From contig JACOUL010000033.1 in the NCBI GenBank assembly GCA_016177875.1, positions 124,001 through 188,000 on the forward strand: a DNA stretch of 64,000 nucleotides, read 5' to 3'. The notes below the pieces were generated by a model. It did no database searches and was not told the origin of the DNA. It saw nothing but the letters and a program-made list of their open reading frames with translations. Source of the DNA: Burkholderiales bacterium (lineage in GTDB: Bacteria > Pseudomonadota > Gammaproteobacteria > Burkholderiales > Burkholderiaceae_D). Below are positions 1-64,000 of this stretch, piece after piece. A program made the position numbers and the translations under genes. Within the stretch, counting starts at the first letter, position 1, and the number at the start of each line of letters is the position of its first letter.

Positions 1-3000
1 TGCGTGAGGCCATGTTGGGCGCCAGCCTGGATGGCTTGCTCATAGCCGCGCATGGCGCCGGCATCGTCGCCGTCGAGGCGGGCAATTTCCGCAGCCAGCA
101 GCAAGGCGCGCGCCAGGAATGAGGCCGGAGCATGCTCGGCCCATCGTTGCAGCGCATGTTGCGCTTGCATGAGCCGTTGCCGGATCGGGAGCGTTGACGG
201 CGGCGCCGGCTGGTAGCCGAGTTCAGCCCATGCCAGCCCTCCGAAAAAATAGTAATCGGTCAGGCTGGTCTGATTTTCGAAAATCGCCGGATCAGCCGGG
301 TCGATGGCGTCGGCTATGTAGCGGGCTGCGGCGAAATCGCCGGCGATGATGGTCGCGTGCAGCTTTTGAATCAGATACCAGGAATAGGCGTGGCTTGCTT
401 TCTGGCGCAAACGGTTTTCGAACGCCGTCTGGTCGAAGTCGTCGCCGTCGAATATATCGAGTTGCCGGGTTTGCCCGCGCAAGGCGGCTACCAGCCGCTC
501 CGTCCCGGTCGAGATGTCGGCAATCAAGCCGAATTTTGTGGTGCGCGCGTAGGCTTGGCTGGCACGGATTTCCGTCTGCAGGCGGGGCAGCGGAACGGCA
601 CCGTACAGCTGATACAGATCCTGAATCATGCGTGCGTAACAGGCGAAAGTCAGATCGCCGGTTTCGGTTGCAGTCTGGAAGCAGCGCCGCATGTAATCCA
701 CCGCTTCCGCCAGCGGCCGCGTAAAGAAGGTAATGCAGCCCATCAGGAAATACACTTTGGCGCGATAGGCGGCCGCCTCCCGCTGTTCTGCCAACGTGCA
801 GGCAAGCTTGCCTAAGTGGTAGGCCTCCTGATAGCGCGCAAAATGGAGCATAGTCACCCGGCCGAAGGTGGCATAAGCCATGGCCGACGCCGGCGCATTA
901 CCATGGCGCAGGCTGATATGCGTCATCAAGGCCGGGATCAGCAGATACAAATTGTGGATGCCGGAAAAATGCGCCGGCGGATGCATGGCGGCCAGGATGT
1001 CGAGCGCAGCCGCCATTCCCGCGTCGGTCATCTGCGGCAGGCGTATCAGGTCCTCGATCGGTTGCGCGCCGAGCAGATCCCACACTTGCTGTTGCGCGAT
1101 GCGCAGTTCTGCATCGCTTGGCTTCATCGGCAGGCGAACACCAAGGCGGCTCAGGCAATCGATCCCGGCTTCCAGCGCGTGCATCGGTTGCCCGCGCGTC
1201 GTCGCCAAATCGATTTGCAGGAGGCACAGGCGCACCCGCGCGCCGGAAGTCGTCGCGTGCACCAAGGCGGTATTGATGAGTTGTTCGGCTAATGCGAAGT
1301 CGGCTTTGAGATAGGCGGATTCGGCGCGGCCCAGGTAAAGCGCATATGCCAATTCATGTTGCGTTTCCCAGCAATCCGGGGATAGCAGCGTCATGCCGGC
1401 GGCGAAATAGGCGGCGGCCGCTTCCTGCGCAATCGCCGCCTTGGCTTTCTTGCCGGCAGCCAGATTCAGGCGGCACAGCAAGGCCTTTTCGGCGGCGTCG
1501 GTGATCAGTCCGGCACCGCGGTTGAGCTGGTTGACCACATCGAAAATGTCTTGCTCGATCGCCGACTCGGTCAATTGCGCCGCTAGCAAGCGGCCGATGC
1601 GCAAATGCACCGCGGGACGCCGCTGTTCCGGAATCAATGCATAAGCCGCTTCTTGCACCCGGTCGTGGATGAAGGTGTACTGGTCGGCACGGCGCAGGAC
1701 GAACCCGAGGCGCACCGCTTCACGCAAGCTCGCATGGGCTTCTTCCTCCGATGTGCCGAGTATCAGCGTCAGCGTGGCAACTTTTGCACCGACGCCCAGG
1801 CCGGCGAGGCGCTTTAAGGCATTGCGCGTGGGGGCGGGCAGCCGTTTTAGTTTGCCTATCATTAATTCCGCGACATTGTCGGTGGTGCGTTGTTCGCGAA
1901 GTATGGATATGTCCCATTGCCAGCTGCCCGTCGTTGCATCGAAGGCGATCAAATTCTCGTCCACCAGCGACGTGAAGAATTGAACGGAAAAGAAGGGATT
2001 GCCGGCGGTTTTTTGATGAAGCAAGTCGGCCAGCGACGCAGCGTTCTGCTGATCGCAGTGCAAGGTATCGGCAATGAAGGCGGCGAGATGTTTGCGCGTC
2101 AGCGGACCAAGCTCGATGGTCGAGCAGCATTTGGCCAGCGCGCAAACTTCGCTTTGCATCACCAGCAATGGGTGCTCCGGTCCGACTTCGTTATTGCGGT
2201 AGGCGCCGACGATCAGCAGATAATGCAAGTCGGGATGGGTGAGCAAGTCCTTGATCAATGCCAGGCTGGCAGCATCGGCCCACTGCAGATCGTCAAGAAA
2301 TAAGGTGAGGGGATGCTCCGCCTGGGCAAACACGGCGATGAATTGCCGCAATACGTTTTGAAAGCGGTTGCGCGCTTCGGTCGGTGGCATTTCCGGCACC
2401 GCTGCTTGCGCGCCCACGATCAGCCGCAATTGCGGAATCAAATCGATGACGAGTTGGGCGTTGCTGCCCAGGGCTTGCCGCAGGCGCTGCCGCCATGCGT
2501 TAACCGCGGCTTCGCTTTCCGCGAGAATTTGCTGAATGAGTTCGCGAAAAGCTTGGGTGATCGTCGCGTAGGGAATGTTGCGCTGGTACTGATCGAATTT
2601 GCCGGTAATGAAGTAGCCGCGCCGCTTGGCGATAGGCTGATGCAATTCGCGCACCAGCGAAGATTTGCCGATGCCGGCGTGGCCGCAGACCAGTACCAGT
2701 TCCGGCCGGCCCGACGTTGCCGCCCGTTCGTAGGCCTCAAGCAGCGCAGCCGATTCCGCTTCGCGTCCGTACAGCTTGTGTGAAACCAGGAAGCGCTCGG
2801 CGACATCCCGCTTACCCAGAGCAAACGGCAAAATCTCCCCCTGCGCTTGCCATTGCGCCAGGCACTGTTCGATATCTGCCAGCAAACCCGGCGCGCTTTG
2901 ATAGCGGTCTTCGGCCGCCTTGGCCAGCAAGCGCATCACGATATTGGATACCGCTAGCGGTATGGCGGCGTCGATTTCAGTAGGCGACTGCGGCACGCGC

Positions 3001-3635
3001 GCGAGATGGCAGTGGACCCATTCCAGCGGATCGTGCGCCTCAAACGGCAGGCGGTCGGTCAGCATGCGGTAGAGCGTGATGCCGAGCGTATAAAAATCGG
3101 TGCGATAGTCGACGGCGCGGTTCATGCGACCGGTTTGCTCGGGCGAACAATAAGCGAAATGGCATTCGGCGGCATTGGCCGCAAGTGCCGCGCCATCGGC
3201 AAACGATGCCGCCATGCGCATGTCGGCGATACACGCTTGGCCGGTCGCAGGGTCGACCAGAATAGCGGCCGGAGCGAGATTGCGATGCATGACTTGTGCC
3301 GCGTGCAGGCCCGTCAGCGCCTGCGCAAGATTGCGGGCGATCGACAGACAGACCGGCAAACTCAAGCGCTGCTGTCGCAGCACGGCTTCCAGCGGGGTGC
3401 CCGCGAAATTTTCCAGCACCATGGCCGTACGGTCAGGCGCATCGATCAGCGCGATCGGCTTGATGACGCCGGTAACGTGCAGCGATTGCAGCAGGGCGTA
3501 CTCGCGCTGCAATGGCGCAGCGTGTTGCAGTTCGGCCAGCTTCAGCAGCACCGTTGCCTGATCTTGCAGGCAACGGGCGCGGTAGAGGCTATCTTCATCG
3601 CCGAGGCGTTCCAAAATTTGATAGCCCGTAATCAT
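1..3635 (-). CDS. Serine/threonine kinase-like (pseudokinase) / AAA ATPase signalling protein, C-terminus beyond left edge
   Basis: The frame opens at an ATG (3633-3635) and stays open to base 1, so the C-terminal part is missing. The N-terminal ~280 residues are protein-kinase-like, but the catalytic loop reads HRNLAP instead of HRDxxxxN and the DFG position reads ADM, so phosphotransfer is doubtful. A STAND/AAA ATPase follows, with P-loop GHAGIGKSS near residue 317 and Walker B LFLDDLQWAD near residue 445, then helical TPR-like sequence up to the edge. This matches the large kinase/ATPase/(GAF-histidine kinase) proteins of proteobacteria; whether a histidine kinase tail exists lies outside the window. 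The ATG overlaps the stop of the upstream hybrid kinase (ATGA), indicating translational coupling at the end of a four-gene operon. Confidence 0.88.
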   Translation of the reverse strand, partial: MITGYQILERLGDEDSLYRARCLQDQATVLLKLAELQHAAPLQREYALLQSLHVTGVIKPIALIDAPDRTAMVLENFAGTPLEAVLRQQRLSLPVCLSIARNLAQALTGLHAAQVMHRNLAPAAILVDPATGQACIADMRMAASFADGAALAANAAECHFAYCSPEQTGRMNRAVDYRTDFYTLGITLYRMLTDRLPFEAHDPLEWVHCHLARVPQSPTEIDAAIPLAVSNIVMRLLAKAAEDRYQSAPGLLADIEQCLAQWQAQGEILPFALGKRDVAERFLVSHKLYGREAESAALLEAYERAATSGRPELVLVCGHAGIGKSSLVRELHQPIAKRRGYFITGKFDQYQRNIPYATITQAFRELIQQILAESEAAVNAWRQRLRQALGSNAQLVIDLIPQLRLIVGAQAAVPEMPPTEARNRFQNVLRQFIAVFAQAEHPLTLFLDDLQWADAASLALIKDLLTHPDLHYLLIVGAYRNNEVGPEHPLLVMQSEVCALAKCCSTIELGPLTRKHLAAFIADTLHCDQQNAASLADLLHQKTAGNPFFSVQFFTSLVDENLIAFDATTGSWQWDISILREQRTTDNVAELMIGKLKRLPAPTRNALKRLAGLGVGAKVATLTLILGTSEEEAHASLREAVRLGFVLRRADQYTFIHDRVQEAAYALIPEQRRPAVHLRIGRLLAAQLTESAIEQDIFDVVNQLNRGAGLITDAAEKALLCRLNLAAGKKAKAAIAQEAAAAYFAAGMTLLSPDCWETQHELAYALYLGRAESAYLKADFALAEQLINTALVHATTSGARVRLCLLQIDLATTRGQPMHALEAGIDCLSRLGVRLPMKPSDAELRIAQQQVWDLLGAQPIEDLIRLPQMTDAGMAAALDILAAMHPPAHFSGIHNLYLLIPALMTHISLRHGNAPASAMAYATFGRVTMLHFARYQEAYHLGKLACTLAEQREAAAYRAKVYFLMGCITFFTRPLAEAVDYMRRCFQTATETGDLTFACYARMIQDLYQLYGAVPLPRLQTEIRASQAYARTTKFGLIADISTGTERLVAALRGQTRQLDIFDGDDFDQTAFENRLRQKASHAYSWYLIQKLHATIIAGDFAAARYIADAIDPADPAIFENQTSLTDYYFFGGLAWAELGYQPAPPSTLPIRQRLMQAQHALQRWAEHAPASFLARALLLAAEIARLDGDDAGAMRGYEQAIQAGAQHGLT

Positions 3636-6184
3636 GGCGTCTCCCGGCTATCTTGCCTTGTGTGGCCGAGGCATTCTTCGACCAGGCTGAGAATCGCCTT
3701 GGATTGGTACGTCATGGCCAGGCTGCATAGCTTGTCGGTGAAAGCTTGATAGCGCGCATCGCCCGCGGCTAGGGCGGTTGCCCAGTCGCGGATTTCGCGC
3801 ATGTTGGCGATCAGGGCCAATCGATGCAAGGCTTGCAGATCCTCTTTCGGCGGCACTGCCGGCTCAGTGCAGCGTTCAATTTCTGCAGTCGGCGCCGACG
3901 GTGCCTCGGGTAGCCAGTGCAGCTGCAGCAGCTCGCCGATCAGGCGCAGCAGGCTGTCTTGTTCGATCGGCTTGGCGAGGAAGGCATTGGCGCCGGCAGT
4001 AATACAATCTCGCTGCTCTTCCTCGGTCAATGAAGCAGACATGGCAATCAGCGGGGTCGCTTTGAGGTCAGCCATTGCGCGCAGGCGGCGCGTGGCTTCC
4101 ACTCCGCCCATGACCGGCATCGCGATATCCATCAGGACCAAGTCGGGATGCACGGACTGCGCCAGCGCCAGGGCTTGCTCGCCATCGGCCGCCTGCGCGG
4201 TTTCAAAGCCCAGCGTGGCCAGCAAATCGCCCAGCATGGTGCGGTTTGGCGCAATGTCGTCCACCACCAGAATTCTCTTGCGCTGTCCCGCGTAGCCGGT
4301 GATGGTGCGCTGTTTCGGCAGTGCGGCCATATTTGCCTCGACCGGGACCACCACTTCGAACCAAAACAGGCTGCCTCGGCCGGGCTGGCTTTCCACCTGG
4401 ATGTCGCTATCCATCAGACGCACCAGCTGGCGGCTGATCGCCAAGCCCAGCCCGGTGCCGCCGGCGCGGCGCTGCACATCGCCTACTTGTTCGAACGGCT
4501 GGAAAATCGTTTCCAGTTGCTGCGGTGTAATGCCGATGCCCGTGTCACGGATGTCGAAACGCAGCCGGGCATTCGCGCTGCAATCGGCCATGCACGCCAC
4601 ATGCAGACTGACTTGCCCGCGGTCGGTGAATTTCACTGCATTGCTCAAAAGATTGAGCAGGATTTGGCGCAAGCGCTTTTCATCGGCGCGTACGGCCAGC
4701 GGCAAGTTGTCCGCGGCGACGAACTCGAACAGCAAATCTTTTTGTTCCGCCTTGACGCGGATGATATTGCCGATGACGCGCAAGAAGGCTGGTAAGTTGA
4801 AAGCGTTCGGATATAGCTCCAGCTTGCCGGCTTCGATCTTGGCCAAGTCGAGAATGTCGTTAATTAGCGTGAGCAAATGTTCGCCGCTCTGCTGGATGGT
4901 ATGCAAGCCGATCGCTTGCCGCTCATTCAGCGTTTTTTCGCGCTTCAAGATTTGCGCATAGCCGAGGATGGCATTCAAGGGCGTACGCAATTCATGGCTC
5001 ATGCTGGCCAGAAACGCGCTCTTGGTTTGATTCGCCACTTCGGCTTTATCCTTGGCCTGCTGCAGAGCCGCCGCCGCTTCCTGGCGCTCCGTGATTTCCT
5101 GTTGCAATTGCCGGTTTTGTGCCGCAATGCGCCGCCGTTGTCCCAGTAAATGCATGCCGAAATAAGCCAGCAAAGCGCAAAAGAATAGCGCTGCCGCGTA
5201 GGCAATCCGGCTGCGCCGCAAGAGCGCATCGCGCGTCGCGAAAGCGATCGAGGCCGGTTGCTGGACCACCACACCCCAGCCGTAGCCGGACAGGGGCTGA
5301 TAGGCAACCAAGTGTTTTTCCTGTAGGAGGGGATCGAACACGACCTCGACTCCCTCCTGCTCCTGGAGAATTTTTTTCACCGCGGGTTGGGCAGAAAAAT
5401 CGCGCGGTGGCGATTGCTGCGGCAGCTTCGGGTGAAAGGCGAGGTTTCCCGCTTGGTCGACGACATAGAGGGATTCTTCCTTATCCACGTCCAGCGCCTT
5501 CAGCCATGCAAAAAAACGGTCTGCATGCACTTGCAGGACCAGAATTCCGATGACGCTGCGGTCTTTTTCCAGGATGGGAATGGCAGCCACGATGACATTG
5601 ATTTGCGGCTGCGCTATGCGCTTGAAGACATTGGAGACATAGGGCTCCCAATGCGCACTTACCGCGCGATACCATTCGCGATCGGCAAAGGATTTTCCCT
5701 TGACGCCGGCAAGGGCAGGGCTGTCGGCCATCAGCATGCCTTCCGGTGTGAGCAATGCCATGCGGTCGATGAGCGGGAAATCGGCCGGCACGTCGGCGAG
5801 GATCGCCAAGGCTTGCTCCCATTGGCCAGCGGCCACCAGTTCGCGAAATCGGACCCGGGTCGCAAGCGCCTTGCCGATATCGGTCAGGCGGGCAAACTTT
5901 TCCGAGAGGGTGGCTGCAGCAAGATAAGAAAGCGAAGCGCGGCGCGCATAGGCTGCCGTACTGAGTTCACGATCGATCTCCCGATAGCTTTGCAGTGCGA
6001 TGAAGACGCCGCCGATGAAGGCCGATGATAAAGCCAATAGCAGCAGCAGCCGCCGCACGGTATATCGATCGACCAGCCGGTCGAGCAGGGCTGCGCCGAG
6101 TTGCCGCAGCTTGCTTCGCCATCCTTGTGCGGCTTGTGCCGCGTGCGTCTGCGGCATCGGCGAATTTGGCATCGTGGGCTTCAT
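3632..6184 (-). CDS. Hybrid sensor histidine kinase (Cache - HisKA - HATPase - REC)
   Basis: An 850-aa membrane sensor. A transmembrane segment at about residues 44-66 is followed by an extracytoplasmic Cache-type sensor domain with a motif near YVSNVFKRIAQ, and a second hydrophobic segment near residues 325-345. The HisKA domain has the phospho-acceptor His at residue 397 (SMSHELRTP). An HATPase_c domain with DTGIG and GTGLGL boxes and a receiver domain with Asp at about residue 686 (LMDIAMP) follow. The tail, about 120 residues, resembles those of the neighbouring kinases. Start and stop overlap both neighbours by 4 bp (ATGA), so it is translated as part of an operon with the Cache-less kinase upstream and the pseudokinase/AAA protein downstream. 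The ligand is unknown. Confidence 0.92.
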   Translation of the reverse strand: MKPTMPNSPMPQTHAAQAAQGWRSKLRQLGAALLDRLVDRYTVRRLLLLLALSSAFIGGVFIALQSYREIDRELSTAAYARRASLSYLAAATLSEKFARLTDIGKALATRVRFRELVAAGQWEQALAILADVPADFPLIDRMALLTPEGMLMADSPALAGVKGKSFADREWYRAVSAHWEPYVSNVFKRIAQPQINVIVAAIPILEKDRSVIGILVLQVHADRFFAWLKALDVDKEESLYVVDQAGNLAFHPKLPQQSPPRDFSAQPAVKKILQEQEGVEVVFDPLLQEKHLVAYQPLSGYGWGVVVQQPASIAFATRDALLRRSRIAYAAALFFCALLAYFGMHLLGQRRRIAAQNRQLQQEITERQEAAAALQQAKDKAEVANQTKSAFLASMSHELRTPLNAILGYAQILKREKTLNERQAIGLHTIQQSGEHLLTLINDILDLAKIEAGKLELYPNAFNLPAFLRVIGNIIRVKAEQKDLLFEFVAADNLPLAVRADEKRLRQILLNLLSNAVKFTDRGQVSLHVACMADCSANARLRFDIRDTGIGITPQQLETIFQPFEQVGDVQRRAGGTGLGLAISRQLVRLMDSDIQVESQPGRGSLFWFEVVVPVEANMAALPKQRTITGYAGQRKRILVVDDIAPNRTMLGDLLATLGFETAQAADGEQALALAQSVHPDLVLMDIAMPVMGGVEATRRLRAMADLKATPLIAMSASLTEEEQRDCITAGANAFLAKPIEQDSLLRLIGELLQLHWLPEAPSAPTAEIERCTEPAVPPKEDLQALHRLALIANMREIRDWATALAAGDARYQAFTDKLCSLAMTYQSKAILSLVEECLGHTRQDSRETP

Positions 6185-9100
6185 GCGCTTGCGGGGTTGT
6201 GGCGGTGTTCTTCCACCAGCTCGAGGATCGATTTCGATTGGTATCTGGTCGCCAGATCGCTCAATTTATCGGCAAAGGGGCCATAGCGCCGGTCGCGTGC
6301 GGCAAGCTGGGAGGCCCATTCGCGGATGGCGCGCATATTGCCGACCAGGGCCAGCTGATGCAAGTGCGCCATCTCTTCCTGCGGCGGCATGACCAGAGGC
6401 GCTGCGCCATTGGCGGCGGCAAACGTTGGGGGCGGGGTTTCGACCAGCCACTCCAGTTTCAGCAGCTCGCCTATCCGCTGCAGCAAAGCGGCTTGCTCAA
6501 TCGGCTTGGCCAAGAAGGCATTCGCCCCTGCCGCCAAGCTGGCTGCCTGGTCTTCCGGCGTCGCGGAAGCGGATACCGCGATCACCGGGATCACCTGCAA
6601 GGCCGGCACGCTGCGCAGCTGGCGCGTGGCTTCCAAGCCGTCCATCACCGGCATCACCATGTCCATGATGATCAGATCGGGCGCGGATTCTATCGCTTGC
6701 TGCAGGGCGCTCTCGCCATTGATCGCATCGGCGGTATCGAATCCCAGCGACTGCAGCAGGTCGACCAGCATGCTGCGGTTCTCGGCGACATCGTCGGCAA
6801 TCATGATCGCCTTGCGCGAACCTGCGTAGCCGACGATGGTTTGCGCAGTGACCGGCGCCACCAATCCGGCTTCGATCGGCACGGTAACTTCAAACCAGAA
6901 CCGGCTGCCGCGGCCCACTTTGCTGTCGACTTCGATATCGCTGCCCATCAGTCGCACCAGCTGGCGGCTGATCGCCAGGCCCAGGCCGGTGCCGCCATAG
7001 CGCCGCTGCACTTCGCCCACTTGCTCGAACGGCTGGAAAATCGCTTCCAGCTGATCCGCTTCGATGCCGCTGCCGCTGTCTTCCACCTCGAAGGAGAGCC
7101 GGGCTTCCGATTCGCTGCAGGCAAGCCGGCGCACGTGCAGGATGACTTCACCGTGATCGGTGAATTTCACCGCATTGCCCAACAGGTTCAACAGCACCTG
7201 GCGCAAGCGTTTTTCATCGGCGCGCACTGCGGCCGGTAAATCGGGTCCGACATCGAGCGAGAACGACAGGCTTTTTTGCTCCGCCTTGACGCGGATGATG
7301 GCGCAGATGATCTGCAGGAAAGCCGGCAGGTTGAATGCATTCGGATAAAGACTGAGCTTGCCGGCTTCGATCTTGGACAAGTCGAGCACGTCGTTGATCA
7401 GCGTGAGCAAATGTTCGCCGCTTTGCTGGATGGTGTTCAAGCCGGCCGCCTGGCGCTCGTTTAAGGCGCGGTCGCGTTTCAGAATTTGCGCATAGCCGAG
7501 GATGGCATTCAAAGGCGTGCGCAATTCGTGGCTCATGCTGGCCAAAAAAGCGGTCTTGGCTTGATTGGCGGCGTCGGCCTGTTCCTTGGCGATCACCAAT
7601 TCGGCATTGCGCTGCTGCACCAGGTCTTCCAAGTGCTTGCGCTGGGTGATGTCTTCCGAGATGCCGAGCAGGTATTGCGGGTTGCCCTGGTTGTCGAGAA
7701 TCGCCAGTTTTTTGGTGTGCAGGATGCGTTCGCCCTGTGTGCGGGTGCGCAAGGTTTCTTCGGGAATGTCGAGCAATTCCTTGCTATTCAAGACAATGCG
7801 GTCCTTGGTAGTGAAAAAATCCGCGTCCTTTTCCGGAAAGAAGTCGTAATCATTCTTGCCGATCAATTCTTGCCGCATGTAGCCGACCAAGTCTTCTCCC
7901 GCTTTGTTGAAGCGCACGAAGCGCAGCTCGCGCGCTTCTTTCACAAAAATCATATTCGGGATGTTTTCGACGATGCTGTCGAGGAATTGCTCGCTGGCGC
8001 GCAAGGCTTCTTCGGTGCGCCGGCGTTCCGCGAGCTCGGCTTGCTGGCGCGCATTGGCTTGCGCCAGTTCGGCGGTGCGGTCCTTGACCATGTCTTCCAG
8101 ATGATTGCGGTGCCGCTTCAATTCATCCTCGGCCAGTTTGCGCTCGGTGATGTCGGTCGCCACCATGCACAAGGCATGCGCCTTGCCTTGTTCGTCCAGT
8201 AGCGGTGCCCGGATCGCGATATAGGTGTGCATGCCGTCCTCGTGCGGGATCATTTCTTCCGATTGCATCGCATGGCCGGACTGCAGCACCGTCTGGTCCG
8301 TCGCATGCAGGGCATCGGCCTGTTCGCGCGGAAATAGATCGTAGGACGTCCGGCCGATCAACTCATCGCCTTCGATGTGAAACAATTCTTTGAAGCGGCG
8401 GTTGACCAGGATGTAGCGGCCTTGCAAATCCTTGACGAAGATGACGGCAATTGCATTGTCGATGATCGACTGCAGCAGATGTCTGCTGTCGCGCAATTCG
8501 TCGACGGCGGCTTTCAGCTGTTGTTTCATGTCGTCGAAGGCGCATTTCAGGATGTCAAGTTCATCGTCTTCACTGCCGCGGCAATGGGGCTCTCTTCCCG
8601 TCGGCTGCGGTGCGCGCAGCACCTGCGGCGCCAAGCCGACGACGTTTTGCGCCAGCTCCTCAAGCCGGTCGGTCACCAAGCGGCGGAACACGGCCAGCAT
8701 GAAAATCGCCACCAGAAAAGTTTTCAAGCCGTTGCTGACGAGGATGGAAACCGCATGCTCCGCGACGCTGGCGTAAATCGCGCCCAAATTTCCGACCACT
8801 TTGAGTGTGCCGATGATTTCTTCTTGTGCGCCGACCCGATGGGTGAGAGGAAAGATGCGGGTGACAATATGGCTTGGAGGGGTTCTGCCGGCTATCCATT
8901 TCCGTTCCGGCGCAGAGGTCGTCACGGTAACCTGTTCCACATTGGGAAGCTGGACCAGCGCTTCCAGCGCCAGCAGGATTTGTTTTTGATCGAAGCTCCA
9001 GACGCTGCTGGAAATATTGGGTATGAAAATGCCGATCTGCTCGATGGTCGCATTCAAGTTGTCGCGCTGATGGCGATAATCGGCAATCAGCTGGAAGATG

Positions 9101-9234
9101 GAAATGATCAAAGTGATCGCCGAGCTGAACGCAATAATGAGGACGGTCAGACGGGTGCTGATGCGCTGGCGCGTTTTGACCCCTTTTAGGCCCACGCCGT
9201 CGGCATGTGAAGTGGATTGCGCAAATCGATCCAT
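6181..9234 (-). CDS. PAS-containing hybrid sensor histidine kinase
   Basis: A 1017-aa hybrid kinase. An N-terminal transmembrane helix (about 30-50) and a periplasmic stretch precede a second membrane segment near residue 190. Two PAS domains follow: one around IVDNAIAVIFVKD-type sequence (about 255-380) and one around residue 425-540. The HisKA His is residue 569 (SMSHELRTP), HATPase_c carries DSGSGI and GTGLGL, and the receiver Asp is about residue 858 (IMDMVMP). The gene begins 4 bp after the stop of a periplasmic binding-protein gene, so the binding protein could deliver the ligand signal to this kinase, as in BvgS-like arrangements; that link is inference. The next kinase gene overlaps its stop codon by ATGA. 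Confidence 0.92.
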   Translation of the reverse strand: MDRFAQSTSHADGVGLKGVKTRQRISTRLTVLIIAFSSAITLIISIFQLIADYRHQRDNLNATIEQIGIFIPNISSSVWSFDQKQILLALEALVQLPNVEQVTVTTSAPERKWIAGRTPPSHIVTRIFPLTHRVGAQEEIIGTLKVVGNLGAIYASVAEHAVSILVSNGLKTFLVAIFMLAVFRRLVTDRLEELAQNVVGLAPQVLRAPQPTGREPHCRGSEDDELDILKCAFDDMKQQLKAAVDELRDSRHLLQSIIDNAIAVIFVKDLQGRYILVNRRFKELFHIEGDELIGRTSYDLFPREQADALHATDQTVLQSGHAMQSEEMIPHEDGMHTYIAIRAPLLDEQGKAHALCMVATDITERKLAEDELKRHRNHLEDMVKDRTAELAQANARQQAELAERRRTEEALRASEQFLDSIVENIPNMIFVKEARELRFVRFNKAGEDLVGYMRQELIGKNDYDFFPEKDADFFTTKDRIVLNSKELLDIPEETLRTRTQGERILHTKKLAILDNQGNPQYLLGISEDITQRKHLEDLVQQRNAELVIAKEQADAANQAKTAFLASMSHELRTPLNAILGYAQILKRDRALNERQAAGLNTIQQSGEHLLTLINDVLDLSKIEAGKLSLYPNAFNLPAFLQIICAIIRVKAEQKSLSFSLDVGPDLPAAVRADEKRLRQVLLNLLGNAVKFTDHGEVILHVRRLACSESEARLSFEVEDSGSGIEADQLEAIFQPFEQVGEVQRRYGGTGLGLAISRQLVRLMGSDIEVDSKVGRGSRFWFEVTVPIEAGLVAPVTAQTIVGYAGSRKAIMIADDVAENRSMLVDLLQSLGFDTADAINGESALQQAIESAPDLIIMDMVMPVMDGLEATRQLRSVPALQVIPVIAVSASATPEDQAASLAAGANAFLAKPIEQAALLQRIGELLKLEWLVETPPPTFAAANGAAPLVMPPQEEMAHLHQLALVGNMRAIREWASQLAARDRRYGPFADKLSDLATRYQSKSILELVEEHRHNPASA

Positions 9235-9238
9235 TGCA

Positions 9239-10030
9239 TCATCTGCCGCGCTGCAGATTTTGCCCGGGCGGGTGGAAGGCGGGCTCTTCTTGCATCTGCG
9301 CGACTAGCCTCGTCAAGCGCTCCAGCAATTGTTCGGCGTCTGGATAGCGCTTGGACAAGACCATATATATGTCCAAATAGTCGATTTGTTCCGATTGCAG
9401 ATTCTTGATCGGATGCTCGGCCAAGCCGCTCGCGGCCGGTCCGGCATAATCTACGACATAGTCGGCGCGGCCCGCGTCGAGCATGGCAAAGGCGGCGCCA
9501 TGAGAAGGCGCCACTTCGCTCGTAATACGATTGGACTTATCGTTGATGAACTTGATGAGGCCGGCATAGCTAAATCCCTGAATGACGATGATGTGTTTGC
9601 CGGCCAGCGCATCCTTGTTTTTTACCGGCGGCTTGTCGGTCTTGCGATAGACGCGCAATTCGTCGCGCACGACGGCTTTTTTGCTGAATACGCAGCAATC
9701 GTCGAGCACGGGATTGTGTACCACCATGGAAAAATCGATGGCGCCCGTGGCCAGGTTCTCAAAGAGGCGCGGCGCCGGAAAGATCATGGCGCGCGAGCGC
9801 AATCCGGCACGCTCAAACATGGCGCTGGTTAAGTGAACCAAGTAGCCGTCAGGTTCGCCCTGAGCGTTGGCAAAGCTCAGTGGCGGAAACTCGGGAAAGC
9901 CGAACACAATTTCGGCGGACGCTGTTTTTTCGGCAGCCGGCGCTGGTCCGCTGATCGAGAGCAGCAGGGCCAGCATTGCCCACCAAGTGATAAGCCATCG
10001 AGGGGTTCTGGGGAAGATCGCTTTTAGCAT
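9239..10030 (-). CDS. Periplasmic solute-binding protein (SBP family 3-like)
   Basis: A 263-aa protein with a Sec-type signal peptide: basic start, hydrophobic core around residues 14-30, and Ala-rich cleavage near PAPAAEK. The mature part has the two-lobe pattern of family 3 extracellular solute-binding proteins, for example IVFGFPEFPPLSF followed by GYLVHL near the first strand and a YVVDY strand late in the protein. No ABC permease or ATPase is nearby. Instead the gene is first in an operon with two hybrid histidine kinases, which suggests a sensory rather than transport role. Ligand identity cannot be read from the sequence. Confidence 0.85.
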   Translation of the reverse strand: MLKAIFPRTPRWLITWWAMLALLLSISGPAPAAEKTASAEIVFGFPEFPPLSFANAQGEPDGYLVHLTSAMFERAGLRSRAMIFPAPRLFENLATGAIDFSMVVHNPVLDDCCVFSKKAVVRDELRVYRKTDKPPVKNKDALAGKHIIVIQGFSYAGLIKFINDKSNRITSEVAPSHGAAFAMLDAGRADYVVDYAGPAASGLAEHPIKNLQSEQIDYLDIYMVLSKRYPDAEQLLERLTRLVAQMQEEPAFHPPGQNLQRGR

Positions 10031-10056
10031 GGGGCCGTCGCTTGGGAGAGATCGGC

Positions 10057-12063
10057 TTAGTCGACAGACTGCGCCGCGCCGCCATCGAGCCGCTTGCCGG
10101 CATTGTAGTCCGCTGGGATGCTGCTCCCCAGTGGCGATAAGGCCATGCCCTCCAGCAGCTCGGTGAAGGCGGGCGCCGGCACCGGCCTGCTGTAATGAAA
10201 GCCTTGCGCCGCCAAGCAGCCATGGGCTTTGAGGAAGGCTGCTTGCTCGACATTGTCGACGCCTTCGGCGATGACCTTTAAGCGCAGGTTATGGGCCATG
10301 GAGATGATGGCCGTCACGATCGCGGCGTCATGCCCGTTTTTGCCGATGCGTGTGACGAAGGAACGGTCAATCTTGAGGGCATGAATCGGAAAGTGCTGCA
10401 GGTATGCCAGGCTGGAATATCCGGTGCCGAAATCGTCGATCGACAATTGGACGCCCATGCCGCTCAATTGCTGCAGGATCGCCATGTTGTCCTGGCTCGG
10501 CTGCATCAGCACGCTTTCCGTGATTTCCAGTTCGAGCGCGCCGGCCGGCAAACCCAGTTCATTCAGCACATTGCCCACCACATCGGCCAGGCCGGGCTGG
10601 AAGAACTGGCGGGCCGACAGGTTGACCGCGATGCGCATGTTCGGATGGCCTTCATCGCGCCAACGCTTTAACTGGGCACACGCTTGACGCAGCACCCATT
10701 CGCCGATCGGCAGGATCAGTCCGGTTTCTTCCGCGATCGAAATGAATTCGCCGCACGAGATCGGCGCGCTGCCCGGCAGATTCAGGCGCAACAGCGCTTC
10801 GGCCGAAAAAATTTTGCCGCTTTCCATGTCTACTTGCGGCTGGTAGTACACAGCGAATTCGTTCTGCGCGAGTGCCTGGCGCAGCTGGTTGGCAACACTC
10901 AAGCGCCGCTGCGCCGCTTCATTCAAGGCGCTGGTGAAGAACTGGTAATTGCCGCGTCCCTTTTGCTTGGCGTGGTACATGGCGGCGTCGGCGGCGCGCA
11001 TTAGGGTTTGCACATCGGTGCCGTCTTCCGGATACAGGCTGATGCCGACGCTGCTGCTGACATGCAGTTCGTGGCCCTCCACGGCGAAAGGCAGATCCAG
11101 TGCTTCCAGCACCTTGGTCGCCACCAGCGCGGCATCGCTGCTGTCGGCCAGCGCCGGCAAGCTGATGACGAATTCATCGCCGCCCAAGCGCGCCACGCTA
11201 TCGCCCTCGCGCAGGCATTGCTGCAGGCGTAGCGCTACATGCTGCAGCAGTCGATCGCCGATCTGGTGGCCGAGCGAATCATTGATGGTCTTGAAGTAAT
11301 CCAGATCGATGAACAGCAGCGCCACCATTTCATTCTGATGGCGGCGTGCCTGTGCTAAAGCCTGGTTGAGCCGGTCTTCCAGCAGCAAGCGATTGGGCAA
11401 GCCGGTGAGCGCATCATGGTGCGCCATGTAATGGATGCGGCCTTCGGCCAGCTTGCGCTCGGTGATTTCCGCGCGCAAGCTGGCATTGGTTTGCGCCAGC
11501 TCGGCGGTGCGGCTTGCCACCCGTTCTTCCAACACATCATTGGCGTGCTGCAGCGCGGTTTCCGCCTTTTGGCGCATGGTGATTTCCTGCTGCAGCAAAT
11601 CGTTTTGCTCGGCCAGGCTTTTGCGGGCGGCGCACAAGGCAAGATGGGTGTTGACGCGCGCCAACACTTCTTCGATTTGAAAGGGTTTAGTGACGTAATC
11701 GACGCCGCCGGCGGCAAAGCCAATCAACTTGTCATGCGTTTCCGTCAGCGCCGTCATAAAAATCACCGGAATATCGCGCGTCTTGTCGGACGCTTTCAAG
11801 CGGCGGCAGGTTTCAAAGCCGTCGATTCCCGGCATCATCACATCGAGCAGGATCAGGTCGGGGTGGATAAATTCGGCGCGCTGGATGCCTTCTTCGCCAT
11901 CCTGGGCGACCGCCACGCGGAATCCATGGTCTTCGAAATGCTCGACCACGATCCCCAGATTGGCGGGCGTGTCGTCCACCATCAGAATCAAGGGAGCGCG
12001 GAAAGGCGGTGCCATCGTGGAGAGGGCAGTCGGTTTGCTATCAGGCACGAATGGATTCGACAT
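10057..12063 (-). CDS. Response regulator with GGDEF and EAL domains (cyclic-di-GMP turnover)
   Basis: The receiver domain is N-terminal (MVDDTPAN, phospho-Asp in LILLDVMMPG). A coiled-coil linker leads to a diguanylate cyclase domain with an intact GGDEF signature (ARLGGDEFVIS) and a C-terminal EAL phosphodiesterase domain (AEALLRL, later DDFGTGYSS). It therefore probably makes and/or degrades c-di-GMP under control of a partner kinase, most simply one of the adjacent hybrid kinases. I chose the ATG at 12063 (MSNPFVPDS); an in-frame upstream start at 12117 would give 686 aa. The gene ends 26 bp before the binding-protein start, so it may be the first gene of the same transcript. Confidence 0.92.
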   Translation of the reverse strand: MSNPFVPDSKPTALSTMAPPFRAPLILMVDDTPANLGIVVEHFEDHGFRVAVAQDGEEGIQRAEFIHPDLILLDVMMPGIDGFETCRRLKASDKTRDIPVIFMTALTETHDKLIGFAAGGVDYVTKPFQIEEVLARVNTHLALCAARKSLAEQNDLLQQEITMRQKAETALQHANDVLEERVASRTAELAQTNASLRAEITERKLAEGRIHYMAHHDALTGLPNRLLLEDRLNQALAQARRHQNEMVALLFIDLDYFKTINDSLGHQIGDRLLQHVALRLQQCLREGDSVARLGGDEFVISLPALADSSDAALVATKVLEALDLPFAVEGHELHVSSSVGISLYPEDGTDVQTLMRAADAAMYHAKQKGRGNYQFFTSALNEAAQRRLSVANQLRQALAQNEFAVYYQPQVDMESGKIFSAEALLRLNLPGSAPISCGEFISIAEETGLILPIGEWVLRQACAQLKRWRDEGHPNMRIAVNLSARQFFQPGLADVVGNVLNELGLPAGALELEITESVLMQPSQDNMAILQQLSGMGVQLSIDDFGTGYSSLAYLQHFPIHALKIDRSFVTRIGKNGHDAAIVTAIISMAHNLRLKVIAEGVDNVEQAAFLKAHGCLAAQGFHYSRPVPAPAFTELLEGMALSPLGSSIPADYNAGKRLDGGAAQSVD

Positions 12064-12117
12064 CAAGAGATCAACTGGTGAATGATGGGTACCCTGCTCC
12101 AAATTGGAGCATTGCAT

Positions 12118-12504
12118 AAAATATGACAGTACAAATTTGACAACGTTCTATCCTCGCGCGCACCACATTGACCAATTTGATTCACTTATAAGCCTTATTT
12201 GTAACCGCTAAGGTCGTTCGGAAATACCATCTATGGGCAAAGCTGCACGCAAAATTTCCGGGCATGAAAGAAGGGAAGTCTTCTGTTGATTTGGTAAAGC
12301 AAGACTTTTGCCTAGGCCCGCTATTTTTCGCGAGCCTTGCATCTGAAATCACGTATCCAGTTCTTCCTTGTTCTATACCTATCAACAAAGATAATGGATC
12401 GGATAATGCTGAAGCGTGGCTGACGCGGTTAAACATTGTAACTAAAAGAGGCTTAGAACGTTGTTAATTTTATATGGTCATATTTCGCGAGGTTTTGACT
12501 TCGC
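12118..12504. other. Divergent intergenic region
   Basis: About 390 bp between the divergently transcribed GGDEF/EAL regulator and the CHASE hybrid kinase. It is clearly more AT-rich than the flanking coding DNA and presumably holds both promoters. A minus-strand ORF of 84 codons (12182-12436) has no recognisable domain and no convincing ribosome-binding site, so I do not call it a gene. I see no terminator or repeat. Confidence 0.5.
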
Positions 12505-12552
12505 TTGTTTCAAAAAGCAAGCCAAGAAGGATCCCTGCAAAGCAATGCCGAC

Positions 12553-15531
12553 ATGCCGCTTGCCATGAAGCAAAAAATCTTAAAGACCTTTGCCCGCAAT
12601 GACGTTCTCATTCCTTTGCTGATCTTTACGATAGGCGTCGCCACCTCACTGCTGCTTTCCGTCGAATTCAGAAGAAATATCGAGCATGGCGCCTTGCTGC
12701 AGTTCGAACGCAATGCCAGCGATACCCAGCATGTGATCGAGGCGCGGTTCGCTGCTTACACTAACGCAATCCGTGGATTGCGTGCCCTGTTCGAGGCGCA
12801 AGACGCGGTGAGCCGCGTGCAATTTCATGATTACGTTACCTCGCTTGACCTCAAGCGCCGCTATCCGGGGTTCGAAGTGTTGAACTACGCGGTTCAATTG
12901 GATGGCAAGGACAAGGAGCGGTTTGAAGAATCGGTGCGTCGCGACACCAGCCTGAATCCGTCAGGCTACCCCGAGTTTGCCATCCAACCGCCTGGAACCC
13001 GGCCCGAATATCACGTCTTGACTTACCTGGAGCCGATGGTGGAATCGAGCCTGGGGCGGGATATTTTTTCCACCTCGGCTGCCACGGCCGCGATAACGCG
13101 CTGGGCACGCGACACGGGGGAAGTGGCGATGTCGGGCCGCCCGGTTCCGGGATTGCAGGACCGGATTATCGGACTGGCGGTACGCTTGCCGGTCTATCGG
13201 CGCGGCATGCCGCTTTCGAACGTCGAGCAGCGTCGCGCCGCCTTTATCGGTTCGGTGGGAGCGGGCTTTAATATCGTCACATTGATGCACGAGGTATTGC
13301 CTCGGGACGTGGCGTCTTACCTGCGGTTTGCATTGATCGATGCCGGTCATATCGATCCCGAGCATGTCGGCATCGCGGCGCCCGGTGCCGGCTTGATATT
13401 CGATAGCCGGGGAGCGACGGCGCCTTCTCCTATCCAGGAAAAGAGTGAGCCCGGCCAATTTTTTGCCACCGTATTGCCGATGACGGTAGGCGGCAGAAAA
13501 TGGGATATTCATTTCAGTGCGCCCAAGACGGCTTACATCAGCGGCACCCAGGCGTTAGCGCCGCGCATGGTATTGGCCGGCGGCATACTGTCGGTCCTGT
13601 TGTTGGGCGGGCTGGTGCATGCCTTGATGTCCTCGCGTCGCCGTGCCGTCGGGCTTGCCCATGCCATGACCCGCGATCTGCGCGAAAGCAAACAGCTGCT
13701 GCAAGCGATCATCGACAACTCGGCCGCGGTGATTTTCGTCAAGGATCTGGAAGGGCGCTACCTCTTGGTCAACCGCCACCTGGAAGAAGTGTTCCACAGG
13801 GAGCATGATTCCATGGTCGGCTTGAATACCTATGACTTGGTGCCGCCGGAGTATGCGGCCGCTTTGCGTGCGTTCGATCAAGAAGTTATCCAAGCCGGTC
13901 GCGCATTGGAGGCGGAAGAAATCGTACCGCAAGATGACGGCGTACATACCTATCTCTCGATCAAGGCGCCGCTGTTTGACGAGGCAGGCAAACCCTACGC
14001 CATTTGCGCCGTCGCCACCGACATTACCGACCGCAAGCGGGCTGAAGAAGAATTGAAGCGCCATCGCGATCATTTGGAAGACCTGGTCAAGGAGCGCACC
14101 GCCGAATTGACCGAGGCCAAGGACAAAGCCGAAGTCGCCAATCAAGCGAAAAGCACCTTCCTGGCCAGCATGAGTCACGAACTGCGCACGCCTTTGAATG
14201 CCATTCTCGGCTATGCCCAGATCCTCAAACGGAACAAGGAATTGGATGATCGCCAAACAACGGGCTTGAACACTATCCAGCAAAGCGGCGAGCATTTACT
14301 GACGCTGATTAACGACATCCTCGACTTGGCCAAGATCGAAGCCGGCAAGCTGGAACTCTATCCCGATGCCGTCAATCCGCAGGCTTTTTTGCGCGTCATT
14401 GCCGACATCATTCGCGTTAAGGCGGAGCAGAAAAGCCTGTTGTTCCTGTATGAAGTCGACCCGGATACGCCGCGTGCCGTGTCTGCCGATGAAAAACGCT
14501 TGCGCCAGATTTTGTTGAACCTGCTCGGCAATGCCGTGAAATTCACCGACCGCGGCCAAGTGGCCTTGCGCGTGCGCTGCGTATCCGGTTGCGCCGGCGC
14601 CAATTCGATCGCGAGGCTGCGCTTCGATATCGAAGACACCGGGGTCGGCATGACGCCGGCGCAGTTGACACAGATTTTCCGACCCTTCGAGCAAGTGGGG
14701 GCCATCGAGCGCCGCGCCGGCGGCACCGGGCTCGGCTTGGCGGTCAGCCGCCAGCTGGTGCGCCTGATGGGTAGCGACATTCAAGTGGAAAGCCAGCCCG
14801 GCCGAGGCAGCCGGTTTTGGTTCGAATTGTCCGTGCCGGTGGCAGCAGAAATGGCAGCTATGCCTGCCGAGCGCGCGGTGACTGGTTATCAGGGGCCACG
14901 CAAAAAAATACTCATCGTCGACGACGTGGTCGCCAATCGCGCCATGCTGGTCGACTTGCTGAGCGAGTTGGGCTTCGATACCGCCGAGGCTGTTAACGGC
15001 CAGGATGCCCTGGATCGCATTGCGCAGCTGCAGCCGGATCTGATTGTGATGGACATGGTCATGCCGGTGATGAACGGCCTGGAAGCGACACACCGCGTTC
15101 GGCAATTACCGCAATGGCGGGACGTCCCCATCATCGCCGTTTCCGCCAGCGCCAGCCAGGAAGACCAAGCTGCCAGCCTGGCGGCCGGCGTCAATGTCTT
15201 TCTTGCCAAGCCGATCATCCAGCTAAGTCTATTAAAGCAAATCGGCGCGCTGTTGAGCCTGGACTGGCAGTACGAGCAGTCCGAAGCCGACGCGCAGGAC
15301 GCGATCGAGGCTGTGCTGGTGGCGCCGCCGCGGCAGGAGTTGGAATCCTTGTACCAGTTGGCATTGCTGGGCAACATGCGCGCCATCCGCGAATGGGCCG
15401 CCCAGCTTGCCGCGCGCGATGCGCGCTACGGCCCGTTTGCCGGTAGCTTGCTTGACCTGGCGTCGCGCTACCAGTCCAAAGAGATTGTAAAACTAGTGGG
15501 GAAGCACATGAATCCGGACGCGAAAGCGTAG
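12553..15531 (+). CDS. CHASE-PAS hybrid sensor histidine kinase
   Basis: Membrane kinase with an N-terminal transmembrane helix, an extracytoplasmic CHASE-type domain (pattern RYPGFEVLNYA, later the PEFAIQPPG region), and a second transmembrane helix near residue 350. One PAS domain (IIDNSAAVIFVKDLEGRY), HisKA with His at about residue 542, HATPase_c with DTGVGM and GTGLGL, and a receiver with Asp near residue 834 follow. Start choice is uncertain: an upstream TTG at 12505 is in frame, with ATGs at 12553 and 12565. The PAS, HisKA and receiver parts are close paralogues of those in the minus-strand kinases across the intergenic region. It is followed after about 85 bp by another kinase on the same strand. 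Confidence 0.9.
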   Translation: MPLAMKQKILKTFARNDVLIPLLIFTIGVATSLLLSVEFRRNIEHGALLQFERNASDTQHVIEARFAAYTNAIRGLRALFEAQDAVSRVQFHDYVTSLDLKRRYPGFEVLNYAVQLDGKDKERFEESVRRDTSLNPSGYPEFAIQPPGTRPEYHVLTYLEPMVESSLGRDIFSTSAATAAITRWARDTGEVAMSGRPVPGLQDRIIGLAVRLPVYRRGMPLSNVEQRRAAFIGSVGAGFNIVTLMHEVLPRDVASYLRFALIDAGHIDPEHVGIAAPGAGLIFDSRGATAPSPIQEKSEPGQFFATVLPMTVGGRKWDIHFSAPKTAYISGTQALAPRMVLAGGILSVLLLGGLVHALMSSRRRAVGLAHAMTRDLRESKQLLQAIIDNSAAVIFVKDLEGRYLLVNRHLEEVFHREHDSMVGLNTYDLVPPEYAAALRAFDQEVIQAGRALEAEEIVPQDDGVHTYLSIKAPLFDEAGKPYAICAVATDITDRKRAEEELKRHRDHLEDLVKERTAELTEAKDKAEVANQAKSTFLASMSHELRTPLNAILGYAQILKRNKELDDRQTTGLNTIQQSGEHLLTLINDILDLAKIEAGKLELYPDAVNPQAFLRVIADIIRVKAEQKSLLFLYEVDPDTPRAVSADEKRLRQILLNLLGNAVKFTDRGQVALRVRCVSGCAGANSIARLRFDIEDTGVGMTPAQLTQIFRPFEQVGAIERRAGGTGLGLAVSRQLVRLMGSDIQVESQPGRGSRFWFELSVPVAAEMAAMPAERAVTGYQGPRKKILIVDDVVANRAMLVDLLSELGFDTAEAVNGQDALDRIAQLQPDLIVMDMVMPVMNGLEATHRVRQLPQWRDVPIIAVSASASQEDQAASLAAGVNVFLAKPIIQLSLLKQIGALLSLDWQYEQSEADAQDAIEAVLVAPPRQELESLYQLALLGNMRAIREWAAQLAARDARYGPFAGSLLDLASRYQSKEIVKLVGKHMNPDAKA

Positions 15532-15615
15532 CGGATACCTATAGCGGGCACACAATGTGCACAAGCGGATATTGGATATGTGCAACGGATAAGGACGCTA
15601 AGCGTGCGAATTGAA

Positions 15616-18138
15616 ATGCATCCCGTATTGGTGGAGCGTAATGCAGGAGGCGTGCGTGACCAGCGCTCCCTTCCCACCATCCGCACCATGCTTGCGCTGG
15701 TGGTGTTGACTTGCGTGATTCCGGCAGTCGTGGGATTCGCATTGCTGGTCAATCATTTTTACGAGCGCGAACGCACCCAATTCAAGCGCGATGCCCTGTT
15801 GACCGCGCGCGCCTTGGTGAGTGCGGTAGACCGGGATCTTGACAGCGGCAAGATGGCAGCGCTTGCCTTGGCTGCCTCGCCCAGCCTCGCCATCGATGAT
15901 TTCGCCGCCTTTCATGCTCAGGCCACCAGCCTATTGAGCGATGAATTCCCTGGAACGAATTTTTTGATCATGGACCGAAGCGGCAAGCAACTGGCCAACA
16001 CGATTCGCCCCTTCGGCGAGCCTTTGCCCCAGCTTCCCGATTCGCCGCAAACCCGCCAGGTCTTCGAGACCGGCAAGCCGGTTATTCTCGATGTCTTTAT
16101 CGGCGGCGTATTGCGTCTTCCCAAGGTCGCGATCGACGTGCCGGTCTGGCGCGATGGCAAGGTGGTCTACGTGCTGGGGGTGGGCTTTTCGTCTGAGCGC
16201 CTTGGCAAAATTCTGACCGAGCAGCGGTTGCCGCCGAATCGTATCGTCGCCATATTCGACAAGCAGGGGATGATCGTCGCCCGTACCCACGAGCCGAAAA
16301 AATTCGTCGGCCAAAAGGGCGTGCCCCAGTTGCTTGAGCGTATGCGGGCAACGCATGAGGGCGAAGTGGAAACGAGTACGCTGGAAGGCATTCCCACCTA
16401 CGCCGTTTTCAGCCGCTCGTCGCTCACGGGCTGGAGCGTTGCCATCGGTATTCCGAAGCGAGCCTTGCTGGCCGAGTTGCTGCATTCTGTCGCCTGGATC
16501 AGCTTGCTGGTGATCGCCTTGCTGTGCACCGGGTTTGCATTGGCCTGGCATCTTGGAGGAAAAATCAGCCGCTCGGTCAAGGCACTGGCGGCACCCCCCG
16601 GGCCGGGCGCTGTTGAGCTGGCGCCAGGTTTTTTGAGGAGCTTCAAGGAAGCCGATGAGGTGGCAGAAGAATTAAAACGTTTCCGTCACCATTTGGAGGA
16701 ACTGGTCGCCAGCCGTACCGCCGAATTGAGCGTGACCAAGGATAAAGCCGAAATGGCGAATCAAGCCAAGAGTGCATTCCTGGCCAGCATGAGCCACGAA
16801 TTGCGCACGCCTTTAAACGCCATCCTCGGCTATGCGCAAATCTTGAAGCGGGAAAAGGTCCTGAATGAGCGCCAGGCGGTTGGGCTGCGCACCATTCAGC
16901 AAAGCGGCGAACATTTGCTCACGCTGATTAACGACATCCTGGATCTGGCCAAGATCGAAGCCGGCAAGTTGGAGCTCAATCCGAGCGCCTTCAACCTGCC
17001 GGTATTCTTGCGCGTCATCTGCGACATCATCCGCGTCAAGGCCGAGCAAAAGAGCCTGTTGTTCCTGTATGAAATCGGGGCGAATACCCCGCGCGCCGTA
17101 CATGGCGATGAAAAGCGCCTGCGCCAGATTCTGCTGAACCTGTTGGGTAATGCGGTGAAGTTCACCGACCGCGGCCAGGTTGCCCTGCGGGTGCGCTGCC
17201 TGTCGAATTGCGATGCGATGGCGCGGCTGCGTTTCGATATCGAAGACACCGGCATCGGCATGACCCCGGAACAATTGAGCCAGATCTTTTGCCCCTTCGA
17301 GCAAGTGGGCGACATCGACCACCGCACCGGCGGCACCGGGCTCGGCCTGGCGATCAGCCGCCAGCTGGTGCGTCTGATGGATAGCGACATTCAGGTGGAA
17401 AGCCAGCCCGGACAAGGTAGCCGGTTCTGGTTTGAATTGGCCATGCCGGTGACAGCGGAAGTGACGGTCATGCCAGCCAACCGTACGGTGATCTGCTACC
17501 AAGGCGCGCGCAAAAAGATACTCATCGTTGATGATGTCGTCGCCAATCGCGCTATGCTGGTCGATTTGCTGAGCGGTTTGGGTTTCGACACCGCCGAGGC
17601 GGCCAATGGCCAGGATGCGCTGGATCGCATTGCGCAGCTGCAGCCGGATCTGATCGTGATGGACATGGTCATGCCGGTGATGAACGGTTTGGATGCGACG
17701 CACTGCTTGCGCCAGTTGCCGCAGTGGCGGAGCGTCCCCATCATCGCCGTCTCCGCCAGCGCTAGCCAGGAAGACCAAGCTGCCAGCTTGGCTGCCGGTG
17801 CCAATGCCTTCATCGCCAAGCCGATCGACCAGCCGGCACTATTAATGCAAATCGGCGCTCTGCTGGGATTGGATTGGGTCGATGGACAGTCGCAGGAGCC
17901 GGATATCTCCGAAGTGCAGAGCGCACAGCCTTTGGTTGTTCCGCCAAAAGAGCAATTGGAAGCCTTGCACATGCTCGCGTTGGCCGGCAACATGCAAGAT
18001 ATTCGTGCTTGGGCGAACCGCTTGAGAACGCTCGATGAACAGTACCACCCGCTTGCCGACAAATTGCTCGCACTAGCTAGAGCCTACCAGCCGAAGGCGA
18101 TTCTGCGCCTGGTTGAGGAAATCAGGAACAAGCAGTAA
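15616..18138 (+). CDS. Cache-domain hybrid sensor histidine kinase
   Basis: Hybrid kinase of about 840 aa. A first transmembrane helix (about residues 25-45) is followed by a double-Cache-like extracytoplasmic domain (FLIMDRSGKQLAN, later IVAIFDKQGMIVAR) and a second helix near residue 290. HisKA His is about residue 394 (SMSHELRTP), HATPase_c has DTGIGM and GTGLGL, and the receiver Asp is about residue 683 (VMDMVMP). A GTG at 15580 is an alternative start. Kinase and receiver domains are near-duplicates of the upstream kinase, showing tandem duplication with divergent sensors. It converges on the porin gene with only 3 bp between stop codons. Confidence 0.9.
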   Translation: MHPVLVERNAGGVRDQRSLPTIRTMLALVVLTCVIPAVVGFALLVNHFYERERTQFKRDALLTARALVSAVDRDLDSGKMAALALAASPSLAIDDFAAFHAQATSLLSDEFPGTNFLIMDRSGKQLANTIRPFGEPLPQLPDSPQTRQVFETGKPVILDVFIGGVLRLPKVAIDVPVWRDGKVVYVLGVGFSSERLGKILTEQRLPPNRIVAIFDKQGMIVARTHEPKKFVGQKGVPQLLERMRATHEGEVETSTLEGIPTYAVFSRSSLTGWSVAIGIPKRALLAELLHSVAWISLLVIALLCTGFALAWHLGGKISRSVKALAAPPGPGAVELAPGFLRSFKEADEVAEELKRFRHHLEELVASRTAELSVTKDKAEMANQAKSAFLASMSHELRTPLNAILGYAQILKREKVLNERQAVGLRTIQQSGEHLLTLINDILDLAKIEAGKLELNPSAFNLPVFLRVICDIIRVKAEQKSLLFLYEIGANTPRAVHGDEKRLRQILLNLLGNAVKFTDRGQVALRVRCLSNCDAMARLRFDIEDTGIGMTPEQLSQIFCPFEQVGDIDHRTGGTGLGLAISRQLVRLMDSDIQVESQPGQGSRFWFELAMPVTAEVTVMPANRTVICYQGARKKILIVDDVVANRAMLVDLLSGLGFDTAEAANGQDALDRIAQLQPDLIVMDMVMPVMNGLDATHCLRQLPQWRSVPIIAVSASASQEDQAASLAAGANAFIAKPIDQPALLMQIGALLGLDWVDGQSQEPDISEVQSAQPLVVPPKEQLEALHMLALAGNMQDIRAWANRLRTLDEQYHPLADKLLALARAYQPKAILRLVEEIRNKQ

Positions 18139-18141
18139 GCG

Positions 18142-19293
18142 CTAAAACGCGTGCTTGATGCCGAGTGCTGCGGTTCGTGCGGATTCGCCGGCGAGCAGAG
18201 CGGAGCCGGTCGCCGAAGTGCCGGACAAGAAGGGTGTGTAGGTGCCCGCGCCGTCGTTGGAGAGCTTGCCGTAAAACACACCGATGTTGGTGCGTTTGGA
18301 TAGCGCGTAGTTATAACCGATGACCCACATCTTGGCGCCGCTGTCGGCGGCAGTGGAAAAATCTCCGGCCCGGGTAAAGCTGGCCAGCAGGGTACGGGGT
18401 CCGATGGTGTAACTGATCGGCACTTCCCAGGCAGTGCGCGTGATATCGGTGCCGCCGATGCCGGCCACGCGCCCAACCCCCGCCAAGCTGGCGCGGTCAA
18501 GTTGCACGCCGATTTTCAAGCCGCCATGGAACGCATAGGAAGCCGATAGGCGTACTTGCCGCTGATCGGCGTTTGCCGGCGTAATCGTGGTGGGGCGGCC
18601 TTCGAATTGCGTTGTCCAATAAGCCAGGTTCAGAAAGTACGGTCCCTTGGCAAAATTGGCTTTCAAGTAGAGCTGATAACCATCGGCGTAATTGCTGCCG
18701 CCCGCGGCCGGCGCGATTCCTTCATTGCCGTTGCCGCCGCCGGTGCTGACGGCGATGCTGCCGAAGAAGCCGCTGCTTGATTTGGGCAACTGGTAAAGAA
18801 TCGAGTTATTCATTCGCGTCACGGACAAGGGCTGTCCGCCGACGAAGTTCAGCATGGTGGCGGTGGCATATAGGCTGGTCGGCATCGCCGGCATGGGGTT
18901 GCCGCCGTATTCCACGGGGATGCCTTCGATCGACATCAATTGGTGTTTGCCGAGCGTCACTTGCCCCCACGCCCCTTTCAAGCCGAGATAAGTATCGCCA
19001 TTGCTCAAACCATTGCCGATACCGCTCGTGGAAGACACGTCGGTATTCAAACGATTTTGAATGTAGAAAATGGCGGAATTGCCTCCGCCCAGATTTTCTT
19101 CGCCTTTCAGCCAAAAGCGCGACGTCAAGTCGTCGTCGATGCGATATTCCGTCGTTGTCGGGCGGGTCGAATTACCGACTGCATAGTTCTTAAAATTCGC
19201 CTGAATCACGCCGCCGATGGTGAGGGCGGTTTCCGCCTGCGCGTCGGCGGCAAACGTTGCTACAAGCATCAGCGCGTAAAGCGGCGTCTTCAT
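18142..19293 (-). CDS. Gram-negative outer-membrane porin
   Basis: A 383-aa porin of the beta-proteobacterial general-diffusion type. The chosen ATG at 19293 starts a typical signal peptide (MKTPLYALMLVATFAADAQA); an upstream in-frame start at 19320 would put extra residues in front of it. The mature protein starts ETALTIGGVIQA, has alternating beta-strand sequence with aromatic girdles throughout, and ends in the outer-membrane signature with terminal Phe (LGIKHAF) needed for BAM-dependent assembly. Length fits the family. It is transcribed toward the signalling region and away from the transposon, so the transposon's left end lies upstream of its promoter region. Confidence 0.93.
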   Translation of the reverse strand: MKTPLYALMLVATFAADAQAETALTIGGVIQANFKNYAVGNSTRPTTTEYRIDDDLTSRFWLKGEENLGGGNSAIFYIQNRLNTDVSSTSGIGNGLSNGDTYLGLKGAWGQVTLGKHQLMSIEGIPVEYGGNPMPAMPTSLYATATMLNFVGGQPLSVTRMNNSILYQLPKSSSGFFGSIAVSTGGGNGNEGIAPAAGGSNYADGYQLYLKANFAKGPYFLNLAYWTTQFEGRPTTITPANADQRQVRLSASYAFHGGLKIGVQLDRASLAGVGRVAGIGGTDITRTAWEVPISYTIGPRTLLASFTRAGDFSTAADSGAKMWVIGYNYALSKRTNIGVFYGKLSNDGAGTYTPFLSGTSATGSALLAGESARTAALGIKHAF

Positions 19294-19689
19294 TCCATTT
19301 TTTCCAGAGTTGGTTGGCAAGTCGCCGGTGGCCCAAAGTGCCGCTATGTCATTGCCGTTTTAGCCGGCATGCGATCACGCGGCTTTGCCGCGGCCCTTGA
19401 ACATAGTTTTATTGTTCCATGGAAGCGAAGTTCAATTCTTGCGGCAACGCAGGACTCGGAAGGCAAATGAGATCCCAGCCGGTCTTCCGCCAAGGAAAGG
19501 GTTAAGCCGCCGCATTCTTGAAGGGGGGTGGTGACGCCGTTTTTTGATGTTGGAGCGATCTTTCGCTGCAAGACTCGTCGGCTAATCCTCGTAGCCTTTC
19601 CATTCTTTACTCAGCGTGAGCACCATGTTGGGTTTCGTCTCGATATAACGGTACCTTCCCAGGGTAGGCTCTCAAACTTTACTGGCAAG
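19294..19689. other. Intergenic flank between porin start and transposon end
   Basis: About 395 bp holding the presumed porin promoter. A short GC hairpin (cgcggc-tttg-ccgcgg type, near 19378-19392) is visible but lacks a T-run, so it is not called a terminator. If the transposon were removed, this DNA would lie directly downstream of glmS. A short ORF at 19528-19740 crosses the transposon end and is not believable. Confidence 0.45.
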
Positions 19690-19723
19690 GATCATCTTCA
19701 AATGACTAAAGTTATGGATAATT
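19690..19723 (+). repeat. Transposon terminal inverted repeat, tnsA side
   Basis: 34 bp matching the inverted repeat at 60217-60250 in 29 positions. The inner part GTTATGGATAATT (19711-19723) is the shared putative TnsB-binding box. It lies 28 bp before the tnsA start, so TnsB binding here could repress tns transcription, as described for Tn7. A following AT-rich stretch (19724-19735) might contain further degenerate sites. Confidence 0.8.
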
Positions 19724-19750
19724 ATAACAATTATATGTAAGATATGCCTC

Positions 19751-20563
19751 GTGCATTGGAAGGCAGACCCATTACTTTATCCCCCCTATTTGCGATCACG
19801 GATACGCCGAGGCCGAGGTATTGGCGCGGGCATTGATTACGTCCCTTGGCTGAAAACCAAGGATGTTCCGTCAGAAGGCACTTCTTCAATGGTCAAGGGC
19901 ATCAGGATCGATCGCCCTTATCATCTATTATCAGAGTACGAGTGTTCGTATTTTTATCTACTTGAGCGCAATCCGAGAGTAGTCGATATTCGTGAGCAAT
20001 GGCCTATTCTTGACGTGAATGGAACCATTGAACTATGTGCGCAAGCGAATTTGTCGCATAAGAATCGGGGAATCTATCCGGAACCATACACCATAGATTT
20101 TTTGATTACAGAACGAATTGGAGAGGAACTCCTGTATCGAGCCGCAAGCATCAAGTCGCCACAAGATGCGAAAGATCCGGAAGTCAGAAAAAAGCTCGCC
20201 GTAGAGTACAACTGGTGCAAACGGCGTGGAATACCGTGGACCTTAGTCGATACAAGCAAGTTCAATAAGCAGCTTCTAGATACTCTTCGGTTTATTCGAG
20301 CGTGGTTTAAGAATCGTTTTGAACCAAACGCTGGAGCAGTTTCACGGTTTGCCGAATGTTTTTTGGAGCACTATCGCCCCAATATTTTGCTTGCAGAGCT
20401 GATTGCGGAGTCGGCTAAGCGCTTGGCGTTACGCAAAAATGTCGCAGAAGATACTTTTAGGTATTGTGCGTGGTCCGGGTACATTCCGATTTCAATGGCT
20501 CATCAAATTAAATTAAACCGGCCATTGGTACTTACGAAAGAATTTGCCCATGATCGGATTTAA
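19751..20563 (+). CDS. tnsA: TnsA endonuclease (Tn7-like transposase subunit)
   Basis: A 270-aa homologue of Tn7 TnsA (273 aa), the restriction-endonuclease-like subunit that cuts the 5' ends of the element and makes transposition cut-and-paste. The type II endonuclease triad is visible: Glu64 in SEYECSYFYLLE, Asp116 in PYTIDFLI and Lys135 in AASIKSP. The conserved VVDIREQWPI stretch follows the first. The start is a GTG at 19751; the nearby ATG at 19744 is out of frame. It overlaps tnsB by about 14 bp. The promoter must lie in the few bases between the terminal repeat and the start, or within the end itself. Confidence 0.95.
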   Translation: MHWKADPLLYPPYLRSRIRRGRGIGAGIDYVPWLKTKDVPSEGTSSMVKGIRIDRPYHLLSEYECSYFYLLERNPRVVDIREQWPILDVNGTIELCAQANLSHKNRGIYPEPYTIDFLITERIGEELLYRAASIKSPQDAKDPEVRKKLAVEYNWCKRRGIPWTLVDTSKFNKQLLDTLRFIRAWFKNRFEPNAGAVSRFAECFLEHYRPNILLAELIAESAKRLALRKNVAEDTFRYCAWSGYIPISMAHQIKLNRPLVLTKEFAHDRI

Positions 20564-22754
20564 GCCTATTTCTAGGCCTTCAATGAGTCGTTGGCTTGTA
20601 TTGCGGACATCGGCTTCGGGTGAGCAAACACACCTCCGAATCACGCACATTTTTCGACATTGTGTATATGCCATTAAAGTCGGCGAACCAGAGGCAGCGA
20701 GGTATGCCAGACGGCCCATTCGGATACTTCTCAGTGAAATCGATGAAATGGCCGACAAACCAAATGCGGCGTGGGGGAGAATCGATCTCCCACCTAGATT
20801 CTCTACGCCCCCTTCAGATGGGTCGGATAGAGCAAGATCGGTGGAGGCCGCATGGGGAATGATTGAGCCGTTAGTGACCGCATTTGAAAAAGAAGAAAAC
20901 TTAAAGCGCTCGCGATATACATCGTTAATTCGACAGCGGGCAGAAGCTTTGGACGTTAGCTTTATCACATTAAATCGTCTACTACTAAGGTATTACTACT
21001 TTGGCGGCACAAAAAATGCGCTGCTTCATTTGCCAGCGGGGCCGGTGCCGGGTACGGCAGGATATAGTCAGGCCAATATCGATGATGGCAATGGAAAATC
21101 GCGCAGTCCAGTGCGCCGCGGCCGAAAGGGTATTCTTACCCACGAATTGGGTGAAAACACATTTATTGTTACCGAAGACGACATCGGAGACATAATCGAT
21201 TGTTTGAAAAGTGCCTTACGTCGAGGACGGACGAATATTCCGGCGGTACATGAAGAATATTTGGCGACCAAATTCCGTCTTCGTCACCCGAAAATTCATA
21301 GAAAGTATTTAGAAGAAAAGCATCCTGAGCCGGTTACGTTAAGGCAGTTCAGATATTACGTTGATCTTCATGCTCAGCTTAATGAAGATCTCGCTAAGAA
21401 TTTGGTTACATATCAGCGTAGATCCAGAGAGGTAGGTTCGCTTCATTCGTCTGGGCCAGGAGAGGTGTATGAAATCGACGCCACGGGCGGAAGAATGTAC
21501 CTCGTCACGTCTACCGATCCGCCTATCTCTGTGGGAACGCCAACCATTTATCTTCTTATTGATAGATGGAGCAGATTCGTTCCGGCTGCCTATATATCGC
21601 TTCGCGCACCCTCGTACGAAGAAGTTCGGCATGTGCTGTTAATTGCGTTCACTTCCAGAGAAGCTCGCTTCAAAGCGCTTGGTGTGGACATCGACGACAA
21701 GCGTTGGCCAATAGGTTGTGTGCCTGCAGTGATTTGCGACGATCGTGGGCCAGAGTTCATGAGCGAATCAATGGAGAAGGCCATTGTCAATGACCTGAGA
21801 ATTGAATTAACGCCGCTACCGCCTCTCTGTCCGGATGGTAAAGCAATCATCGAGAGATTTATTCGCGAATTAAAGCGTCGAATGAGTAATGCAAAATTGA
21901 AGGGCGTGTATGCCGAGCGTCCTCTCGATCCAGTAACAAAACGTGTCGCCCGAAAGGCAGAGGCTGCAGCTGCACACACATTGGCAGATGCATACAGGGC
22001 GATTATCGAAATTATTGTCGATCACAACAACCGGCCGCATTCTGCATTGCGAGAGCGGAAGGAATTGTCGCGAGCAGGAGTGAAGCCTACGCCAGTTAAT
22101 GCCTACCGTTGGGGCCTTGAAAATATTTCTGGAGTTCGATCTCCTCCATTTTCTGATGAGGACTATTATCGATTATTGCTTGCCACTGATTTTGGCACGA
22201 TAACAAATCGTGGTGTTCGATACAAAGGAAGATCCTACCTTCCCGCAAATGTGACCGCCCATTCCTTGCTCGCCAAGTTTACGTCGAATGGGCGAAAAAA
22301 AGAGATTCGGATTGATAAGACATTTCCACATCAGCTTTTCGTGGTAAGCCCGCGAGGAGAATGGGGGGAGTTTCATCTTGATCGAAATGGCATAAGTGCA
22401 TTAGGAACACTCACACTCGATGAAGAAGAGGCGTTCTCCGGTCAAAACTCCTTGCTATGGGCCCGTGCGGAGCATCAAAGCAGAGTCAGTCGCGTGGCAG
22501 CAAAGAGTAAATCAACCAAAATAGGAAATAAGCGGGGCAAAGCAAGTACCGCAGAGCATGGACGGGAAAAGAGCGCTGCGCGCCAGGGGGAAACTATCGA
22601 GATGAAGAAGAAGTTGCTGGGCGAAATTTTACCGGAGGAAGTCCAATCTACGAGGCCGCCTGCGCCATCTGAAAGTAAGGAATGGGCAAGGATCGAAGAG
22701 GAAGAGAATCGGCAACGGCTTGAACAGATACGGCAGCATCGGAGAAAGCGATGA
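20550..22754 (+). CDS. tnsB: TnsB DDE transposase
   Basis: 734-aa Tn7-family transposase of the retroviral-integrase superfamily; it binds the transposon ends and cuts/joins the 3' ends. The catalytic triad is Asp310 (YEIDATGG), Asp398 (ICDDRGPEF) and Glu435 (AIIERFIRELK), with typical D-to-E spacing. N-terminal residues 1-120 contain the DNA-binding helical domains, and the charged C-terminal tail (after about residue 640) is expected to contact TnsC. I prefer ATG 20550, inside the end of tnsA; a TTG at 20544 is also in frame. The stop overlaps the tnsC ATG by 4 bp, so tnsABC form one translationally coupled unit. Confidence 0.95.
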   Translation: MIGFKPISRPSMSRWLVLRTSASGEQTHLRITHIFRHCVYAIKVGEPEAARYARRPIRILLSEIDEMADKPNAAWGRIDLPPRFSTPPSDGSDRARSVEAAWGMIEPLVTAFEKEENLKRSRYTSLIRQRAEALDVSFITLNRLLLRYYYFGGTKNALLHLPAGPVPGTAGYSQANIDDGNGKSRSPVRRGRKGILTHELGENTFIVTEDDIGDIIDCLKSALRRGRTNIPAVHEEYLATKFRLRHPKIHRKYLEEKHPEPVTLRQFRYYVDLHAQLNEDLAKNLVTYQRRSREVGSLHSSGPGEVYEIDATGGRMYLVTSTDPPISVGTPTIYLLIDRWSRFVPAAYISLRAPSYEEVRHVLLIAFTSREARFKALGVDIDDKRWPIGCVPAVICDDRGPEFMSESMEKAIVNDLRIELTPLPPLCPDGKAIIERFIRELKRRMSNAKLKGVYAERPLDPVTKRVARKAEAAAAHTLADAYRAIIEIIVDHNNRPHSALRERKELSRAGVKPTPVNAYRWGLENISGVRSPPFSDEDYYRLLLATDFGTITNRGVRYKGRSYLPANVTAHSLLAKFTSNGRKKEIRIDKTFPHQLFVVSPRGEWGEFHLDRNGISALGTLTLDEEEAFSGQNSLLWARAEHQSRVSRVAAKSKSTKIGNKRGKASTAEHGREKSAARQGETIEMKKKLLGEILPEEVQSTRPPAPSESKEWARIEEEENRQRLEQIRQHRRKR

Positions 22755-24175
22755 GCAACTTGAACCAAGCTCCAGAAAAAATCCAAGTAGTGCAGGCTAA
22801 ATATTCAGAGACAGGCGTCAAGCGCTTTAAGGGCAATCCATTTATTGAAGCGCTACCTCCGTTACCTGCTTCTAAATCGGACTTCCTGACCTTAGTCGCC
22901 AATTATCCGGATGTGCCAACAGATAAGGATCGCCGCAAGGGTGAGATAGTCCGGCTTATGGAGCTGCAGACGCTAAATGATCTGGTTTATCCATTTCCAG
23001 CTTATCAAAAAATTGCGTTGGCATTAGCCACAATGCTGCCAGAGACTTATGTGGCGAGAAATCCTTTGGACGTTACTGATGTTAAGAGAAGACACGCCTT
23101 GGCAGCAAGAGAGTCAGACGGTGTCTTATTTCCAAAGAATTGGAAGACCTCGGCCAAAGGTCATCTACTTATCGCCATTAGTGGCATGGGTAAATCCACA
23201 CTTGCATCAGCCTTTTTCCTTCAATATCCCCAAATTATTCAGCATACTGTCTATCAGGGAAAGCCACTCAAGCATGTGCAAATCGTTTATCTGATGCTGC
23301 GAGCACCGCATGACGGTTCTTTGAAGAGTTTGTGCATTCAATTTTTTGAAGCAATCGACCGCCTGCTTGGAACGAATTACACACGCCAAGCAAGAGGGGT
23401 TCGCCAAATCGGCCTAATGGTTCAATTGATGAATCAGGTGGCAACCGTGGTTTCACTGGGATTCATCGTCATTGACGAAGTACAGAATCTACGAAGTGCA
23501 AGGGGCGGCAATGCGGAATTTGTTCTAAACCTATTCAGTGAAATTGTTGAGGGCCTCGGTATCAGCATTCTCGTTATTGCTACACCTGCCGTTCAACCGG
23601 TGATAGAAAATAGCGTACGAAATTCTAGAAAATTAGCATCATTCGGCGAAACAACAATTAAGCCGATGGGAAAACGTGATCCACTCTGGGCAGAGTTCTG
23701 CGAGGTGCAATGGGACTATTCCTACGTAAAGAAAAAAGGAACACTTACTCAAGGTCTGCGCGACGCTTGGCATGATTTCTCTGCGGGAAATACAGCATTC
23801 GCGTCATTGGCATTCGCACTCGCGCAAAGGAATGAAATTGGTGGTCGCGAAGTTGTAGACGAAGTCGCATTTGAGAGAGTCGCTAAGACAGATATGGCGT
23901 TCCTTCAGCCGGCAATACGCGCACTTCGTAGTAAAAATGAAGCAGCGCTGCGTGCCTTCGACGATCTTCTTTTTAGCAAAAGATACCGAGAGCTTAGAAA
24001 GTCATTAGGTATCGCAGAGGAGGCTACCAAATCTTCAGCAGCCGAAGAGTTTGAAGACATTCCTGAAGATGATTTGCCTCCCCAGGCAACCTCACAAAGC
24101 CAGAAAAAGCGTAGACCCAAGGCGAATGCTTCCGAAGAGACTGATCTTCCAACGGAAGACCCTCTGGCAATGTAG
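22751..24175 (+). CDS. tnsC: TnsC AAA+ ATPase, transposition regulator
   Basis: 474-aa AAA+ protein that bridges target-selector proteins and the TnsAB transposase. Walker A is ISGMGKST near residue 145 and Walker B is FIVIDEVQN near residue 241, followed by a sensor region (ILVIATPA). The N-terminal about 80 residues and the Lys/Glu/Pro-rich C-terminal 70 residues correspond to the TnsB- and selector-interacting tails of the family. The gene overlaps tnsB by ATGA and is followed 26 bp later by tnsD, so the four genes are one operon. Confidence 0.95.
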   Translation: MSNLNQAPEKIQVVQAKYSETGVKRFKGNPFIEALPPLPASKSDFLTLVANYPDVPTDKDRRKGEIVRLMELQTLNDLVYPFPAYQKIALALATMLPETYVARNPLDVTDVKRRHALAARESDGVLFPKNWKTSAKGHLLIAISGMGKSTLASAFFLQYPQIIQHTVYQGKPLKHVQIVYLMLRAPHDGSLKSLCIQFFEAIDRLLGTNYTRQARGVRQIGLMVQLMNQVATVVSLGFIVIDEVQNLRSARGGNAEFVLNLFSEIVEGLGISILVIATPAVQPVIENSVRNSRKLASFGETTIKPMGKRDPLWAEFCEVQWDYSYVKKKGTLTQGLRDAWHDFSAGNTAFASLAFALAQRNEIGGREVVDEVAFERVAKTDMAFLQPAIRALRSKNEAALRAFDDLLFSKRYRELRKSLGIAEEATKSSAAEEFEDIPEDDLPPQATSQSQKKRRPKANASEETDLPTEDPLAM

Positions 24176-24201
24176 ATGGGCTAATGCGACGCTAAGCCTG
24201 G

Positions 24202-26037
24202 ATGCGCCGCTTTTCATACATTCCCGAATTATTGCCAGACGAATTGCTTTACTCTTGGCTGGCTCGTCTCGCTGCCTTAAATGCATACCACCATCCACGA
24301 GAATTTCTTCTCGCCATAGTCGGGTCAAGTAACGCGGTCCTTAGCGTCGACCTTCCAACACTTTTAGATTCAATGCATCGCCGGTTGGGTGATATGTTTC
24401 CTTTTTCCACTCCCATTGATGCAATTCAGCGAGGAACTCTGTATCCGTATCATCGCCCATTTATTTCGCCTGATCGGAATGAAGCGATTGTCCAGATGCT
24501 GTTACATGAGGGCGGTAAAGGGCTTAAAACATTGCTTGGTCGAGTGGCAAATCGATTTGGAGCGTCACAGCCATTACGATATTGTCCGGCCTGTTTTGAA
24601 GCCGACTATACCCGTTTTGGAGTGCCATATTGGCGGCGTGTACATCAACTTCCAGGAGTGATTTGTTGCGTTATTCACGCTACTAGACTACTTGATCATG
24701 AGTTGCCCAGCACTACTGCGCATAAGCAGAGACTAATTCCCCCTGCGTTTGAACTCGGAAAGCATTCGGTCATCCACATAGCCTCAAAAAATCAAATTAA
24801 GCTCGCCATACTGTCGATCGATTTGTTGAAGGCGGCTTTGCCTCCCTTGGCGGGGGATGTGCGAGCTTTAGTTTATGGGAAGGCTGCTAAAGATCGAGGA
24901 TTGGTGAACAGTCGAGGCCGAGTGTGTCATGGCCAAATTGTCGGCGCGATAAGGAAGCGATTTAATGATTTTTCCGGCTTCGAGCATCGCGCGAGGCTCT
25001 TGGCTTCCGCGGCTCAACCATTAAGATGGGTAGCTGATATTTTCAATCGGCCGGAAAGGGCTGTCCATCCACTTTGTCATTTATTGCTTATTGATTTGCT
25101 TTGGGACGGCGTGGACGAGTTTTCTAAAGCGATTCTTGAAGTTACAAATGGTAATTGCGAGCCGAAAGTGGATGCTGGTTCTAAAGTTATTAGCCCTGCT
25201 CGCTTTTCCAAGCATGATCGCGGCATGAGTCAGATACTTCAAGATACCAGTATTTCGTGTAGAAGCGCTGCGGAATTATTGGGAATGTCGGTCACAACTG
25301 TGGTGAATCGTCGGCGCGCTTTGGGCATACCTATTTCCGAACGGCGTAAATTATTAGATGGGGAGAAGATCTCCGCAATCAATACGTCACTTGGGCGCGG
25401 ATATGCACTCGTTACAATCGCACATAGGCACAATGTTTCGTTAAGCACGGTATATCGATTACTTTCGCAGGATGCCAGCTTATTGGCAGCACGCAATCGT
25501 ACAGAGCACAAACAAGTTCGCGCTAGACAAAGAGAGCATTGGCTAAAGGCGCTAAATAGAAAAAAATCTGATGGCGTCAACCACGCTCGAAAGATTGCAG
25601 CAGACAGCTATGCTTGGTTATATCGGAACGACCGACCATGGCTAATGCAGATCAACAAACAATTCAGGGTCCCGTGTAAACGCATAGCACGGGTAGATTG
25701 GTCAAAACGGGACGACAAGTTATGCCAAGCTTTATCTCGGTTCATCAAGCAATTTTTTGGCAATAGGCCTCGTTTGCGGCTATCAAAGACTATGATGCTA
25801 AGGCAGTTGGGCGAAACCAATGTTCGGGCGCACTGGAGTAAACTTCCTAGATTAGCTTCAATGATTGAAGGGCATGCTGAGTCGATATTGGATTTCCAAA
25901 AGCGCAGAATCGATTGGGCGATTGACGCGCTCAAAAGAGATTCAGTTTCATTGCCACTTTGGCGAATACAACGAGCAGCGGGACTAAAAACCTGGTCTCC
26001 ATCTCTTCGCGCATATGCAAGGCAAAGACTCACCTAG
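24202..26037 (+). CDS. tnsD: TnsD, attTn7 (glmS) target selector, TniQ family
   Basis: 611-aa target selector. The N-terminal TniQ domain has the zinc-binding pattern Cys128-x2-Cys131, His148, Cys155/156 and His159. The C-terminal third shares recognisable sequence with Tn7 TnsD (508 aa): AWLYRNDRPWL, RVDWSKRD and ILDFQKRRIDWAI line up with the equivalent TnsD stretches. Known TnsD binds the end of the glmS coding region, which agrees with this element's location. It is longer than Tn7 TnsD because of a middle region (about residues 340-430) with two helix-turn-helix-like segments (SAAELLGMSVTTVVNRRRAL; GYALVTIAHRHNVSLSTVYRL). It closes the tnsABCD operon. Confidence 0.93.
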   Translation: MRRFSYIPELLPDELLYSWLARLAALNAYHHPREFLLAIVGSSNAVLSVDLPTLLDSMHRRLGDMFPFSTPIDAIQRGTLYPYHRPFISPDRNEAIVQMLLHEGGKGLKTLLGRVANRFGASQPLRYCPACFEADYTRFGVPYWRRVHQLPGVICCVIHATRLLDHELPSTTAHKQRLIPPAFELGKHSVIHIASKNQIKLAILSIDLLKAALPPLAGDVRALVYGKAAKDRGLVNSRGRVCHGQIVGAIRKRFNDFSGFEHRARLLASAAQPLRWVADIFNRPERAVHPLCHLLLIDLLWDGVDEFSKAILEVTNGNCEPKVDAGSKVISPARFSKHDRGMSQILQDTSISCRSAAELLGMSVTTVVNRRRALGIPISERRKLLDGEKISAINTSLGRGYALVTIAHRHNVSLSTVYRLLSQDASLLAARNRTEHKQVRARQREHWLKALNRKKSDGVNHARKIAADSYAWLYRNDRPWLMQINKQFRVPCKRIARVDWSKRDDKLCQALSRFIKQFFGNRPRLRLSKTMMLRQLGETNVRAHWSKLPRLASMIEGHAESILDFQKRRIDWAIDALKRDSVSLPLWRIQRAAGLKTWSPSLRAYARQRLT

Positions 26038-26090
26038 AAGATATTCACGTTATTTGTAATAAATTCTGATCCCCAGAAGGTGGACATTGA

Positions 26091-27218
26091 ATGACAAGAA
26101 TTATTCAAGCCGATTTCATGCGCAGTGGCATGCCTGCTTTGCGCAATTGGGATGAGACTTTGAATATGTACTACGATGAGACCAACAACATACGGCGATT
26201 GTCGTTGTCGGAAGTAGGGTTAAACGCGCCGGCCGATCAGACCTTCGCAATCGCAGGAATTGCACTCAGGCCTGGACAAACTATATCTGGTTGGGAAGAG
26301 CTACGGAAGTTGATGCGCATCCAGCCTACTGCCACTGAGGTTAAGTTTAAGCATATTGCTCCTCCAGACTATGAAGGCACACTTTCATCGCACAAGCTAA
26401 CCGATGTACTGTCATGGCTACTCGATAACGATGTCTTAATCCACTATTCAGTACTCGACGTATTGCACTGGTCGATTCTCGACATTGTCGAGTCGTTGAT
26501 GGCAGACACCCGGATTTCGATTAGTCCATTTCATCTTGAGTTGAAAAACGAACTGTACCGTGCGGTGCGCACAGATCCTCCCGCATTCATGTCATTGCTT
26601 CACAACTTTTCTTATCCGAATTTAGATCATTCCTCTATTAGGCCATTTCTGGAAGCTGTTCTGTCTTTCATAGAGGAAAAGGTGAATGAGGATCGAAACT
26701 TAGCAATGATGATGCTCAAGCAGACTCTGCGCTATGCCGCCAGGTTGCCTGAGTTAGAGCTTCCTTTTTTACAGGACAATGAACCAGGCGAATTAATAAC
26801 CGACTTCAGCGTTCATTTTCTGCACTGTATGTACGTCTTTAAGCATGCTTCACATACCTTTGACAGGGAAACTTACATAGAGAAGATGCTTCAATTATTT
26901 GAGATTCGTGATGGTCAAAGGCGTGTGGATTATCGATTTTCTGATTCTAAGAACGAGGTTGGCGTCCAGGTGTCTGACGTGGTTGCAGGTTTGCTGGGAA
27001 GGCATTTCACTTACTTGCGAAATCACACTCTGATGGAGCTTCGGAAAAAGAAGGACGCATTGACTGCACAACAGTTAAAAAACCTGAATCTGCTCCGAAG
27101 ACTCGTTGATCGGTCAGATGCTTTTAGCGAAGGGCTATTTCATGCAGTGCTTCCGCTGGACACGCATTTTAAGAACAATGCGTTCCTCCATGAGGTCAAA
27201 GTCCCCGAACTTGAGTAA
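26091..27218 (+). CDS. DUF3800-like protein
   Basis: 375-aa cytoplasmic protein. It carries the two hallmarks of DUF3800 proteins: an early acidic motif (YYDETNN, about residues 26-32) and a late Ser-Asp...Asp motif (RFSDSKNEVGVQVSDVVAGLLG). Together these suggest an RNase H-like fold nuclease, though the biochemical function of most members is unknown. It begins 53 bp after tnsD on the same strand and could be cotranscribed with the tns operon; base composition resembles the tns genes. A second DUF3800 gene lies at 30255-31310. Confidence 0.7.
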   Translation: MTRIIQADFMRSGMPALRNWDETLNMYYDETNNIRRLSLSEVGLNAPADQTFAIAGIALRPGQTISGWEELRKLMRIQPTATEVKFKHIAPPDYEGTLSSHKLTDVLSWLLDNDVLIHYSVLDVLHWSILDIVESLMADTRISISPFHLELKNELYRAVRTDPPAFMSLLHNFSYPNLDHSSIRPFLEAVLSFIEEKVNEDRNLAMMMLKQTLRYAARLPELELPFLQDNEPGELITDFSVHFLHCMYVFKHASHTFDRETYIEKMLQLFEIRDGQRRVDYRFSDSKNEVGVQVSDVVAGLLGRHFTYLRNHTLMELRKKKDALTAQQLKNLNLLRRLVDRSDAFSEGLFHAVLPLDTHFKNNAFLHEVKVPELE

Positions 27219-27228
27219 GTAAATGTAT

Positions 27229-28140
27229 TTAGTCTCTGTCTAACTCAGCTAGCAATTCATCTGATTTTTCAACTAATGGCTTACGTTTCAGTTCGTCCAG
27301 CGTCTTGCCGTCCTTTGATTTCCATACGAGCCACCCATTGGTGCTGGTGCCCGATACTGTGTCTGAAGCGCCGCTTGGTGTTTTGAAGAGAACGTCCTTT
27401 TGAAATACATAAAAACCGTTTTCCTCTTTTAGCGTCTCTTCTGCCAACAGAGTTGCTCGTCTTTTGGCAAACCAGGTAGTGGATGCAGATGATTTAACCT
27501 CTATTCGTGCTTTGGAACCTTTTAAAACGACAAATCCTTCTTCGGTATATTCACCCTCCGCCTCGTATCCTGGCCCCTTCATGTAAAAAATATCCTGCGT
27601 TGTAATGCTGGATTTTGCTAGGGCTACTGGTTCGAAAATCGGCTGCCCCAGCGTAGCAAGCAATGTGCGCGCTGTATCGAATACGTCCATGCAGTCTGCT
27701 TCCAATGGTGCTGGAGTATGTGGCTTCGATCCGCTATTTCCATTTTTGATTGCATATCGAGAAGCCTGAATCGCCTGTTGAATGCTGCACCATTCGAGAA
27801 AGAGTGCATGTGTCTGAGTGAGGCTGTTCGTAAGCGATACAACTACAAAGGCGCGGTTCCAAAATTCTTTTGCCTTATGGTGATTAGCCAAACGTTCACC
27901 GAGACTGCCGGTCTGGCCGACATAAACGGCGGTTGCCTCGCCATTGTCGCTTTCCCCGATCAGGAAATATATGCCTACTTGTTTGGCCTCCGGCATAGCT
28001 TGGAACTGAGCAAGCAGTGATCGGGGAATCTCTATGACGCGAACAATACTTGTCGTCAGCTCCGCAACGCGAATGCCACGAGGATCGCCCGTTGGCAGAA
28101 AAATTTGGATAGTACGAGGCCGTAAAGTCATTGTCTTCAT
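27229..28140 (-). CDS. GIY-YIG nuclease domain protein with DUF4357-like C-terminus
   Basis: 303 aa. The GIY-YIG core runs from about residue 52 to 135: GIYFLIGES, then AVYVGQTGSLGERL with the conserved Tyr-Val-Gly and Arg, and LFLEW supplying a Glu. The C-terminal about 60 residues (VSGTSTNGWLVWKSKDGKTLDEL) look like the DUF4357 module that often follows such nucleases. The start codon directly abuts the stop (28141-28143) of the upstream PD-(D/E)xK-like gene, so the two are almost certainly translated from one mRNA. Proteins of this architecture are common in defence islands, but a defined activity is not established. Confidence 0.8.
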   Translation of the reverse strand: MKTMTLRPRTIQIFLPTGDPRGIRVAELTTSIVRVIEIPRSLLAQFQAMPEAKQVGIYFLIGESDNGEATAVYVGQTGSLGERLANHHKAKEFWNRAFVVVSLTNSLTQTHALFLEWCSIQQAIQASRYAIKNGNSGSKPHTPAPLEADCMDVFDTARTLLATLGQPIFEPVALAKSSITTQDIFYMKGPGYEAEGEYTEEGFVVLKGSKARIEVKSSASTTWFAKRRATLLAEETLKEENGFYVFQKDVLFKTPSGASDTVSGTSTNGWLVWKSKDGKTLDELKRKPLVEKSDELLAELDRD

Positions 28141-28641
28141 CTATTTCCCAAATAGCGCGTCATGTAGCTCTTCAATGGTATCAATTTTCCTAAACATTGC
28201 GATCGGTATTGTACGGATGTTAGGGCGTTCAGCTTTTATGCCTTCCGAATTGGCGCGTGTGTGCCTTGAGATCTTTAGGTGTTCTATCGGCGGAAGGGGT
28301 TTTCCTGGTTCGTTGCCAAAGAATAGAAATGGGCCAATAGCCAAGGTGGCGGGATCAAAGCGGACCCAAATAACGCAGCCAGATGGCTTGGAGCCCAACC
28401 CAATGTGGATGTTCTGCTTGGATGTTTTAGCCGTATGCGATGAAGCTTTGAGTTGGACATGGCGAGTAATTCCATTTGCCTCAAGTACCACATCATGGCC
28501 TGAACGGTCGATAGATGGCTGCGAAACTTCCAGCGTAGCTTGATGATAGAACCACGAATGTTTTAAAAGCTCGCCGATCAGTAGGTGCTCTAGCAGACGT
28601 TCTCGATACACCGATTGATGAGTTTCTAACGTATTTTCCAT
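28141..28641 (-). CDS. PD-(D/E)xK nuclease-like protein
   Basis: 166-aa protein of no family I can name. A helical N-terminus is followed by SGHDVVLEANGITRHVQLKAS (written in two parts, SGHDVVL and HVQLKAS, at about residues 46-67), which fits the D...(E/Q)xK core of restriction-endonuclease-fold proteins, and by two further beta strands (CVIWVRFD; FLFFG). It is first in an operon with the GIY-YIG gene and diverges from the HNH nuclease gene at 28746. A nuclease pair used in defence is the simplest reading, but that is inference. Confidence 0.6.
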   Translation of the reverse strand: MENTLETHQSVYRERLLEHLLIGELLKHSWFYHQATLEVSQPSIDRSGHDVVLEANGITRHVQLKASSHTAKTSKQNIHIGLGSKPSGCVIWVRFDPATLAIGPFLFFGNEPGKPLPPIEHLKISRHTRANSEGIKAERPNIRTIPIAMFRKIDTIEELHDALFGK

Positions 28642-28695
28642 ATTTTCACGCTGGTTCCTGGCGAATATCGATGGCCGTTGGTCCGAGTACGAATG

Positions 28696-28716
28696 ATTTA
28701 TAGTTTAATTTATAGT
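28696..28716. promoter_or_regulatory. Direct repeat in the divergent nuclease promoter region
   Basis: ATTTATAGT occurs twice, at 28696-28704 and 28708-28716, with a 12-bp period, between the divergent nuclease operons. This is about one helical turn and could be an operator or overlapping -10 elements. No dedicated regulator gene is adjacent. Confidence 0.35.
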
Positions 28717-28745
28717 CATATTATTACCCATGTGTGCCACGCAAA

Positions 28746-29795
28746 ATGAAATCAGCCATGGAAAAAATCAACGCCTATTCCATACCGCCCATTCCAGTTA
28801 AGAAGGAGCCCGTAAGGCAATTGCTGCAACTTGCAGAAGTAGATGTCAGCGAATGGGCCTTTACAAAGGATGGCGATGAGATCGAGAACCCTAATGACAA
28901 TATCGGACGCAATACGAATTGGTCATTTGTGGGGAAAGATAGCGAGCCAATTGTACTTTGCGTTTGGTATGAATTAATAGAATGGGAATCTTACCCAATT
29001 AGATTCTGTGGGAATGAATACCATCACCAACGAACTCTCATCGATTTGGCCGGTACTAAAAAGGGAAAAGAGGATCTCAGTCGGTTAAATACCAAGATCA
29101 GGCAGTCACGCCTTTTTCATCAGGCGATATATCGAGCATTTCGTGACCGGAAAATGGTCAGACTAATTCTTGTAGACGGCGATCAGATTGCGCCGAGCGA
29201 AGCTGCAGAGAAGTCTTCCAAAGTGCGAGCGCGAGGACTCGATCCGGCACCTTGGTATGTTCATGAGTTCGACGGCACAACCGGAGATTTCATGATCGTT
29301 CGAGAGCTTGAACGTCCTATCCAATATGAAGATTCGGCAGTTGAGTCGGACGACCCTGCAGAAGATCCTGTATTTCAGACCGCCATTTCCGGATTAGACG
29401 ATACGGAACGAGATGCCTTGATAAAGGCTCGTGTAGGGCAAGGGCCTTTTCGGGACGCCCTGATCGAGAGATGGAAGGGCTGCTCAGTGACTGGTTGTGC
29501 TTTCACAGACGTGCTAATTGCTAGCCACATTAAACCTTGGAGTAAGTGCGAAACTCGCTCGGAGCGAGTAGGCGTTGAAAACGGTTTATTGCTAATTCCC
29601 AATTTAGACAAACTTTTTGACAAGGGTCTCATAAGCTTTGACGACAATTTCCGGATTCTGTTTAGTCCAAAGCTGAAAGACGGTTTCGCTCAAATGCTCA
29701 ACGTAGATCGTCACATGCGGCTCAAGAGTAATGCTCATGAGGATATTCGCCCCTTTTTAGAATGGCATCGGCAAAACGTTTTTCAACTTCAATGA
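28746..29795 (+). CDS. HNH endonuclease domain protein
   Basis: About 349 aa. The C-terminal 110 residues form an HNH_2-type nuclease: CSVTGC, then LIASHIKPW with the catalytic His, and NGLLLIPNLDKLFDKGLISFD. The N-terminal about 230 residues are a separate domain of unknown role, probably target recognition or regulatory; a WYELIEWES stretch and several basic segments are visible. I use ATG 28746; GTG 28734 is an in-frame alternative. An acetyltransferase gene starts 12 bp downstream, so they are probably cotranscribed. Such HNH proteins are frequent in restriction and defence islands. Confidence 0.82.
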   Translation: MKSAMEKINAYSIPPIPVKKEPVRQLLQLAEVDVSEWAFTKDGDEIENPNDNIGRNTNWSFVGKDSEPIVLCVWYELIEWESYPIRFCGNEYHHQRTLIDLAGTKKGKEDLSRLNTKIRQSRLFHQAIYRAFRDRKMVRLILVDGDQIAPSEAAEKSSKVRARGLDPAPWYVHEFDGTTGDFMIVRELERPIQYEDSAVESDDPAEDPVFQTAISGLDDTERDALIKARVGQGPFRDALIERWKGCSVTGCAFTDVLIASHIKPWSKCETRSERVGVENGLLLIPNLDKLFDKGLISFDDNFRILFSPKLKDGFAQMLNVDRHMRLKSNAHEDIRPFLEWHRQNVFQLQ

Positions 29796-29807
29796 GAAAC
29801 CAGGTGG

Positions 29808-30239
29808 ATGGTGGACTTTACGCAGCTAACTGATACGCAGATCGTAGATTTTGTCGCTGACCATTTCTTCGAGTTTAGCGACGATCTTCCTCCTCAAGAA
29901 TTCCCTAAAAATATCCATAACGGAATCAAGCGAGGAGATTTGGTAATCCTGAAGGATTCACATGGTTTCGCAGTCGTTGCTCGCGCTAATCGCCTGCGTC
30001 GTGGCGACAATACTCCATTGCCGCCGAACGCAGAACTTATTTTTATTTACGTGGCACCGGAGGCGCGCGGACGTCGGGTTGCAAGAGCCATGATTGAGGA
30101 AATCAAGGCACAGTACATGGAGGATCAGGCTCTAGAGTTGTTTTGTGTTGGATCTGATAGACGCCGCATGTTCGAGGCATGTGGATTTAGAGTGATCGAA
30201 AATGAAAGCGACACATACACTATGGTGTGCGACCAGTGA
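29808..30239 (+). CDS. GNAT-family N-acetyltransferase
   Basis: 143-aa acetyltransferase. The acetyl-CoA-binding strand-loop-helix is visible at about residues 82-105 (IFIYVAPEARGRRVARAMIEE), with the R/Q-x-x-G-x-G/A pattern present as RGRRVA. The substrate is unknown. Preceded by the HNH nuclease gene with a 12-bp gap. It could act on a protein partner or be unrelated cargo. Confidence 0.82.
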   Translation: MVDFTQLTDTQIVDFVADHFFEFSDDLPPQEFPKNIHNGIKRGDLVILKDSHGFAVVARANRLRRGDNTPLPPNAELIFIYVAPEARGRRVARAMIEEIKAQYMEDQALELFCVGSDRRRMFEACGFRVIENESDTYTMVCDQ

Positions 30240-30254
30240 ACGCGCCCTCTTCAT

Positions 30255-31310
30255 TCAAGGTGGTCTCTTAGAGAAGGTCTTAGCAAAATAGTCGATCATC
30301 TGTGAAGCCTGCGTACCCTGCCGAAATTGTTGTTGCTCTTCGAAATCGATTGAAGGAACCAAGTAGATAAATTGATCTTCTCCATACAGCGACATCACTT
30401 CTTCCGGATCAAGCAGCGGGGTGCGTAGTCCGCACATTCCGTTCGCCGCTTCTATGGCAGATCCGATCATGACATCAGCGATCTGCACTGCCGGGCTGCT
30501 CTTCGAATCGACTTGAGTGACAGAAGTAAGCTTGAGAGGGAAACGGATTTTCGCTATTTCCGACTGCCTGAATTCGATCTCATCTTGGTGATCAATGAAC
30601 TGTTGCAGCAGATCGTGATAGGTCAACAGATTCTTAGATTGGTCGTGTTCTATCTTGTACGGTCCGTCAGCCATTACCTCTATTCGACTAATCAAAGACT
30701 GCAACACCACGATCGCCGCATCGGTCGTGACGCCGGGAGTGGCAATGGCGGACAAGCATTCTGGTGCTGCCTGCACTAAGGGTCCCAAAGCCTCTGGCAA
30801 CTCCTGCCAATTAAGTCGTCTGGCTATCAGCACTAGTTCGCGCAAGGTGTCTGGTGTTTTTTCCTTGACGGCGCGCTGGAAAGCCACCAGTAACGTTTCT
30901 AATCCTTCATTGCCAAAATAGGCCGGGCCGACTGTGTTGAGCAAAGAAGCTAATGAATAGTTCTGTCCATCCTCATAAAAATCGATTCCGCGTTCGAAAT
31001 AGTAAGGCTCAACAGCGTAGTCCAAGAACATTAATAGCAGCAGAAATCGTTTGTCGCAGATATAGGTCACGCATTTATGCTGAGACAGAACATCTCGCTG
31101 TAAATCCAATAGTGGCTGACGGTAGCCAGGGCGACGTACCAAGGATCGATATTTAAGTTCGGATGCTTGTAGCTTAGGGAAATGCTCCTGTATCAAGCGC
31201 GCGGCCGTCTCATCGCTAATTGCGATGGCAGTAGCGCCTTGAAAGCGCTGCTCCGGATTCATCAAATCAAATCCCGTATAGCCACTCTCATCTATGCGGA
31301 AACATTCCAT
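30255..31310 (-). CDS. DUF3800 domain protein
   Basis: 351 aa with a clear DUF3800 signature: FRIDESGYTG at residues 4-13 and VDSKSSPAVQIADVMIG near residue 270, which would bring acidic residues together as in RNase H-fold nucleases. Function is not established. It reads toward the acetyltransferase gene (convergent, 15 bp apart). It lies downstream of the 155-aa nuclease-like gene at 31421 with a gap of about 110 bp, so it could be the last gene of the umuDC-led transcript, though the gap makes this uncertain. Confidence 0.8.
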   Translation of the reverse strand: MECFRIDESGYTGFDLMNPEQRFQGATAIAISDETAARLIQEHFPKLQASELKYRSLVRRPGYRQPLLDLQRDVLSQHKCVTYICDKRFLLLLMFLDYAVEPYYFERGIDFYEDGQNYSLASLLNTVGPAYFGNEGLETLLVAFQRAVKEKTPDTLRELVLIARRLNWQELPEALGPLVQAAPECLSAIATPGVTTDAAIVVLQSLISRIEVMADGPYKIEHDQSKNLLTYHDLLQQFIDHQDEIEFRQSEIAKIRFPLKLTSVTQVDSKSSPAVQIADVMIGSAIEAANGMCGLRTPLLDPEEVMSLYGEDQFIYLVPSIDFEEQQQFRQGTQASQMIDYFAKTFSKRPP

Positions 31311-31420
31311 CGATATCTTTCTAGTTATCCTGCTTGGTCACTGCGAATCGATATTTTTGATAGAACTTGGCCATGCTGCCTGCCAAAGCATAGTTAACTT
31401 TTGTACTTGGTCGGGTAGCG

Positions 31421-31888
31421 TTAATGTTCAGAGACGTCTATGCAAGCCTTGTTGCGAAATATCTTTCGGTTTGCCATTCCGACGCAAATGTACGAAGTGT
31501 TTTTCGATACTCGTAATACAGCTCTAATCTCCGATTCCGAAAAACCACCGTAGTGTACCCACAAGGAAAAGCAATTTTCAAAGGCGGCCAACTTATCCAA
31601 TGACTTTTGTCTTTTGCTCGAATCGATCTCAATTGCTAATACTGGTGTTTCGTTTTTTTGCCATACTATGTCGACGCTACTACCTAGTCTCAGTTTGTCT
31701 ATTCGCTTCAATTTAAATTCTTTAACAGCGACGAATCCGAATTGCTGCGCCAAACTAAGCAGCAGTTCCTGGTACTGGTTATGAACGTCTTGCCGCGAAC
31801 GTGCCCTTCTGAAAATGGCGGGAAAAGCGGCCTTTAATATCTGAGATAGCCGCTCAATGTCTGCGGTCGTAAGAGCATCATCGGTCAT
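31421..31888 (-). CDS. Small restriction-endonuclease-fold-like protein
   Basis: 155 aa, family not recognised. After a helical N-terminus there is SSVDIVWQK...VLAIEIDSSKR (about residues 72-95). This is an Asp-strand-(E)xD/K arrangement typical of PD-(D/E)xK folds in Vsr/DUF559-like proteins. It is then rich in Lys and Arg. It follows the 597-aa gene by 54 bp on the same strand and may share the LexA-controlled transcript starting at umuD. Confidence 0.5.
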   Translation of the reverse strand: MTDDALTTADIERLSQILKAAFPAIFRRARSRQDVHNQYQELLLSLAQQFGFVAVKEFKLKRIDKLRLGSSVDIVWQKNETPVLAIEIDSSKRQKSLDKLAAFENCFSLWVHYGGFSESEIRAVLRVSKNTSYICVGMANRKIFRNKACIDVSEH

Positions 31889-31942
31889 TTTTTTGTGGCT
31901 TCTCTAATTCAGCGAAAGTCAGTAGTGACTGTAGTGATCAGA

Positions 31943-33736
31943 TTATAAAAGGGGATATTGAAGGGATTTTCCCCGCCAAGATCCTATCTCTTTTCCAAAT
32001 AAACGGGCGCTCCAAACCGGAACGATCTGAAACGAACTGTTCATGCTGATAGCCCACTGCCTTTCCGGATGAAGAGGATTGTCATTGGATTGTTGGCCGT
32101 GCCACTGCATCAATTTTTCTGAAAGCGTAATCGGATCATCCAGCGCAATTGGGCCGATATCAATTTTCGCCTTTTGAGGCCCACTATCACTGAACATTGA
32201 GGTTTCGCCCTTTAAGAGGCCTCTAAATGTGTTCCACTCATAAAAGACAATGCCATCTTTCATGGCAAAGTCGAGATTTTCAATAGTATGGAGGACGATC
32301 AATCCCGTACGTCTCTTGAGAAAATCTTGATTGACCTTGTCGAGAAATTCCTTCGGCGTTTTGCCGCGGGCCAGAGAGCCTTTAACCTTTTCCAAAAATT
32401 TTTCTGATTGAAGTTGCTGGCGAGCTCCTTCCAGTTGACCCAATGCTTTGAGCAATGCGCCATTATTTGAAAACTCGTTTAACTCATCCCGCAAGTAGGG
32501 GTGCAAGGTTGTCACTCGGTGTTTGACCTGACAGAGGTAAATTCTTTCCGCGTCGAGGTCTGCGACAATGGCGTCTACGTCGTATTTCCCTTCCGCTTTA
32601 TTGGAGGGAGTGATGCCTTCACCGTACGCAAATCTACGGCTTTTCACTCTTTTGGCGAAATAGGCAGGGATATAGCTCTTGTCGAACCAATCGCCGCGTG
32701 TCGGCATATTGGTCATAATCGATTTCAAATAGACGTTGAATGCATACTTCAGGTTGATATTTCCGATTCGGATTTTTCCGTCTTTCGACCAGGTTATGAG
32801 CGCATCTCCTGCGCCGGCGGTCGCCGACTCGCGTAGAAGCGTTTCTAACTCTTCGGAGGTAAAGCCAGCTGCCTCAAATATTTTGAGATCATATTCGTGC
32901 GGAAGCCCAGACCCAAGCAGAGGGTTGAAGTGCTCCATTTTCATGTTCCTGGTTTCTTTGTGACTCTTTAAGTACAGGAAAACAATCAACTCAGCCTTTC
33001 GGTACATTGCCTGATAGTTGGGCTGATCTTTATTTTCGAGGAGATGGGCAAAGTCAGGATGGATAGAAACGAATTTATCGAGGCTTGACTCCACTAACAT
33101 GGTAAAAAGGGGGAAACGCTGACATGCTGCCCGTTCGATCGTTCCAAAGTGTTTCTCGGCGACCTCAAAGATCATGTCTCTCATGAACATATCACTGAAG
33201 TTACTTTGTTCTGCCCACTGGTGACCGAACCAATATAGCCGGTACGCCTGCATGATCTTGGAATCAGAAGTGAACCCATAGCTCAAGTCTGACGATCTCG
33301 GTACGACTAGCGAGGCAAGCAGGAAAACGCCAATATGCGAGAATGCGTATAAGGCGACAAAGGCGGTCTGATTGGATTCTGAGAAATCGTCAAATGAGAC
33401 TTTGATCTCCGCAAGATCTTCTCTTGCTTGACCTGCAAATTGCTCGACGAAATGGTAGGCCATGATGTCCAAGTTGCCCATCTGCCCATCCGGTAGGAAC
33501 GATACCGCTCTAACGCCAAGCCCCTTAAAATCTATCGAAAACAAGCGGCGTTTCTTGACCTGCTTGAGCAATCCTTTGCATTGCTTTTGAAGCTTGATGA
33601 ATTGCTTTGCAAATGTGGTGGAAAAATGCGTCTTCAACAGAGCTTTATCGCATTCCCATGGTTTGCGCATAAGTTGCACCGCAAGAGTATGCTTGTCTCC
33701 TACTAAGGCGTTTTTCATTACTTCCAGCAGATACAT
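31943..33736 (-). CDS. Large protein of unknown function with a nuclease-like motif, downstream of umuC
   Basis: 597 aa from the ATG at 33736, which has a GAAAGG ribosome-binding site 7 bp upstream; in-frame starts at 33742 and 33793 are less likely. I do not recognise the family. About two-thirds along, GKYDVDAIV...IYLCQVKHR fits an Asp...QxK restriction-endonuclease-fold core, and GLIVLHTIEN is a following strand. The N-terminal half is helical and hydrophobic in places (FSHIGVFLLASLVV) without clear transmembrane topology. It starts 59 bp after umuC, suggesting SOS co-expression. Confidence 0.65.
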   Translation of the reverse strand: MYLLEVMKNALVGDKHTLAVQLMRKPWECDKALLKTHFSTTFAKQFIKLQKQCKGLLKQVKKRRLFSIDFKGLGVRAVSFLPDGQMGNLDIMAYHFVEQFAGQAREDLAEIKVSFDDFSESNQTAFVALYAFSHIGVFLLASLVVPRSSDLSYGFTSDSKIMQAYRLYWFGHQWAEQSNFSDMFMRDMIFEVAEKHFGTIERAACQRFPLFTMLVESSLDKFVSIHPDFAHLLENKDQPNYQAMYRKAELIVFLYLKSHKETRNMKMEHFNPLLGSGLPHEYDLKIFEAAGFTSEELETLLRESATAGAGDALITWSKDGKIRIGNINLKYAFNVYLKSIMTNMPTRGDWFDKSYIPAYFAKRVKSRRFAYGEGITPSNKAEGKYDVDAIVADLDAERIYLCQVKHRVTTLHPYLRDELNEFSNNGALLKALGQLEGARQQLQSEKFLEKVKGSLARGKTPKEFLDKVNQDFLKRRTGLIVLHTIENLDFAMKDGIVFYEWNTFRGLLKGETSMFSDSGPQKAKIDIGPIALDDPITLSEKLMQWHGQQSNDNPLHPERQWAISMNSSFQIVPVWSARLFGKEIGSWRGKSLQYPLL

Positions 33737-33795
33737 CGGCATCCTTTCAAGAGTAATGGCGAGTAAGTTGTATTGGTTACGTAATTGCGGCAAGT

Positions 33796-35103
33796 CTAGC
33801 GGGCAAAAGCGTGGGGCAATTCATTCCATCGTGTCGTGTACCTTGGAGTGCGATTATCGCAACGCATTTTCCAATTACTACGAACGCCTGCCGAGCCGAT
33901 GGTAATCGTGTCCTGCCCATATTCCCTGTTCAGATTGTCTAAAGTTTGCATCAGCTCACCAACGCGATCGGAAACAGCGCCCCTTAGGTCGAAGATAGAG
34001 CTTTGTCTTTGCTTTGAATTGGACAATTCCATCAGCATTACACCTGCCTTCTTATACTTATAACCGGGTCTGTAAATATGGCGTAGGCCAAATAAGGCAG
34101 CAGCGATGAGTACGCGTGTGTCGCCAGTTGGTTCTGGCAGCGACACGACAATGCCGTTGTTGTATTGCTCATCCTGCTTTCGAAATTGATTGGTATGAAT
34201 AAACACATGCACGGCACCGCAAACCGATTGCTGATGGCGCAGCTTTTCCGCGGCACGTGTTATATAGGTCGACACCGCTTCGATCAACTCTTCCAGCGAC
34301 GTGACTAATTCGCCAAAACTGCGAGAGCAGATGATTTGTTTTCTTGGTGGGGTAACATCTTCCAAGGCCAAGCAAGAAATGCCATTGAGCTCATCACATG
34401 TGCGTTCCATGACGACGCCAAACTGGGCGCGCAACCATTTTGGCGATGCTTGACGTAGCGCTTGCGCGGTATGGATGCCCATGGCGTGCAGGCGTTCTCC
34501 AATACGTCTGCCCACACCCCATACCTCACCGACATCAAGCGAAGAAAATAGCCTACTGATTTCGTTTTCACTCATTGTCGTGAAATCACACACGCCGTTG
34601 AGATCAATGTGTTTTTTTGCGACGTGATTGGCAAGTTTGGCCATGGTCTTGGAGGAGGCGAAGCCAACGCAAATCGGCAATCCTGTCCATTGCCGAATAC
34701 GGCAGCGAATCGCCTGCCCCAAGTCGTTCAATGTCGGCCACAACGCCGACAAGCCATTCAATCGAAGAAAGCACTCATCAATTGAGTACATTTCAACCTC
34801 AGGACTGAAGTCACGCAGAATCATCAGCACGCGGTTGGACATGTCCCCATAGAGCGTGTAGTTAGAGGAGAACGCCACAATGCCGTGCCGCTTCGCAAGG
34901 TCCTGCATTTGAAACCAAGGCGTCCCCATCTTGACGCCCAATGCTTTGACTTCGTTCGATCGCGCGACTGCGCAGCCGTCGTTATTTGAAAGTACGACGA
35001 CAGGAACACTTTCAAGCTTCGGATTGAACACGCGTTCGCACGACACGTAGAAATTGTTCACGTCGACTAGCGCGAACTGTTGTGATGTAAATGCCGCGGT
35101 CAT
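33796..35103 (-). CDS. umuC: DNA polymerase V catalytic subunit UmuC (Y family)
   Basis: 435-aa Y-family translesion polymerase. The catalytic carboxylates are visible in [11 protein letters not shown] near the N-terminus and [10 protein letters not shown] (the SxDE motif) at about residue 100. A helix-hairpin-helix region ([17 protein letters not shown]) and the C-terminal little-finger domain follow. The ATG at 35103 overlaps the umuD stop by 4 bp; the longer upstream reading adds an unrelated tail and is not used. Together with cleaved UmuD it would carry out SOS mutagenesis. Carriage on a Tn7-like element parallels umuDC-like operons on plasmids and ICEs. Confidence 0.95.
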
Positions 35104-35573
35104 ATCCGGAAACGGCGCACAAGGCTGCTTACTACGCCCCAAATCTGCAGCTCGTCAAAATCTGAAAATCGAATCGGTTGGTAATCCGGATTCTCCGGCC
35201 GGAGTTCAATAATCCCTCTTTGCATGTATAGACGCTTGATGGTGAATTCTTGGTTCACCACGGCGATAACAATATGCCGGTGCCGCGGCTCGATCGCGCG
35301 GTCAGCCAATACTTGGTCGCCGTCCAGAATGCCGGCATTTTTCATTGAGTGCCCTGCAACCGTGAACATGAACGTTGACGACTTATGAACGATTAGGTAT
35401 TCATTCAGGTCGAGCCCTTTTTCGATATAGTCCGCCGCCGGCGAAGGAAATCCGGCAGGAATGCGCTGCCCAAAGGTTCGGGTTTTCCAAGGAATTGGTA
35501 GCGAGGCTACGGGAACACGCTCCTGCAGCAGGGTCAGTTCGGTAGAAGGGTGAGGGAATTCAATTGCATTCAT
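35100..35573 (-). CDS. umuD: UmuD-like S24 protease, SOS mutagenesis
   Basis: 157-aa LexA/UmuD-type autoprotease. The self-cleavage site is Ala40-Gly41 (IPAGFPSP), the nucleophile is Ser76 (GHSMKN) and the general base is Lys113 (FTIKRL); the 37-residue spacing equals that of E. coli Ser60-Lys97. The start at 35573 (MNAIEFPHP) lies 12 bp from a consensus LexA box and gives normal family length; an upstream start at 35621 would place the operator inside the coding region. RecA-filament-stimulated cleavage activates it as the UmuC partner. Confidence 0.94.
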
Positions 35574-35585
35574 GATGCGTAAATA

Positions 35586-35605
35586 TACTGTATGCATGTA
35601 CAGTA
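35586..35605. promoter_or_regulatory. LexA (SOS) box of umuDC
   Basis: 20-bp palindrome with the strict CTGT-N8-ACAG core (core 35588-35603) and matching TA flanks on both sides. It is immediately upstream of umuD, where LexA would block RNA polymerase. The match to the gamma/beta-proteobacterial consensus is essentially perfect in the arms. Confidence 0.93.
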
Positions 35606-35791
35606 TATCAAGCAGTTCCAAAATGCAACTTTATGGAATTTTATGAGAACACAATAATTAGCCAATTCTCATAATTCTTCACAATTCCTATAAGCAATCG
35701 CTTTCTGAATGGATAATCAATGAGTGTTATGGCGCTCGCGACCGCTTTAATCGGCATTTCGAACACTTAACCTCTAAGGCAAAGGTATTTG

Positions 35792-36337
35792 ATGTCTCAA
35801 GATAAAACAGCTACGCTCACCATTCGAAAGCTGCAAGCGAGTGACGCCGCCGCATTTCTATCCGTGCGCTTGGCTGGATTGAAAGAATGCCCTGCGGCGT
35901 TCGGCTCAAGCTATGCGGAAGAGGAATCACATAAAGTGGAGGATGTCGCAGGTCGCTTACCCCCGACACCTGACAACAGTTACTTCTTTTTAGGCGCATT
36001 CACGGGTGAACCTCGATTGGCTGGCATTATTGCTTATCAACGCAACGCCAAGCTGAAGCAACGCCACGGCGGTTCAATCTATGCTGCATATGTTCTTCCT
36101 GAATATCGGCGACTTGGCGTTGGACATGCTCTCGTATCGGCAGCAATAGAAGAAGTACGATCACTGTCGGGCATGCGATTCCTGCAGCTTTGGGTGGGAA
36201 TCGAAAACGTCCAAGCTCGCGCCATGTATGAAAAGGTCGGCTTTAAAGCCACCGGCCTGCTCCCAGCCGCATTATGCGTGGATGGCAAGTATTATGATGA
36301 AGCACTCATGACGCTCGACTTGACCGCACCTCGTTGA
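35792..36337 (+). CDS. GNAT-family N-acetyltransferase
   Basis: 181-aa GNAT protein. The acetyl-CoA motif is at about residues 100-125 (AAYVLPEYRRLGVGHALVSA, with RxLGVG), followed by the C-terminal WVGIENVQARAMYEKVGF signature typical of RimI-type enzymes. The ATG at 35792 has AAAGG upstream. Substrate not predictable. The AAA ATPase gene follows by 16 bp, so they probably share a transcript. Confidence 0.88.
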   Translation: MSQDKTATLTIRKLQASDAAAFLSVRLAGLKECPAAFGSSYAEEESHKVEDVAGRLPPTPDNSYFFLGAFTGEPRLAGIIAYQRNAKLKQRHGGSIYAAYVLPEYRRLGVGHALVSAAIEEVRSLSGMRFLQLWVGIENVQARAMYEKVGFKATGLLPAALCVDGKYYDEALMTLDLTAPR

Positions 36338-36353
36338 AGTACACACATAACCT

Positions 36354-37517
36354 ATGCTTACCACTCTAGCCGTCGCCAACTATCGTTCATTGCGGGATCT
36401 TGCGATACCGATGCAGCGATTGAATGTCATTACTGGAGCGAATGGCAGCGGCAAATCCAGCGTCTACAGAGCACTGCGCCTCCTAGCCGAAACGGCTCAA
36501 GGCGGAGTAATCCCTTCGCTTGCAAGAGAAGGTGGTTTGCAATCGACATTGTGGGCTGGTCCAGAATCAATCGGTAAGGCAGTCTCCGTCGGAAAACATC
36601 CGGTACAAGGTACTGTCCGCAAAGAGTCGGTCAATCTACGACTTGGATTTGCTGGTGAAGAGTTTGGTTACTCGATCGATCTTGGATTGCCGATTCCAAG
36701 CAATTCGGCATTTTCACTTGACCCCGTCATTAAGCGCGAATGCATTTGGAATGGGCCGGTATTACGGCCGGCTGCAATGCTGGTGGATCGGCGCGGTGCA
36801 GTGGTTAGCATCAAACGAGACGATGGCGACTGGCAAGTGATCACACAGCATTTGCCGACCTACGACAGCATGATGACGCAACTCGCCGATCCGCGAAATG
36901 CGCCCGAAGTGCTGCTGCTGAGAGAGCAAATCCGTTCATGGCGGTTTTATGACCATTTTCGGACGGATTCCGATGCTCCTGCTCGAATGCCGCAAATCGG
37001 AACGCATACACTTGTCATGAGCAATGTTGGATCCGATATGGCAGCGGCCTTTCAGACAATACGGGAAATCGGCGATCCGGCCGCGTTGGATGAAGCGGTA
37101 GATGACGCTTTTCCCGGCTCCAGCATCTCTGTGATCAACAATGATGGGCGTTTTGAAATCGCCATGCGGCAGCATGGATTGCTGCGTCCCTTGAAAGCAG
37201 CCGAGCTATCGGATGGGACTCTTCGATATTTGCTCTGGATTGCTGCTCTGTTGACGCCACGGCTGCCAGAATTATTGGTGCTGAACGAACCGGAAACCAG
37301 CCTTCATCCGGATTTGCTGCCAGCATTGGGACGCCTCATCACACGAGCCGCCAAGCATTCACAGGTGCTCGTCGTCTCGCATGCGACCAGGCTGATAGCT
37401 GCTCTCGAACGTGAGCCGGAATCGCATTCCATTATGCTCGAAAAGGAGCTCGGAGAAACGAGAATGGCAGGCGTAAGCCGACTCGAAATGCCTGCATGGC
37501 ATTGGGCACCTCGCTAA
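36354..37517 (+). CDS. AAA_21-type ATP-binding protein (ABC/SMC-like ATPase)
   Basis: 387-aa stand-alone ATPase of the RecF/OLD-like ABC superfamily. It has Walker A GANGSGKSS (about residues 30-38), an ABC-signature-like LSDGTLRYL, Walker B LLVLNEPETSLHP and an H-loop VVSHATR. No TOPRIM or other nuclease domain is fused, unlike the GajA-type protein at 52095. Close relatives are common as predicted ATPases, often exchanged with a GNAT gene as here. No defence partner is obvious. Confidence 0.88.
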   Translation: MLTTLAVANYRSLRDLAIPMQRLNVITGANGSGKSSVYRALRLLAETAQGGVIPSLAREGGLQSTLWAGPESIGKAVSVGKHPVQGTVRKESVNLRLGFAGEEFGYSIDLGLPIPSNSAFSLDPVIKRECIWNGPVLRPAAMLVDRRGAVVSIKRDDGDWQVITQHLPTYDSMMTQLADPRNAPEVLLLREQIRSWRFYDHFRTDSDAPARMPQIGTHTLVMSNVGSDMAAAFQTIREIGDPAALDEAVDDAFPGSSISVINNDGRFEIAMRQHGLLRPLKAAELSDGTLRYLLWIAALLTPRLPELLVLNEPETSLHPDLLPALGRLITRAAKHSQVLVVSHATRLIAALEREPESHSIMLEKELGETRMAGVSRLEMPAWHWAPR

Positions 37518-37548
37518 ATCGAGAACCACAAAAAGAATAGCCTTTACC

Positions 37549-38067
37549 ATGCAATCCACTCCCCAAAAACGGCGAACGACCTATTCATTTGAATTCAAAA
37601 AGAAGGCGGTCGAGCTTGCGAAGAACGCTAGATTTATTGCCGACGTTGCGCGGAAGTTGAAAGTGCCTACAGCAAATATTTTTTACTGGCTAAAGGCAGA
37701 AGAAGAAGGGCGGCTGGTAAAGCTTGAGAAACCTAAGCGACGCAAGCCAAGACATCCTGGCAGGCGTCATAAATACAAGCTTGAGTTTCGGTTGGCAGCT
37801 GTACAACGAGTGAAGGAGATCGGCAGCATTGCTGCTGTTGCTCGTGAATTGAACGTACCAGACCAAACGCTTCATAATTGGGTGGAAGCTGAAAAGGCGG
37901 GCAAGCTTGAGGCTACGATAAGTTTTTCTTTGGAAGAGATCCGTGCTCTAAAAGTCGCATGTCTCGAACAATTTCACAAACTGGAAGCGATGCATTCCAA
38001 GGAAAACAAGGAAACTATGAAGCATGTAATTTCAGCGAAACAGAAATTAAGTCGTTTTCAGACTTAA
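37549..38067 (+). CDS. Tandem transposase-type HTH protein
   Basis: 172 aa with two copies of an IS3 OrfA-like helix-turn-helix unit. Unit 1 (about residues 11-50: SFEFKKKAVELA, VARKLKV, FYWLK) and unit 2 (about residues 74-112: KLEFRLAAVQRV, VARELNV, LHNWV) are separated by a Lys/Arg/Pro-rich linker; a coiled-coil-like tail follows. No catalytic transposase ORF B, inverted repeats or target duplication were seen nearby, so it is probably a DNA-binding protein derived from a transposase rather than an active IS. Confidence 0.65.
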   Translation: MQSTPQKRRTTYSFEFKKKAVELAKNARFIADVARKLKVPTANIFYWLKAEEEGRLVKLEKPKRRKPRHPGRRHKYKLEFRLAAVQRVKEIGSIAAVARELNVPDQTLHNWVEAEKAGKLEATISFSLEEIRALKVACLEQFHKLEAMHSKENKETMKHVISAKQKLSRFQT

Positions 38068-38251
38068 TCTGTATAAGTTGTGACTTGATTGGACAGGATT
38101 TGTCAGCTCAGGTATGTTCGCTCCCGATCCTTTCCAGGCACTCGGCAAGTTAGAAAGCTGCCGCTCAGCCAATCGCGGAAACTGGCCTTCTCGAAAGTCT
38201 GGACGGTTATCGTTGCCGCTGCGCGTTCATACGATTGTTATACATTTACAC

Positions 38252-39037
38252 TCATTCCTCATCAAGTTCGCTGAGTCGCTGATCAATGTAGTCGAAGAAG
38301 TCTTGTGGACCGGATATCTCCCAAACCTCGTGGTCCCAGTCGACCGTGGTGAATTTTCCATCCTGACGATAAAAACACTGGGCATTTCCTGCTCCATCAG
38401 GATGGAACTCAAGAAGATCGCGAAATTGGTACCCTTCAGGATACGTATCCTGTTTTTGGCATATCGGATCCATTATTTCGGCCATTACACAGATGTGCTC
38501 GGTGCCGAGGATCGGACCGAATCCGTCATGAACAGCATACAGGCGTGCGAGGTCACTTGGGATCGGCCAATCATATTTAGCCAAACATGGATTGATTCGC
38601 GGGCTAAGGTTTGGCGGGCCGCCAGAGTAAATGTGGTAATACGGACGCTCATCATAAAGCGTCATATTGAGAAAATAATGCAACGCCCAAGTTGCCTCGC
38701 TTTTTTCGGCATAGAGGTGTTCGCATCTCTCGGCTAGAGTCTCAATGAGAGTCGGAACGTCCGCAGCTATCGGAGCAAATATCTTTTCTATCGCCGATCT
38801 TAGATCCAACCCATTCAGGTGTGTCCATGGACAATCGTGAGGAAGTTGTCCAAGCGGGAAATAATTGGCGCTATTGCGATCTTCGAATATCAAGCGAATT
38901 GCGTCGAAACCATACCGGTTGACGAGCTGTCGTTCGAGGTCAGTTGTCCGTACAAACTCGGGACCGAATTCTTTTGAACGATCTCGTTTGAGTTGATCGC
39001 CGTATTCATTTCTAAGTTGGTCGAGCATAGATGTCAT
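38252..39037 (-). CDS. SMI1/KNR4 (SUKH)-family protein, probable immunity protein
   Basis: 261 aa. The C-terminal half carries SUKH features: WPIPSDLARLYAVHDGFGPILG, a Trp-Pro-Leu/Ile-Pro helix with Gly-Phe-Gly turn, followed by a late DFFDYIDQRLSEL helix. SUKH proteins usually neutralise polymorphic nuclease or other toxins; no cognate toxin gene is nearby. It is the last gene (most 3') of the one-way minus-strand run of small genes. Downstream 38068-38251 contains no gene. Confidence 0.72.
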   Translation of the reverse strand: MTSMLDQLRNEYGDQLKRDRSKEFGPEFVRTTDLERQLVNRYGFDAIRLIFEDRNSANYFPLGQLPHDCPWTHLNGLDLRSAIEKIFAPIAADVPTLIETLAERCEHLYAEKSEATWALHYFLNMTLYDERPYYHIYSGGPPNLSPRINPCLAKYDWPIPSDLARLYAVHDGFGPILGTEHICVMAEIMDPICQKQDTYPEGYQFRDLLEFHPDGAGNAQCFYRQDGKFTTVDWDHEVWEISGPQDFFDYIDQRLSELDEE

Positions 39038-39227
39038 TTAGATCTCCCACCTACATTTTAATATTCCAAACACATCACTCTGGACTTTAATTTTTCCTGC
39101 GGTCGCGCGCTGTGTGGTGTTGCGCAAACAGAATCGACCCAAACTTGACGGTCAGTCCCAACAGGAGCAGACATTCAAGTATTGATTTCGAGAGGTTCGG
39201 AGCGTCTGTGGAATTGGGAAAGATTCA

Positions 39228-39737
39228 TTAGGATGTACTGCGCAAATTTCCCTTCTCATCGTACATCTTCTCAGAAGGGATCATCCTATCCAAGAAATCA
39301 GAAAAGTCCTTTGCAATATTTATATGCCGCCCGCTATCCGAAATCAGAAAAATCACCGGCGGGTTTTCCTTCGCCTGTCGATAATCCAAGGCGATCCAAG
39401 TATGGCCATCTCCATCCAACAAGACTACTCCCTTGGGCAAATCCCATTCATCAACCATGTATGTCGTCTGGGTAATGCTGCCGTGCGCTCCAGGTCTCGG
39501 ATTGAGGCCAGCAATAGAACCAACGCTCACATAGCCATCTCCTATGTAATATTTCATCTCCTGCGGCACTTCCGCTAGCGGAGAAATAAGTCGCTCTTCC
39601 ACGTACCCGCCATTTTGCCGGCGCATCAAGTCAACATAGGATTGAGGTAGCTTTACGCCCAAAAGCGCTTCGACCTCTTTCACTAAGGCTTCTGAAAACG
39701 CTGGATTAGGAGGGTCAAATTCGCACGCCCACATCAT
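39228..39737 (-). CDS. SMI1/KNR4 (SUKH) family immunity-like protein
   Basis: 169 aa with a textbook SUKH pattern: LLGVKLPQSYVDLMRRQNGGYV, then WDLPKGVVLLDGDGHTWIALDYR and a closing FSDFLDRMI helix. Likely antitoxin to a polymorphic toxin from contact-dependent or type VI secretion systems. The start codon overlaps the stop of the upstream SUKH-like gene (TAATG at 39735-39739), so these two were probably acquired as one unit. Downstream about 190 bp (39038-39227) holds no gene. Confidence 0.85.
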   Translation of the reverse strand: MMWACEFDPPNPAFSEALVKEVEALLGVKLPQSYVDLMRRQNGGYVEERLISPLAEVPQEMKYYIGDGYVSVGSIAGLNPRPGAHGSITQTTYMVDEWDLPKGVVLLDGDGHTWIALDYRQAKENPPVIFLISDSGRHINIAKDFSDFLDRMIPSEKMYDEKGNLRSTS

Positions 39738-40318
39738 TAAAAGTTCTCCGCTGGCCGCAGCTTGAATGTGTCGCAGTTCCGAAGCATTGGTAGGAATGAC
39801 GAGAAAGAGTCTGCCACGTAATCCAGGGGATCAAAGGGCGAATCCCAAGTCACTACGGGCGGCTCCCCTTCTGCTGAATAGTCGAGACAAAGCAGCGACA
39901 TCTCATCCATGTCTCGGCAGTTTTGACCGGCCGTGTCCAGCCCAGCAATGGGCAAGAGAGTGAAGCCCTCCATGCGAACACACCAAAACTCGTAGTCGAA
40001 AAAGCCTGCCACACGATAGTCCAGGCGGACGTCCGGCTCGCCGCTCCATTGTCGCCAAGTTGGCTTGAATGGAGGCGTTAGGTCTCCTTCTTCCAAAAAG
40101 TTCAAGAAGCGCCCTATTGATCGGATGCGCCCGGACGAGGTAGTAAAACAAGACAGACCGGGTGCGCCGCCATGAAATCGTGAGATGTGTTCTACGTATG
40201 CGCTAGGCAGCGTTACTGGCCGCTCCCAATAGTTCGACAGCCACTTCGCAAAGTCTCGAATCCGCTCAGCCGGAGGCGGCGATAAAAGGCTACTCGCTTC
40301 ATACCCGAGGTCCACCAT
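39737..40318 (-). CDS. SUKH-like immunity protein
   Basis: 193 aa. The opening LPSAYVEHISRFHGGAPG and the middle LPIAGLDTAG...MSLLCLDY strands, ending in SFSSFLPML, resemble the SUKH (SMI1/KNR4) fold, more divergent than its neighbour. The ATG at 40318 has GGGAGGA directly upstream. Translationally coupled to the downstream SUKH gene. Role as toxin immunity is inferred from family and context. Confidence 0.7.
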   Translation of the reverse strand: MVDLGYEASSLLSPPPAERIRDFAKWLSNYWERPVTLPSAYVEHISRFHGGAPGLSCFTTSSGRIRSIGRFLNFLEEGDLTPPFKPTWRQWSGEPDVRLDYRVAGFFDYEFWCVRMEGFTLLPIAGLDTAGQNCRDMDEMSLLCLDYSAEGEPPVVTWDSPFDPLDYVADSFSSFLPMLRNCDTFKLRPAENF

Positions 40319-40374
40319 TCCTCCCTCAAACCTGAAAGGTTAGGCGCGCGACAGAACTAGCGCACCATTCCATA

Positions 40375-40698
40375 TTAAGTATTTCCATGAAACTGTCTCC
40401 ATGCCTCAGATTCGATATCTCCAGATTCCGAAATAAGCCGACCATCTTCATCAAGAATCTTATAGGTTTGTTGGATATCACCAATACTGGCCGCACCATC
40501 CAAGCCCAGCAACAAGGTATACATCGTGTCAGTAAGCGCGGCGTCCAGCACCGATCGCATTTCTGCTAACTGATCTTCTGAAAGATCCATCGATCTAATT
40601 TTGGCCGCGACGAAAGAAGAGCCGCTTTCGCTCATAAAGCTGCGAAGAAGGATTTCCTTTTCTCGTCTCCAGCTTTCAACAAACTCTTCTGCATTCAT
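40375..40698 (-). CDS. Small cassette-encoded protein of unknown function
   Basis: 107 aa from ATG 40698 (MNAEEFVESW); the open frame extends to 40752, but the earlier GTG lies within the upstream attC-like site. Acidic, helical N-terminus, then LDEDGRLISESGDIES. I do not recognise the family. It is flanked by other immunity-like genes in the same orientation, so an immunity role is possible. Confidence 0.55.
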   Translation of the reverse strand: MNAEEFVESWRREKEILLRSFMSESGSSFVAAKIRSMDLSEDQLAEMRSVLDAALTDTMYTLLLGLDGAASIGDIQQTYKILDEDGRLISESGDIESEAWRQFHGNT

Positions 40699-40743
40699 AA
40701 ATTTTTGAGACGCACAATAAAAATCTGATTCGATCGCATAAAT

Positions 40744-40811
40744 GTTTAACACTTAAGTTGAACAGCTCGAAGTGCCACGGTCGAACGGAATATTAGAAAG
40801 TTGTGTTACTC
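40744..40811 (-). other. attC-like cassette recombination site
   Basis: Read on the minus strand, boxes GAGTAAC (40805-40811, containing the TAA stop of the YwqK-like gene) or ACACAAC (40800-40806), and GTTAAAC (40744-40750, a full GTTRRRY match), bracket an imperfect inverted repeat. Its outer arms are TAACAC/GTGTTA. Position immediately after the stop codon and before the next gene is as expected for an integron cassette. Confidence 0.5.
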
Positions 40812-41096
40812 ACTTACGCTCCCATCCGCGTTCCAATAGCGCCACCGACCGCATTCAATGCCCTTATCGTATTGACCTTCAGCAGCAAGTTTGCCGTTTG
40901 GATAATAGTCACGCCACAAACCGTGTTCTACACCGTGTTCGTAATTACCCTCAGAGATTATCGCGCCATTCTCATGATATTCACGAAAAAGACCATGTCG
41001 AATCCATCGCGTCCCGTCTTCAGACAAATAGCGAGAATAGCGATACCTGACTTGGCCGGACGCGTGCGGTATCTCAGCAATATTTAAATCAGCCAT
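40806..41096 (-). CDS. YwqK-family MORN-repeat antitoxin-like protein
   Basis: 96 aa from ATG 41096 (MADLNIAE). Three short MORN-type repeats are visible: IRHGLFREYHENGAI, EHGLWRDYYPNGKL and ECGRWRYWNADGS. Proteins of this kind are annotated as toxin-antitoxin YwqK-family antitoxins. The stop codon lies in an attC-like site. Confidence 0.75.
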   Translation of the reverse strand: MADLNIAEIPHASGQVRYRYSRYLSEDGTRWIRHGLFREYHENGAIISEGNYEHGVEHGLWRDYYPNGKLAAEGQYDKGIECGRWRYWNADGSVSE

Positions 41097-41152
41097 AAGT
41101 CGTAATCGCTTAAATTGATCAGCGCCGTTTGGCACCGGTGTCCAATGCCGTG

Positions 41153-41491
41153 TTAAAACTCACGTTCGCGATAATCGAACGAAACGAACACGGGTGTCTC
41201 GCGATCATGCTGCCCATAAGCCAGGACGAGATAGCCGTTATTTCTCTTCCAGCCGGCGATTTTAACCGCCTCTAAATAAAGATCTGCCGCCAATTCTTTA
41301 TCCGAATCCTTCGTGAACGCAGGCTGGCCTAGGCGTGCAGCGAATTCAGTAAGCCATTTGTCGAAGCGGCTAGCAAAATCCGTATGAATCGCTTCAAGCT
41401 CACTTTCATCTGCAATGTCCAGCCAGTCCGTTTCTTCAAGAAACGTCTCCTGTTCCGGTGATTGAATCAACGCTTGAATATCCATTGCCAT
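41153..41491 (-). CDS. Small immunity-like cassette protein
   Basis: 112 aa from ATG 41491 (or 110 aa from 41485). Acidic protein with ETDWLDIADESEL, a helical middle (FDKWLTEFAARLG) and a final two-strand part (GYLVLAYGQHDRETPVFVSFDYR). I do not know the family. The stop codon forms part of a TTTTAAC box (41152-41158), but the partner box near 41101-41107 is degenerate. Confidence 0.6.
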   Translation of the reverse strand: MAMDIQALIQSPEQETFLEETDWLDIADESELEAIHTDFASRFDKWLTEFAARLGQPAFTKDSDKELAADLYLEAVKIAGWKRNNGYLVLAYGQHDRETPVFVSFDYREREF

Positions 41492-41499
41492 CTTCCAAA

Positions 41500-41556
41500 T
41501 ATTAACGCCCTGGTTCACTGAAGCCATCGGCGGCAGTAGCGAACTTCGAATTAGAT
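41500..41556 (-). other. attC-like cassette recombination site
   Basis: 57 bp. Minus-strand boxes ATCTAAT (41550-41556, containing the TAA stop of the 166-aa gene; one base off RYYYAAC) and GTTAATA (41500-41506). Inner arms GTTC...ACTG and CAGTGAAC can pair with a small bulge, giving the extrahelical-base look of folded attC bottom strands. Confidence 0.5.
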
Positions 41557-42051
41557 AAGCACACTTCTATATCTCTTCGCATCGTCTTCAGTACTCTTTG
41601 AATCCGAGAGCAATTCTCGCAATAGCTCAAGCCTCGGAAGTTTCAATCTTTCGGCTAGCGCCATCGCCTCCGCGATCTCTTGTTCTTCGCCGCCATATTC
41701 CCAGACATGGAGCAATAGCATATGAAATAGCGGAATCAAAACCGAATTGCCAAAATACTCGGGATGTTCTGAATCTTCTAGGTAAAAAGCTAGGTATATT
41801 GGCTCACCATCGGTGAGATCTGCTGCAAAGACTTGCTCACCGTTCTCCCAAAGAGGTAACAATGTACGTCCTCGAAATGCCTCCCAGTCGCCGGGATTCT
41901 CCGGGTAACCCTGCGTGTAAAAATAGTAGGGCTCTCTAAATAAATCGGCCAAGCGACCTGGTGCATCTAGCGCATACAAAAACTCCACTATCTCGTCGGA
42001 GGCGCGGAGCCTAGAAATGGCTTGCTGCCGATCGGCTTGAAGAATTTGCAT
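41551..42051 (-). CDS. Cassette-encoded protein, possibly SUKH-like immunity
   Basis: 166 aa. After a helical start come YYFYTQGYPENPGD, then EPIYLAFYLEDSEHPEYFGNS and an acidic helical C-terminus. Strand content and acidity resemble toxin-immunity proteins, but no family is assigned with certainty. Same strand and spacing as the neighbours. Confidence 0.55.
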   Translation of the reverse strand: MQILQADRQQAISRLRASDEIVEFLYALDAPGRLADLFREPYYFYTQGYPENPGDWEAFRGRTLLPLWENGEQVFAADLTDGEPIYLAFYLEDSEHPEYFGNSVLIPLFHMLLLHVWEYGGEEQEIAEAMALAERLKLPRLELLRELLSDSKSTEDDAKRYRSVLI

Positions 42052-42267
42052 ACAGGTGTCAAATAAAAATCTACGAAAGGCGGACAGTTCAATTTGCAGC
42101 CCAGTTTAGGGCACAAATTGCCATTTACGCAAATTTTAACGGAGCGAACGGCGGCTATGAGGCAACCACGAGAGCGTCGGCTCTTGGCCGGTAACGAAAG
42201 TTCTGCGCGTTCCAAGGTCGGAGCAAATCTGACAGTTCTTGGCAGCTCGAGTCAGGTTTACTACATC
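42052..42267. other. Intercassette region without a gene
   Basis: About 215 bp between two minus-strand genes. It is less AT-rich than the genes and rich in short GC inverted repeats. A GTTAAAA box in minus orientation lies near 42135, but no matching RYYYAAC partner was found with confidence. ORFs here look like shadows. Confidence 0.3.
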
Positions 42268-42495
42268 TTAGCTGCTTTGAAGTTGATCTAGCTGTGCCCG
42301 TGCCCAACAGATCGTCACCTCGTCGCAGTTATAAGAGCTGCCGTCAAGAACGAGTAGCAGCGTATCGCGAAATACTTCGATCGGAGCCTCACGTTTGAGC
42401 CATTCCAAAGTTATTATAGAAGGATCATCCGATTCCAGGTCGGAGAACATCCGAACTTCTTCAGAAACGGAAAGCTTGTCTTTAGGTTCGCTCAT
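42268..42495 (-). CDS. Small acidic protein, unknown
   Basis: 75 aa, acidic N-terminus (LSVSEEVRMFSDLESDD) and a helical C-terminus ending QLDQLQSS. Its ATG overlaps the stop of the 125-aa gene by 4 bp (ATGA), so the two are translationally coupled and probably one cassette. Function unknown. Confidence 0.55.
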   Translation of the reverse strand: MSEPKDKLSVSEEVRMFSDLESDDPSIITLEWLKREAPIEVFRDTLLLVLDGSSYNCDEVTICWARAQLDQLQSS

Positions 42496-42869
42496 AAAGT
42501 TGAAGCAGTAGCCCGCAATGCATGTTGAATACTCTTAACCTCGTCAACAAGCCGTGATGGCAAATAGTCGAATACTTTGTCGTTATGTTCAATTTCTTCA
42601 AATGCAGCGGTAAATTCACGTCTCATTTCGGACCGTTTGTTCGGTTCTGAAAATTTTCTTACTAATGCCTGAGTGTATGCATCCGATTTGCCGACGATCA
42701 TTGCTTGAAACATGCGACATTCAGTAAAGGCGAATTCTTTGCAGACCTTCGCTATTCGCATGGCCAGCTCACGCTGAGCCTTGTCAGCAAAAATTGCTGG
42801 ATCACTAGTTAGATCGCCGTCAGCAGCACTTACCAAAATAAGCGCTTTCGTGAGAATTGAATGTGCCAT
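42492..42869 (-). CDS. Helical protein, unknown, coupled to downstream small gene
   Basis: 125 aa, entirely helical by composition, with EMRREFTAAFEEIEHNDKVF near the centre. No family recognised. Start lies 10 bp after an attC-like site, as expected for the first gene in a cassette. Confidence 0.55.
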   Translation of the reverse strand: MAHSILTKALILVSAADGDLTSDPAIFADKAQRELAMRIAKVCKEFAFTECRMFQAMIVGKSDAYTQALVRKFSEPNKRSEMRREFTAAFEEIEHNDKVFDYLPSRLVDEVKSIQHALRATASTL

Positions 42870-42878
42870 TTCTTTTCA

Positions 42879-42933
42879 ATTTAACTTCTAAGTTGACTAG
42901 CGCCCTGTGCCAACGTCCAGTATTGAGTTAGGC
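42879..42933 (-). other. attC-like cassette recombination site (best match)
   Basis: 55 bp. Minus-strand boxes GCCTAAC (42927-42933) and GTTAAAT (42879-42885) match RYYYAAC and GTTRRRY completely. The GCCTAAC box contains the TAA stop of the upstream gene. Internal GTTG/CAAC arms pair around a loop. This is the clearest of the series. Confidence 0.62.
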
Positions 42934-43401
42934 ATAGTTCCAGAATTCTTTGTCAAGGTATTCTCCCCATGGATCTTCGCCATTGAACGCACCGACATAG
43001 AGTACTCGGTTGTCGCGGATTATCCACTCCATACCATGCTCGATCTCCCATTCACAATTAAGCTCCATATGAACCACGGGTTCATCCAGATCTTCAATAT
43101 TGGGAACGATTAGCGATGCAGGAGCTATCAGCTTCAGCACGTCACGGGGCTCGCCAAATTTCTTTTCTGGCTCTCCGATCTGCTCAAGAAAGCTATTGCA
43201 ATATCGGATGCAAGCGCGACATAGTCGGTCGATTAGTTCGTCACTCAATGCGTTTAGATATGTGGCGCATCGCTCCACATACTCGATCGTAGCTGTGTCC
43301 TCAACCGAGAAGTCAATGTATCTATCGAAAAGGCGACAATATACTTGCCCCTGTAATGGCCAGTATCCTTCAGTTGTGATGTCCTTTAACAATGGCTCCA
43401 T
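42928..43401 (-). CDS. Immunity-like protein (DUF6985-like)
   Basis: 157 aa. The pattern of an N-terminal strand pair, a helical centre with LCRACIRYCNSFLEQ, and a C-terminal MELNCEWEIEHGMEWIIRDNRVLYVG strand region (written here in part) resembles DUF6985-type proteins often found beside polymorphic toxins. Assignment is moderate. The stop codon is inside the attC-like box that follows. Confidence 0.6.
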   Translation of the reverse strand: MEPLLKDITTEGYWPLQGQVYCRLFDRYIDFSVEDTATIEYVERCATYLNALSDELIDRLCRACIRYCNSFLEQIGEPEKKFGEPRDVLKLIAPASLIVPNIEDLDEPVVHMELNCEWEIEHGMEWIIRDNRVLYVGAFNGEDPWGEYLDKEFWNYA

Positions 43402-43408
43402 TCGATAG

Positions 43409-43464
43409 TCCTAACGTGTTGGAAACCAGCTGCGAAGCTGACTGTATTCATCTGCATGTTATGT
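43409..43464 (-). other. attC-like cassette recombination site
   Basis: 56 bp. Minus-strand boxes ACATAAC (43458-43464) and GTTAGGA (43409-43415) each deviate by one base from consensus. Inner arms AGCT-TCGC-AGCT pair. It lies 3 bp after the DUF1963 gene stop. Confidence 0.45.
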
Positions 43465-43466
43465 GG

Positions 43467-44204
43467 CTAACCGGCGTCGGCTCTTATGTCAGAAAAGTCG
43501 CCCGCTATGGCCTTTTGCCCATTGATGAATGTAACCAACCAATCACCGTCGTGCCAGCACCATTCCAGATCATTATCGGAGCCTAGGGTTAAAAGGGAAC
43601 TCCAGTCTGGCCCAGGAGTGGGATCATAAGCAAGGGTCGTATTGAGCGGATAACCGAGCAAATATCCCCTCCCAGGGTGTAGCCTCATGCGAAGCTCCCA
43701 GTACGCATCTTGGTAATATTCAGCGATCGGCCACGTAGCAAGAGCAGAAGCATTGCATGGCCATGGCGGAATATCAGCGCCAGCCTCAAGTTTGATCCTG
43801 CGTGAGCCTCCGATCCTCACCGCTTCCGGCGACAAGCATGGCTGAAGCGTTTCGTTCGAATCGAAATGGAACACCCGAACGTAGTTGGGATCTCCCCAGA
43901 ATAACTCTCCATCTTCATCGTGTGCGTAGTAAAAAGACAGAAGGCCACGAGGTGGGAGCTTGTCACAGCTATCCGGCATTTCGGACAAGTCGATTTGGCA
44001 AATGAATCGATAACTTCCAAATTTGTGAAGTGGCCATACAAAATTCATCGGGACATCAGGCGATCCGCCAAACTTGCTGCATCCAACATGAAATGGTTGC
44101 TCGGATACGATCAGCTCAACCGTTGGCTTTGACAATGCCACCAATGAGTCAAGGCACTCATCCATTTCCACGGCTGCGACCGCTTGTTTGAGATTGGCCA
44201 GCAT
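43467..44204 (-). CDS. DUF1963 (YwqG-family) protein
   Basis: 245 aa. Typical YwqG/DUF1963 features: KFGGSPDVPMNFVWP near residue 43, then FICQIDLSEMPD, LLSFYYAHDEDGE and a C-terminal GYPL...DWSSLLTLGSDN segment. DUF1963 proteins frequently occur as immunity or regulatory genes near polymorphic toxins; the molecular role is unknown. Confidence 0.85.
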   Translation of the reverse strand: MLANLKQAVAAVEMDECLDSLVALSKPTVELIVSEQPFHVGCSKFGGSPDVPMNFVWPLHKFGSYRFICQIDLSEMPDSCDKLPPRGLLSFYYAHDEDGELFWGDPNYVRVFHFDSNETLQPCLSPEAVRIGGSRRIKLEAGADIPPWPCNASALATWPIAEYYQDAYWELRMRLHPGRGYLLGYPLNTTLAYDPTPGPDWSSLLTLGSDNDLEWCWHDGDWLVTFINGQKAIAGDFSDIRADAG

Positions 44205-44274
44205 CGATTAAGCTCTAATTACCACACGCCGGTTGAATTGAGCAGCCACGTAGCGGCCTGAGTCGATTGCCAGG

Positions 44275-44682
44275 CTATGCGTCTGGATCATATTTAAAGA
44301 CTCCTAGGAACTTATAGTACTTGCTCTCCCTGACCCCAGTAACGCTCGGATCATAGTTGAAGTTGTACATTAAGAAGACATGTTCCGTATTCTTGACTTC
44401 GCTGCCTGCCTTTACGTCATTTGCGAATGATTGTCCGTACGATGCGGTTTCAATGATTTGTTCGATTGGGGCTGATTTTTCTAGCGCCGCACCTTCGACA
44501 AAATCGTGGTCGTAATAGCCAAATCCGAAGTCAGTGCTGAATTGATTAAAGGGGTCATCATCGTCGCCACCGTAGTTCTCTTCGAAATAGTCGTCTGGAA
44601 CTTGCGAGATCGGGCATTTTGCGGCCCATACAGACACGAGGTTTTCCTCGCAATGAAAATGCGGACCGTCATATCGTCCCAT
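44275..44682 (-). CDS. Immunity protein 22 (Imm22)-like
   Basis: 135 aa from ATG 44682 (MGRYDGPHF). The sequence LVSVWAAKCPISQVPDDYFEE followed by DFGFGYYDHDFVEG matches the Imm22 pattern (V-S-x-W, then an acidic DFG-YYDxDF segment), and the C-terminus ends in two strands (HVFLMYNFNYD, YYKFLGVFKYD). Immunity against a nuclease-type polymorphic toxin is the family expectation. No toxin partner is present. Confidence 0.78.
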   Translation of the reverse strand: MGRYDGPHFHCEENLVSVWAAKCPISQVPDDYFEENYGGDDDDPFNQFSTDFGFGYYDHDFVEGAALEKSAPIEQIIETASYGQSFANDVKAGSEVKNTEHVFLMYNFNYDPSVTGVRESKYYKFLGVFKYDPDA

Positions 44683-44708
44683 GGCATTTCCTATGACGCA
44701 TAATGCCG

Positions 44709-44754
44709 AGCTAACCAGCACGTTTTCGAGCCTGTGTTGAGCATCAAGTTAAAT
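44709..44754 (-). other. Possible short attC-like site
   Basis: Minus-strand boxes ATTTAAC (44748-44754, containing the TAA stop of the 187-aa gene) and GTTAGCT (44709-44715). At 46 bp it is shorter than usual attC sites, so it is weaker than the others. Confidence 0.3.
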
Positions 44755-45312
44755 TGCATTGCAATAGTCCTCAGCTTGAGATTTTAGGAGCTGCAGCTCG
44801 TGGTCTTTCTTAATAAATTTTGGATCTAACCGACCTAAGATTTGCTTGCATATATCAGGGAGGCCGAAAGCAATCGCTGTATGAATAAATTGCTTTTGAT
44901 GAGGCACTATTGTTGGAAACGGATATGAAAGCTCCTCACCTCTTGCAGTCGCACTTTGCCAGAGCAATTTAAATCCATCTCTATTCTTTGTTGCGGCCAC
45001 TTCCGAAAGTAGGCGAGCATATGCTTTTTCTGTCGAGTGCCGGTCACTCCAAAGTTTTGCATTTTTCCAGTCGAACTTTGTTATCTCTATTAGCAAAGGA
45101 CGGGCTGCATCAAAATTACCGCCATCCCAAAGGCAGAATGCTCCACGTGCCCGATAAAGAAAGCTACTATCGGGCTTGGAAAATGGACCTCGTTTAGACG
45201 CGACTTCCTTTTCAAGCAACTCGGCCTTGAAGAACAACTCCGCCGCAAGGTCGTAGTCCCGTAGTTCCCAGGCTGAATATGCTTCAGATTCAATCTGCTC
45301 CAATGTGGCCAT
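44749..45312 (-). CDS. Helical (TPR-like) cassette protein
   Basis: 187 aa. Amphipathic helices with TPR-like spacing (SAWELRDYDLAAELFFKAELL; GAFCLWDGGNFDAARPLLIE). Similar helical proteins occur among polymorphic-toxin immunity genes, but no family is named. Most upstream clear member of the cassette-like run. Confidence 0.6.
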   Translation of the reverse strand: MATLEQIESEAYSAWELRDYDLAAELFFKAELLEKEVASKRGPFSKPDSSFLYRARGAFCLWDGGNFDAARPLLIEITKFDWKNAKLWSDRHSTEKAYARLLSEVAATKNRDGFKLLWQSATARGEELSYPFPTIVPHQKQFIHTAIAFGLPDICKQILGRLDPKFIKKDHELQLLKSQAEDYCNAI

Positions 45313-45644
45313 ATTCGAATTTAATTCGTTATAAATCGAAACACCTGTTTAACATCGGCCGCAAAAATTGACTTGGATGAAGCCAACTCCTGAAAAGCCT
45401 CACAAGTCTTGGCTTTCCGATGCATTGACCATTCAAAACGCCGTATTAACAAAACCGACAAACCACGCTCGCTGACTCGCATGCTGCCATGTCGAATTTA
45501 TAACATATTTACCTGGCCGAATGACTGCTTTGTGGAATTTGCTCGACCGGCCGAAAGTTGTCGGCTGGAAAACGCGATAGAGAGTTACCTTGAATTCGAG
45601 TTTCGATGAAATCAGACAGTTGTCGTCAGGTCGAATCACGATTA
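45313..45644. other. Intergenic region with possible cassette end
   Basis: About 330 bp. A minus-strand GTTAAAC box lies at 45347-45353, and the segment from there to about 45425 has CATCGG/CCGATG arms, which could be another attC; its second box is degenerate. A 68-codon minus-strand ORF (45433-45639) ends next to this structure, but I see no family or strong start, so it is not called as a gene. Confidence 0.35.
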
Positions 45645-45812
45645 CTACAGATTAGTCTTCGTCATGATTTTGTTTTCATTCAAACGGCGAGGCGCATATG
45701 GGGCTAGGTTGCCAGACGTGGCTTCAGCAAGGGCGCGTTTTACATCCTTCAAAAATTTTCTCGGTAGTCCCTTGCGCTTGTTAATCAGGCGCTTTCTCTG
45801 ACGGATTTTCAT
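45645..45812 (-). CDS. Small basic protein with MKxRxRKR leader
   Basis: 55 aa, starts MKIRQRKRLINKRKG and is strongly basic in the first 27 residues; the rest is LAEATSGNLAPYAPRRL-like. The start has GGAT 8-9 bp upstream. Its first codons overlap in another frame the end of a 45-codon open frame (45781-45918) that lacks a clear start. It is one of four neighbouring ORFs sharing the leader. Confidence 0.5.
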   Translation of the reverse strand: MKIRQRKRLINKRKGLPRKFLKDVKRALAEATSGNLAPYAPRRLNENKIMTKTNL

Positions 45813-45880
45813 GTGCTATCCATTCGTTAAACTCATGTATTGCGAGTGACTGAGCCATTCGATAATCGTATGAGCACAAG

Positions 45881-46060
45881 TCAACTCCTGCCGCATGGAA
45901 AGCCAAACTCTTTTCTGCTTACAAGACGGCCATGCGGCTGAACTGCTTGTTCGCGAAGCCAAGCATGCTGCTTCTCTGTCAGGGCACCATCATCCCTCGG
46001 GTAGAGATGCCGAGCCTTCAGCGCACGATACAGTAATCGTTTTTTGTGGCGAATTTTCAT
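45881..46060 (-). CDS. Small basic protein with MKxRxKKR leader
   Basis: 59 aa, begins MKIRHKKRLLYRALKAR, followed by EKQHAWLREQAVQPHG. AAGG lies 6 bp before the ATG. The start codon overlaps the stop of a HigA-like relic (GCATCATGA). Unknown function; a nucleic-acid-binding or ribosome-targeting tail would fit the composition, but this is inference. Confidence 0.5.
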   Translation of the reverse strand: MKIRHKKRLLYRALKARHLYPRDDGALTEKQHAWLREQAVQPHGRLVSRKEFGFPCGRS

Positions 46061-46137
46061 GATGCCTTGCTTCGATCATATTCGGCTTGCAGGTCGAGCC
46101 AAAGCTGCGGTTCCAGTTGGGGCGATTTCTTTGGCCT
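46060..46137 (-). pseudogene. Relic of a HigA-type antitoxin C-terminus
   Basis: An open stretch bounded by TGA stops encodes PKKSPQLEPQLWLDLQAEYD (20 residues) and RSKAS. The LWLDLQAEYD ending is typical of the C-terminus of XRE-family HigA antitoxins. No upstream HTH part, start codon or toxin gene remains, so it is a fragment. Confidence 0.4.
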
Positions 46138-46151
46138 TCATTGTTTCGAGG

Positions 46152-46364
46152 CTAGCCGCGTCGTTGTGCATCGACTTGAGGCTCACTCTCGTAACCAGCA
46201 CGCAACCAGGCAATTTCTGATGCACTGAACGGACCGCCTTCAAAAAAATTCAGAATTAACTCTGAAGTCTCTGCTGGGCTCAATGCAGCAAGTTTGTCCT
46301 TGATGCGCATAATTCGGGCATGCGTAGCAGCGTCATGGCGTTTTTTTCGGGTTCGGTTTTTCAT
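46152..46364 (-). CDS. Small protein with MKxRxRKK leader
   Basis: 70 aa, begins MKNRTRKKRHDAATHAR, then a helical PAETSELILNFFEGG segment. No strong ribosome-binding site; its ATG lies 32 bp after the stop of the 73-aa member upstream, so coupling through reinitiation is possible. Unknown function. Confidence 0.5.
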   Translation of the reverse strand: MKNRTRKKRHDAATHARIMRIKDKLAALSPAETSELILNFFEGGPFSASEIAWLRAGYESEPQVDAQRRG

Positions 46365-46396
46365 TTTGAAAGCGTCAGAAAATTGCCCTGGTAAGT

Positions 46397-46618
46397 TCAG
46401 TTGTGCGCCTCGTCATATTTCTTATCTGGTTCGGGCGTCTGCATGCTGTACGGCACTCTGTAGCGTTTGGCAAATCGTATGAGCGTCTTCGAAAATGCTG
46501 TCGGGTGGATAAGGAGGCTAATCTGCCGGCCTTGCATCCCCTTGACGATTTCCTTCCATATGTCGACATCACTTTTCCTGCGTTGAATCAGTACCCGTTT
46601 TCTTTGGCGGCATTTCAT
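46397..46618 (-). CDS. Small basic protein with MKxRxRKR leader
   Basis: 73 aa from ATG 46618, which has AGAGGA 6-7 bp upstream, the best ribosome-binding site of the group. Starts MKCRQRKRVLIQRRKSD, continues with LLIHPTAFSKTLIRFAKRYRVPY. The upstream in-frame extension to 46702 overlaps the AbrB gene and is not used. It is 34 bp downstream of the AbrB-type antitoxin gene, so it may be the second gene of a two-gene module. Confidence 0.55.
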   Translation of the reverse strand: MKCRQRKRVLIQRRKSDVDIWKEIVKGMQGRQISLLIHPTAFSKTLIRFAKRYRVPYSMQTPEPDKKYDEAHN

Positions 46619-46652
46619 CAGTGTTCCTCTTTCCAAACGGTCGCCGGAGAAT

Positions 46653-47066
46653 TCAGTTCTGACTGACTTTAGGCTTGCCGATAAATAAACAACCGTTTTC
46701 ACTAGCAGTGACAGTCACGATATCACCGATTTTCCAGCCGAATCTGGCCAAGAGTTCTGTCGGCAGTTCAAGAAAGGCATCGCCGCTTCCATCTCCCGCA
46801 TCCACGATCGTTGTTCTCCAAGCGACAGAATGTGTATTGGCCAAAACGTGAGGGGTCAGGTTTTCTAGTACATTTTTTCGCAACTGAGTATCATCGTCGG
46901 ACAGCGTTAGCCAAACTGCATGCAGGCTCTGCGAATATGCCGTCCACGCTTTGGCGATCACCTCATCTGACAGGTCGGCATAAGGCGTGTTTTGAAGCGC
47001 CTGCCGAATGCGTTGAACATCGTCGGCAAATTGTTTCTCAAGCGGGTCATGGCTATTCGAATTCAT
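46653..47066 (-). CDS. AbrB/MazE-type domain antitoxin-like protein
   Basis: 137 aa. The C-terminal 45 residues form a SpoVT/AbrB swapped-hairpin-like domain (GDAFLELPTELLARFGWKIGD, IVTVTASENGCLFI), as in MazE-type antitoxins; the N-terminal 85 residues are helical and unusual in length for such antitoxins. A 16-codon open frame (47072-47122, MKNTAKIIRELTELVD) precedes it by 5 bp and may be a leader or remnant. The downstream 73-aa protein is the only candidate partner; it is not a recognised toxin. Confidence 0.65.
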   Translation of the reverse strand: MNSNSHDPLEKQFADDVQRIRQALQNTPYADLSDEVIAKAWTAYSQSLHAVWLTLSDDDTQLRKNVLENLTPHVLANTHSVAWRTTIVDAGDGSGDAFLELPTELLARFGWKIGDIVTVTASENGCLFIGKPKVSQN

Positions 47067-47140
47067 CACAATTAATCCACCAATTCGGTAAGCTCGCGAA
47101 TAATTTTGGCTGTGTTTTTCATGCTTGGAAATCTATTCTG

Positions 47141-48229
47141 CTATTTCGACCTGCATACTCGCCATCCATTGCGATCAGACCAGAAATATCCGTCTGAGGA
47201 AATTCTCAGGCCGTCAAGCATGACGCTGGCAACAGGCTTTCCTGGATTGACTTCATGGAGCTTCCAGTATGTGATCTGATGCACGAAAACTTTGAGCTTG
47301 TTAGGCGTCGCCTGTTCTGTACTGCCGACAATTTGCGCAAAAGCTGCCTCATGCCAATGCTTCTCATCGTATGCCAGGCTCGGGTCTGTGTGAACATCGA
47401 GGCAAACGGTGGTGCCAAGCTGGCCGACTGCCTCAAAATGTCGCTGACGTTCACGTTCATCGGCGGCAAGCATGCGCATGTATTCGTCATTAGCTTTGAC
47501 GGCCAACTGTTCAGGATCGTTATTGCGATAGTAGTCGGCAAACCGACGCAATGCTTCCTTGCGGAAGACTCCTGGGTCATCCCATTCGACGCGTAGAGGA
47601 GTGTTCATCGCCCGCTTGAATCCAGCGCGATAGTCTTCTAGCGTCTGAGCAGGAATTTTGTTTTGGGCTAAAGGGACAAGGTTTTCGGGATCATTATCCT
47701 TGTAGCGTTCGATAAATCGCTTTAGCGCCGGTGCAGTCTTCGCATTGGCGTATTCGGCCCGATATTGCGATAGGCGTGCCTCGGCCATGGCTGCCAGAAA
47801 TCCAGCTTGCTCCAATGCCTGGCGAAGTTTTTCAACATCGACCTTTGTAACATCACCATGTTGGACTGCAAAGCGTGAATTGCAAATGCTGTAGAAGTTT
47901 CTTCGATTTTGCGGCTCAGCTAGCGATTTGCATTTGTAGCTGTTGACCGACGTCTGCATAGCACTCGCAGATTCAAACGGGCTTGCCAGAAGCCAGATTG
48001 TGCGGTTTTTCTGGTCGACACCAATTAGCTCAAACCGCGGGTCGCTCTTGGCTCCAAATTTCGCAAGACGGTAACCTTGGTCCTGGATAAGCAGATAGTG
48101 AAGCTCGACATCATAGATCTGCGACTCATCCTTTGGCTTAGACTGAATGGTCCAATCGGACCAGCTCTCAGCAGCAGAAGCAGCAAGGCTCACTATCAAC
48201 AGAAAGGTCAGTGCAAACCGATGCATCAT
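47141..48229 (-). CDS. Secreted protein of unknown function
   Basis: 362 aa with a Sec signal peptide (MMHRFALTFLLIVSLAASA, cleavage before AES). The mature part has a strand-rich N-terminal domain with two Cys near residues 98 and 115, a helical centre with two similar segments (FIERYKDNDPENLVPLAQ and FADYYRNNDPEQLAVKAN), and a C-terminal domain with VCLDVH and WRVC that could form a disulfide. Overlaps the upstream lipoprotein gene by 4 bp. Family not recognised. Confidence 0.65.
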   Translation of the reverse strand: MMHRFALTFLLIVSLAASAAESWSDWTIQSKPKDESQIYDVELHYLLIQDQGYRLAKFGAKSDPRFELIGVDQKNRTIWLLASPFESASAMQTSVNSYKCKSLAEPQNRRNFYSICNSRFAVQHGDVTKVDVEKLRQALEQAGFLAAMAEARLSQYRAEYANAKTAPALKRFIERYKDNDPENLVPLAQNKIPAQTLEDYRAGFKRAMNTPLRVEWDDPGVFRKEALRRFADYYRNNDPEQLAVKANDEYMRMLAADERERQRHFEAVGQLGTTVCLDVHTDPSLAYDEKHWHEAAFAQIVGSTEQATPNKLKVFVHQITYWKLHEVNPGKPVASVMLDGLRISSDGYFWSDRNGWRVCRSK

Positions 48230-48819
48230 TTACTTTCCAATGAAAGCATGTTGAACGTGCCGCGAGACTGATAATTGTGCGGTAGATCACGCTGCACCAT
48301 GCGCAACTCCATGTTGGGGTCAATATCTAGCGGTGTCTTTGGCGAGGCGATAGCGACTACGTTGTAATTCGTTGCGCCGCCCATCGTGAGAGGAAACTTT
48401 GGCGATGTAACGGTATAAACAGAAAAGAGTAATTTGCCTGATGCAAGCGACATACAGTCGGTGCGTAAGCCATGCGGATTGGTTGAGCCAAAGGTTTTGT
48501 CGGGGTAAATCCCGCCGCGAGCTTCACAGTAAGACTTGACGAACTTGGCGGCCGTAATGTCTTTACCATCGCTGCTAAGTCCAGTTGCAACGTAGTGAAT
48601 CTGGTAAGCCAGGAAGTTTGCAGTTTCGACTCTCTGAATGGAGTCAATCACGCGCTCCCGCCAAGCGACTTGTATCGGACGTTCCTTCGCGAGGATATGA
48701 ATGACTTGGTGGGCATCCATCGCAGCCAATTCTTTCTGTTCAATTCGCGGGCCGGCGCATCCACCTAGAGCCAATAAAAGAATTAGGGAAAATCTGAAAT
48801 TACTTTGGCGTACCTTCAT
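48226..48819 (-). CDS. Lipoprotein of unknown function
   Basis: 197 aa from ATG 48819, with GGAAAG upstream. The signal sequence ends in a lipobox (LLLALGGC), giving a lipidated Cys near residue 22. Mature part is soluble with two Cys (SYCEARGG, DCMSLASG). The upstream in-frame start at 48894 would bury the lipobox. Coupled by ATGA overlap to the secreted protein gene, so the two probably act together in the envelope; an anti-toxin or anti-phage-entry role is speculation. Confidence 0.7.
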   Translation of the reverse strand: MKVRQSNFRFSLILLLALGGCAGPRIEQKELAAMDAHQVIHILAKERPIQVAWRERVIDSIQRVETANFLAYQIHYVATGLSSDGKDITAAKFVKSYCEARGGIYPDKTFGSTNPHGLRTDCMSLASGKLLFSVYTVTSPKFPLTMGGATNYNVVAIASPKTPLDIDPNMELRMVQRDLPHNYQSRGTFNMLSLESK

Positions 48820-48923
48820 TGGCTTTCCTAAAAGTGTCCCGGATAGGGGGTTATTCATGACTACAACAAGCGGAGCCGATCCATCTGGTTGCAATGTGGA
48901 AAATACTTGCCTATCCGAAAATG

Positions 48924-48947
48924 GGTATTAAATCGCGTGGTATTAAA
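48924..48947. promoter_or_regulatory. Direct repeat upstream of XRE regulator
   Basis: GGTATTAAA occurs at 48924-48932 and 48939-48947 (15-bp period), 25 bp before the XRE regulator start. Possible autoregulatory operator. Confidence 0.35.
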
Positions 48948-48972
48948 ATAATCATAACGTGAAGATATCTGG

Positions 48973-49218
48973 ATGCCAAGACTTTCATCCAGAGTCGATA
49001 AAGATAAGAAGTTAGTCCGCCTAGGTACGGCAATACGTACTAGGAGGAAGGAGCACGGTATGTCTCAAGAGGACTTGGCTAATACCTCAGGCATTGAGCG
49101 CGGAAATATGGGCAAGATCGAACGGGGAGAAAACAATCTTTCGATTCTCAATCTTGTTCGAATTGCTGACGCGTTGAACTGCACTGCAGCCGAGATCCTT
49201 AAAGACGCAAAGCTCTAA
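48973..49218 (+). CDS. XRE-family transcriptional regulator
   Basis: 81-aa single-domain HTH_3 protein: RLGTAIRTRRKEHGMSQEDLA forms the first helices and GIERGNMGKIERGENNLSILN the recognition region, with LVRIADALNCTAAEIL closing the fold. GG...ATG context at 48973. It is 25 bp before the cyclodeaminase-like gene and on the same strand, and probably controls that pair. Confidence 0.88.
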   Translation: MPRLSSRVDKDKKLVRLGTAIRTRRKEHGMSQEDLANTSGIERGNMGKIERGENNLSILNLVRIADALNCTAAEILKDAKL

Positions 49219-49243
49219 CACCAATTGTGCTGAAGGATAGCCA

Positions 49244-49972
49244 ATGAGCGAAAAGAAGATGGCATTAATGGAACTGCCGGCAGGCAAATTGCTGGACAAG
49301 TTCGGCTCAGGAACACATGCACCTGGATCCGGCAGTGCTGCCGCACTGATGGGAATTTTGTCATCAAAACTCATCATAACTGTAGGTAAGCTTTCTCTTA
49401 AAAAGCCCGAGTATCAAAGGGATCATCCGAAGATTGAATTCATCAATCAGCGGATAGAGAGAGAAATAGAGCCAGAGCTTCGAAAGCTATTCGAGGAAGA
49501 TGCAGTCATATTTGATGAAGTTATCAAACTTCGAGTGGCAAGAGATAAGGCGCAAGACACGAAAGAGAGGCGACGGCTCGGGGAACAGGCAAATGAAAAG
49601 CTCCGAAGCGCCACTGAAATTCCAATTCGCATATGTGAACTTTGCATTCGCCTAATCGATGATGGAGTCGCCATGTTTGACATAGGATTTCAAGCGGCAC
49701 GAGGCGACAGTGGCGCTGCTGTAAGCGCAGCTGTTGCGGGGGCAATGTCGGGAATCTTCGTCGTTAGTCTCAACCTCCGTTCATTTAAGAAAAGTGAATG
49801 GGCTGAGGAAAAGAGAAAGCAGGTCGCAGATCTGCAAAGTGAACTTGAGGCGAAGCAGCTCACTGCATTTGGCCGTGTGAGTAAGCTAAATGAAGAAGAT
49901 GTTGAGACTATGGCGCTTGATTTGGGCGTAGCACAGTCGTCAGATCAAGAGGACGTTAGCGCCTCTAAATAG
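49244..49972 (+). CDS. Cyclodeaminase/cyclohydrolase-like (FTCD_C fold) protein
   Basis: 242 aa. The opening FGSGTHAPGSGSAAALMGIL resembles the P-G-G-G-S-A-A-A signature of formiminotransferase-cyclodeaminase and methenyl-THF cyclohydrolase-like proteins, and the all-helical remainder (ICELCIRLIDDG, GDSGAAVSAAVAGAMSG) agrees with that fold. Folate enzymes of this kind normally sit with histidine or glycine catabolism; here the neighbours are an XRE regulator and Gabija-like genes. It may be repurposed, or be accessory metabolism cargo. Confidence 0.72.
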   Translation: MSEKKMALMELPAGKLLDKFGSGTHAPGSGSAAALMGILSSKLIITVGKLSLKKPEYQRDHPKIEFINQRIEREIEPELRKLFEEDAVIFDEVIKLRVARDKAQDTKERRRLGEQANEKLRSATEIPIRICELCIRLIDDGVAMFDIGFQAARGDSGAAVSAAVAGAMSGIFVVSLNLRSFKKSEWAEEKRKQVADLQSELEAKQLTAFGRVSKLNEEDVETMALDLGVAQSSDQEDVSASK

Positions 49973-50184
49973 ACTTCGGTGTAGTCAACTAAATTTGAAC
50001 TGCCAATGACTATCAGATTTGATTGTGATTTGAAATGCTATGGGAGTCTGCTTCCGGCCAATTGCCACCTTTCGTCTGGATTACCCAACAGACCCCTTCA
50101 GGCAGATGTGGAATTGCGGAGCAACACAATCTAGCGCCTGCCTTGGATTCCGCCGCGACCCGAAGCGCTAGTCGCTTGCGACTT

Positions 50185-52098
50185 TTAAGGCACGTAGCCG
50201 ATGTCCCACCCCTTGGCCGTCAATGCTGCAAGCGTTAGAGTATCTACCCGAGATTCGTTAGCCGCTAGACATAGGAGTTGAGTTGGTCTGGACATCGCCA
50301 CGTACAGGTTCCGCATCTGCAGCTGTTGGGTGGCTCTAAGCTTGTCGAATTCCTTGCCAGTGCCTGCGAGGAATGGAAGCGCGATCTGCAGGTCGAAACA
50401 TCGGCTCGTACCGTACGACTCCAACACGAGCGAAGCAACATGTGTCTCTCCCTTCATGCTGGCGACGGTGCCAAGGCTGTACTCCAGCACCCGACCAGAA
50501 TGTACCACGGTGCAAACTGTCGGCTGGTCCTCTTCTGCTGGCTCCTCCGCTAGCGGATTAGCGAAGAGGTCGAGTGTCTCGAACTCTTCGAAAGTCATTC
50601 CCTCCGGGAGGAGGTCGGCCAGATGCGCATACATCTTTGAAGCAAGCGCTGCTCTATCCTCTGAAGACGTAAGAGAAGGAGCGCTCACAGTAAGTTCGCG
50701 AATGAGTTTTTGCAGTTGCACAGCATCGCCCCGTTGTTCCTTCACCGCGCGGAGCAGGGCACGGCCGTCGCGCACTCCATCAGCTATGGGTGCCTTCGCG
50801 GCTCGCAGTGCCAGAAGTACTCCTCGACGTACTTCGGTGGCACGCTCAGCTAACGTAGGTCGCTGACGCGAGGAAGGTTGGTATTGGAGAATAACTTGCA
50901 AGTCGTCTTTGTTAGGCGACCGTTGTGCTCGCGCGAAGGCTGGCCAGTAATCCGCCAAATGGCGGCCGAGGTCCACGTTTCCGTCGCCTCCGCGACGTGC
51001 GCACATCGCTCGGATGGGATGGTTCGCCAGGGTGGCTTGGCCAAGGCGGTCGACGACGAGTTCACCGAAACGGTAGACTACACGCTTGATGCTGGCCGTT
51101 TTGTAGAGCAATAGAACCGGCTTGCAGACATCGTCGGCTTCTCCTATGACAGGCATCTGACTGACGCGAACGCTCGCTACAGCCTCTGCAATGCGTTTGC
51201 CGAAGCGTTTGCTGGTACTGATGGGGCCGTGGTCAGGCCGAGGAAAGGTGGTTTTGTCGGCTTTGGGATCTCCAGAAATGATTTTCTGATCGACGTCGCC
51301 AAAGCGTTGGACCACTGATCGATTGTCAAAGAGCCGATTTAAAATGTCTTCCTGCTCCCATGAAGTGTCCTGCATCTCATCGATGAAGACCATGGGGAAG
51401 CGCCGATGCACTACGTCCAAGAGATGCGGATGCTTGGCGAGGGCAAGCTCGGCATACGCGAACATATCTCGATGTCGAAAGACACCGCTCTCCGCGAGTT
51501 CTTTCTTCAACGTGACCATCTGTCTGTGAGTGAGAGTATTTGCACCCGGCAGCTTCCCGCCCTCGGACAAGACTTCAAGATTGGCGTTCTTGTAGAAGAG
51601 AGTACTTACCAAAGCCTCTGCGTTGGGCCGTTTGCTCAACCAGGTGCGTAGCTTCCCATATCGGTTACTCATCGCCAATGACCACGCTCGCTTCCCAAAA
51701 ACATCGTCGTCAATTACATCAACTTTGAGTTCTCGGCGACGTAGCGCGGCCATCGCCAAGAACTGGTTGACGAACCCATGGATGGTCCCGATGAAGTGTG
51801 GATAGGCCAACAGCCTAGAACCTTCTACCGACTTGGCGAGCCGGCGCGTAATCTCCTCACGTGCAACATTCGTGTGGCTTAGGACGCAGATGCCCTTGTC
51901 AGGGTGAGGCCACTTTCCGGCAAGCAGCAAGAGCTTTGCTGCGAGCAGAGAGGTCTTTCCACTACCAGGAACTGCATTGAAGTCCCTGGAGCAGTTCTCA
52001 AGTAGTGCAGCTTGCCGCTCCGCGTCGTCAAAACACAGGTCAGGAACGAACTGCGCCAGATGGTCCAAGTCCTGTGATTCGAGGAGAACTGATGTCAT
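50185..52098 (-). CDS. gajB: UvrD/Rep-like helicase, Gabija GajB-like
   Basis: 637-aa superfamily 1 helicase. Walker A AVPGSGKTSLL near residue 44, Walker B FIDEMQDTSWEQ near residue 245, an Asp-Gln motif (GDVDQKI) following, and motif V/VI-like sequence late (VASMKGETH, LYVAMSRPT). It is longer than the described GajB of Bacillus cereus. The start overlaps the OLD nuclease gene by 4 bp. In Gabija the helicase senses or loads on DNA ends while GajA cuts. About 210 bp after the stop (49973-50184) hold no gene. Confidence 0.85.
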   Translation of the reverse strand: MTSVLLESQDLDHLAQFVPDLCFDDAERQAALLENCSRDFNAVPGSGKTSLLAAKLLLLAGKWPHPDKGICVLSHTNVAREEITRRLAKSVEGSRLLAYPHFIGTIHGFVNQFLAMAALRRRELKVDVIDDDVFGKRAWSLAMSNRYGKLRTWLSKRPNAEALVSTLFYKNANLEVLSEGGKLPGANTLTHRQMVTLKKELAESGVFRHRDMFAYAELALAKHPHLLDVVHRRFPMVFIDEMQDTSWEQEDILNRLFDNRSVVQRFGDVDQKIISGDPKADKTTFPRPDHGPISTSKRFGKRIAEAVASVRVSQMPVIGEADDVCKPVLLLYKTASIKRVVYRFGELVVDRLGQATLANHPIRAMCARRGGDGNVDLGRHLADYWPAFARAQRSPNKDDLQVILQYQPSSRQRPTLAERATEVRRGVLLALRAAKAPIADGVRDGRALLRAVKEQRGDAVQLQKLIRELTVSAPSLTSSEDRAALASKMYAHLADLLPEGMTFEEFETLDLFANPLAEEPAEEDQPTVCTVVHSGRVLEYSLGTVASMKGETHVASLVLESYGTSRCFDLQIALPFLAGTGKEFDKLRATQQLQMRNLYVAMSRPTQLLCLAANESRVDTLTLAALTAKGWDIGYVP

Positions 52099-54122
52099 GC
52101 AGTCTCTCTTACGCCTGATTCAGTACCGACCGGGGTCCCAACGACCGTCGGTGCGACCGATGCGTGGAGGGGCGCACCAGTGGCCTCTGTTGGTGCAGCT
52201 GGTGGCATGGTGAGGTGAGCGAGTGCGTCTTGGAGATACTGAGGTAGCTTCTTGAAGAGTGCATCGCCCTTGCCATAGTCCCCGGACGCCAACAACTGAG
52301 CTGCATATTGCGCAGCAATGGCCTTGGATGCCTTCTTCTCATAGAGGGGCTGATAGATAATAGATGCCAGCTTCTCCGCCGTGTGCTTGGCTGCCTGAAG
52401 GGTCTTCCATGATGCCTCGGCCGCAGCTTTGACGAGTTTCTCATCGCTATCGCTGAGCTTTTCGCCTTTGATCTCTGCAGTCTCGGCCAACGAAATGGCG
52501 ATGAACATCACCTCAGCGCAGCCGCTCAGCGCGAGATCGTACTCCAAGGTCCATCGGTCCGATACGCAGACAATGGTCTTGCCTCCCTGCGCTCGGTTTT
52601 TTTTGCGTTGAATGAGGTCAGCTAGGCCTTTAGCGTCATAGTCTGAATCGAATCGCTTTCCTTTCTTTGGCTTTTCCACGTACGTGTTTGCCACGTCCGG
52701 AACGACGTCGCGGTCGGTTAGGCAGACAACCGGGACCGGGTACTCTGGACTGGGAGCCTGGCGTTGCAGAATGCGTGCATAGTGGTAGAGGCCTGTGTGT
52801 CCCACATTCACGATGGAGACACCGTGTTTCGAGAACGACCGGTCGCAGGCTTCCGCAAGCGTGGGAAGCAGAATGGCCTCGGCTGGACCCTCGACCATCA
52901 TCACGCCCCGAGCGAAGAATAGGTTGGCTTTGGTAGCGTCGATGAAGCGTTGCAAGAACGAGTAGTCGGTCTTCTGCAGCTTGGTGTATCCAGACGCTAG
53001 CGGATACGTCTGTCCCTTATGTACCATCGTCATCGTCTCGATGTCGGCGCTCGAAACCAGCGACGGACTGTGTGTAGTCATCACCACCTGAACACGGCGC
53101 TCTCCATCCGGCACTTCCTTTGAATGTTGTTTGAGCAGCTCCATGACACGGTCCTGGAGCTGCGGATGTAAATGTGCCTCCGGCTCTTCGACTAGCAGTA
53201 GCGCGAGTTCGTCACCGTCACGAAGTAGGACCAACTCGGTAGCCATGAAGAGAGCGTTGTTGTACCCCAGGCCGCGATCGCAACGTTCGTCGGGATGAAC
53301 CGAGCCACCCGGGGAGAGCAACAGTTCGAACTTCTCCAGAATTGGCGTCAGTGAGAGGTCTGAAGCTATTCGAATTCTCGACTCCAACCGGTCGCCCGCA
53401 AACGCGAATTCACCGAGGTAATTTTTATTGATGTCCTCTTGCACGCTCTTGATAACCTTGTGCTCGCCGAGATGGTGCTGGGCGAAGGCCATCAGCCCTA
53501 CCAAGTTTTCGGGGACCGTATCGGGAGCGCTCATGGAAAAGTCATTGACTTCCTGTCCAGCGATATGATTGTGTGCAGCGAGGATTTGCGAGAGACGAGA
53601 TTGACGCCCCGGTCGCAATTCGGCCTCTGCATCGCGAAGCGGGCGCAGGTAAGTTGCGCGGATGAGCTCACGGACCGCATAGCCAATCTCAGGGCCGGTA
53701 CCATCTTTCCCTGCTCGCACGATAGTGTCTACGCGGGCACGCTTCGTGGCCTGCGCAGGGAAAAACTTGGCGTGAAGGTGTACGATGAGTGAGCAGGTAT
53801 CGTCGTCCTCAAGAGTGAGCCACTCCAGAACAGCGCCTTCCTGCTCTTTAGACAGGCCGCTCAGTGTGGCCTCAATGAACAGGCTTTGGGCCCTAGTAGA
53901 GTTATAGATATGAAAGTCCCGCTCATAGAGCCGGACGCTTTCGTAGCTGGTAGTAAGCAGGACTTGGCGGATGGCATCGACGATTCCAGTCTTCCCGGCG
54001 TCATTCTCGCCCACTAGAATGTTCAGGCCTGGATTCAGTTCCCAATCCAGTTCGGGCATATTAGTGCCGTCGCCGAACGCACGGAAATTACGGGCTCTGA
54101 TGCGCTTCAGATACATGCTCAC
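52095..54122 (-). CDS. gajA: Class 2 OLD ATPase-TOPRIM nuclease, Gabija GajA-like
   Basis: 675 aa. N-terminal ABC-type ATPase with Walker A GENDAGKT (residues 38-45), signature region before VEEPEAHLHP (Walker B) and THSPSLV (H-loop). A C-terminal TOPRIM domain follows, with MVEGPAEAILLP and CLTDRDVVPD supplying the metal-binding acidic residues. The Ala/Pro/Thr-rich last 40 residues are an extension. OLD nuclease followed directly by a UvrD-type helicase is the defining order of Gabija anti-phage systems. Base composition is more GC-rich than adjacent cargo, suggesting separate acquisition. Confidence 0.88.
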   Translation of the reverse strand: MSMYLKRIRARNFRAFGDGTNMPELDWELNPGLNILVGENDAGKTGIVDAIRQVLLTTSYESVRLYERDFHIYNSTRAQSLFIEATLSGLSKEQEGAVLEWLTLEDDDTCSLIVHLHAKFFPAQATKRARVDTIVRAGKDGTGPEIGYAVRELIRATYLRPLRDAEAELRPGRQSRLSQILAAHNHIAGQEVNDFSMSAPDTVPENLVGLMAFAQHHLGEHKVIKSVQEDINKNYLGEFAFAGDRLESRIRIASDLSLTPILEKFELLLSPGGSVHPDERCDRGLGYNNALFMATELVLLRDGDELALLLVEEPEAHLHPQLQDRVMELLKQHSKEVPDGERRVQVVMTTHSPSLVSSADIETMTMVHKGQTYPLASGYTKLQKTDYSFLQRFIDATKANLFFARGVMMVEGPAEAILLPTLAEACDRSFSKHGVSIVNVGHTGLYHYARILQRQAPSPEYPVPVVCLTDRDVVPDVANTYVEKPKKGKRFDSDYDAKGLADLIQRKKNRAQGGKTIVCVSDRWTLEYDLALSGCAEVMFIAISLAETAEIKGEKLSDSDEKLVKAAAEASWKTLQAAKHTAEKLASIIYQPLYEKKASKAIAAQYAAQLLASGDYGKGDALFKKLPQYLQDALAHLTMPPAAPTEATGAPLHASVAPTVVGTPVGTESGVRETA

Positions 54123-54427
54123 TCCCTAGTCGGATACGTCGGTTCGTCACAGTGCGGATAGCATGGGAACTTGCACGACAGTTATTGTTGCGCAATGATA
54201 TCGCAAGAAAGCATACCTAGCGCCGACGAGTCAGCCGCTGTCAAGGTGCCACACAAAGCGAACCGGCGACCAGGCTAGAGAAGGAGATGAGCCTTGGCGC
54301 TGTCTGCCTTTCGCTGCACAGGGGAAGATCGTCATCCTTGTCACAAACGGCAGCAACGGGTCCGAAGTAGACGTTCACGATCTGGCACAATTTTTTTAGG
54401 TCGAGTCAGAATTTATCTCCTGCCAAG
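54123..54427. other. Intergenic region upstream of the Gabija-like operon
   Basis: About 305 bp. Presumed gajA promoter on the minus strand; no gene, repeat or operator recognised. Confidence 0.4.
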
Positions 54428-55620
54428 TTACAGTCGCTTAAGTCGTTCTTTCTTCTCAAAATCCACCCATTTTGTACGGCGGTTTGCGACATCGGCATCT
54501 AGATTAACCACCTTGCTTTGGTCTATTAGGTTTTTTAAGGCTGCTTGTAACTCAGATGGGTAAGACATGGTCTGATGAAGTGCATGCGCAAACACATCCA
54601 TATTCACTGCCAGCGTTTTGTTGCCGATCAGAGTTAGCCAGTACGATTCCAAACTCTTGATATCAATTTGCCGCGGAGCCGTGGTTTGCTCACCATCGAC
54701 ACCAAATAGATCGGCAGTTTTCGAGTCCTCGACCTTCTTATTTAACTTTGCAGCGTGCCGAACCTTTGCTTGAATCGAATCGAGTTTCTCTGACACGGTC
54801 ATAAATTCGATAATGCCAAGTGGATGGCTCGTCAAATAGATCAAGTGATACTTCGTACGGTCAATCACTGGATCTAATACAGTGACGTAGGCGGACATAG
54901 GTTTGCCTCTGAATGTGTTTGTGCGCTTCGTGATCTCAGAACGGTAGAGTTGGAGAAAAAATTGTTCGCGCTCCGCCGGGTCGTCAGGAAGATCTTTTTC
55001 GTCAAAATCTCTTCCGATCATTTTCGCGACTTTATCCTTCATCGTCTCCATAGACGCATGCCAATTCAAGAAGCTGTACATGAAATTGATCAGAAATTCG
55101 CTGCCAGATCGCTTGAGCAATTTATCCAGAACTTCTGGGTCTACAGTGGCCCAGTTTTTGGGGTCGATAAAGAAGAAAGCAAAGCTATCCTGAGGGCAAT
55201 GCTTCAAGATATCGTCGATTTTCTCGGTAAAGTCCCCATGAATCGCACTTGTGCCGACGTTCTTGGGTGAGTTCAGCGATAGAAACTTTTCTAAGCGAGA
55301 AAACGCCTTGTTATTTTTTCAACGAAGACTGCTCGAAATCGGACCGATTTATTCTTTGCGTCGAGATCTTTGTGGACTTTGGAAAGCAGGCTAAGAGAAA
55401 TCCCAATGGATGTAGAAGATAGATCATCGCTTTCATCCTGCCAGGGGCCGGCGAAGCAATCGACAAAAACGATTTCCTTATAGCCAAGTTGAGCCGCGCT
55501 CCAGCCAACGATGCGGAGCAGACGTTCCAGATACCGTTCTAGAAGCAAATGTTTGATGAAAGCTTGCTCCCGTCCTTTATATGGTGGCGGGATGATTTCA
55601 TGTGGGTTGAATTGGATCAT
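54428..55620 (-). pseudogene. Second three-Cys-motif partner protein (TcmP), frameshifted
   Basis: TcmP-like gene broken by one missing base. The N-terminal part (ATG 55620, MIQFNPHEI, with KEIVFVDCFAGPW) ends at a TAG at 55291. The remaining two-thirds (FAFFFIDPKNW, then helical C-terminus to 54428) are in another frame. The junction is an A6 tract (complement of T6 at 55314-55319): a seventh A restores VEKNNKAFSRLEKF and a continuous ~397-aa protein. DCFAGPW and FFIDP resemble motifs I and IV of Rossmann methyltransferases. A true mutation, sequencing error or slippage-based phase variation are all possible. Confidence 0.8.
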
Positions 55621-55657
55621 GTGGCGAGAAATGACCTGTACTTGATCATGTAATGGA

Positions 55658-56938
55658 TCAGAAAATAAAAATCGAACGCTGTCTATGCGGAACGATGATG
55701 TCGTTTCTGTGAATCGAAGTGCCCTTGGCGCGCGTTCCGCCTTCGGGGGTGCGTGCTTCAATTTCTTTGGTCAAAATGAAATGATGAAGCGACTCTTTCA
55801 CAATATCGGCGGTGGCGTTCGTGCGATTGGCGATACTCTCCATCAATTCGATAAAAGGCACACCTTTTTGGTAATCGTAGATAAGTCGTGGAAGCTGTTC
55901 GCTTAGGTTAATGACACTGGCGTTATACAGCTCTTGATCGAAGGCGGCCGGCTCGGCAAAGCCCAGGCCTCGCTGGCCCGTGACAGATTCATCTTGATTG
56001 GCTTGGTAGCCGATTTGAAAGAGTCCGGCTTCAAGGCTATGGCCGAAACTGTTACCGTGTTCCCAATGCACGGCTTTCATCACATCGTTAGCTTTATAGG
56101 CATTGGACAGGTGAACAAGCCAATAGGACCAAGGCGTGTCACCGCGTGGCGTCACAAAGAACAATGTCATGAATCGCGCACCGCTTGCCTTCCAAATACC
56201 GTATGCAAGCTGCCTCTGGATTATCTCGCGCCAGCGTGTCTCGGCCTTCAGGCGAGCATATCCCTGCCAGTCGATGTACTCCTCTAATCCGATTCTACGA
56301 GTGATCGCGTGAAACTGTTCATTGTCAGATAGGAACGCTAACAATGAGTCGACATTGAATGTCAGGATGATTTCTGCGCCCTGCAAGGACGTGAGGATGT
56401 TTCGTACGGTCGCAAGCTCGATGTCATCGTATGCGTATTGATCGAGAAGGAAGAGCGCACGTTGCCCACCTTTGCGTGCCGCGGCCTTAGCAACTATGGA
56501 CTGGCATACATCTTCGAAAGCATTTTGGTAAAGAATAATGTCTCTACCAATTCTCTCGCCATATCCCTCGCAATTCAGAACGTGTTTAAGGTATTCGAAA
56601 TTGCTCTTCTTGAATTCGACGAAGTGATATTCAGTATCAACCTGTCGCTGCGTTTTTTGGCGATTTCGGTTGAGATCGATGTTTGCTTCTTCAACGGTTT
56701 TCAGTAACAGCAGTGGCGAGCCATAAGCAGTCGTGCTGCCGTTGTCGTAGAGTCCTCCGCCGGCGAAACCGTCGACGAGCGTGAGCTTGAGCTTTGGCAT
56801 GCGCTCATTGGCCATGAGCACACGGATATACCGATAGAGGTAATCTTGGACCAGCTGATGTTTGACTTTGCTATGTGGATCAAGTGCTGGAGGCGCGTGC
56901 CCAATAATCCAGTCCCATTTATCACTCGTTTTACTCAA
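55658..56938 (-). CDS. tcmP: Three-Cys-motif partner protein TcmP
   Basis: 426 aa, intact. LTLVDGFAGGGLY at about residue 51 is the glycine-rich DxFAGxG motif of the family, and ALFLLDQYAYDDI at about residue 160 occupies a motif-IV-like position, so a Rossmann methyltransferase-like fold is likely; the C-terminal third is helical. TcmP proteins are defined by co-occurrence with radical-SAM-like three-Cys-motif (DUF5131/Gp37-Gp68) proteins, as here. It is the middle gene of the LexA-controlled trio, 38 bp after the DUF5131 gene and 37 bp before the frameshifted paralogue. Confidence 0.85.
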   Translation of the reverse strand: MSKTSDKWDWIIGHAPPALDPHSKVKHQLVQDYLYRYIRVLMANERMPKLKLTLVDGFAGGGLYDNGSTTAYGSPLLLLKTVEEANIDLNRNRQKTQRQVDTEYHFVEFKKSNFEYLKHVLNCEGYGERIGRDIILYQNAFEDVCQSIVAKAAARKGGQRALFLLDQYAYDDIELATVRNILTSLQGAEIILTFNVDSLLAFLSDNEQFHAITRRIGLEEYIDWQGYARLKAETRWREIIQRQLAYGIWKASGARFMTLFFVTPRGDTPWSYWLVHLSNAYKANDVMKAVHWEHGNSFGHSLEAGLFQIGYQANQDESVTGQRGLGFAEPAAFDQELYNASVINLSEQLPRLIYDYQKGVPFIELMESIANRTNATADIVKESLHHFILTKEIEARTPEGGTRAKGTSIHRNDIIVPHRQRSIFIF

Positions 56939-56976
56939 ATCCGAGCCTTTTTATTAATGGGACGAAGGGCCTCCTG

Positions 56977-57840
56977 TTATGTCGCTAGTTCAGGCACCTG
57001 ATCCCAGGTCATGCCACCAAGTTGTCGACCGCCTTTGCTCTTTCCGACTTTGACGAGGCTAATTACTTCACCACTGCGGCCGATCACGTTTATGCGTTGC
57101 GCGCGTGCAGAAATACCTTCAGCAATGAGTTCTTCTGGTGCCCAATGTCCCCATTGTTTGAAGTGGAAGGGCACGCCGGCTTCTTGGCATTGATCTCGGA
57201 TGTCTTCCGGCCATGCCGGATTCATCGATCGAGAGTCAGGGCCGCTCTCGCCTCCGGCGATTACCCAATTGATTCCGGGCGTTGTCGATCCAGGGGCGGC
57301 TAGCCAGGACTCTAAGTGTAACGGTCCCAAAAGTGGCTCTGCAGATATAAAGCGTACCACCACATCATGTTCTAGCAAATGGTCAATCCGCTTTTCGAGC
57401 CAATGCTGATTTTCCGTGCTGGTGCCGAGCCAGATATTGTGAGGCCATGGACCTGACCATGGCGACAGCTTTTTCACATGACGTATGCGTTTAGTAAGCA
57501 GTAGCCAATCAAGATGAGGTGTGGCTTCGATTAAGCCCCATAGACGCTCTCTGGTTGAATCCAAATCCCGCCGGTCTTCAAAGACATCTGCCATCGATGC
57601 GCAAAATACTCGACGCCGCTCGCCAGCACTAGTTGCTTCGCGATCCCATTTCAATGGCTCGCGCCAATGGGCATCGGTAAAGAAGCGGCGAGGTGCTTGT
57701 TTGCCCCAAAGCTTTTCCATGCCAACACGCTTAGCCCAAGTTTCCGCATAGCAGTGTTTGCAAGCCGGCGAAATTCGCACGCAGCCCCACCACGGATTAA
57801 ACGTATGGTGTGTCCACTCGATTTTGCTATTCATACCCAT
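56977..57840 (-). CDS. DUF5131 / phage Gp37-Gp68-like three-Cys-motif protein
   Basis: 287 aa. The N-terminus has the family signature IEWTHHTFNPWWGC, with the three cysteines in GCVRISPACKHCYAE (Cys-x7-Cys-x2-Cys), a radical-SAM-like arrangement. Conserved WLLLTKR, WLGTSTEN and GGESGPDSRSM follow, and the protein ends with GGRQLGGMTWDQVP. The ATG at 57840 has GGGGA 6 bp upstream; 57834 is an alternative. A LexA box lies 23 bp upstream. Substrate and reaction unknown. Confidence 0.88.
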   Translation of the reverse strand: MGMNSKIEWTHHTFNPWWGCVRISPACKHCYAETWAKRVGMEKLWGKQAPRRFFTDAHWREPLKWDREATSAGERRRVFCASMADVFEDRRDLDSTRERLWGLIEATPHLDWLLLTKRIRHVKKLSPWSGPWPHNIWLGTSTENQHWLEKRIDHLLEHDVVVRFISAEPLLGPLHLESWLAAPGSTTPGINWVIAGGESGPDSRSMNPAWPEDIRDQCQEAGVPFHFKQWGHWAPEELIAEGISARAQRINVIGRSGEVISLVKVGKSKGGRQLGGMTWDQVPELAT

Positions 57841-57862
57841 AGCGATTCCCCAATTTCAATAG

Positions 57863-57882
57863 CACTGTAATTTTATACAGTA
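57863..57882. promoter_or_regulatory. LexA (SOS) box of the DUF5131-TcmP operon
   Basis: 20-bp site with strict CTGT-N8-ACAG core (57865-57880) and a TA flank on the right. It lies 23 bp before the DUF5131 start, the position expected for SOS repression. It closely resembles the umuDC site at 35586-35605. Confidence 0.88.
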
Positions 57883-57907
57883 TAAATCACCCGCGCCTTG
57901 ATCAAGA

Positions 57908-58135
57908 CTATTCTGAATCTAAACGTATGGTCTTTTTATCAATTGCCTTCATGCATTGCATGAAAAACGAAAAAGAAAAGGCACCGCGATTAATCTTATT
58001 CGCAATGCCTTTGTAGCTTTCTTCGATACCCAAGCCGGCCAACCGTGTGACAAGCTCGGAATAGCTCACTCCTGCTAAGTCCAATTCGGCCTTAAGCAAT
58101 CTGCTGGCTTTTGTTGACCACTCGTTTCGTTCCAC
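57908..58135 (-). CDS. DUF6471 small HTH-like regulator
   Basis: 75 aa. WSTKASRLLKAELDLAGVSYSELVTRLAGLG, ESYKGIANKINRGAFSFSFFMQCMKAIG-like segments (written here in part) match the DUF6471 family of short helix-turn-helix proteins. Transcribed away from tniQ2, with twin palindromes in the shared upstream region, so it is the likely repressor acting there. Confidence 0.8.
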   Translation of the reverse strand: MERNEWSTKASRLLKAELDLAGVSYSELVTRLAGLGIEESYKGIANKINRGAFSFSFFMQCMKAIDKKTIRLDSE

Positions 58136-58150
58136 GGGATGGCTCGGTTA

Positions 58151-58226
58151 TCTACAAATATGTAGATTATTAAATAAATATGGAGTTTAAGCTACGCTTT
58201 TAAGTAAAATTCTACAAATATGTAGA
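58151..58226. promoter_or_regulatory. Twin palindromic operators between DUF6471 and tniQ2
   Basis: Identical 16-bp sequences with TCTACA/TGTAGA arms and AATA centre occur at 58151-58166 and 58211-58226, exactly 60 bp apart (about six helical turns). They flank the divergent promoter zone; the first is 16 bp upstream of the DUF6471 start. The arrangement suggests cooperative or looped binding. Confidence 0.7.
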
Positions 58227-58326
58227 ATGTCGTGTCATTGATTCAGCGACGTGCTATTACAAGCCTTAAAACGTTGCGGCTAATGAATCTATGCGCCAAA
58301 TGAAAAGCGTGTCTCTTTGAGGTTCT

Positions 58327-60033
58327 ATGGCTGTACTTCCTTATTTACCGGCCCCGTATCCAGATGAAATTTTTGGCTCCTGGCTCAAACGGATCTCATT
58401 GCACAACAGTCGAGGAGCCTGGCAAGTTCTTGTAGAAGAGTCGGGAATTGCAGCCATTCAAGCTACTTTCTTCGATATGGTTTCGTATGACCCACGGCTT
58501 GATAGGCTACTTGTAGCGTTGGGTACAAATTATGAAAGCACGATGCTGGAATTAAGCACCATGCCGTATTGGTTGGCATTTAATTCGTTAGAGCTATCGG
58601 CCGGATCTTTGCCAGGGACGAGATCAATTCCGAGGTTATTAGGAAACAAAGGGCGGATTCTTCGCGGGGCGTTACACGCTGTTGGAATCGCAAGAGGGGA
58701 AAGGAAAGCGCGTCAACTTCGTTATTGCTGCGAATGTCTCGCAGAAAATCATTCAGAATTAGGCGAACCATATTGGCACCGTTCACATCAGCTTCCGAAT
58801 GTTTTTTATTGTCCCAAACATGGGAAACGACTGTATGTTTCATGTCCGGCTTGTAACGAAGATATCGTTCAAGTTACAAGTTCGCTCGTGGCATTACCGA
58901 GATTGATTTGCAGTTGTGGTTTTGATTTTCGTAAAGATAGACAAAAAATACCAACAGCACCGCCATATCTAAAATTGGCACAAATAAGTTCACATGCACT
59001 AAGCAATGGATTGCCAAGCTGGTCCCACCAAGATGTTCGCAGCTACTTTGCCGAGCTAATTTCGTCGTCCGATCAAAAAATTAATAAATATATTGACGCA
59101 CTCGTGTCAGCGTTCGGACAAAGTCGTGAGTTGGCGACCCAAAAAAAGCTGGAGTTCAATGTGCCCAACGAACCAGATATGACGATGTCTTTAAATCGCC
59201 ATTATTCAGCAGCTTTTTCTCAGGAATTTTGTGGCTTGTTAGTTGCATACGATCTTCCATTTGAAAAAGCCCGCGCAGGATTTATCAAATGCAAAGGTGA
59301 AGAGGGGAAAAAAATAAAGCCAATAGATCGACTAGACCTTTCTTCAGCCGTTAAATCTACTGAATTGGCTCGCAAGGCACTACTTGAGAAGCTAGCCCGA
59401 AATCCTAAAGAACCCGTCGCCAGCCATAAAGGACTTTATTGGCATTTGCGGTTTAACGATACCGAATGGTTTTTGAGTCAGTTTCCAAATTTTCGGGGTA
59501 GATCAATTCAAAGTGTGGCCGAAGATCGGCGTGAAATTAAACGATATCTGCAAGAGAAAGGGGAGAAAGGACTAAATCGCACGCCCTTTATGATGCGTGC
59601 TTTGGCACGCGACAAAGATTGGTGGCTTAATTATTTTGAGAATTACAAACAGAAAAAGAATAAACGTGTCCAAGAAGCACGAAATAAATTAATAAAGGAA
59701 ACCGCGGGGAAAATGATTTCTGCCTTGAATGATCTATTAAAAAATGAGGACCGTCCTGAATGGATTACTCCTAGGAGACTTGGGAAATTTCTAAATTTAT
59801 CGAGCCCTCAAGCTCAACATTTAGTTCGAAACTCTCCAGAGCTTCGAGCTGCATTAGAATCGGCTAACAAAGACAAGCTCCGGCGTCAGTTAAGGTGGGC
59901 GGCAAGGCAACTCCGATTAGAAGGCAGGTATTTATCTCCATATACGGTTTGTATTTTTGCGAAGTTACCAACCGAACGAGAAATTAGTGTCATTGCACGC
60001 GAAGTTATTGAGCAAATTCAGGACGAGGATTAG
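58327..60033 (+). CDS. tniQ: Second TniQ/TnsD-family target selector
   Basis: 568 aa. N-terminal TniQ domain starting PAPYPDEIFGSWLKRIS, zinc-binding pattern Cys134-x2-Cys137, His154, Cys162, His165, then a second ribbon with Cys173-x2-Cys176 and Cys195-x-Cys197. Residues after about 330 are helical and basic, ending in WAARQLRLEGRYLSP, and do not resemble the C-terminus of the glmS-targeting TnsD at 24202. So it probably recognises a different target or works with a partner. The ATG has GAGG 6 bp upstream. It ends about 180 bp before the glmS-proximal transposon end. Confidence 0.88.
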   Translation: MAVLPYLPAPYPDEIFGSWLKRISLHNSRGAWQVLVEESGIAAIQATFFDMVSYDPRLDRLLVALGTNYESTMLELSTMPYWLAFNSLELSAGSLPGTRSIPRLLGNKGRILRGALHAVGIARGERKARQLRYCCECLAENHSELGEPYWHRSHQLPNVFYCPKHGKRLYVSCPACNEDIVQVTSSLVALPRLICSCGFDFRKDRQKIPTAPPYLKLAQISSHALSNGLPSWSHQDVRSYFAELISSSDQKINKYIDALVSAFGQSRELATQKKLEFNVPNEPDMTMSLNRHYSAAFSQEFCGLLVAYDLPFEKARAGFIKCKGEEGKKIKPIDRLDLSSAVKSTELARKALLEKLARNPKEPVASHKGLYWHLRFNDTEWFLSQFPNFRGRSIQSVAEDRREIKRYLQEKGEKGLNRTPFMMRALARDKDWWLNYFENYKQKKNKRVQEARNKLIKETAGKMISALNDLLKNEDRPEWITPRRLGKFLNLSSPQAQHLVRNSPELRAALESANKDKLRRQLRWAARQLRLEGRYLSPYTVCIFAKLPTEREISVIAREVIEQIQDED

Positions 60034-60166
60034 TCCTCTTAGGAGGATAAATGCCCTCTCTTGAGCATTAATTGATCAAAACATTTTCTAATTTGATCCT
60101 AACTAAATTTTCGCTGTGCGCTAAGATCGCGCCAGGTTAGGCAAATCTCGGCAAAGTATTTGAAAG

Positions 60167-60180
60167 AATTATCCATAATT
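60167..60180. repeat. Internal TnsB-type binding box at glmS-proximal end
   Basis: AATTATCCATAATT, identical to 60217-60230 and 50 bp internal to it; the complement resembles the box at 19711-19723. Spaced sites at one end and a single close site at the other fit the asymmetric left/right ends of Tn7 (the spaced end being the left end). Confidence 0.65.
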
Positions 60181-60216
60181 ACGAAAAAATTGTCATTTCT
60201 TGGTAATACGGATATA

Positions 60217-60250
60217 AATTATCCATAATTTTAGTAATTTAAAGATCATT
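60217..60250 (-). repeat. Transposon terminal inverted repeat, glmS side
   Basis: Complement matches 19690-19723 in 29 of 34 positions. Begins TGATCTTTAAAT when read inward from glmS. It ends about 20 bp from the glmS stop codon, the classical Tn7 insertion zone. A terminal TG is present at this end, while the other end reads TC. Confidence 0.8.
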
Positions 60251-60269
60251 GCAGAAAACGGCCCGCCCC

Positions 60270-62087
60270 TCATTCGACGGTCACGCTTTTGGCGAGATTG
60301 CGGGGCTTATCGACATCGGTGCCGCGCGCCAGCGCGGTGTGATACGCCAGTAATTGCAGCGGAACGACATGCAGGATCGGCGACAGCAGACCGTAATGTT
60401 CGGGCATACGAATTACATGCACACCTTCGCTCGGCGTAATCTTAGAATCGGCATCGGCAAATACATACAATTGGCCGCCGCGCGCGCGCACTTCTTGCAT
60501 ATTCGATTTGAGCTTTTCAATCAGCGCGTCATTCGGCGCGATAGTCACCACCGGCATTTCTTCCGTCACCAACGCCAACGGCCCATGCTTCAATTCCCCG
60601 GCTGGATAAGCTTCGGCGTGGATGTATGAAATTTCCTTCAGCTTTAACGCGCCTTCTAAGGCTATCGGGTAATGCAAGCCGCGGCCGAGGAAAAGCGCAT
60701 TTTCCTTGCGCGCGAATTCTTCCGCCCAGGCGATGATTTGCGGCTCCAGCGCCAACACCGCGCCGATGGAAACCGGCAAATGCCGCATCGCTTTTAAATG
60801 CGCGGCTTCTTGTTCATCGCTCAAGCGGCCGCGCACTTGAGCCAGCGACAAGGCCAGCAAGAACAGGGCGGCCAATTGCGTCGTGAAAGCCTTGGTGGAC
60901 GCCACGCCGATTTCCACGCCGGCGCGCGTGATATACGACAGCATGCACTCGCGCACCATGGCGCTGGTCGAGACATTGCAAATGGTCAGGCTATTGACCA
61001 TGTCTTGCGAGCGCGCATGTCTTAACGCCGCCAGGGTGTCCGCGGTTTCGCCGCTTTGCGAAATCGTGACCACCAATGCGTTGGGATTGGGGACGCTGTC
61101 GCGATAACGGTATTCGCTGGCGATTTCCACATTGACGGGGATTTGCGCAATCGATTCGATCCAGTATTTGGCGGTGAGACCGGCGTAATAGCTGGTGCCG
61201 CAAGCAAGAATCAAGACCGAATCGATTTTCTTGAAGACGCTGAAGGCTTTGTCGCCGAACAGTTCGGGCATGATGCCGGTGACGCCATCGAGCGTATCGC
61301 CGATGGCGCGCGGCTGCTCGAAAATTTCCTTTTGCATGAAGTGGCGATAAGGACCGAGCTCGGCTGCGCCGGTGTGCGCATGCACGGTGCGCACTTCACG
61401 CTCGACCGGTTTGCCTTGCTCGTCAACGATCCAGTAGCGTTGCAATTGCAAATCGACGACATCGCCGTCTTCCAAGTAAATGATTTGGTCGGTGACGCCG
61501 GCCAGCGCCATGGCGTCCGAGGCTAAAAAGTTTTCACCTTTGCCGACGCCGACGATCAAGGGCATCGCCTTTCGCGCGCCGATGACACGATGCGGCTCGT
61601 CGCGACAAAACACGGCAAGCGCATAGGCGCCGTGCAAGCGTTTGACCGCTTGCTGCACCGTCTCGAATAGATCGCCGGTGTATATGTGGTCGACCAAATG
61701 CGCGACAACTTCGGTATCGGTCTGGCTTTCGAACACATAGCCGGCGGCCTGCAACTCCGCGCGCAATTCGTCATGGTTTTCGATAATGCCGTTGTGGACG
61801 AGGCCAATGCGTTCGCGCGAAAAATGCGGATGCGCGTTGTGGGATGCCGGCGCGCCGTGCGTCGCCCAGCGCGTATGCGCGATGCCGGTGAATCCCGCCA
61901 GTCCGGCTTTTTCCACTTGCATTTCCAAGTCGGCCACGCGCGATGTGCTGCGCGAGCGCTGTAGGCTTCCATCGACATGCAGCGCCACGCCGCAGGAGTC
62001 GTAGCCGCGGTATTCCAGGCGTTTCAAGCCTTGCAACAGGATGGGAGTGATATTGCGTTGCGCAACCGCGCCGACGATGCCGCACAT
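60270..62087 (-). CDS. glmS: Glutamine-fructose-6-phosphate aminotransferase (isomerising)
   Basis: 605 aa, the first enzyme of amino-sugar synthesis: fructose-6-phosphate plus glutamine to glucosamine-6-phosphate. N-terminal Ntn glutaminase with catalytic Cys2 ([10 protein letters not shown]), then two SIS domains ([17 protein letters not shown]) and the conserved C-terminal [11 protein letters not shown]. The end of this gene is the attTn7 docking sequence recognised by TnsD, intact here after insertion. No glmS ribozyme is expected or seen upstream in this lineage. Confidence 0.98.
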
Positions 62088-62239
62088 GAGTGTCCTCTTC
62101 TTTAGAGAGCAATGGATGAAGCTATCCTAGAAGAAGCGCGATGAAATAAGCTTGCGAAATGTCTCAAAAAATGAGTTATTATTTCGCCAGACAAAAGAAT
62201 TGCAATTTTATTTCAAAAATCATTAAAGAATTAAATTTT

Positions 62240-62713
62240 ATGTCTGTGCCTGTTATCGAATTGGATGAATTGGACCGCCGCATATTAAATGCTCTGCAAG
62301 TCAATGCCGGACAAACCAATAACGAATTGGCGGCGCTGGTTCATGCGTCGCCGCCCACTTGTCTGCGCCGGGTGAAACGTCTGGTGGATGCCGGTGTGAT
62401 CGCCAAGCAAGTGGCGATCGTCGCACCGGAAAAGGTGGGGCTGCCGCTCACCGCTTTGGTCGAAATTACGCTCGACCATCAGGGCACGGAAAAGATGACG
62501 GAATTCGAAGCCTTGGTCGCCGATGAATCAGCAGTGATGCAGTGTTATCGCGTCTCGCCCGGACCGGACTTCGTGCTGATGGTGCAGGTGGCCGATATGC
62601 CGGCATATCATGCGCTAGCCCATCGCTTGTTTGCCTCGCATGCAAACGTGCGCAACGTGCGCAGTTTTTTTGCGATTCATCGCAGTAAATTCGAGACGCT
62701 GATTCCGGTTTAG
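62240..62713 (+). CDS. Lrp/AsnC-family transcriptional regulator
   Basis: 157 aa. Winged-helix/HTH opening LDELDRRILNALQVNAGQ followed by PPTCLRRVKRL, then the RAM/AsnC ligand-binding domain (VQVADMPAYHAL). I use ATG 62240 (MSVPVIELDE); the upstream in-frame ATG at 62159 would add a tail not typical of the family. Divergent from glmS, separated by 152 bp containing both promoters. Confidence 0.93.
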   Translation: MSVPVIELDELDRRILNALQVNAGQTNNELAALVHASPPTCLRRVKRLVDAGVIAKQVAIVAPEKVGLPLTALVEITLDHQGTEKMTEFEALVADESAVMQCYRVSPGPDFVLMVQVADMPAYHALAHRLFASHANVRNVRSFFAIHRSKFETLIPV

Positions 62714-62718
62714 CGAGC

Positions 62719-62812
62719 GCCAATCACAATGACGCTGCCGGCGTTGCGTCTCCTTGCCGTACCTCATGTACTGTCATCGTCGACGCGTCTTGCCATCGCC
62801 ATTGTGATTGGC
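62719..62812. repeat. Long-range inverted repeat between lrp and glmU
   Basis: 13-bp perfect arms GCCAATCACAATG (62719-62731) and its complement (62800-62812) separated by 68 bp, in the gap between convergent genes. It could fold into a long stem acting as a bidirectional terminator; no T-run is adjacent. Confidence 0.4.
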
Positions 62813-62822
62813 ACTCTAGAAA

Positions 62823-64000
62823 TTACTTCTTAGTCTTGACCGGCCGCTGCCAGCCTGCGACCGACACTTGCTTGGGGCGTGAGACAGTCAGCTGTCCTGC
62901 CGGCGCATCCTTGGTGAGCGTCGTGCCCGCACCCAGCGTCGCCCCTTTGCCGACTGTAACAGGCGCCACCAATTGCGTATCGCTGCCGATGAAGACATCG
63001 TCTTCGATCACGGTGCGATGCTTGTTCGCGCCATCGTAATTGCAGGTGATCGTCCCGGCGCCGACATTTACGCGCGAACCGACGGTAGCATCGCCTACAT
63101 AGGCCAAATGATTGGCTTTGCTGTGCGCGGCAATGTGCGAATTTTTGACTTCGACGAAATTGCCGATGTGGACATCCTCGGCCAACTCCGTGCCGGGACG
63201 CAGGCGGGCATAGGGTCCGATGACGGAGTCCGCGCCGATGACTGCTTCTTCGATATGGCAAAACGGCTTGATCACCGCGCCACGAGCGATCTTCGCATCT
63301 TTAATGACGCAATTGGCACCGATGCTCACGCCATCTTCGAGCTGCACCTTCCCTTCAAAAACGCAGTTGACGTCGATCGTCACGTCGCGTCCGCATGTCA
63401 AACTGCCGCGCACATCGATGCGATTCGGGTCGGCCAAGGTGACCCCTTGTTCCAGCAAGCGATCGGCAACATTGCGCTGATAAATCCGTTCGAGATCCGC
63501 CAATTGGCTTTTGCTGTTGACACCCAGCGTTTCCCATACGGCATCCGGCTGGGCCGAGCGCACCGGCAAGCCATCGGCAACAGCCTGAGCGACTATATCG
63601 GTCAAATAGTATTCGCCTTGCGCATTGTCGTTCGACAGCGTGGCCAGCCATTTTTTCAGCAAAACGGTCGGCACCACCATGATGCCGCTATTCACTTCGC
63701 AGATAGCACGCTCTGCTTCGCTCGCATCCTTTTGTTCGACGATGCGCACGATATGGCCGCACTCGCGCACGATGCGGCCGTAGCCGGTCGGGTCATTCAG
63801 TTCGACGGTTAGGATCGACAACTTATCGCCGCCGGAATTGTCCAATAAGCGCTGCAGCGTGCGCGCTGAAATAAGAGGCACATCGCCGTACAATACCAAG
63901 GTCGGCACCGTATCCTTGAGGTAGGGGACGGCTTGCATCACTGCATGACCGGTACCGAGCTGCGGTTCCTGTTTGGCGAATTCCAAGTCGGAAGACTTGA
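62823..64000 (-). CDS. glmU: GlmU, UDP-GlcNAc pyrophosphorylase/acetyltransferase, N-terminus beyond right edge
   Basis: Frame open through the right edge, so the N-terminal nucleotide-binding signature is missing. Visible are [10 protein letters not shown] and VLYGDVPLI of the uridyltransferase domain, then the left-handed beta-helix acetyltransferase with hexapeptide repeats ([24 protein letters not shown]) and the active-site [10 protein letters not shown] segment, ending VKTKK. About 390 of an expected ~455 residues are present. Confidence 0.97.

Follow-up and report, generated by a model that had tools for sequence, protein, structure and literature searches.

What an operon that joins a DUF5131 protein to TcmP-type proteins does for its carrier, and whether it is switched on by DNA damage, are the questions raised by the window, i.e. 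the whole stretch of 64,000 nucleotides of Burkholderiales DNA analysed here. The coordinates of the relevant features are presented in Table 1.

Table 1. Features of the window that bear on the DUF5131-TcmP operon and its carrier element.
Feature	Position	Strand	Remark
Inverted AATTATCCATAATT copy	19710-19723		one mismatch; beside tnsA
Transposition genes: TnsA-like, 736-aa protein in tnsB position, TniB/AAA ATPase (TnsC-like), TnsD	19751-26037	+	
umuD-umuC (DNA polymerase V)	33796-35621	-	SOS cargo of the element
Second LexA box of the element	35588-35603		5' end of umuD
gajB and gajA (Gabija)	50185-54122	-	next downstream of the operon
TcmP2 gene region	54428-55620	-	frameshifted as assembled near 55295-55318
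TcmP1 gene	55658-56938	-	TIGR04474 206 bits, cut-off 53; 426 aa
DUF5131 gene	56977-57840	-	PF07505 E 9e-84; 287 aa
LexA box CTGTATAAAATTACAG, core CTGT-N8-ACAG	57865-57880		upstream of DUF5131
DUF6471 small-protein gene	57908-58135	-	just upstream of DUF5131
Palindrome TCTACAAATATGTAGA, copy 1	58151-58166		before DUF6471
Palindrome TCTACAAATATGTAGA, copy 2	58211-58226		before DUF6471
Second TniQ-type protein	58327-60033	+	glmS end
Two AATTATCCATAATT repeats	60167-60180, 60217-60230	+	glmS end
glmS	from 60270		recognised by eye

The DUF5131 gene lies directly upstream of TcmP1, and the minus-strand run with 37-38 bp gaps that an earlier note on this DNA had described was borne out, the gaps being 38 and 37 bp. 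The naming of the first product as a DUF5131 protein was likewise confirmed by Pfam. Its cysteine cluster, given previously as Cys-x7-Cys-x2-Cys, was corrected to C20-x6-C27-x2-C30. Two TcmP proteins had been claimed; TcmP1 scored far above the TIGR04474 cut-off, whereas the second gene is frameshifted as assembled, since it is spread over two frames which each match a part of intact TcmP2 proteins. The corresponding open reading frames, 55291-55761 and 54428-55207, align with residues 1-102 and 102-395, respectively, of the intact protein of relative L055, and TcmP2 is intact also in L057, L058 and L059. The DUF6471 gene and its palindromes, two identical copies of 16 bp each, were absent from the earlier note; the gene is also found upstream of DUF5131 in the near relatives L027, L028 and L029 and possibly encodes the operon's own regulator. 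A search for promoters and terminators near the LexA box gave no terminator and one promoter-like site, located elsewhere (1.5 in shuffles).

The LexA core CTGT-N8-ACAG reported before the first start codon is present, but its distance to the DUF5131 ATG is 24 nt instead of the claimed 23. The 16-bp core was detected at 25 sites of the 3.78-Mb genome compared with 13 for the reversed control and, because of this ratio, it is weak evidence when taken alone and was rejected as proof of LexA control. The extended form TACTGTA-N7-ACAG was found at 7 places (8 strand hits) of the same 3.78 Mb and at none in the control. These places include the window box, lexA, the umuDC genes that share the element with the operon and a PA0069/SplB-type gene. 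The lexA gene of this genome (TIGR00498, 239 bits) is preceded by two CTGT-N8-ACAG cores, and the PA0069-family gene also has a LexA box before it. By sequence match, the operon has a box appropriate to its bacterial class near its start. In the nearest loci the position of the box is kept in 6/6 cases (five perfect and one with a mismatch, in five distinct upstream regions) while the flanks diverge. Judged from these sequences, the window box is no chance match.

The earlier note had suggested a survey of LexA boxes at homologous loci, and such boxes were found in alpha-, beta- and gammaproteobacteria, in the latter at one locus. The 284 loci taken gave 261 with a callable DUF5131 start and 238 distinct upstream regions after short, N-holding and duplicate ones were dropped; the start codons were set by rule, and box-to-start positions may be off by at least one codon. 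The class labels were assigned either by kinship, with members of the same phylum but another class counted as alpha (likewise the order of G554), or, for named records, by title, with two titled merely 'Proteobacteria' (L064 and L069) counted as beta and one titled 'Pseudomonadota' (L094) as other. The alphaproteobacterial motif GTTC-N7-GTTC was detected in 17 of the 51 alpha upstream regions of TcmP-partnered DUF5131 genes with 0.22 expected, and the beta motif CTGT-N8-ACAG in 5/39 with 0.08 expected, one of the five being the window itself. Other spacings and the swapped motif gave almost no matches, so that the LexA spacing alone stands out, also when one mismatch is allowed. Among the named relatives, which are the best 80 of 307, perfect boxes were present in 5/34 distinct beta and 6/16 distinct alpha upstream regions, with 0.04 expected in each case from tiles of the same loci rather than from other promoters, and the swapped motifs were found in 0/34 and 0/16, respectively. 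When dyads were counted with no LexA motif given, GAAC-N7-GAAC ranked second in the alpha set behind an overlapping register, and ACTG-N9-ACAG shared the first rank in the beta set with an unrelated dyad. In alpha operons in which TcmP comes first, the motif is located near the TcmP start in 6/10 compared with 0.18 expected. What can be read directly from the sequences is the presence of the box, the order of the genes and the return of the box, in the form of each class, at related operons.

The distribution of the box is uneven. It is lacking in its perfect form from 34/51 alpha, 34/39 beta and 5/6 gamma TcmP-partnered upstream regions, and neither LexA motif was detected in the 19 TcmP-partnered loci of other phyla, where other GTTC/GAAC dyads and LexA-like dyads also gave no clear signal. 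At least 20 changes of box state were counted on a FastTree tree of DUF5131 (208 rows), which indicates that the box was not inherited as one block. It was found in 26/113 upstream regions with a TcmP partner against 1/82 without, a comparison confounded by ancestry, and in the paired tree test the tendency of the box to follow the partner was not significant (8 independent pairs, median p 1). A sister group (L060, L061, L063 and L064) has no LexA box and shares another site instead; in the two members examined, L060 and L063, a divergent HTH-like gene was recognised by eye. This sister group, together with the identical palindromes before DUF6471, would suit the view that the likeness of the box to a LexA site is fortuitous and that control lies with DUF6471 or another local repressor. 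Such a view is very improbable, as the place of the box is conserved in the nearest loci despite their diverged flanks and class-matched boxes at LexA spacing recur in far relatives.

The structure of the DUF5131 protein was modelled with a pLDDT of 95. Among the matches listed, the best was spore photoproduct lyase (Z 13.3, rmsd 3.5, 209 residues), followed by a viperin-like protein (Z 11.1), and 47 of the 50 listed matches are, from their titles or from what is known of them, radical-SAM enzymes. The Foldseek result was modest, with a best E of 2e-4 and TM of 0.43, and UV-damage endonuclease in third place. C20, C27 and C30 are invariant (97/97). Their arrangement, C-x6-C-x2-C in the window, differs from the canonical radical-SAM motif CX3CX2C, and some members of the superfamily are known with other spacings. 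A radical-SAM fold with three cysteines suited to a 4Fe-4S cluster is accordingly what the model predicts. The likeness to spore photoproduct lyase is confined to the fold: Pfam gives DUF5131 alone, which it describes as of unknown function, and a profile search of the PDB sequences did not return spore photoproduct lyase. Searches of PDB sequences with DUF5131 or TcmP, as a single sequence or a profile, led nowhere, as did the literature searches on the pair and on Tn7-like elements with umuDC; the name DUF5131 was in no paper within the literature searched. DUF5131 is nevertheless common, with matches detected in 36/294 genomes of the window's family, 41/397 of its phylum and 72/347 of an order taken as alphaproteobacterial.

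TcmP1 exceeds the TIGR04474 cut-off and adjoins a three-Cys-motif protein, which together define its family. Its model (pLDDT 87) matched RlmJ best (Z 17.5, rmsd 3.8, 225 residues) and Trm1 second (Z 14.6). In motif I, D-x-F-x-G, D56 and F58 are present in 84/84 TcmP sequences and G60 in 76/84. At the motif IV position, which reads D166-Q-Y-A-Y in TcmP1, the Asp is invariant and is followed by Q in 54/84 and by P in 30/84. The winged helix PF22560 was scored at 22.4 bits in TcmP1, below the cut-off of 27, and at E 0.01 it was detected in 34/84 TcmP proteins. The prediction for TcmP1 is a class I methyltransferase that resembles RlmJ and carries a winged helix at its C-terminus. Structure prediction had been proposed earlier as a check on both proteins, and it yielded a radical-SAM fold for DUF5131 and a class I SAM-methyltransferase fold with the motif I residues kept for TcmP1. 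As far as sequence allows, the regulatory and chemical inferences of the earlier note survived their refutation tests and are partly supported; the role in 'modification or defence' that it gives the pair is still what we infer.

The Tn7-like nature of the carrier, also claimed before, is supported by the TnsA-like, TniB/AAA (TnsC-like) and TnsD genes, by repeats found towards either end and by the adjoining glmS. The 736-aa protein in the tnsB position had no Pfam match. In all, tnsABCD-type genes are combined with insertion at the glmS side, and similar inverted repeats lie near both ends of the element, of which the AATTATCCATAATT copies are likely transposase-binding end repeats. In Collimonas (L062) the pair is also located beside glmS. 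Other carriers were found among plasmids: seven Pseudomonas-group loci, including pCAR1, hold the same pair in the same order, and in 6/7 it is preceded by a site-specific integrase gene with a DNA-binding-protein gene divergent from it; one of these DNA-binding proteins bears the annotation Tn4652 cointegrate resolution protein T. From IMG/VR, 17/69 upstream regions of the set had TcmP beside DUF5131. These carriers could mean that the pair serves the mobile element itself, as a passenger or helper of transposons, plasmids and prophages which is turned on when a damaged host should be left. This is unlikely, as the carrier types are unrelated, the plasmid copies behind an integrase have no exact LexA box (0/7 of the plasmid loci), and only 6 of 50,697 phage records match TcmP1, none of them over 80% of its length.

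Besides Gabija, the element holds other genes matched by PADLOC, and PADLOC candidate models PDC-M30 and PDC-M41 match the pair itself. The main rival to lesion processing is accordingly anti-phage defence that uses the SOS response as an infection alarm, where damage by phage or nuclease, with Gabija adjoining, would induce the pair, which would in turn modify or damage the nucleic acid of the invader. At E 1e-10, 65 PADLOC families were counted among 120 proteins near 20 related loci, chosen by hand for the length of their contigs, and 8 among 112 proteins of 19 control stretches from the same genomes; the counts refer to families and the genes were called heuristically, one protein may match several families, and one near stretch ended at its contig end. 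Ordinary household families, GidA and NDK among them, also occur near these loci in the first 25 of 108 Pfam families, and among the same first 25 of 108 Pfam families no common partner was detected except TniQ (3/120). According to PMC10855318, PDC-M30 is predicted in 32/100 P. aeruginosa strains of one panel, 68.8% of which are phage-resistant, a correlation; in the same paper, the PADLOC candidates stand on guilt by embedding, with no tests behind them. LexA control and a fold like that of spore photoproduct lyase suit damage processing at least equally, and the defence reading is considered possible but not probable.

The operon is, on balance, probably an SOS-inducible mobile module for the processing or modification of nucleic-acid lesions, a LexA-repressed pair of a putative radical-SAM enzyme and a putative methyltransferase. 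As cargo of the Tn7-like element beside glmS, it would be kept silent by LexA until DNA damage leads to RecA-driven LexA cleavage, the promoter is freed and DUF5131 and TcmP are made. The former would be a radical-SAM enzyme with the architecture of spore photoproduct lyase, the latter an RlmJ-like methyltransferase of nucleic acids that uses SAM and ends in a winged helix, and both would act together on nucleic acid that is damaged or foreign. TcmP would most likely bind or methylate a base, and DUF5131 would perform radical chemistry on it that either reverses the lesion or modifies the base. We infer here that LexA binds the box and that the operon is induced, as well as that the substrate is nucleic acid and that the purpose is to process damage rather than to defend; a common fold is no proof of DNA as the target, and RlmJ is an rRNA enzyme. 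Much more tentatively, DUF5131-TcmP might represent an unrecognised, widely mobile arm of the SOS response across alpha-, beta- and gammaproteobacteria, rewired to the LexA motif of each. As a system of two enzymes for lesion reversal or base editing, it would have the methyltransferase mark or prime the damaged or foreign base that the spore-photoproduct-lyase-like radical-SAM enzyme reworks.

Class-specific LexA control would place the pair in the physiological setting of DNA damage, which makes simple tests possible, and the two genes can now be examined for a role in the response to such damage. Should DNA be what the pair repairs or modifies, methyltransferase-partnered radical-SAM chemistry would join the SOS response, and the Tn7-like element would move SOS functions (umuDC and the pair) along with defence genes.

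Several known systems resemble the operon in part. TcmP1 resembles RlmJ, the 23S rRNA A2030 N6-methyltransferase, in its predicted fold, motif I and the Asp at the motif IV position. Motif IV of RlmJ is of the DPPY type; in TcmP, residues other than these come after D-Q or D-P, and many members have a winged helix. In NCBIfam, TIGR04471 and TIGR04470 stand for a mobile pair of radical-SAM proteins with related parts. DUF5131 matched radical SAM mobile pair A (TIGR04471) weakly (E 5e-6, 26 bits compared with a cut-off of 355), and the PA0069-type protein matched pair B (TIGR04470) with E 6e-23 and 81 bits compared with 410, whereas the partner in the window is a predicted methyltransferase and not a second radical-SAM protein. 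The pCAR1-type plasmid copies have the same pair and order on a mobile replicon, but differ in the integrase before them and in the box. PDC-M30 and PDC-M41 comprise the same two proteins, their A models matching TcmP and their B models DUF5131; they are defined by embedding near defence genes, their name occurs once in each of two papers within the literature searched, and LexA is unmentioned in the accessible part of PMC10855318. The closest parallel in regulation is SplB, a radical-SAM protein of the spore-photoproduct-lyase type, which is described as LexA-regulated in alpha- and betaproteobacteria in PMC3323433, PMC8565304 and PMC3765255, the first two of which also report that the LexA motifs of these classes differ. 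The combination of such a radical-SAM protein, as DUF5131 is predicted to be, with a LexA box is also seen for the PA0069-family gene of the window's genome; DUF5131 is distinguished by its other Pfam family, its C-x6-C-x2-C cluster, its one or two TcmP partners and, here, its location on a mobile element.

The genes for DUF5131 and two TcmP-type proteins form a minus-strand run with gaps of 38 and 37 bp, as the earlier note described, except that the second TcmP carries a frameshift in the assembly. Two different frames, which meet near 55295-55318, match residues 1-102 and residues 102-395 of the intact relative at L055, a related locus in another genome. Intact two-TcmP operons were found in relatives such as L055, L057, L058 and L059, and a single TcmP in others. 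The cysteine cluster of DUF5131 is C-x6-C-x2-C and not the Cys-x7-Cys-x2-Cys assigned previously. An extra TcmP-like frame, divergent and upstream of DUF5131, was seen at the related loci L061, L088, L091, L102 and L104. The two identical palindromes preceding DUF6471 are perhaps the operator of DUF6471 itself.

Features of the DUF5131-TcmP region and of the element carrying it
Feature	Position	Strand	Remark
Transposition genes	19751-26037		TnsA-like, 736-aa protein in tnsB position (no Pfam match), TniB/AAA ATPase, TnsD
PDC-S51 and PDC-S14	26091-28140		adjoining PADLOC single-gene candidates beside transposition genes
umuDC	33796-35621		element cargo
LexA box of umuDC	35588-35603		perfect
Second TcmP	54428-55620	-	last of run
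TcmP1	55658-56938	-	after DUF5131
DUF5131	56977-57840	-	after LexA core
LexA core CTGTATAAAATTACAG	57865-57880		between DUF6471 and DUF5131
DUF6471 gene	57908-58135	-	first in minus-strand order, ahead of LexA core
Palindromes TCTACAAATATGTAGA	58151-58226		two, 16 bp each, 60 bp apart
TniQ protein	58327-60033		
glmS	from 60270		recognised by eye

The plain LexA core occurred at 25 places in the genome compared with 13 for the reversed control, so that by itself it proves little and was ruled out as a sufficient sign of LexA control. The extended pattern TACTGTA-N7-ACAG resulted in 7 places and no control matches, and in none across the genome when the spacer was one base shorter. The 7 places include lexA, umuDC, a PA0069-family radical-SAM gene and the DUF5131-TcmP operon, which supports the view that the box before DUF5131 is more than a chance match.

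At -40 to -42, all six nearest loci (at least 84% identity; five distinct upstreams, since two loci share one) have the box, which is perfect in five of them and differs at a single base in the sixth; the DNA flanking it has diverged among near relatives. In the named genomes (best 80 of 307 relatives in a DUF5131 alignment scan), perfect CTGT-N8-ACAG was found in 5/34 distinct beta upstreams (expected 0.04), and in 13/34 with up to one mismatch (expected 1.12). The alphaproteobacterial motif GTTC-N7-GTTC (available text of PMC8565304 and PMC3323433) was perfect in 6/16 distinct alpha upstreams (expected 0.04), and present in 9/16 with up to one mismatch (expected 1.10). With the perfect motifs swapped, this set gave 0/16 in alpha and 0/34 in beta.

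The survey proposed in the earlier note was extended to 284 loci, 261 of them with a callable start, of which 238 distinct upstreams were kept. Class-matched perfect boxes were detected with TcmP downstream or convergent in 17/51 alpha (expected 0.22), 5/39 beta (expected 0.08; the window is one of the five) and 1/6 gamma upstreams. At non-LexA spacers of 2 to 15, no more than 3 of the 51 alpha upstreams matched at any one spacing (range 0 to 3), and none of the 39 beta upstreams did. When a single mismatch was tolerated, 27/51 and 13/39, respectively, matched at the LexA spacing, compared with at most 13 and 4 at the other spacings tried. For DUF5131 genes with no TcmP found, the perfect box counts were 0/18 (alpha), 1/16 (beta, a Collimonas remnant) and 0/48 (IMG/VR). 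In a motif-free count of all gapped dyads, GAAC-N7-GAAC ranked second in alpha, after an overlapping register, and in beta ACTG-N9-ACAG tied for first with the unrelated ATTG-N6-TGCA. In TcmP-first alpha operons the motif lay within -150 to +120 of the TcmP frame opening in 6/10 (expected 0.18), which indicates that it tracks the operon head.

A FastTree tree built from 208 DUF5131 rows requires at least 20 changes of box state and at least 10 of TcmP state, and the rows with a box form 22 separate all-box clades; the boxes are therefore not one inherited block. A box accompanied 26/113 TcmP-partnered versus 1/82 lone DUF5131, a contrast confounded with ancestry, and the independent-pairs test (8 pairs) was not significant.

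The perfect box is absent from 34/51 alpha and 34/39 beta TcmP-partnered upstreams, and neither LexA motif was found in 19 TcmP-partnered loci of other phyla. The sister group L060, L061, L063 and L064 has, instead of a LexA box, a common site close to TATATGCTTTACATGCATAA upstream of DUF5131, and a regulator swap is possible there; a divergent HTH-like gene was seen at L060 and L063, the two loci looked at. DUF5131 precedes TcmP in all seven Pseudomonas-group plasmid loci, none of which has an exact box and one a one-mismatch site. In six (L349-L354, including pCAR1) the pair directly follows a site-specific integrase gene. This gene is divergent from one for a DNA-binding protein, in one case carrying the annotation Tn4652 cointegrate resolution protein T. 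At L348 (P. aeruginosa plasmid), a DUF5131 missing from the gene table sits between two annotated TcmP genes and looks broken, because it was matched in two different frames. Judged from these upstream sequences, LexA control of DUF5131-TcmP operons would be frequent rather than universal.

As the earlier note stated, the run is carried by a Tn7-like element. The element spans about 40 kb, has similar repeats near both ends and adjoins glmS. The SOS mutagenesis genes umuDC travel as its cargo with their own box. In Collimonas humicola (L062) a decayed copy beside glmS (by eye) consists of DUF6471, a perfect box and DUF5131 cut to 209 aa; TcmP was looked for there and none was found. That the pair serves the mobile element is a less likely explanation. 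The main rival, a phage-defence module, is possible but rather doubtful. It draws on the PADLOC models that match the pair (PDC-M30 and PDC-M41), on the neighbours of 20 related loci, which match 65 PADLOC families versus 8 for control stretches, and on a loose correlation in a P. aeruginosa panel (available text of PMC10855318). The element's cargo also includes Gabija gajA-gajB and more genes with PADLOC matches.

Structure prediction, likewise proposed earlier, placed DUF5131 (97 sequences, pLDDT 95) nearest to the radical-SAM spore photoproduct lyase (Z 13.3, rmsd 3.5, 209 residues), followed by viperin-like enzymes (11.1) and by SuiB, lipoyl synthase and RlmN (about 10). Foldseek scores were modest: the two matches with E <0.001 were both spore photoproduct lyase (best TM 0.43), and UV-damage endonuclease was third. 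C20, C27 and C30 are invariant in 97/97. The TcmP1 model (84 sequences, pLDDT 87) was closest to the methyltransferase RlmJ (Z 17.5, rmsd 3.8, 225 residues), then Trm1 (14.6). K26, D56, F58 and D166 are invariant in 84/84, motif IV is D-Q in 54 and D-P in 30, and the PF22560 winged helix was matched by 34/84 (E 0.01). Both folds are predictions, and a common fold reveals no substrate.

DUF5131 is named in no paper of the literature searched; in the available text, papers with 'three-Cys-motif' mention TcmP in gene lists. DUF5131-TcmP was absent from the titles and abstract openings of the papers listed that connect LexA or SOS to radical-SAM enzymes, spore photoproduct lyase or a methyltransferase. 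According to the available part of PMC3323433, SplB, of the spore-photoproduct-lyase type, is LexA-regulated in alpha- and beta-proteobacteria, and the evidence is of the same kind as for DUF5131, namely sites in two groups with differing LexA motifs. DUF5131 appears to form a second branch of this radical-SAM type within the SOS response, joined here to a methyltransferase. This favours damage-induced lesion processing or base modification, which we consider the probable role of DUF5131-TcmP, its exact chemistry being less certain. As an SOS-controlled radical-SAM enzyme, DUF5131 would belong to a known kind, in this case with a methyltransferase attached and carried on mobile elements.
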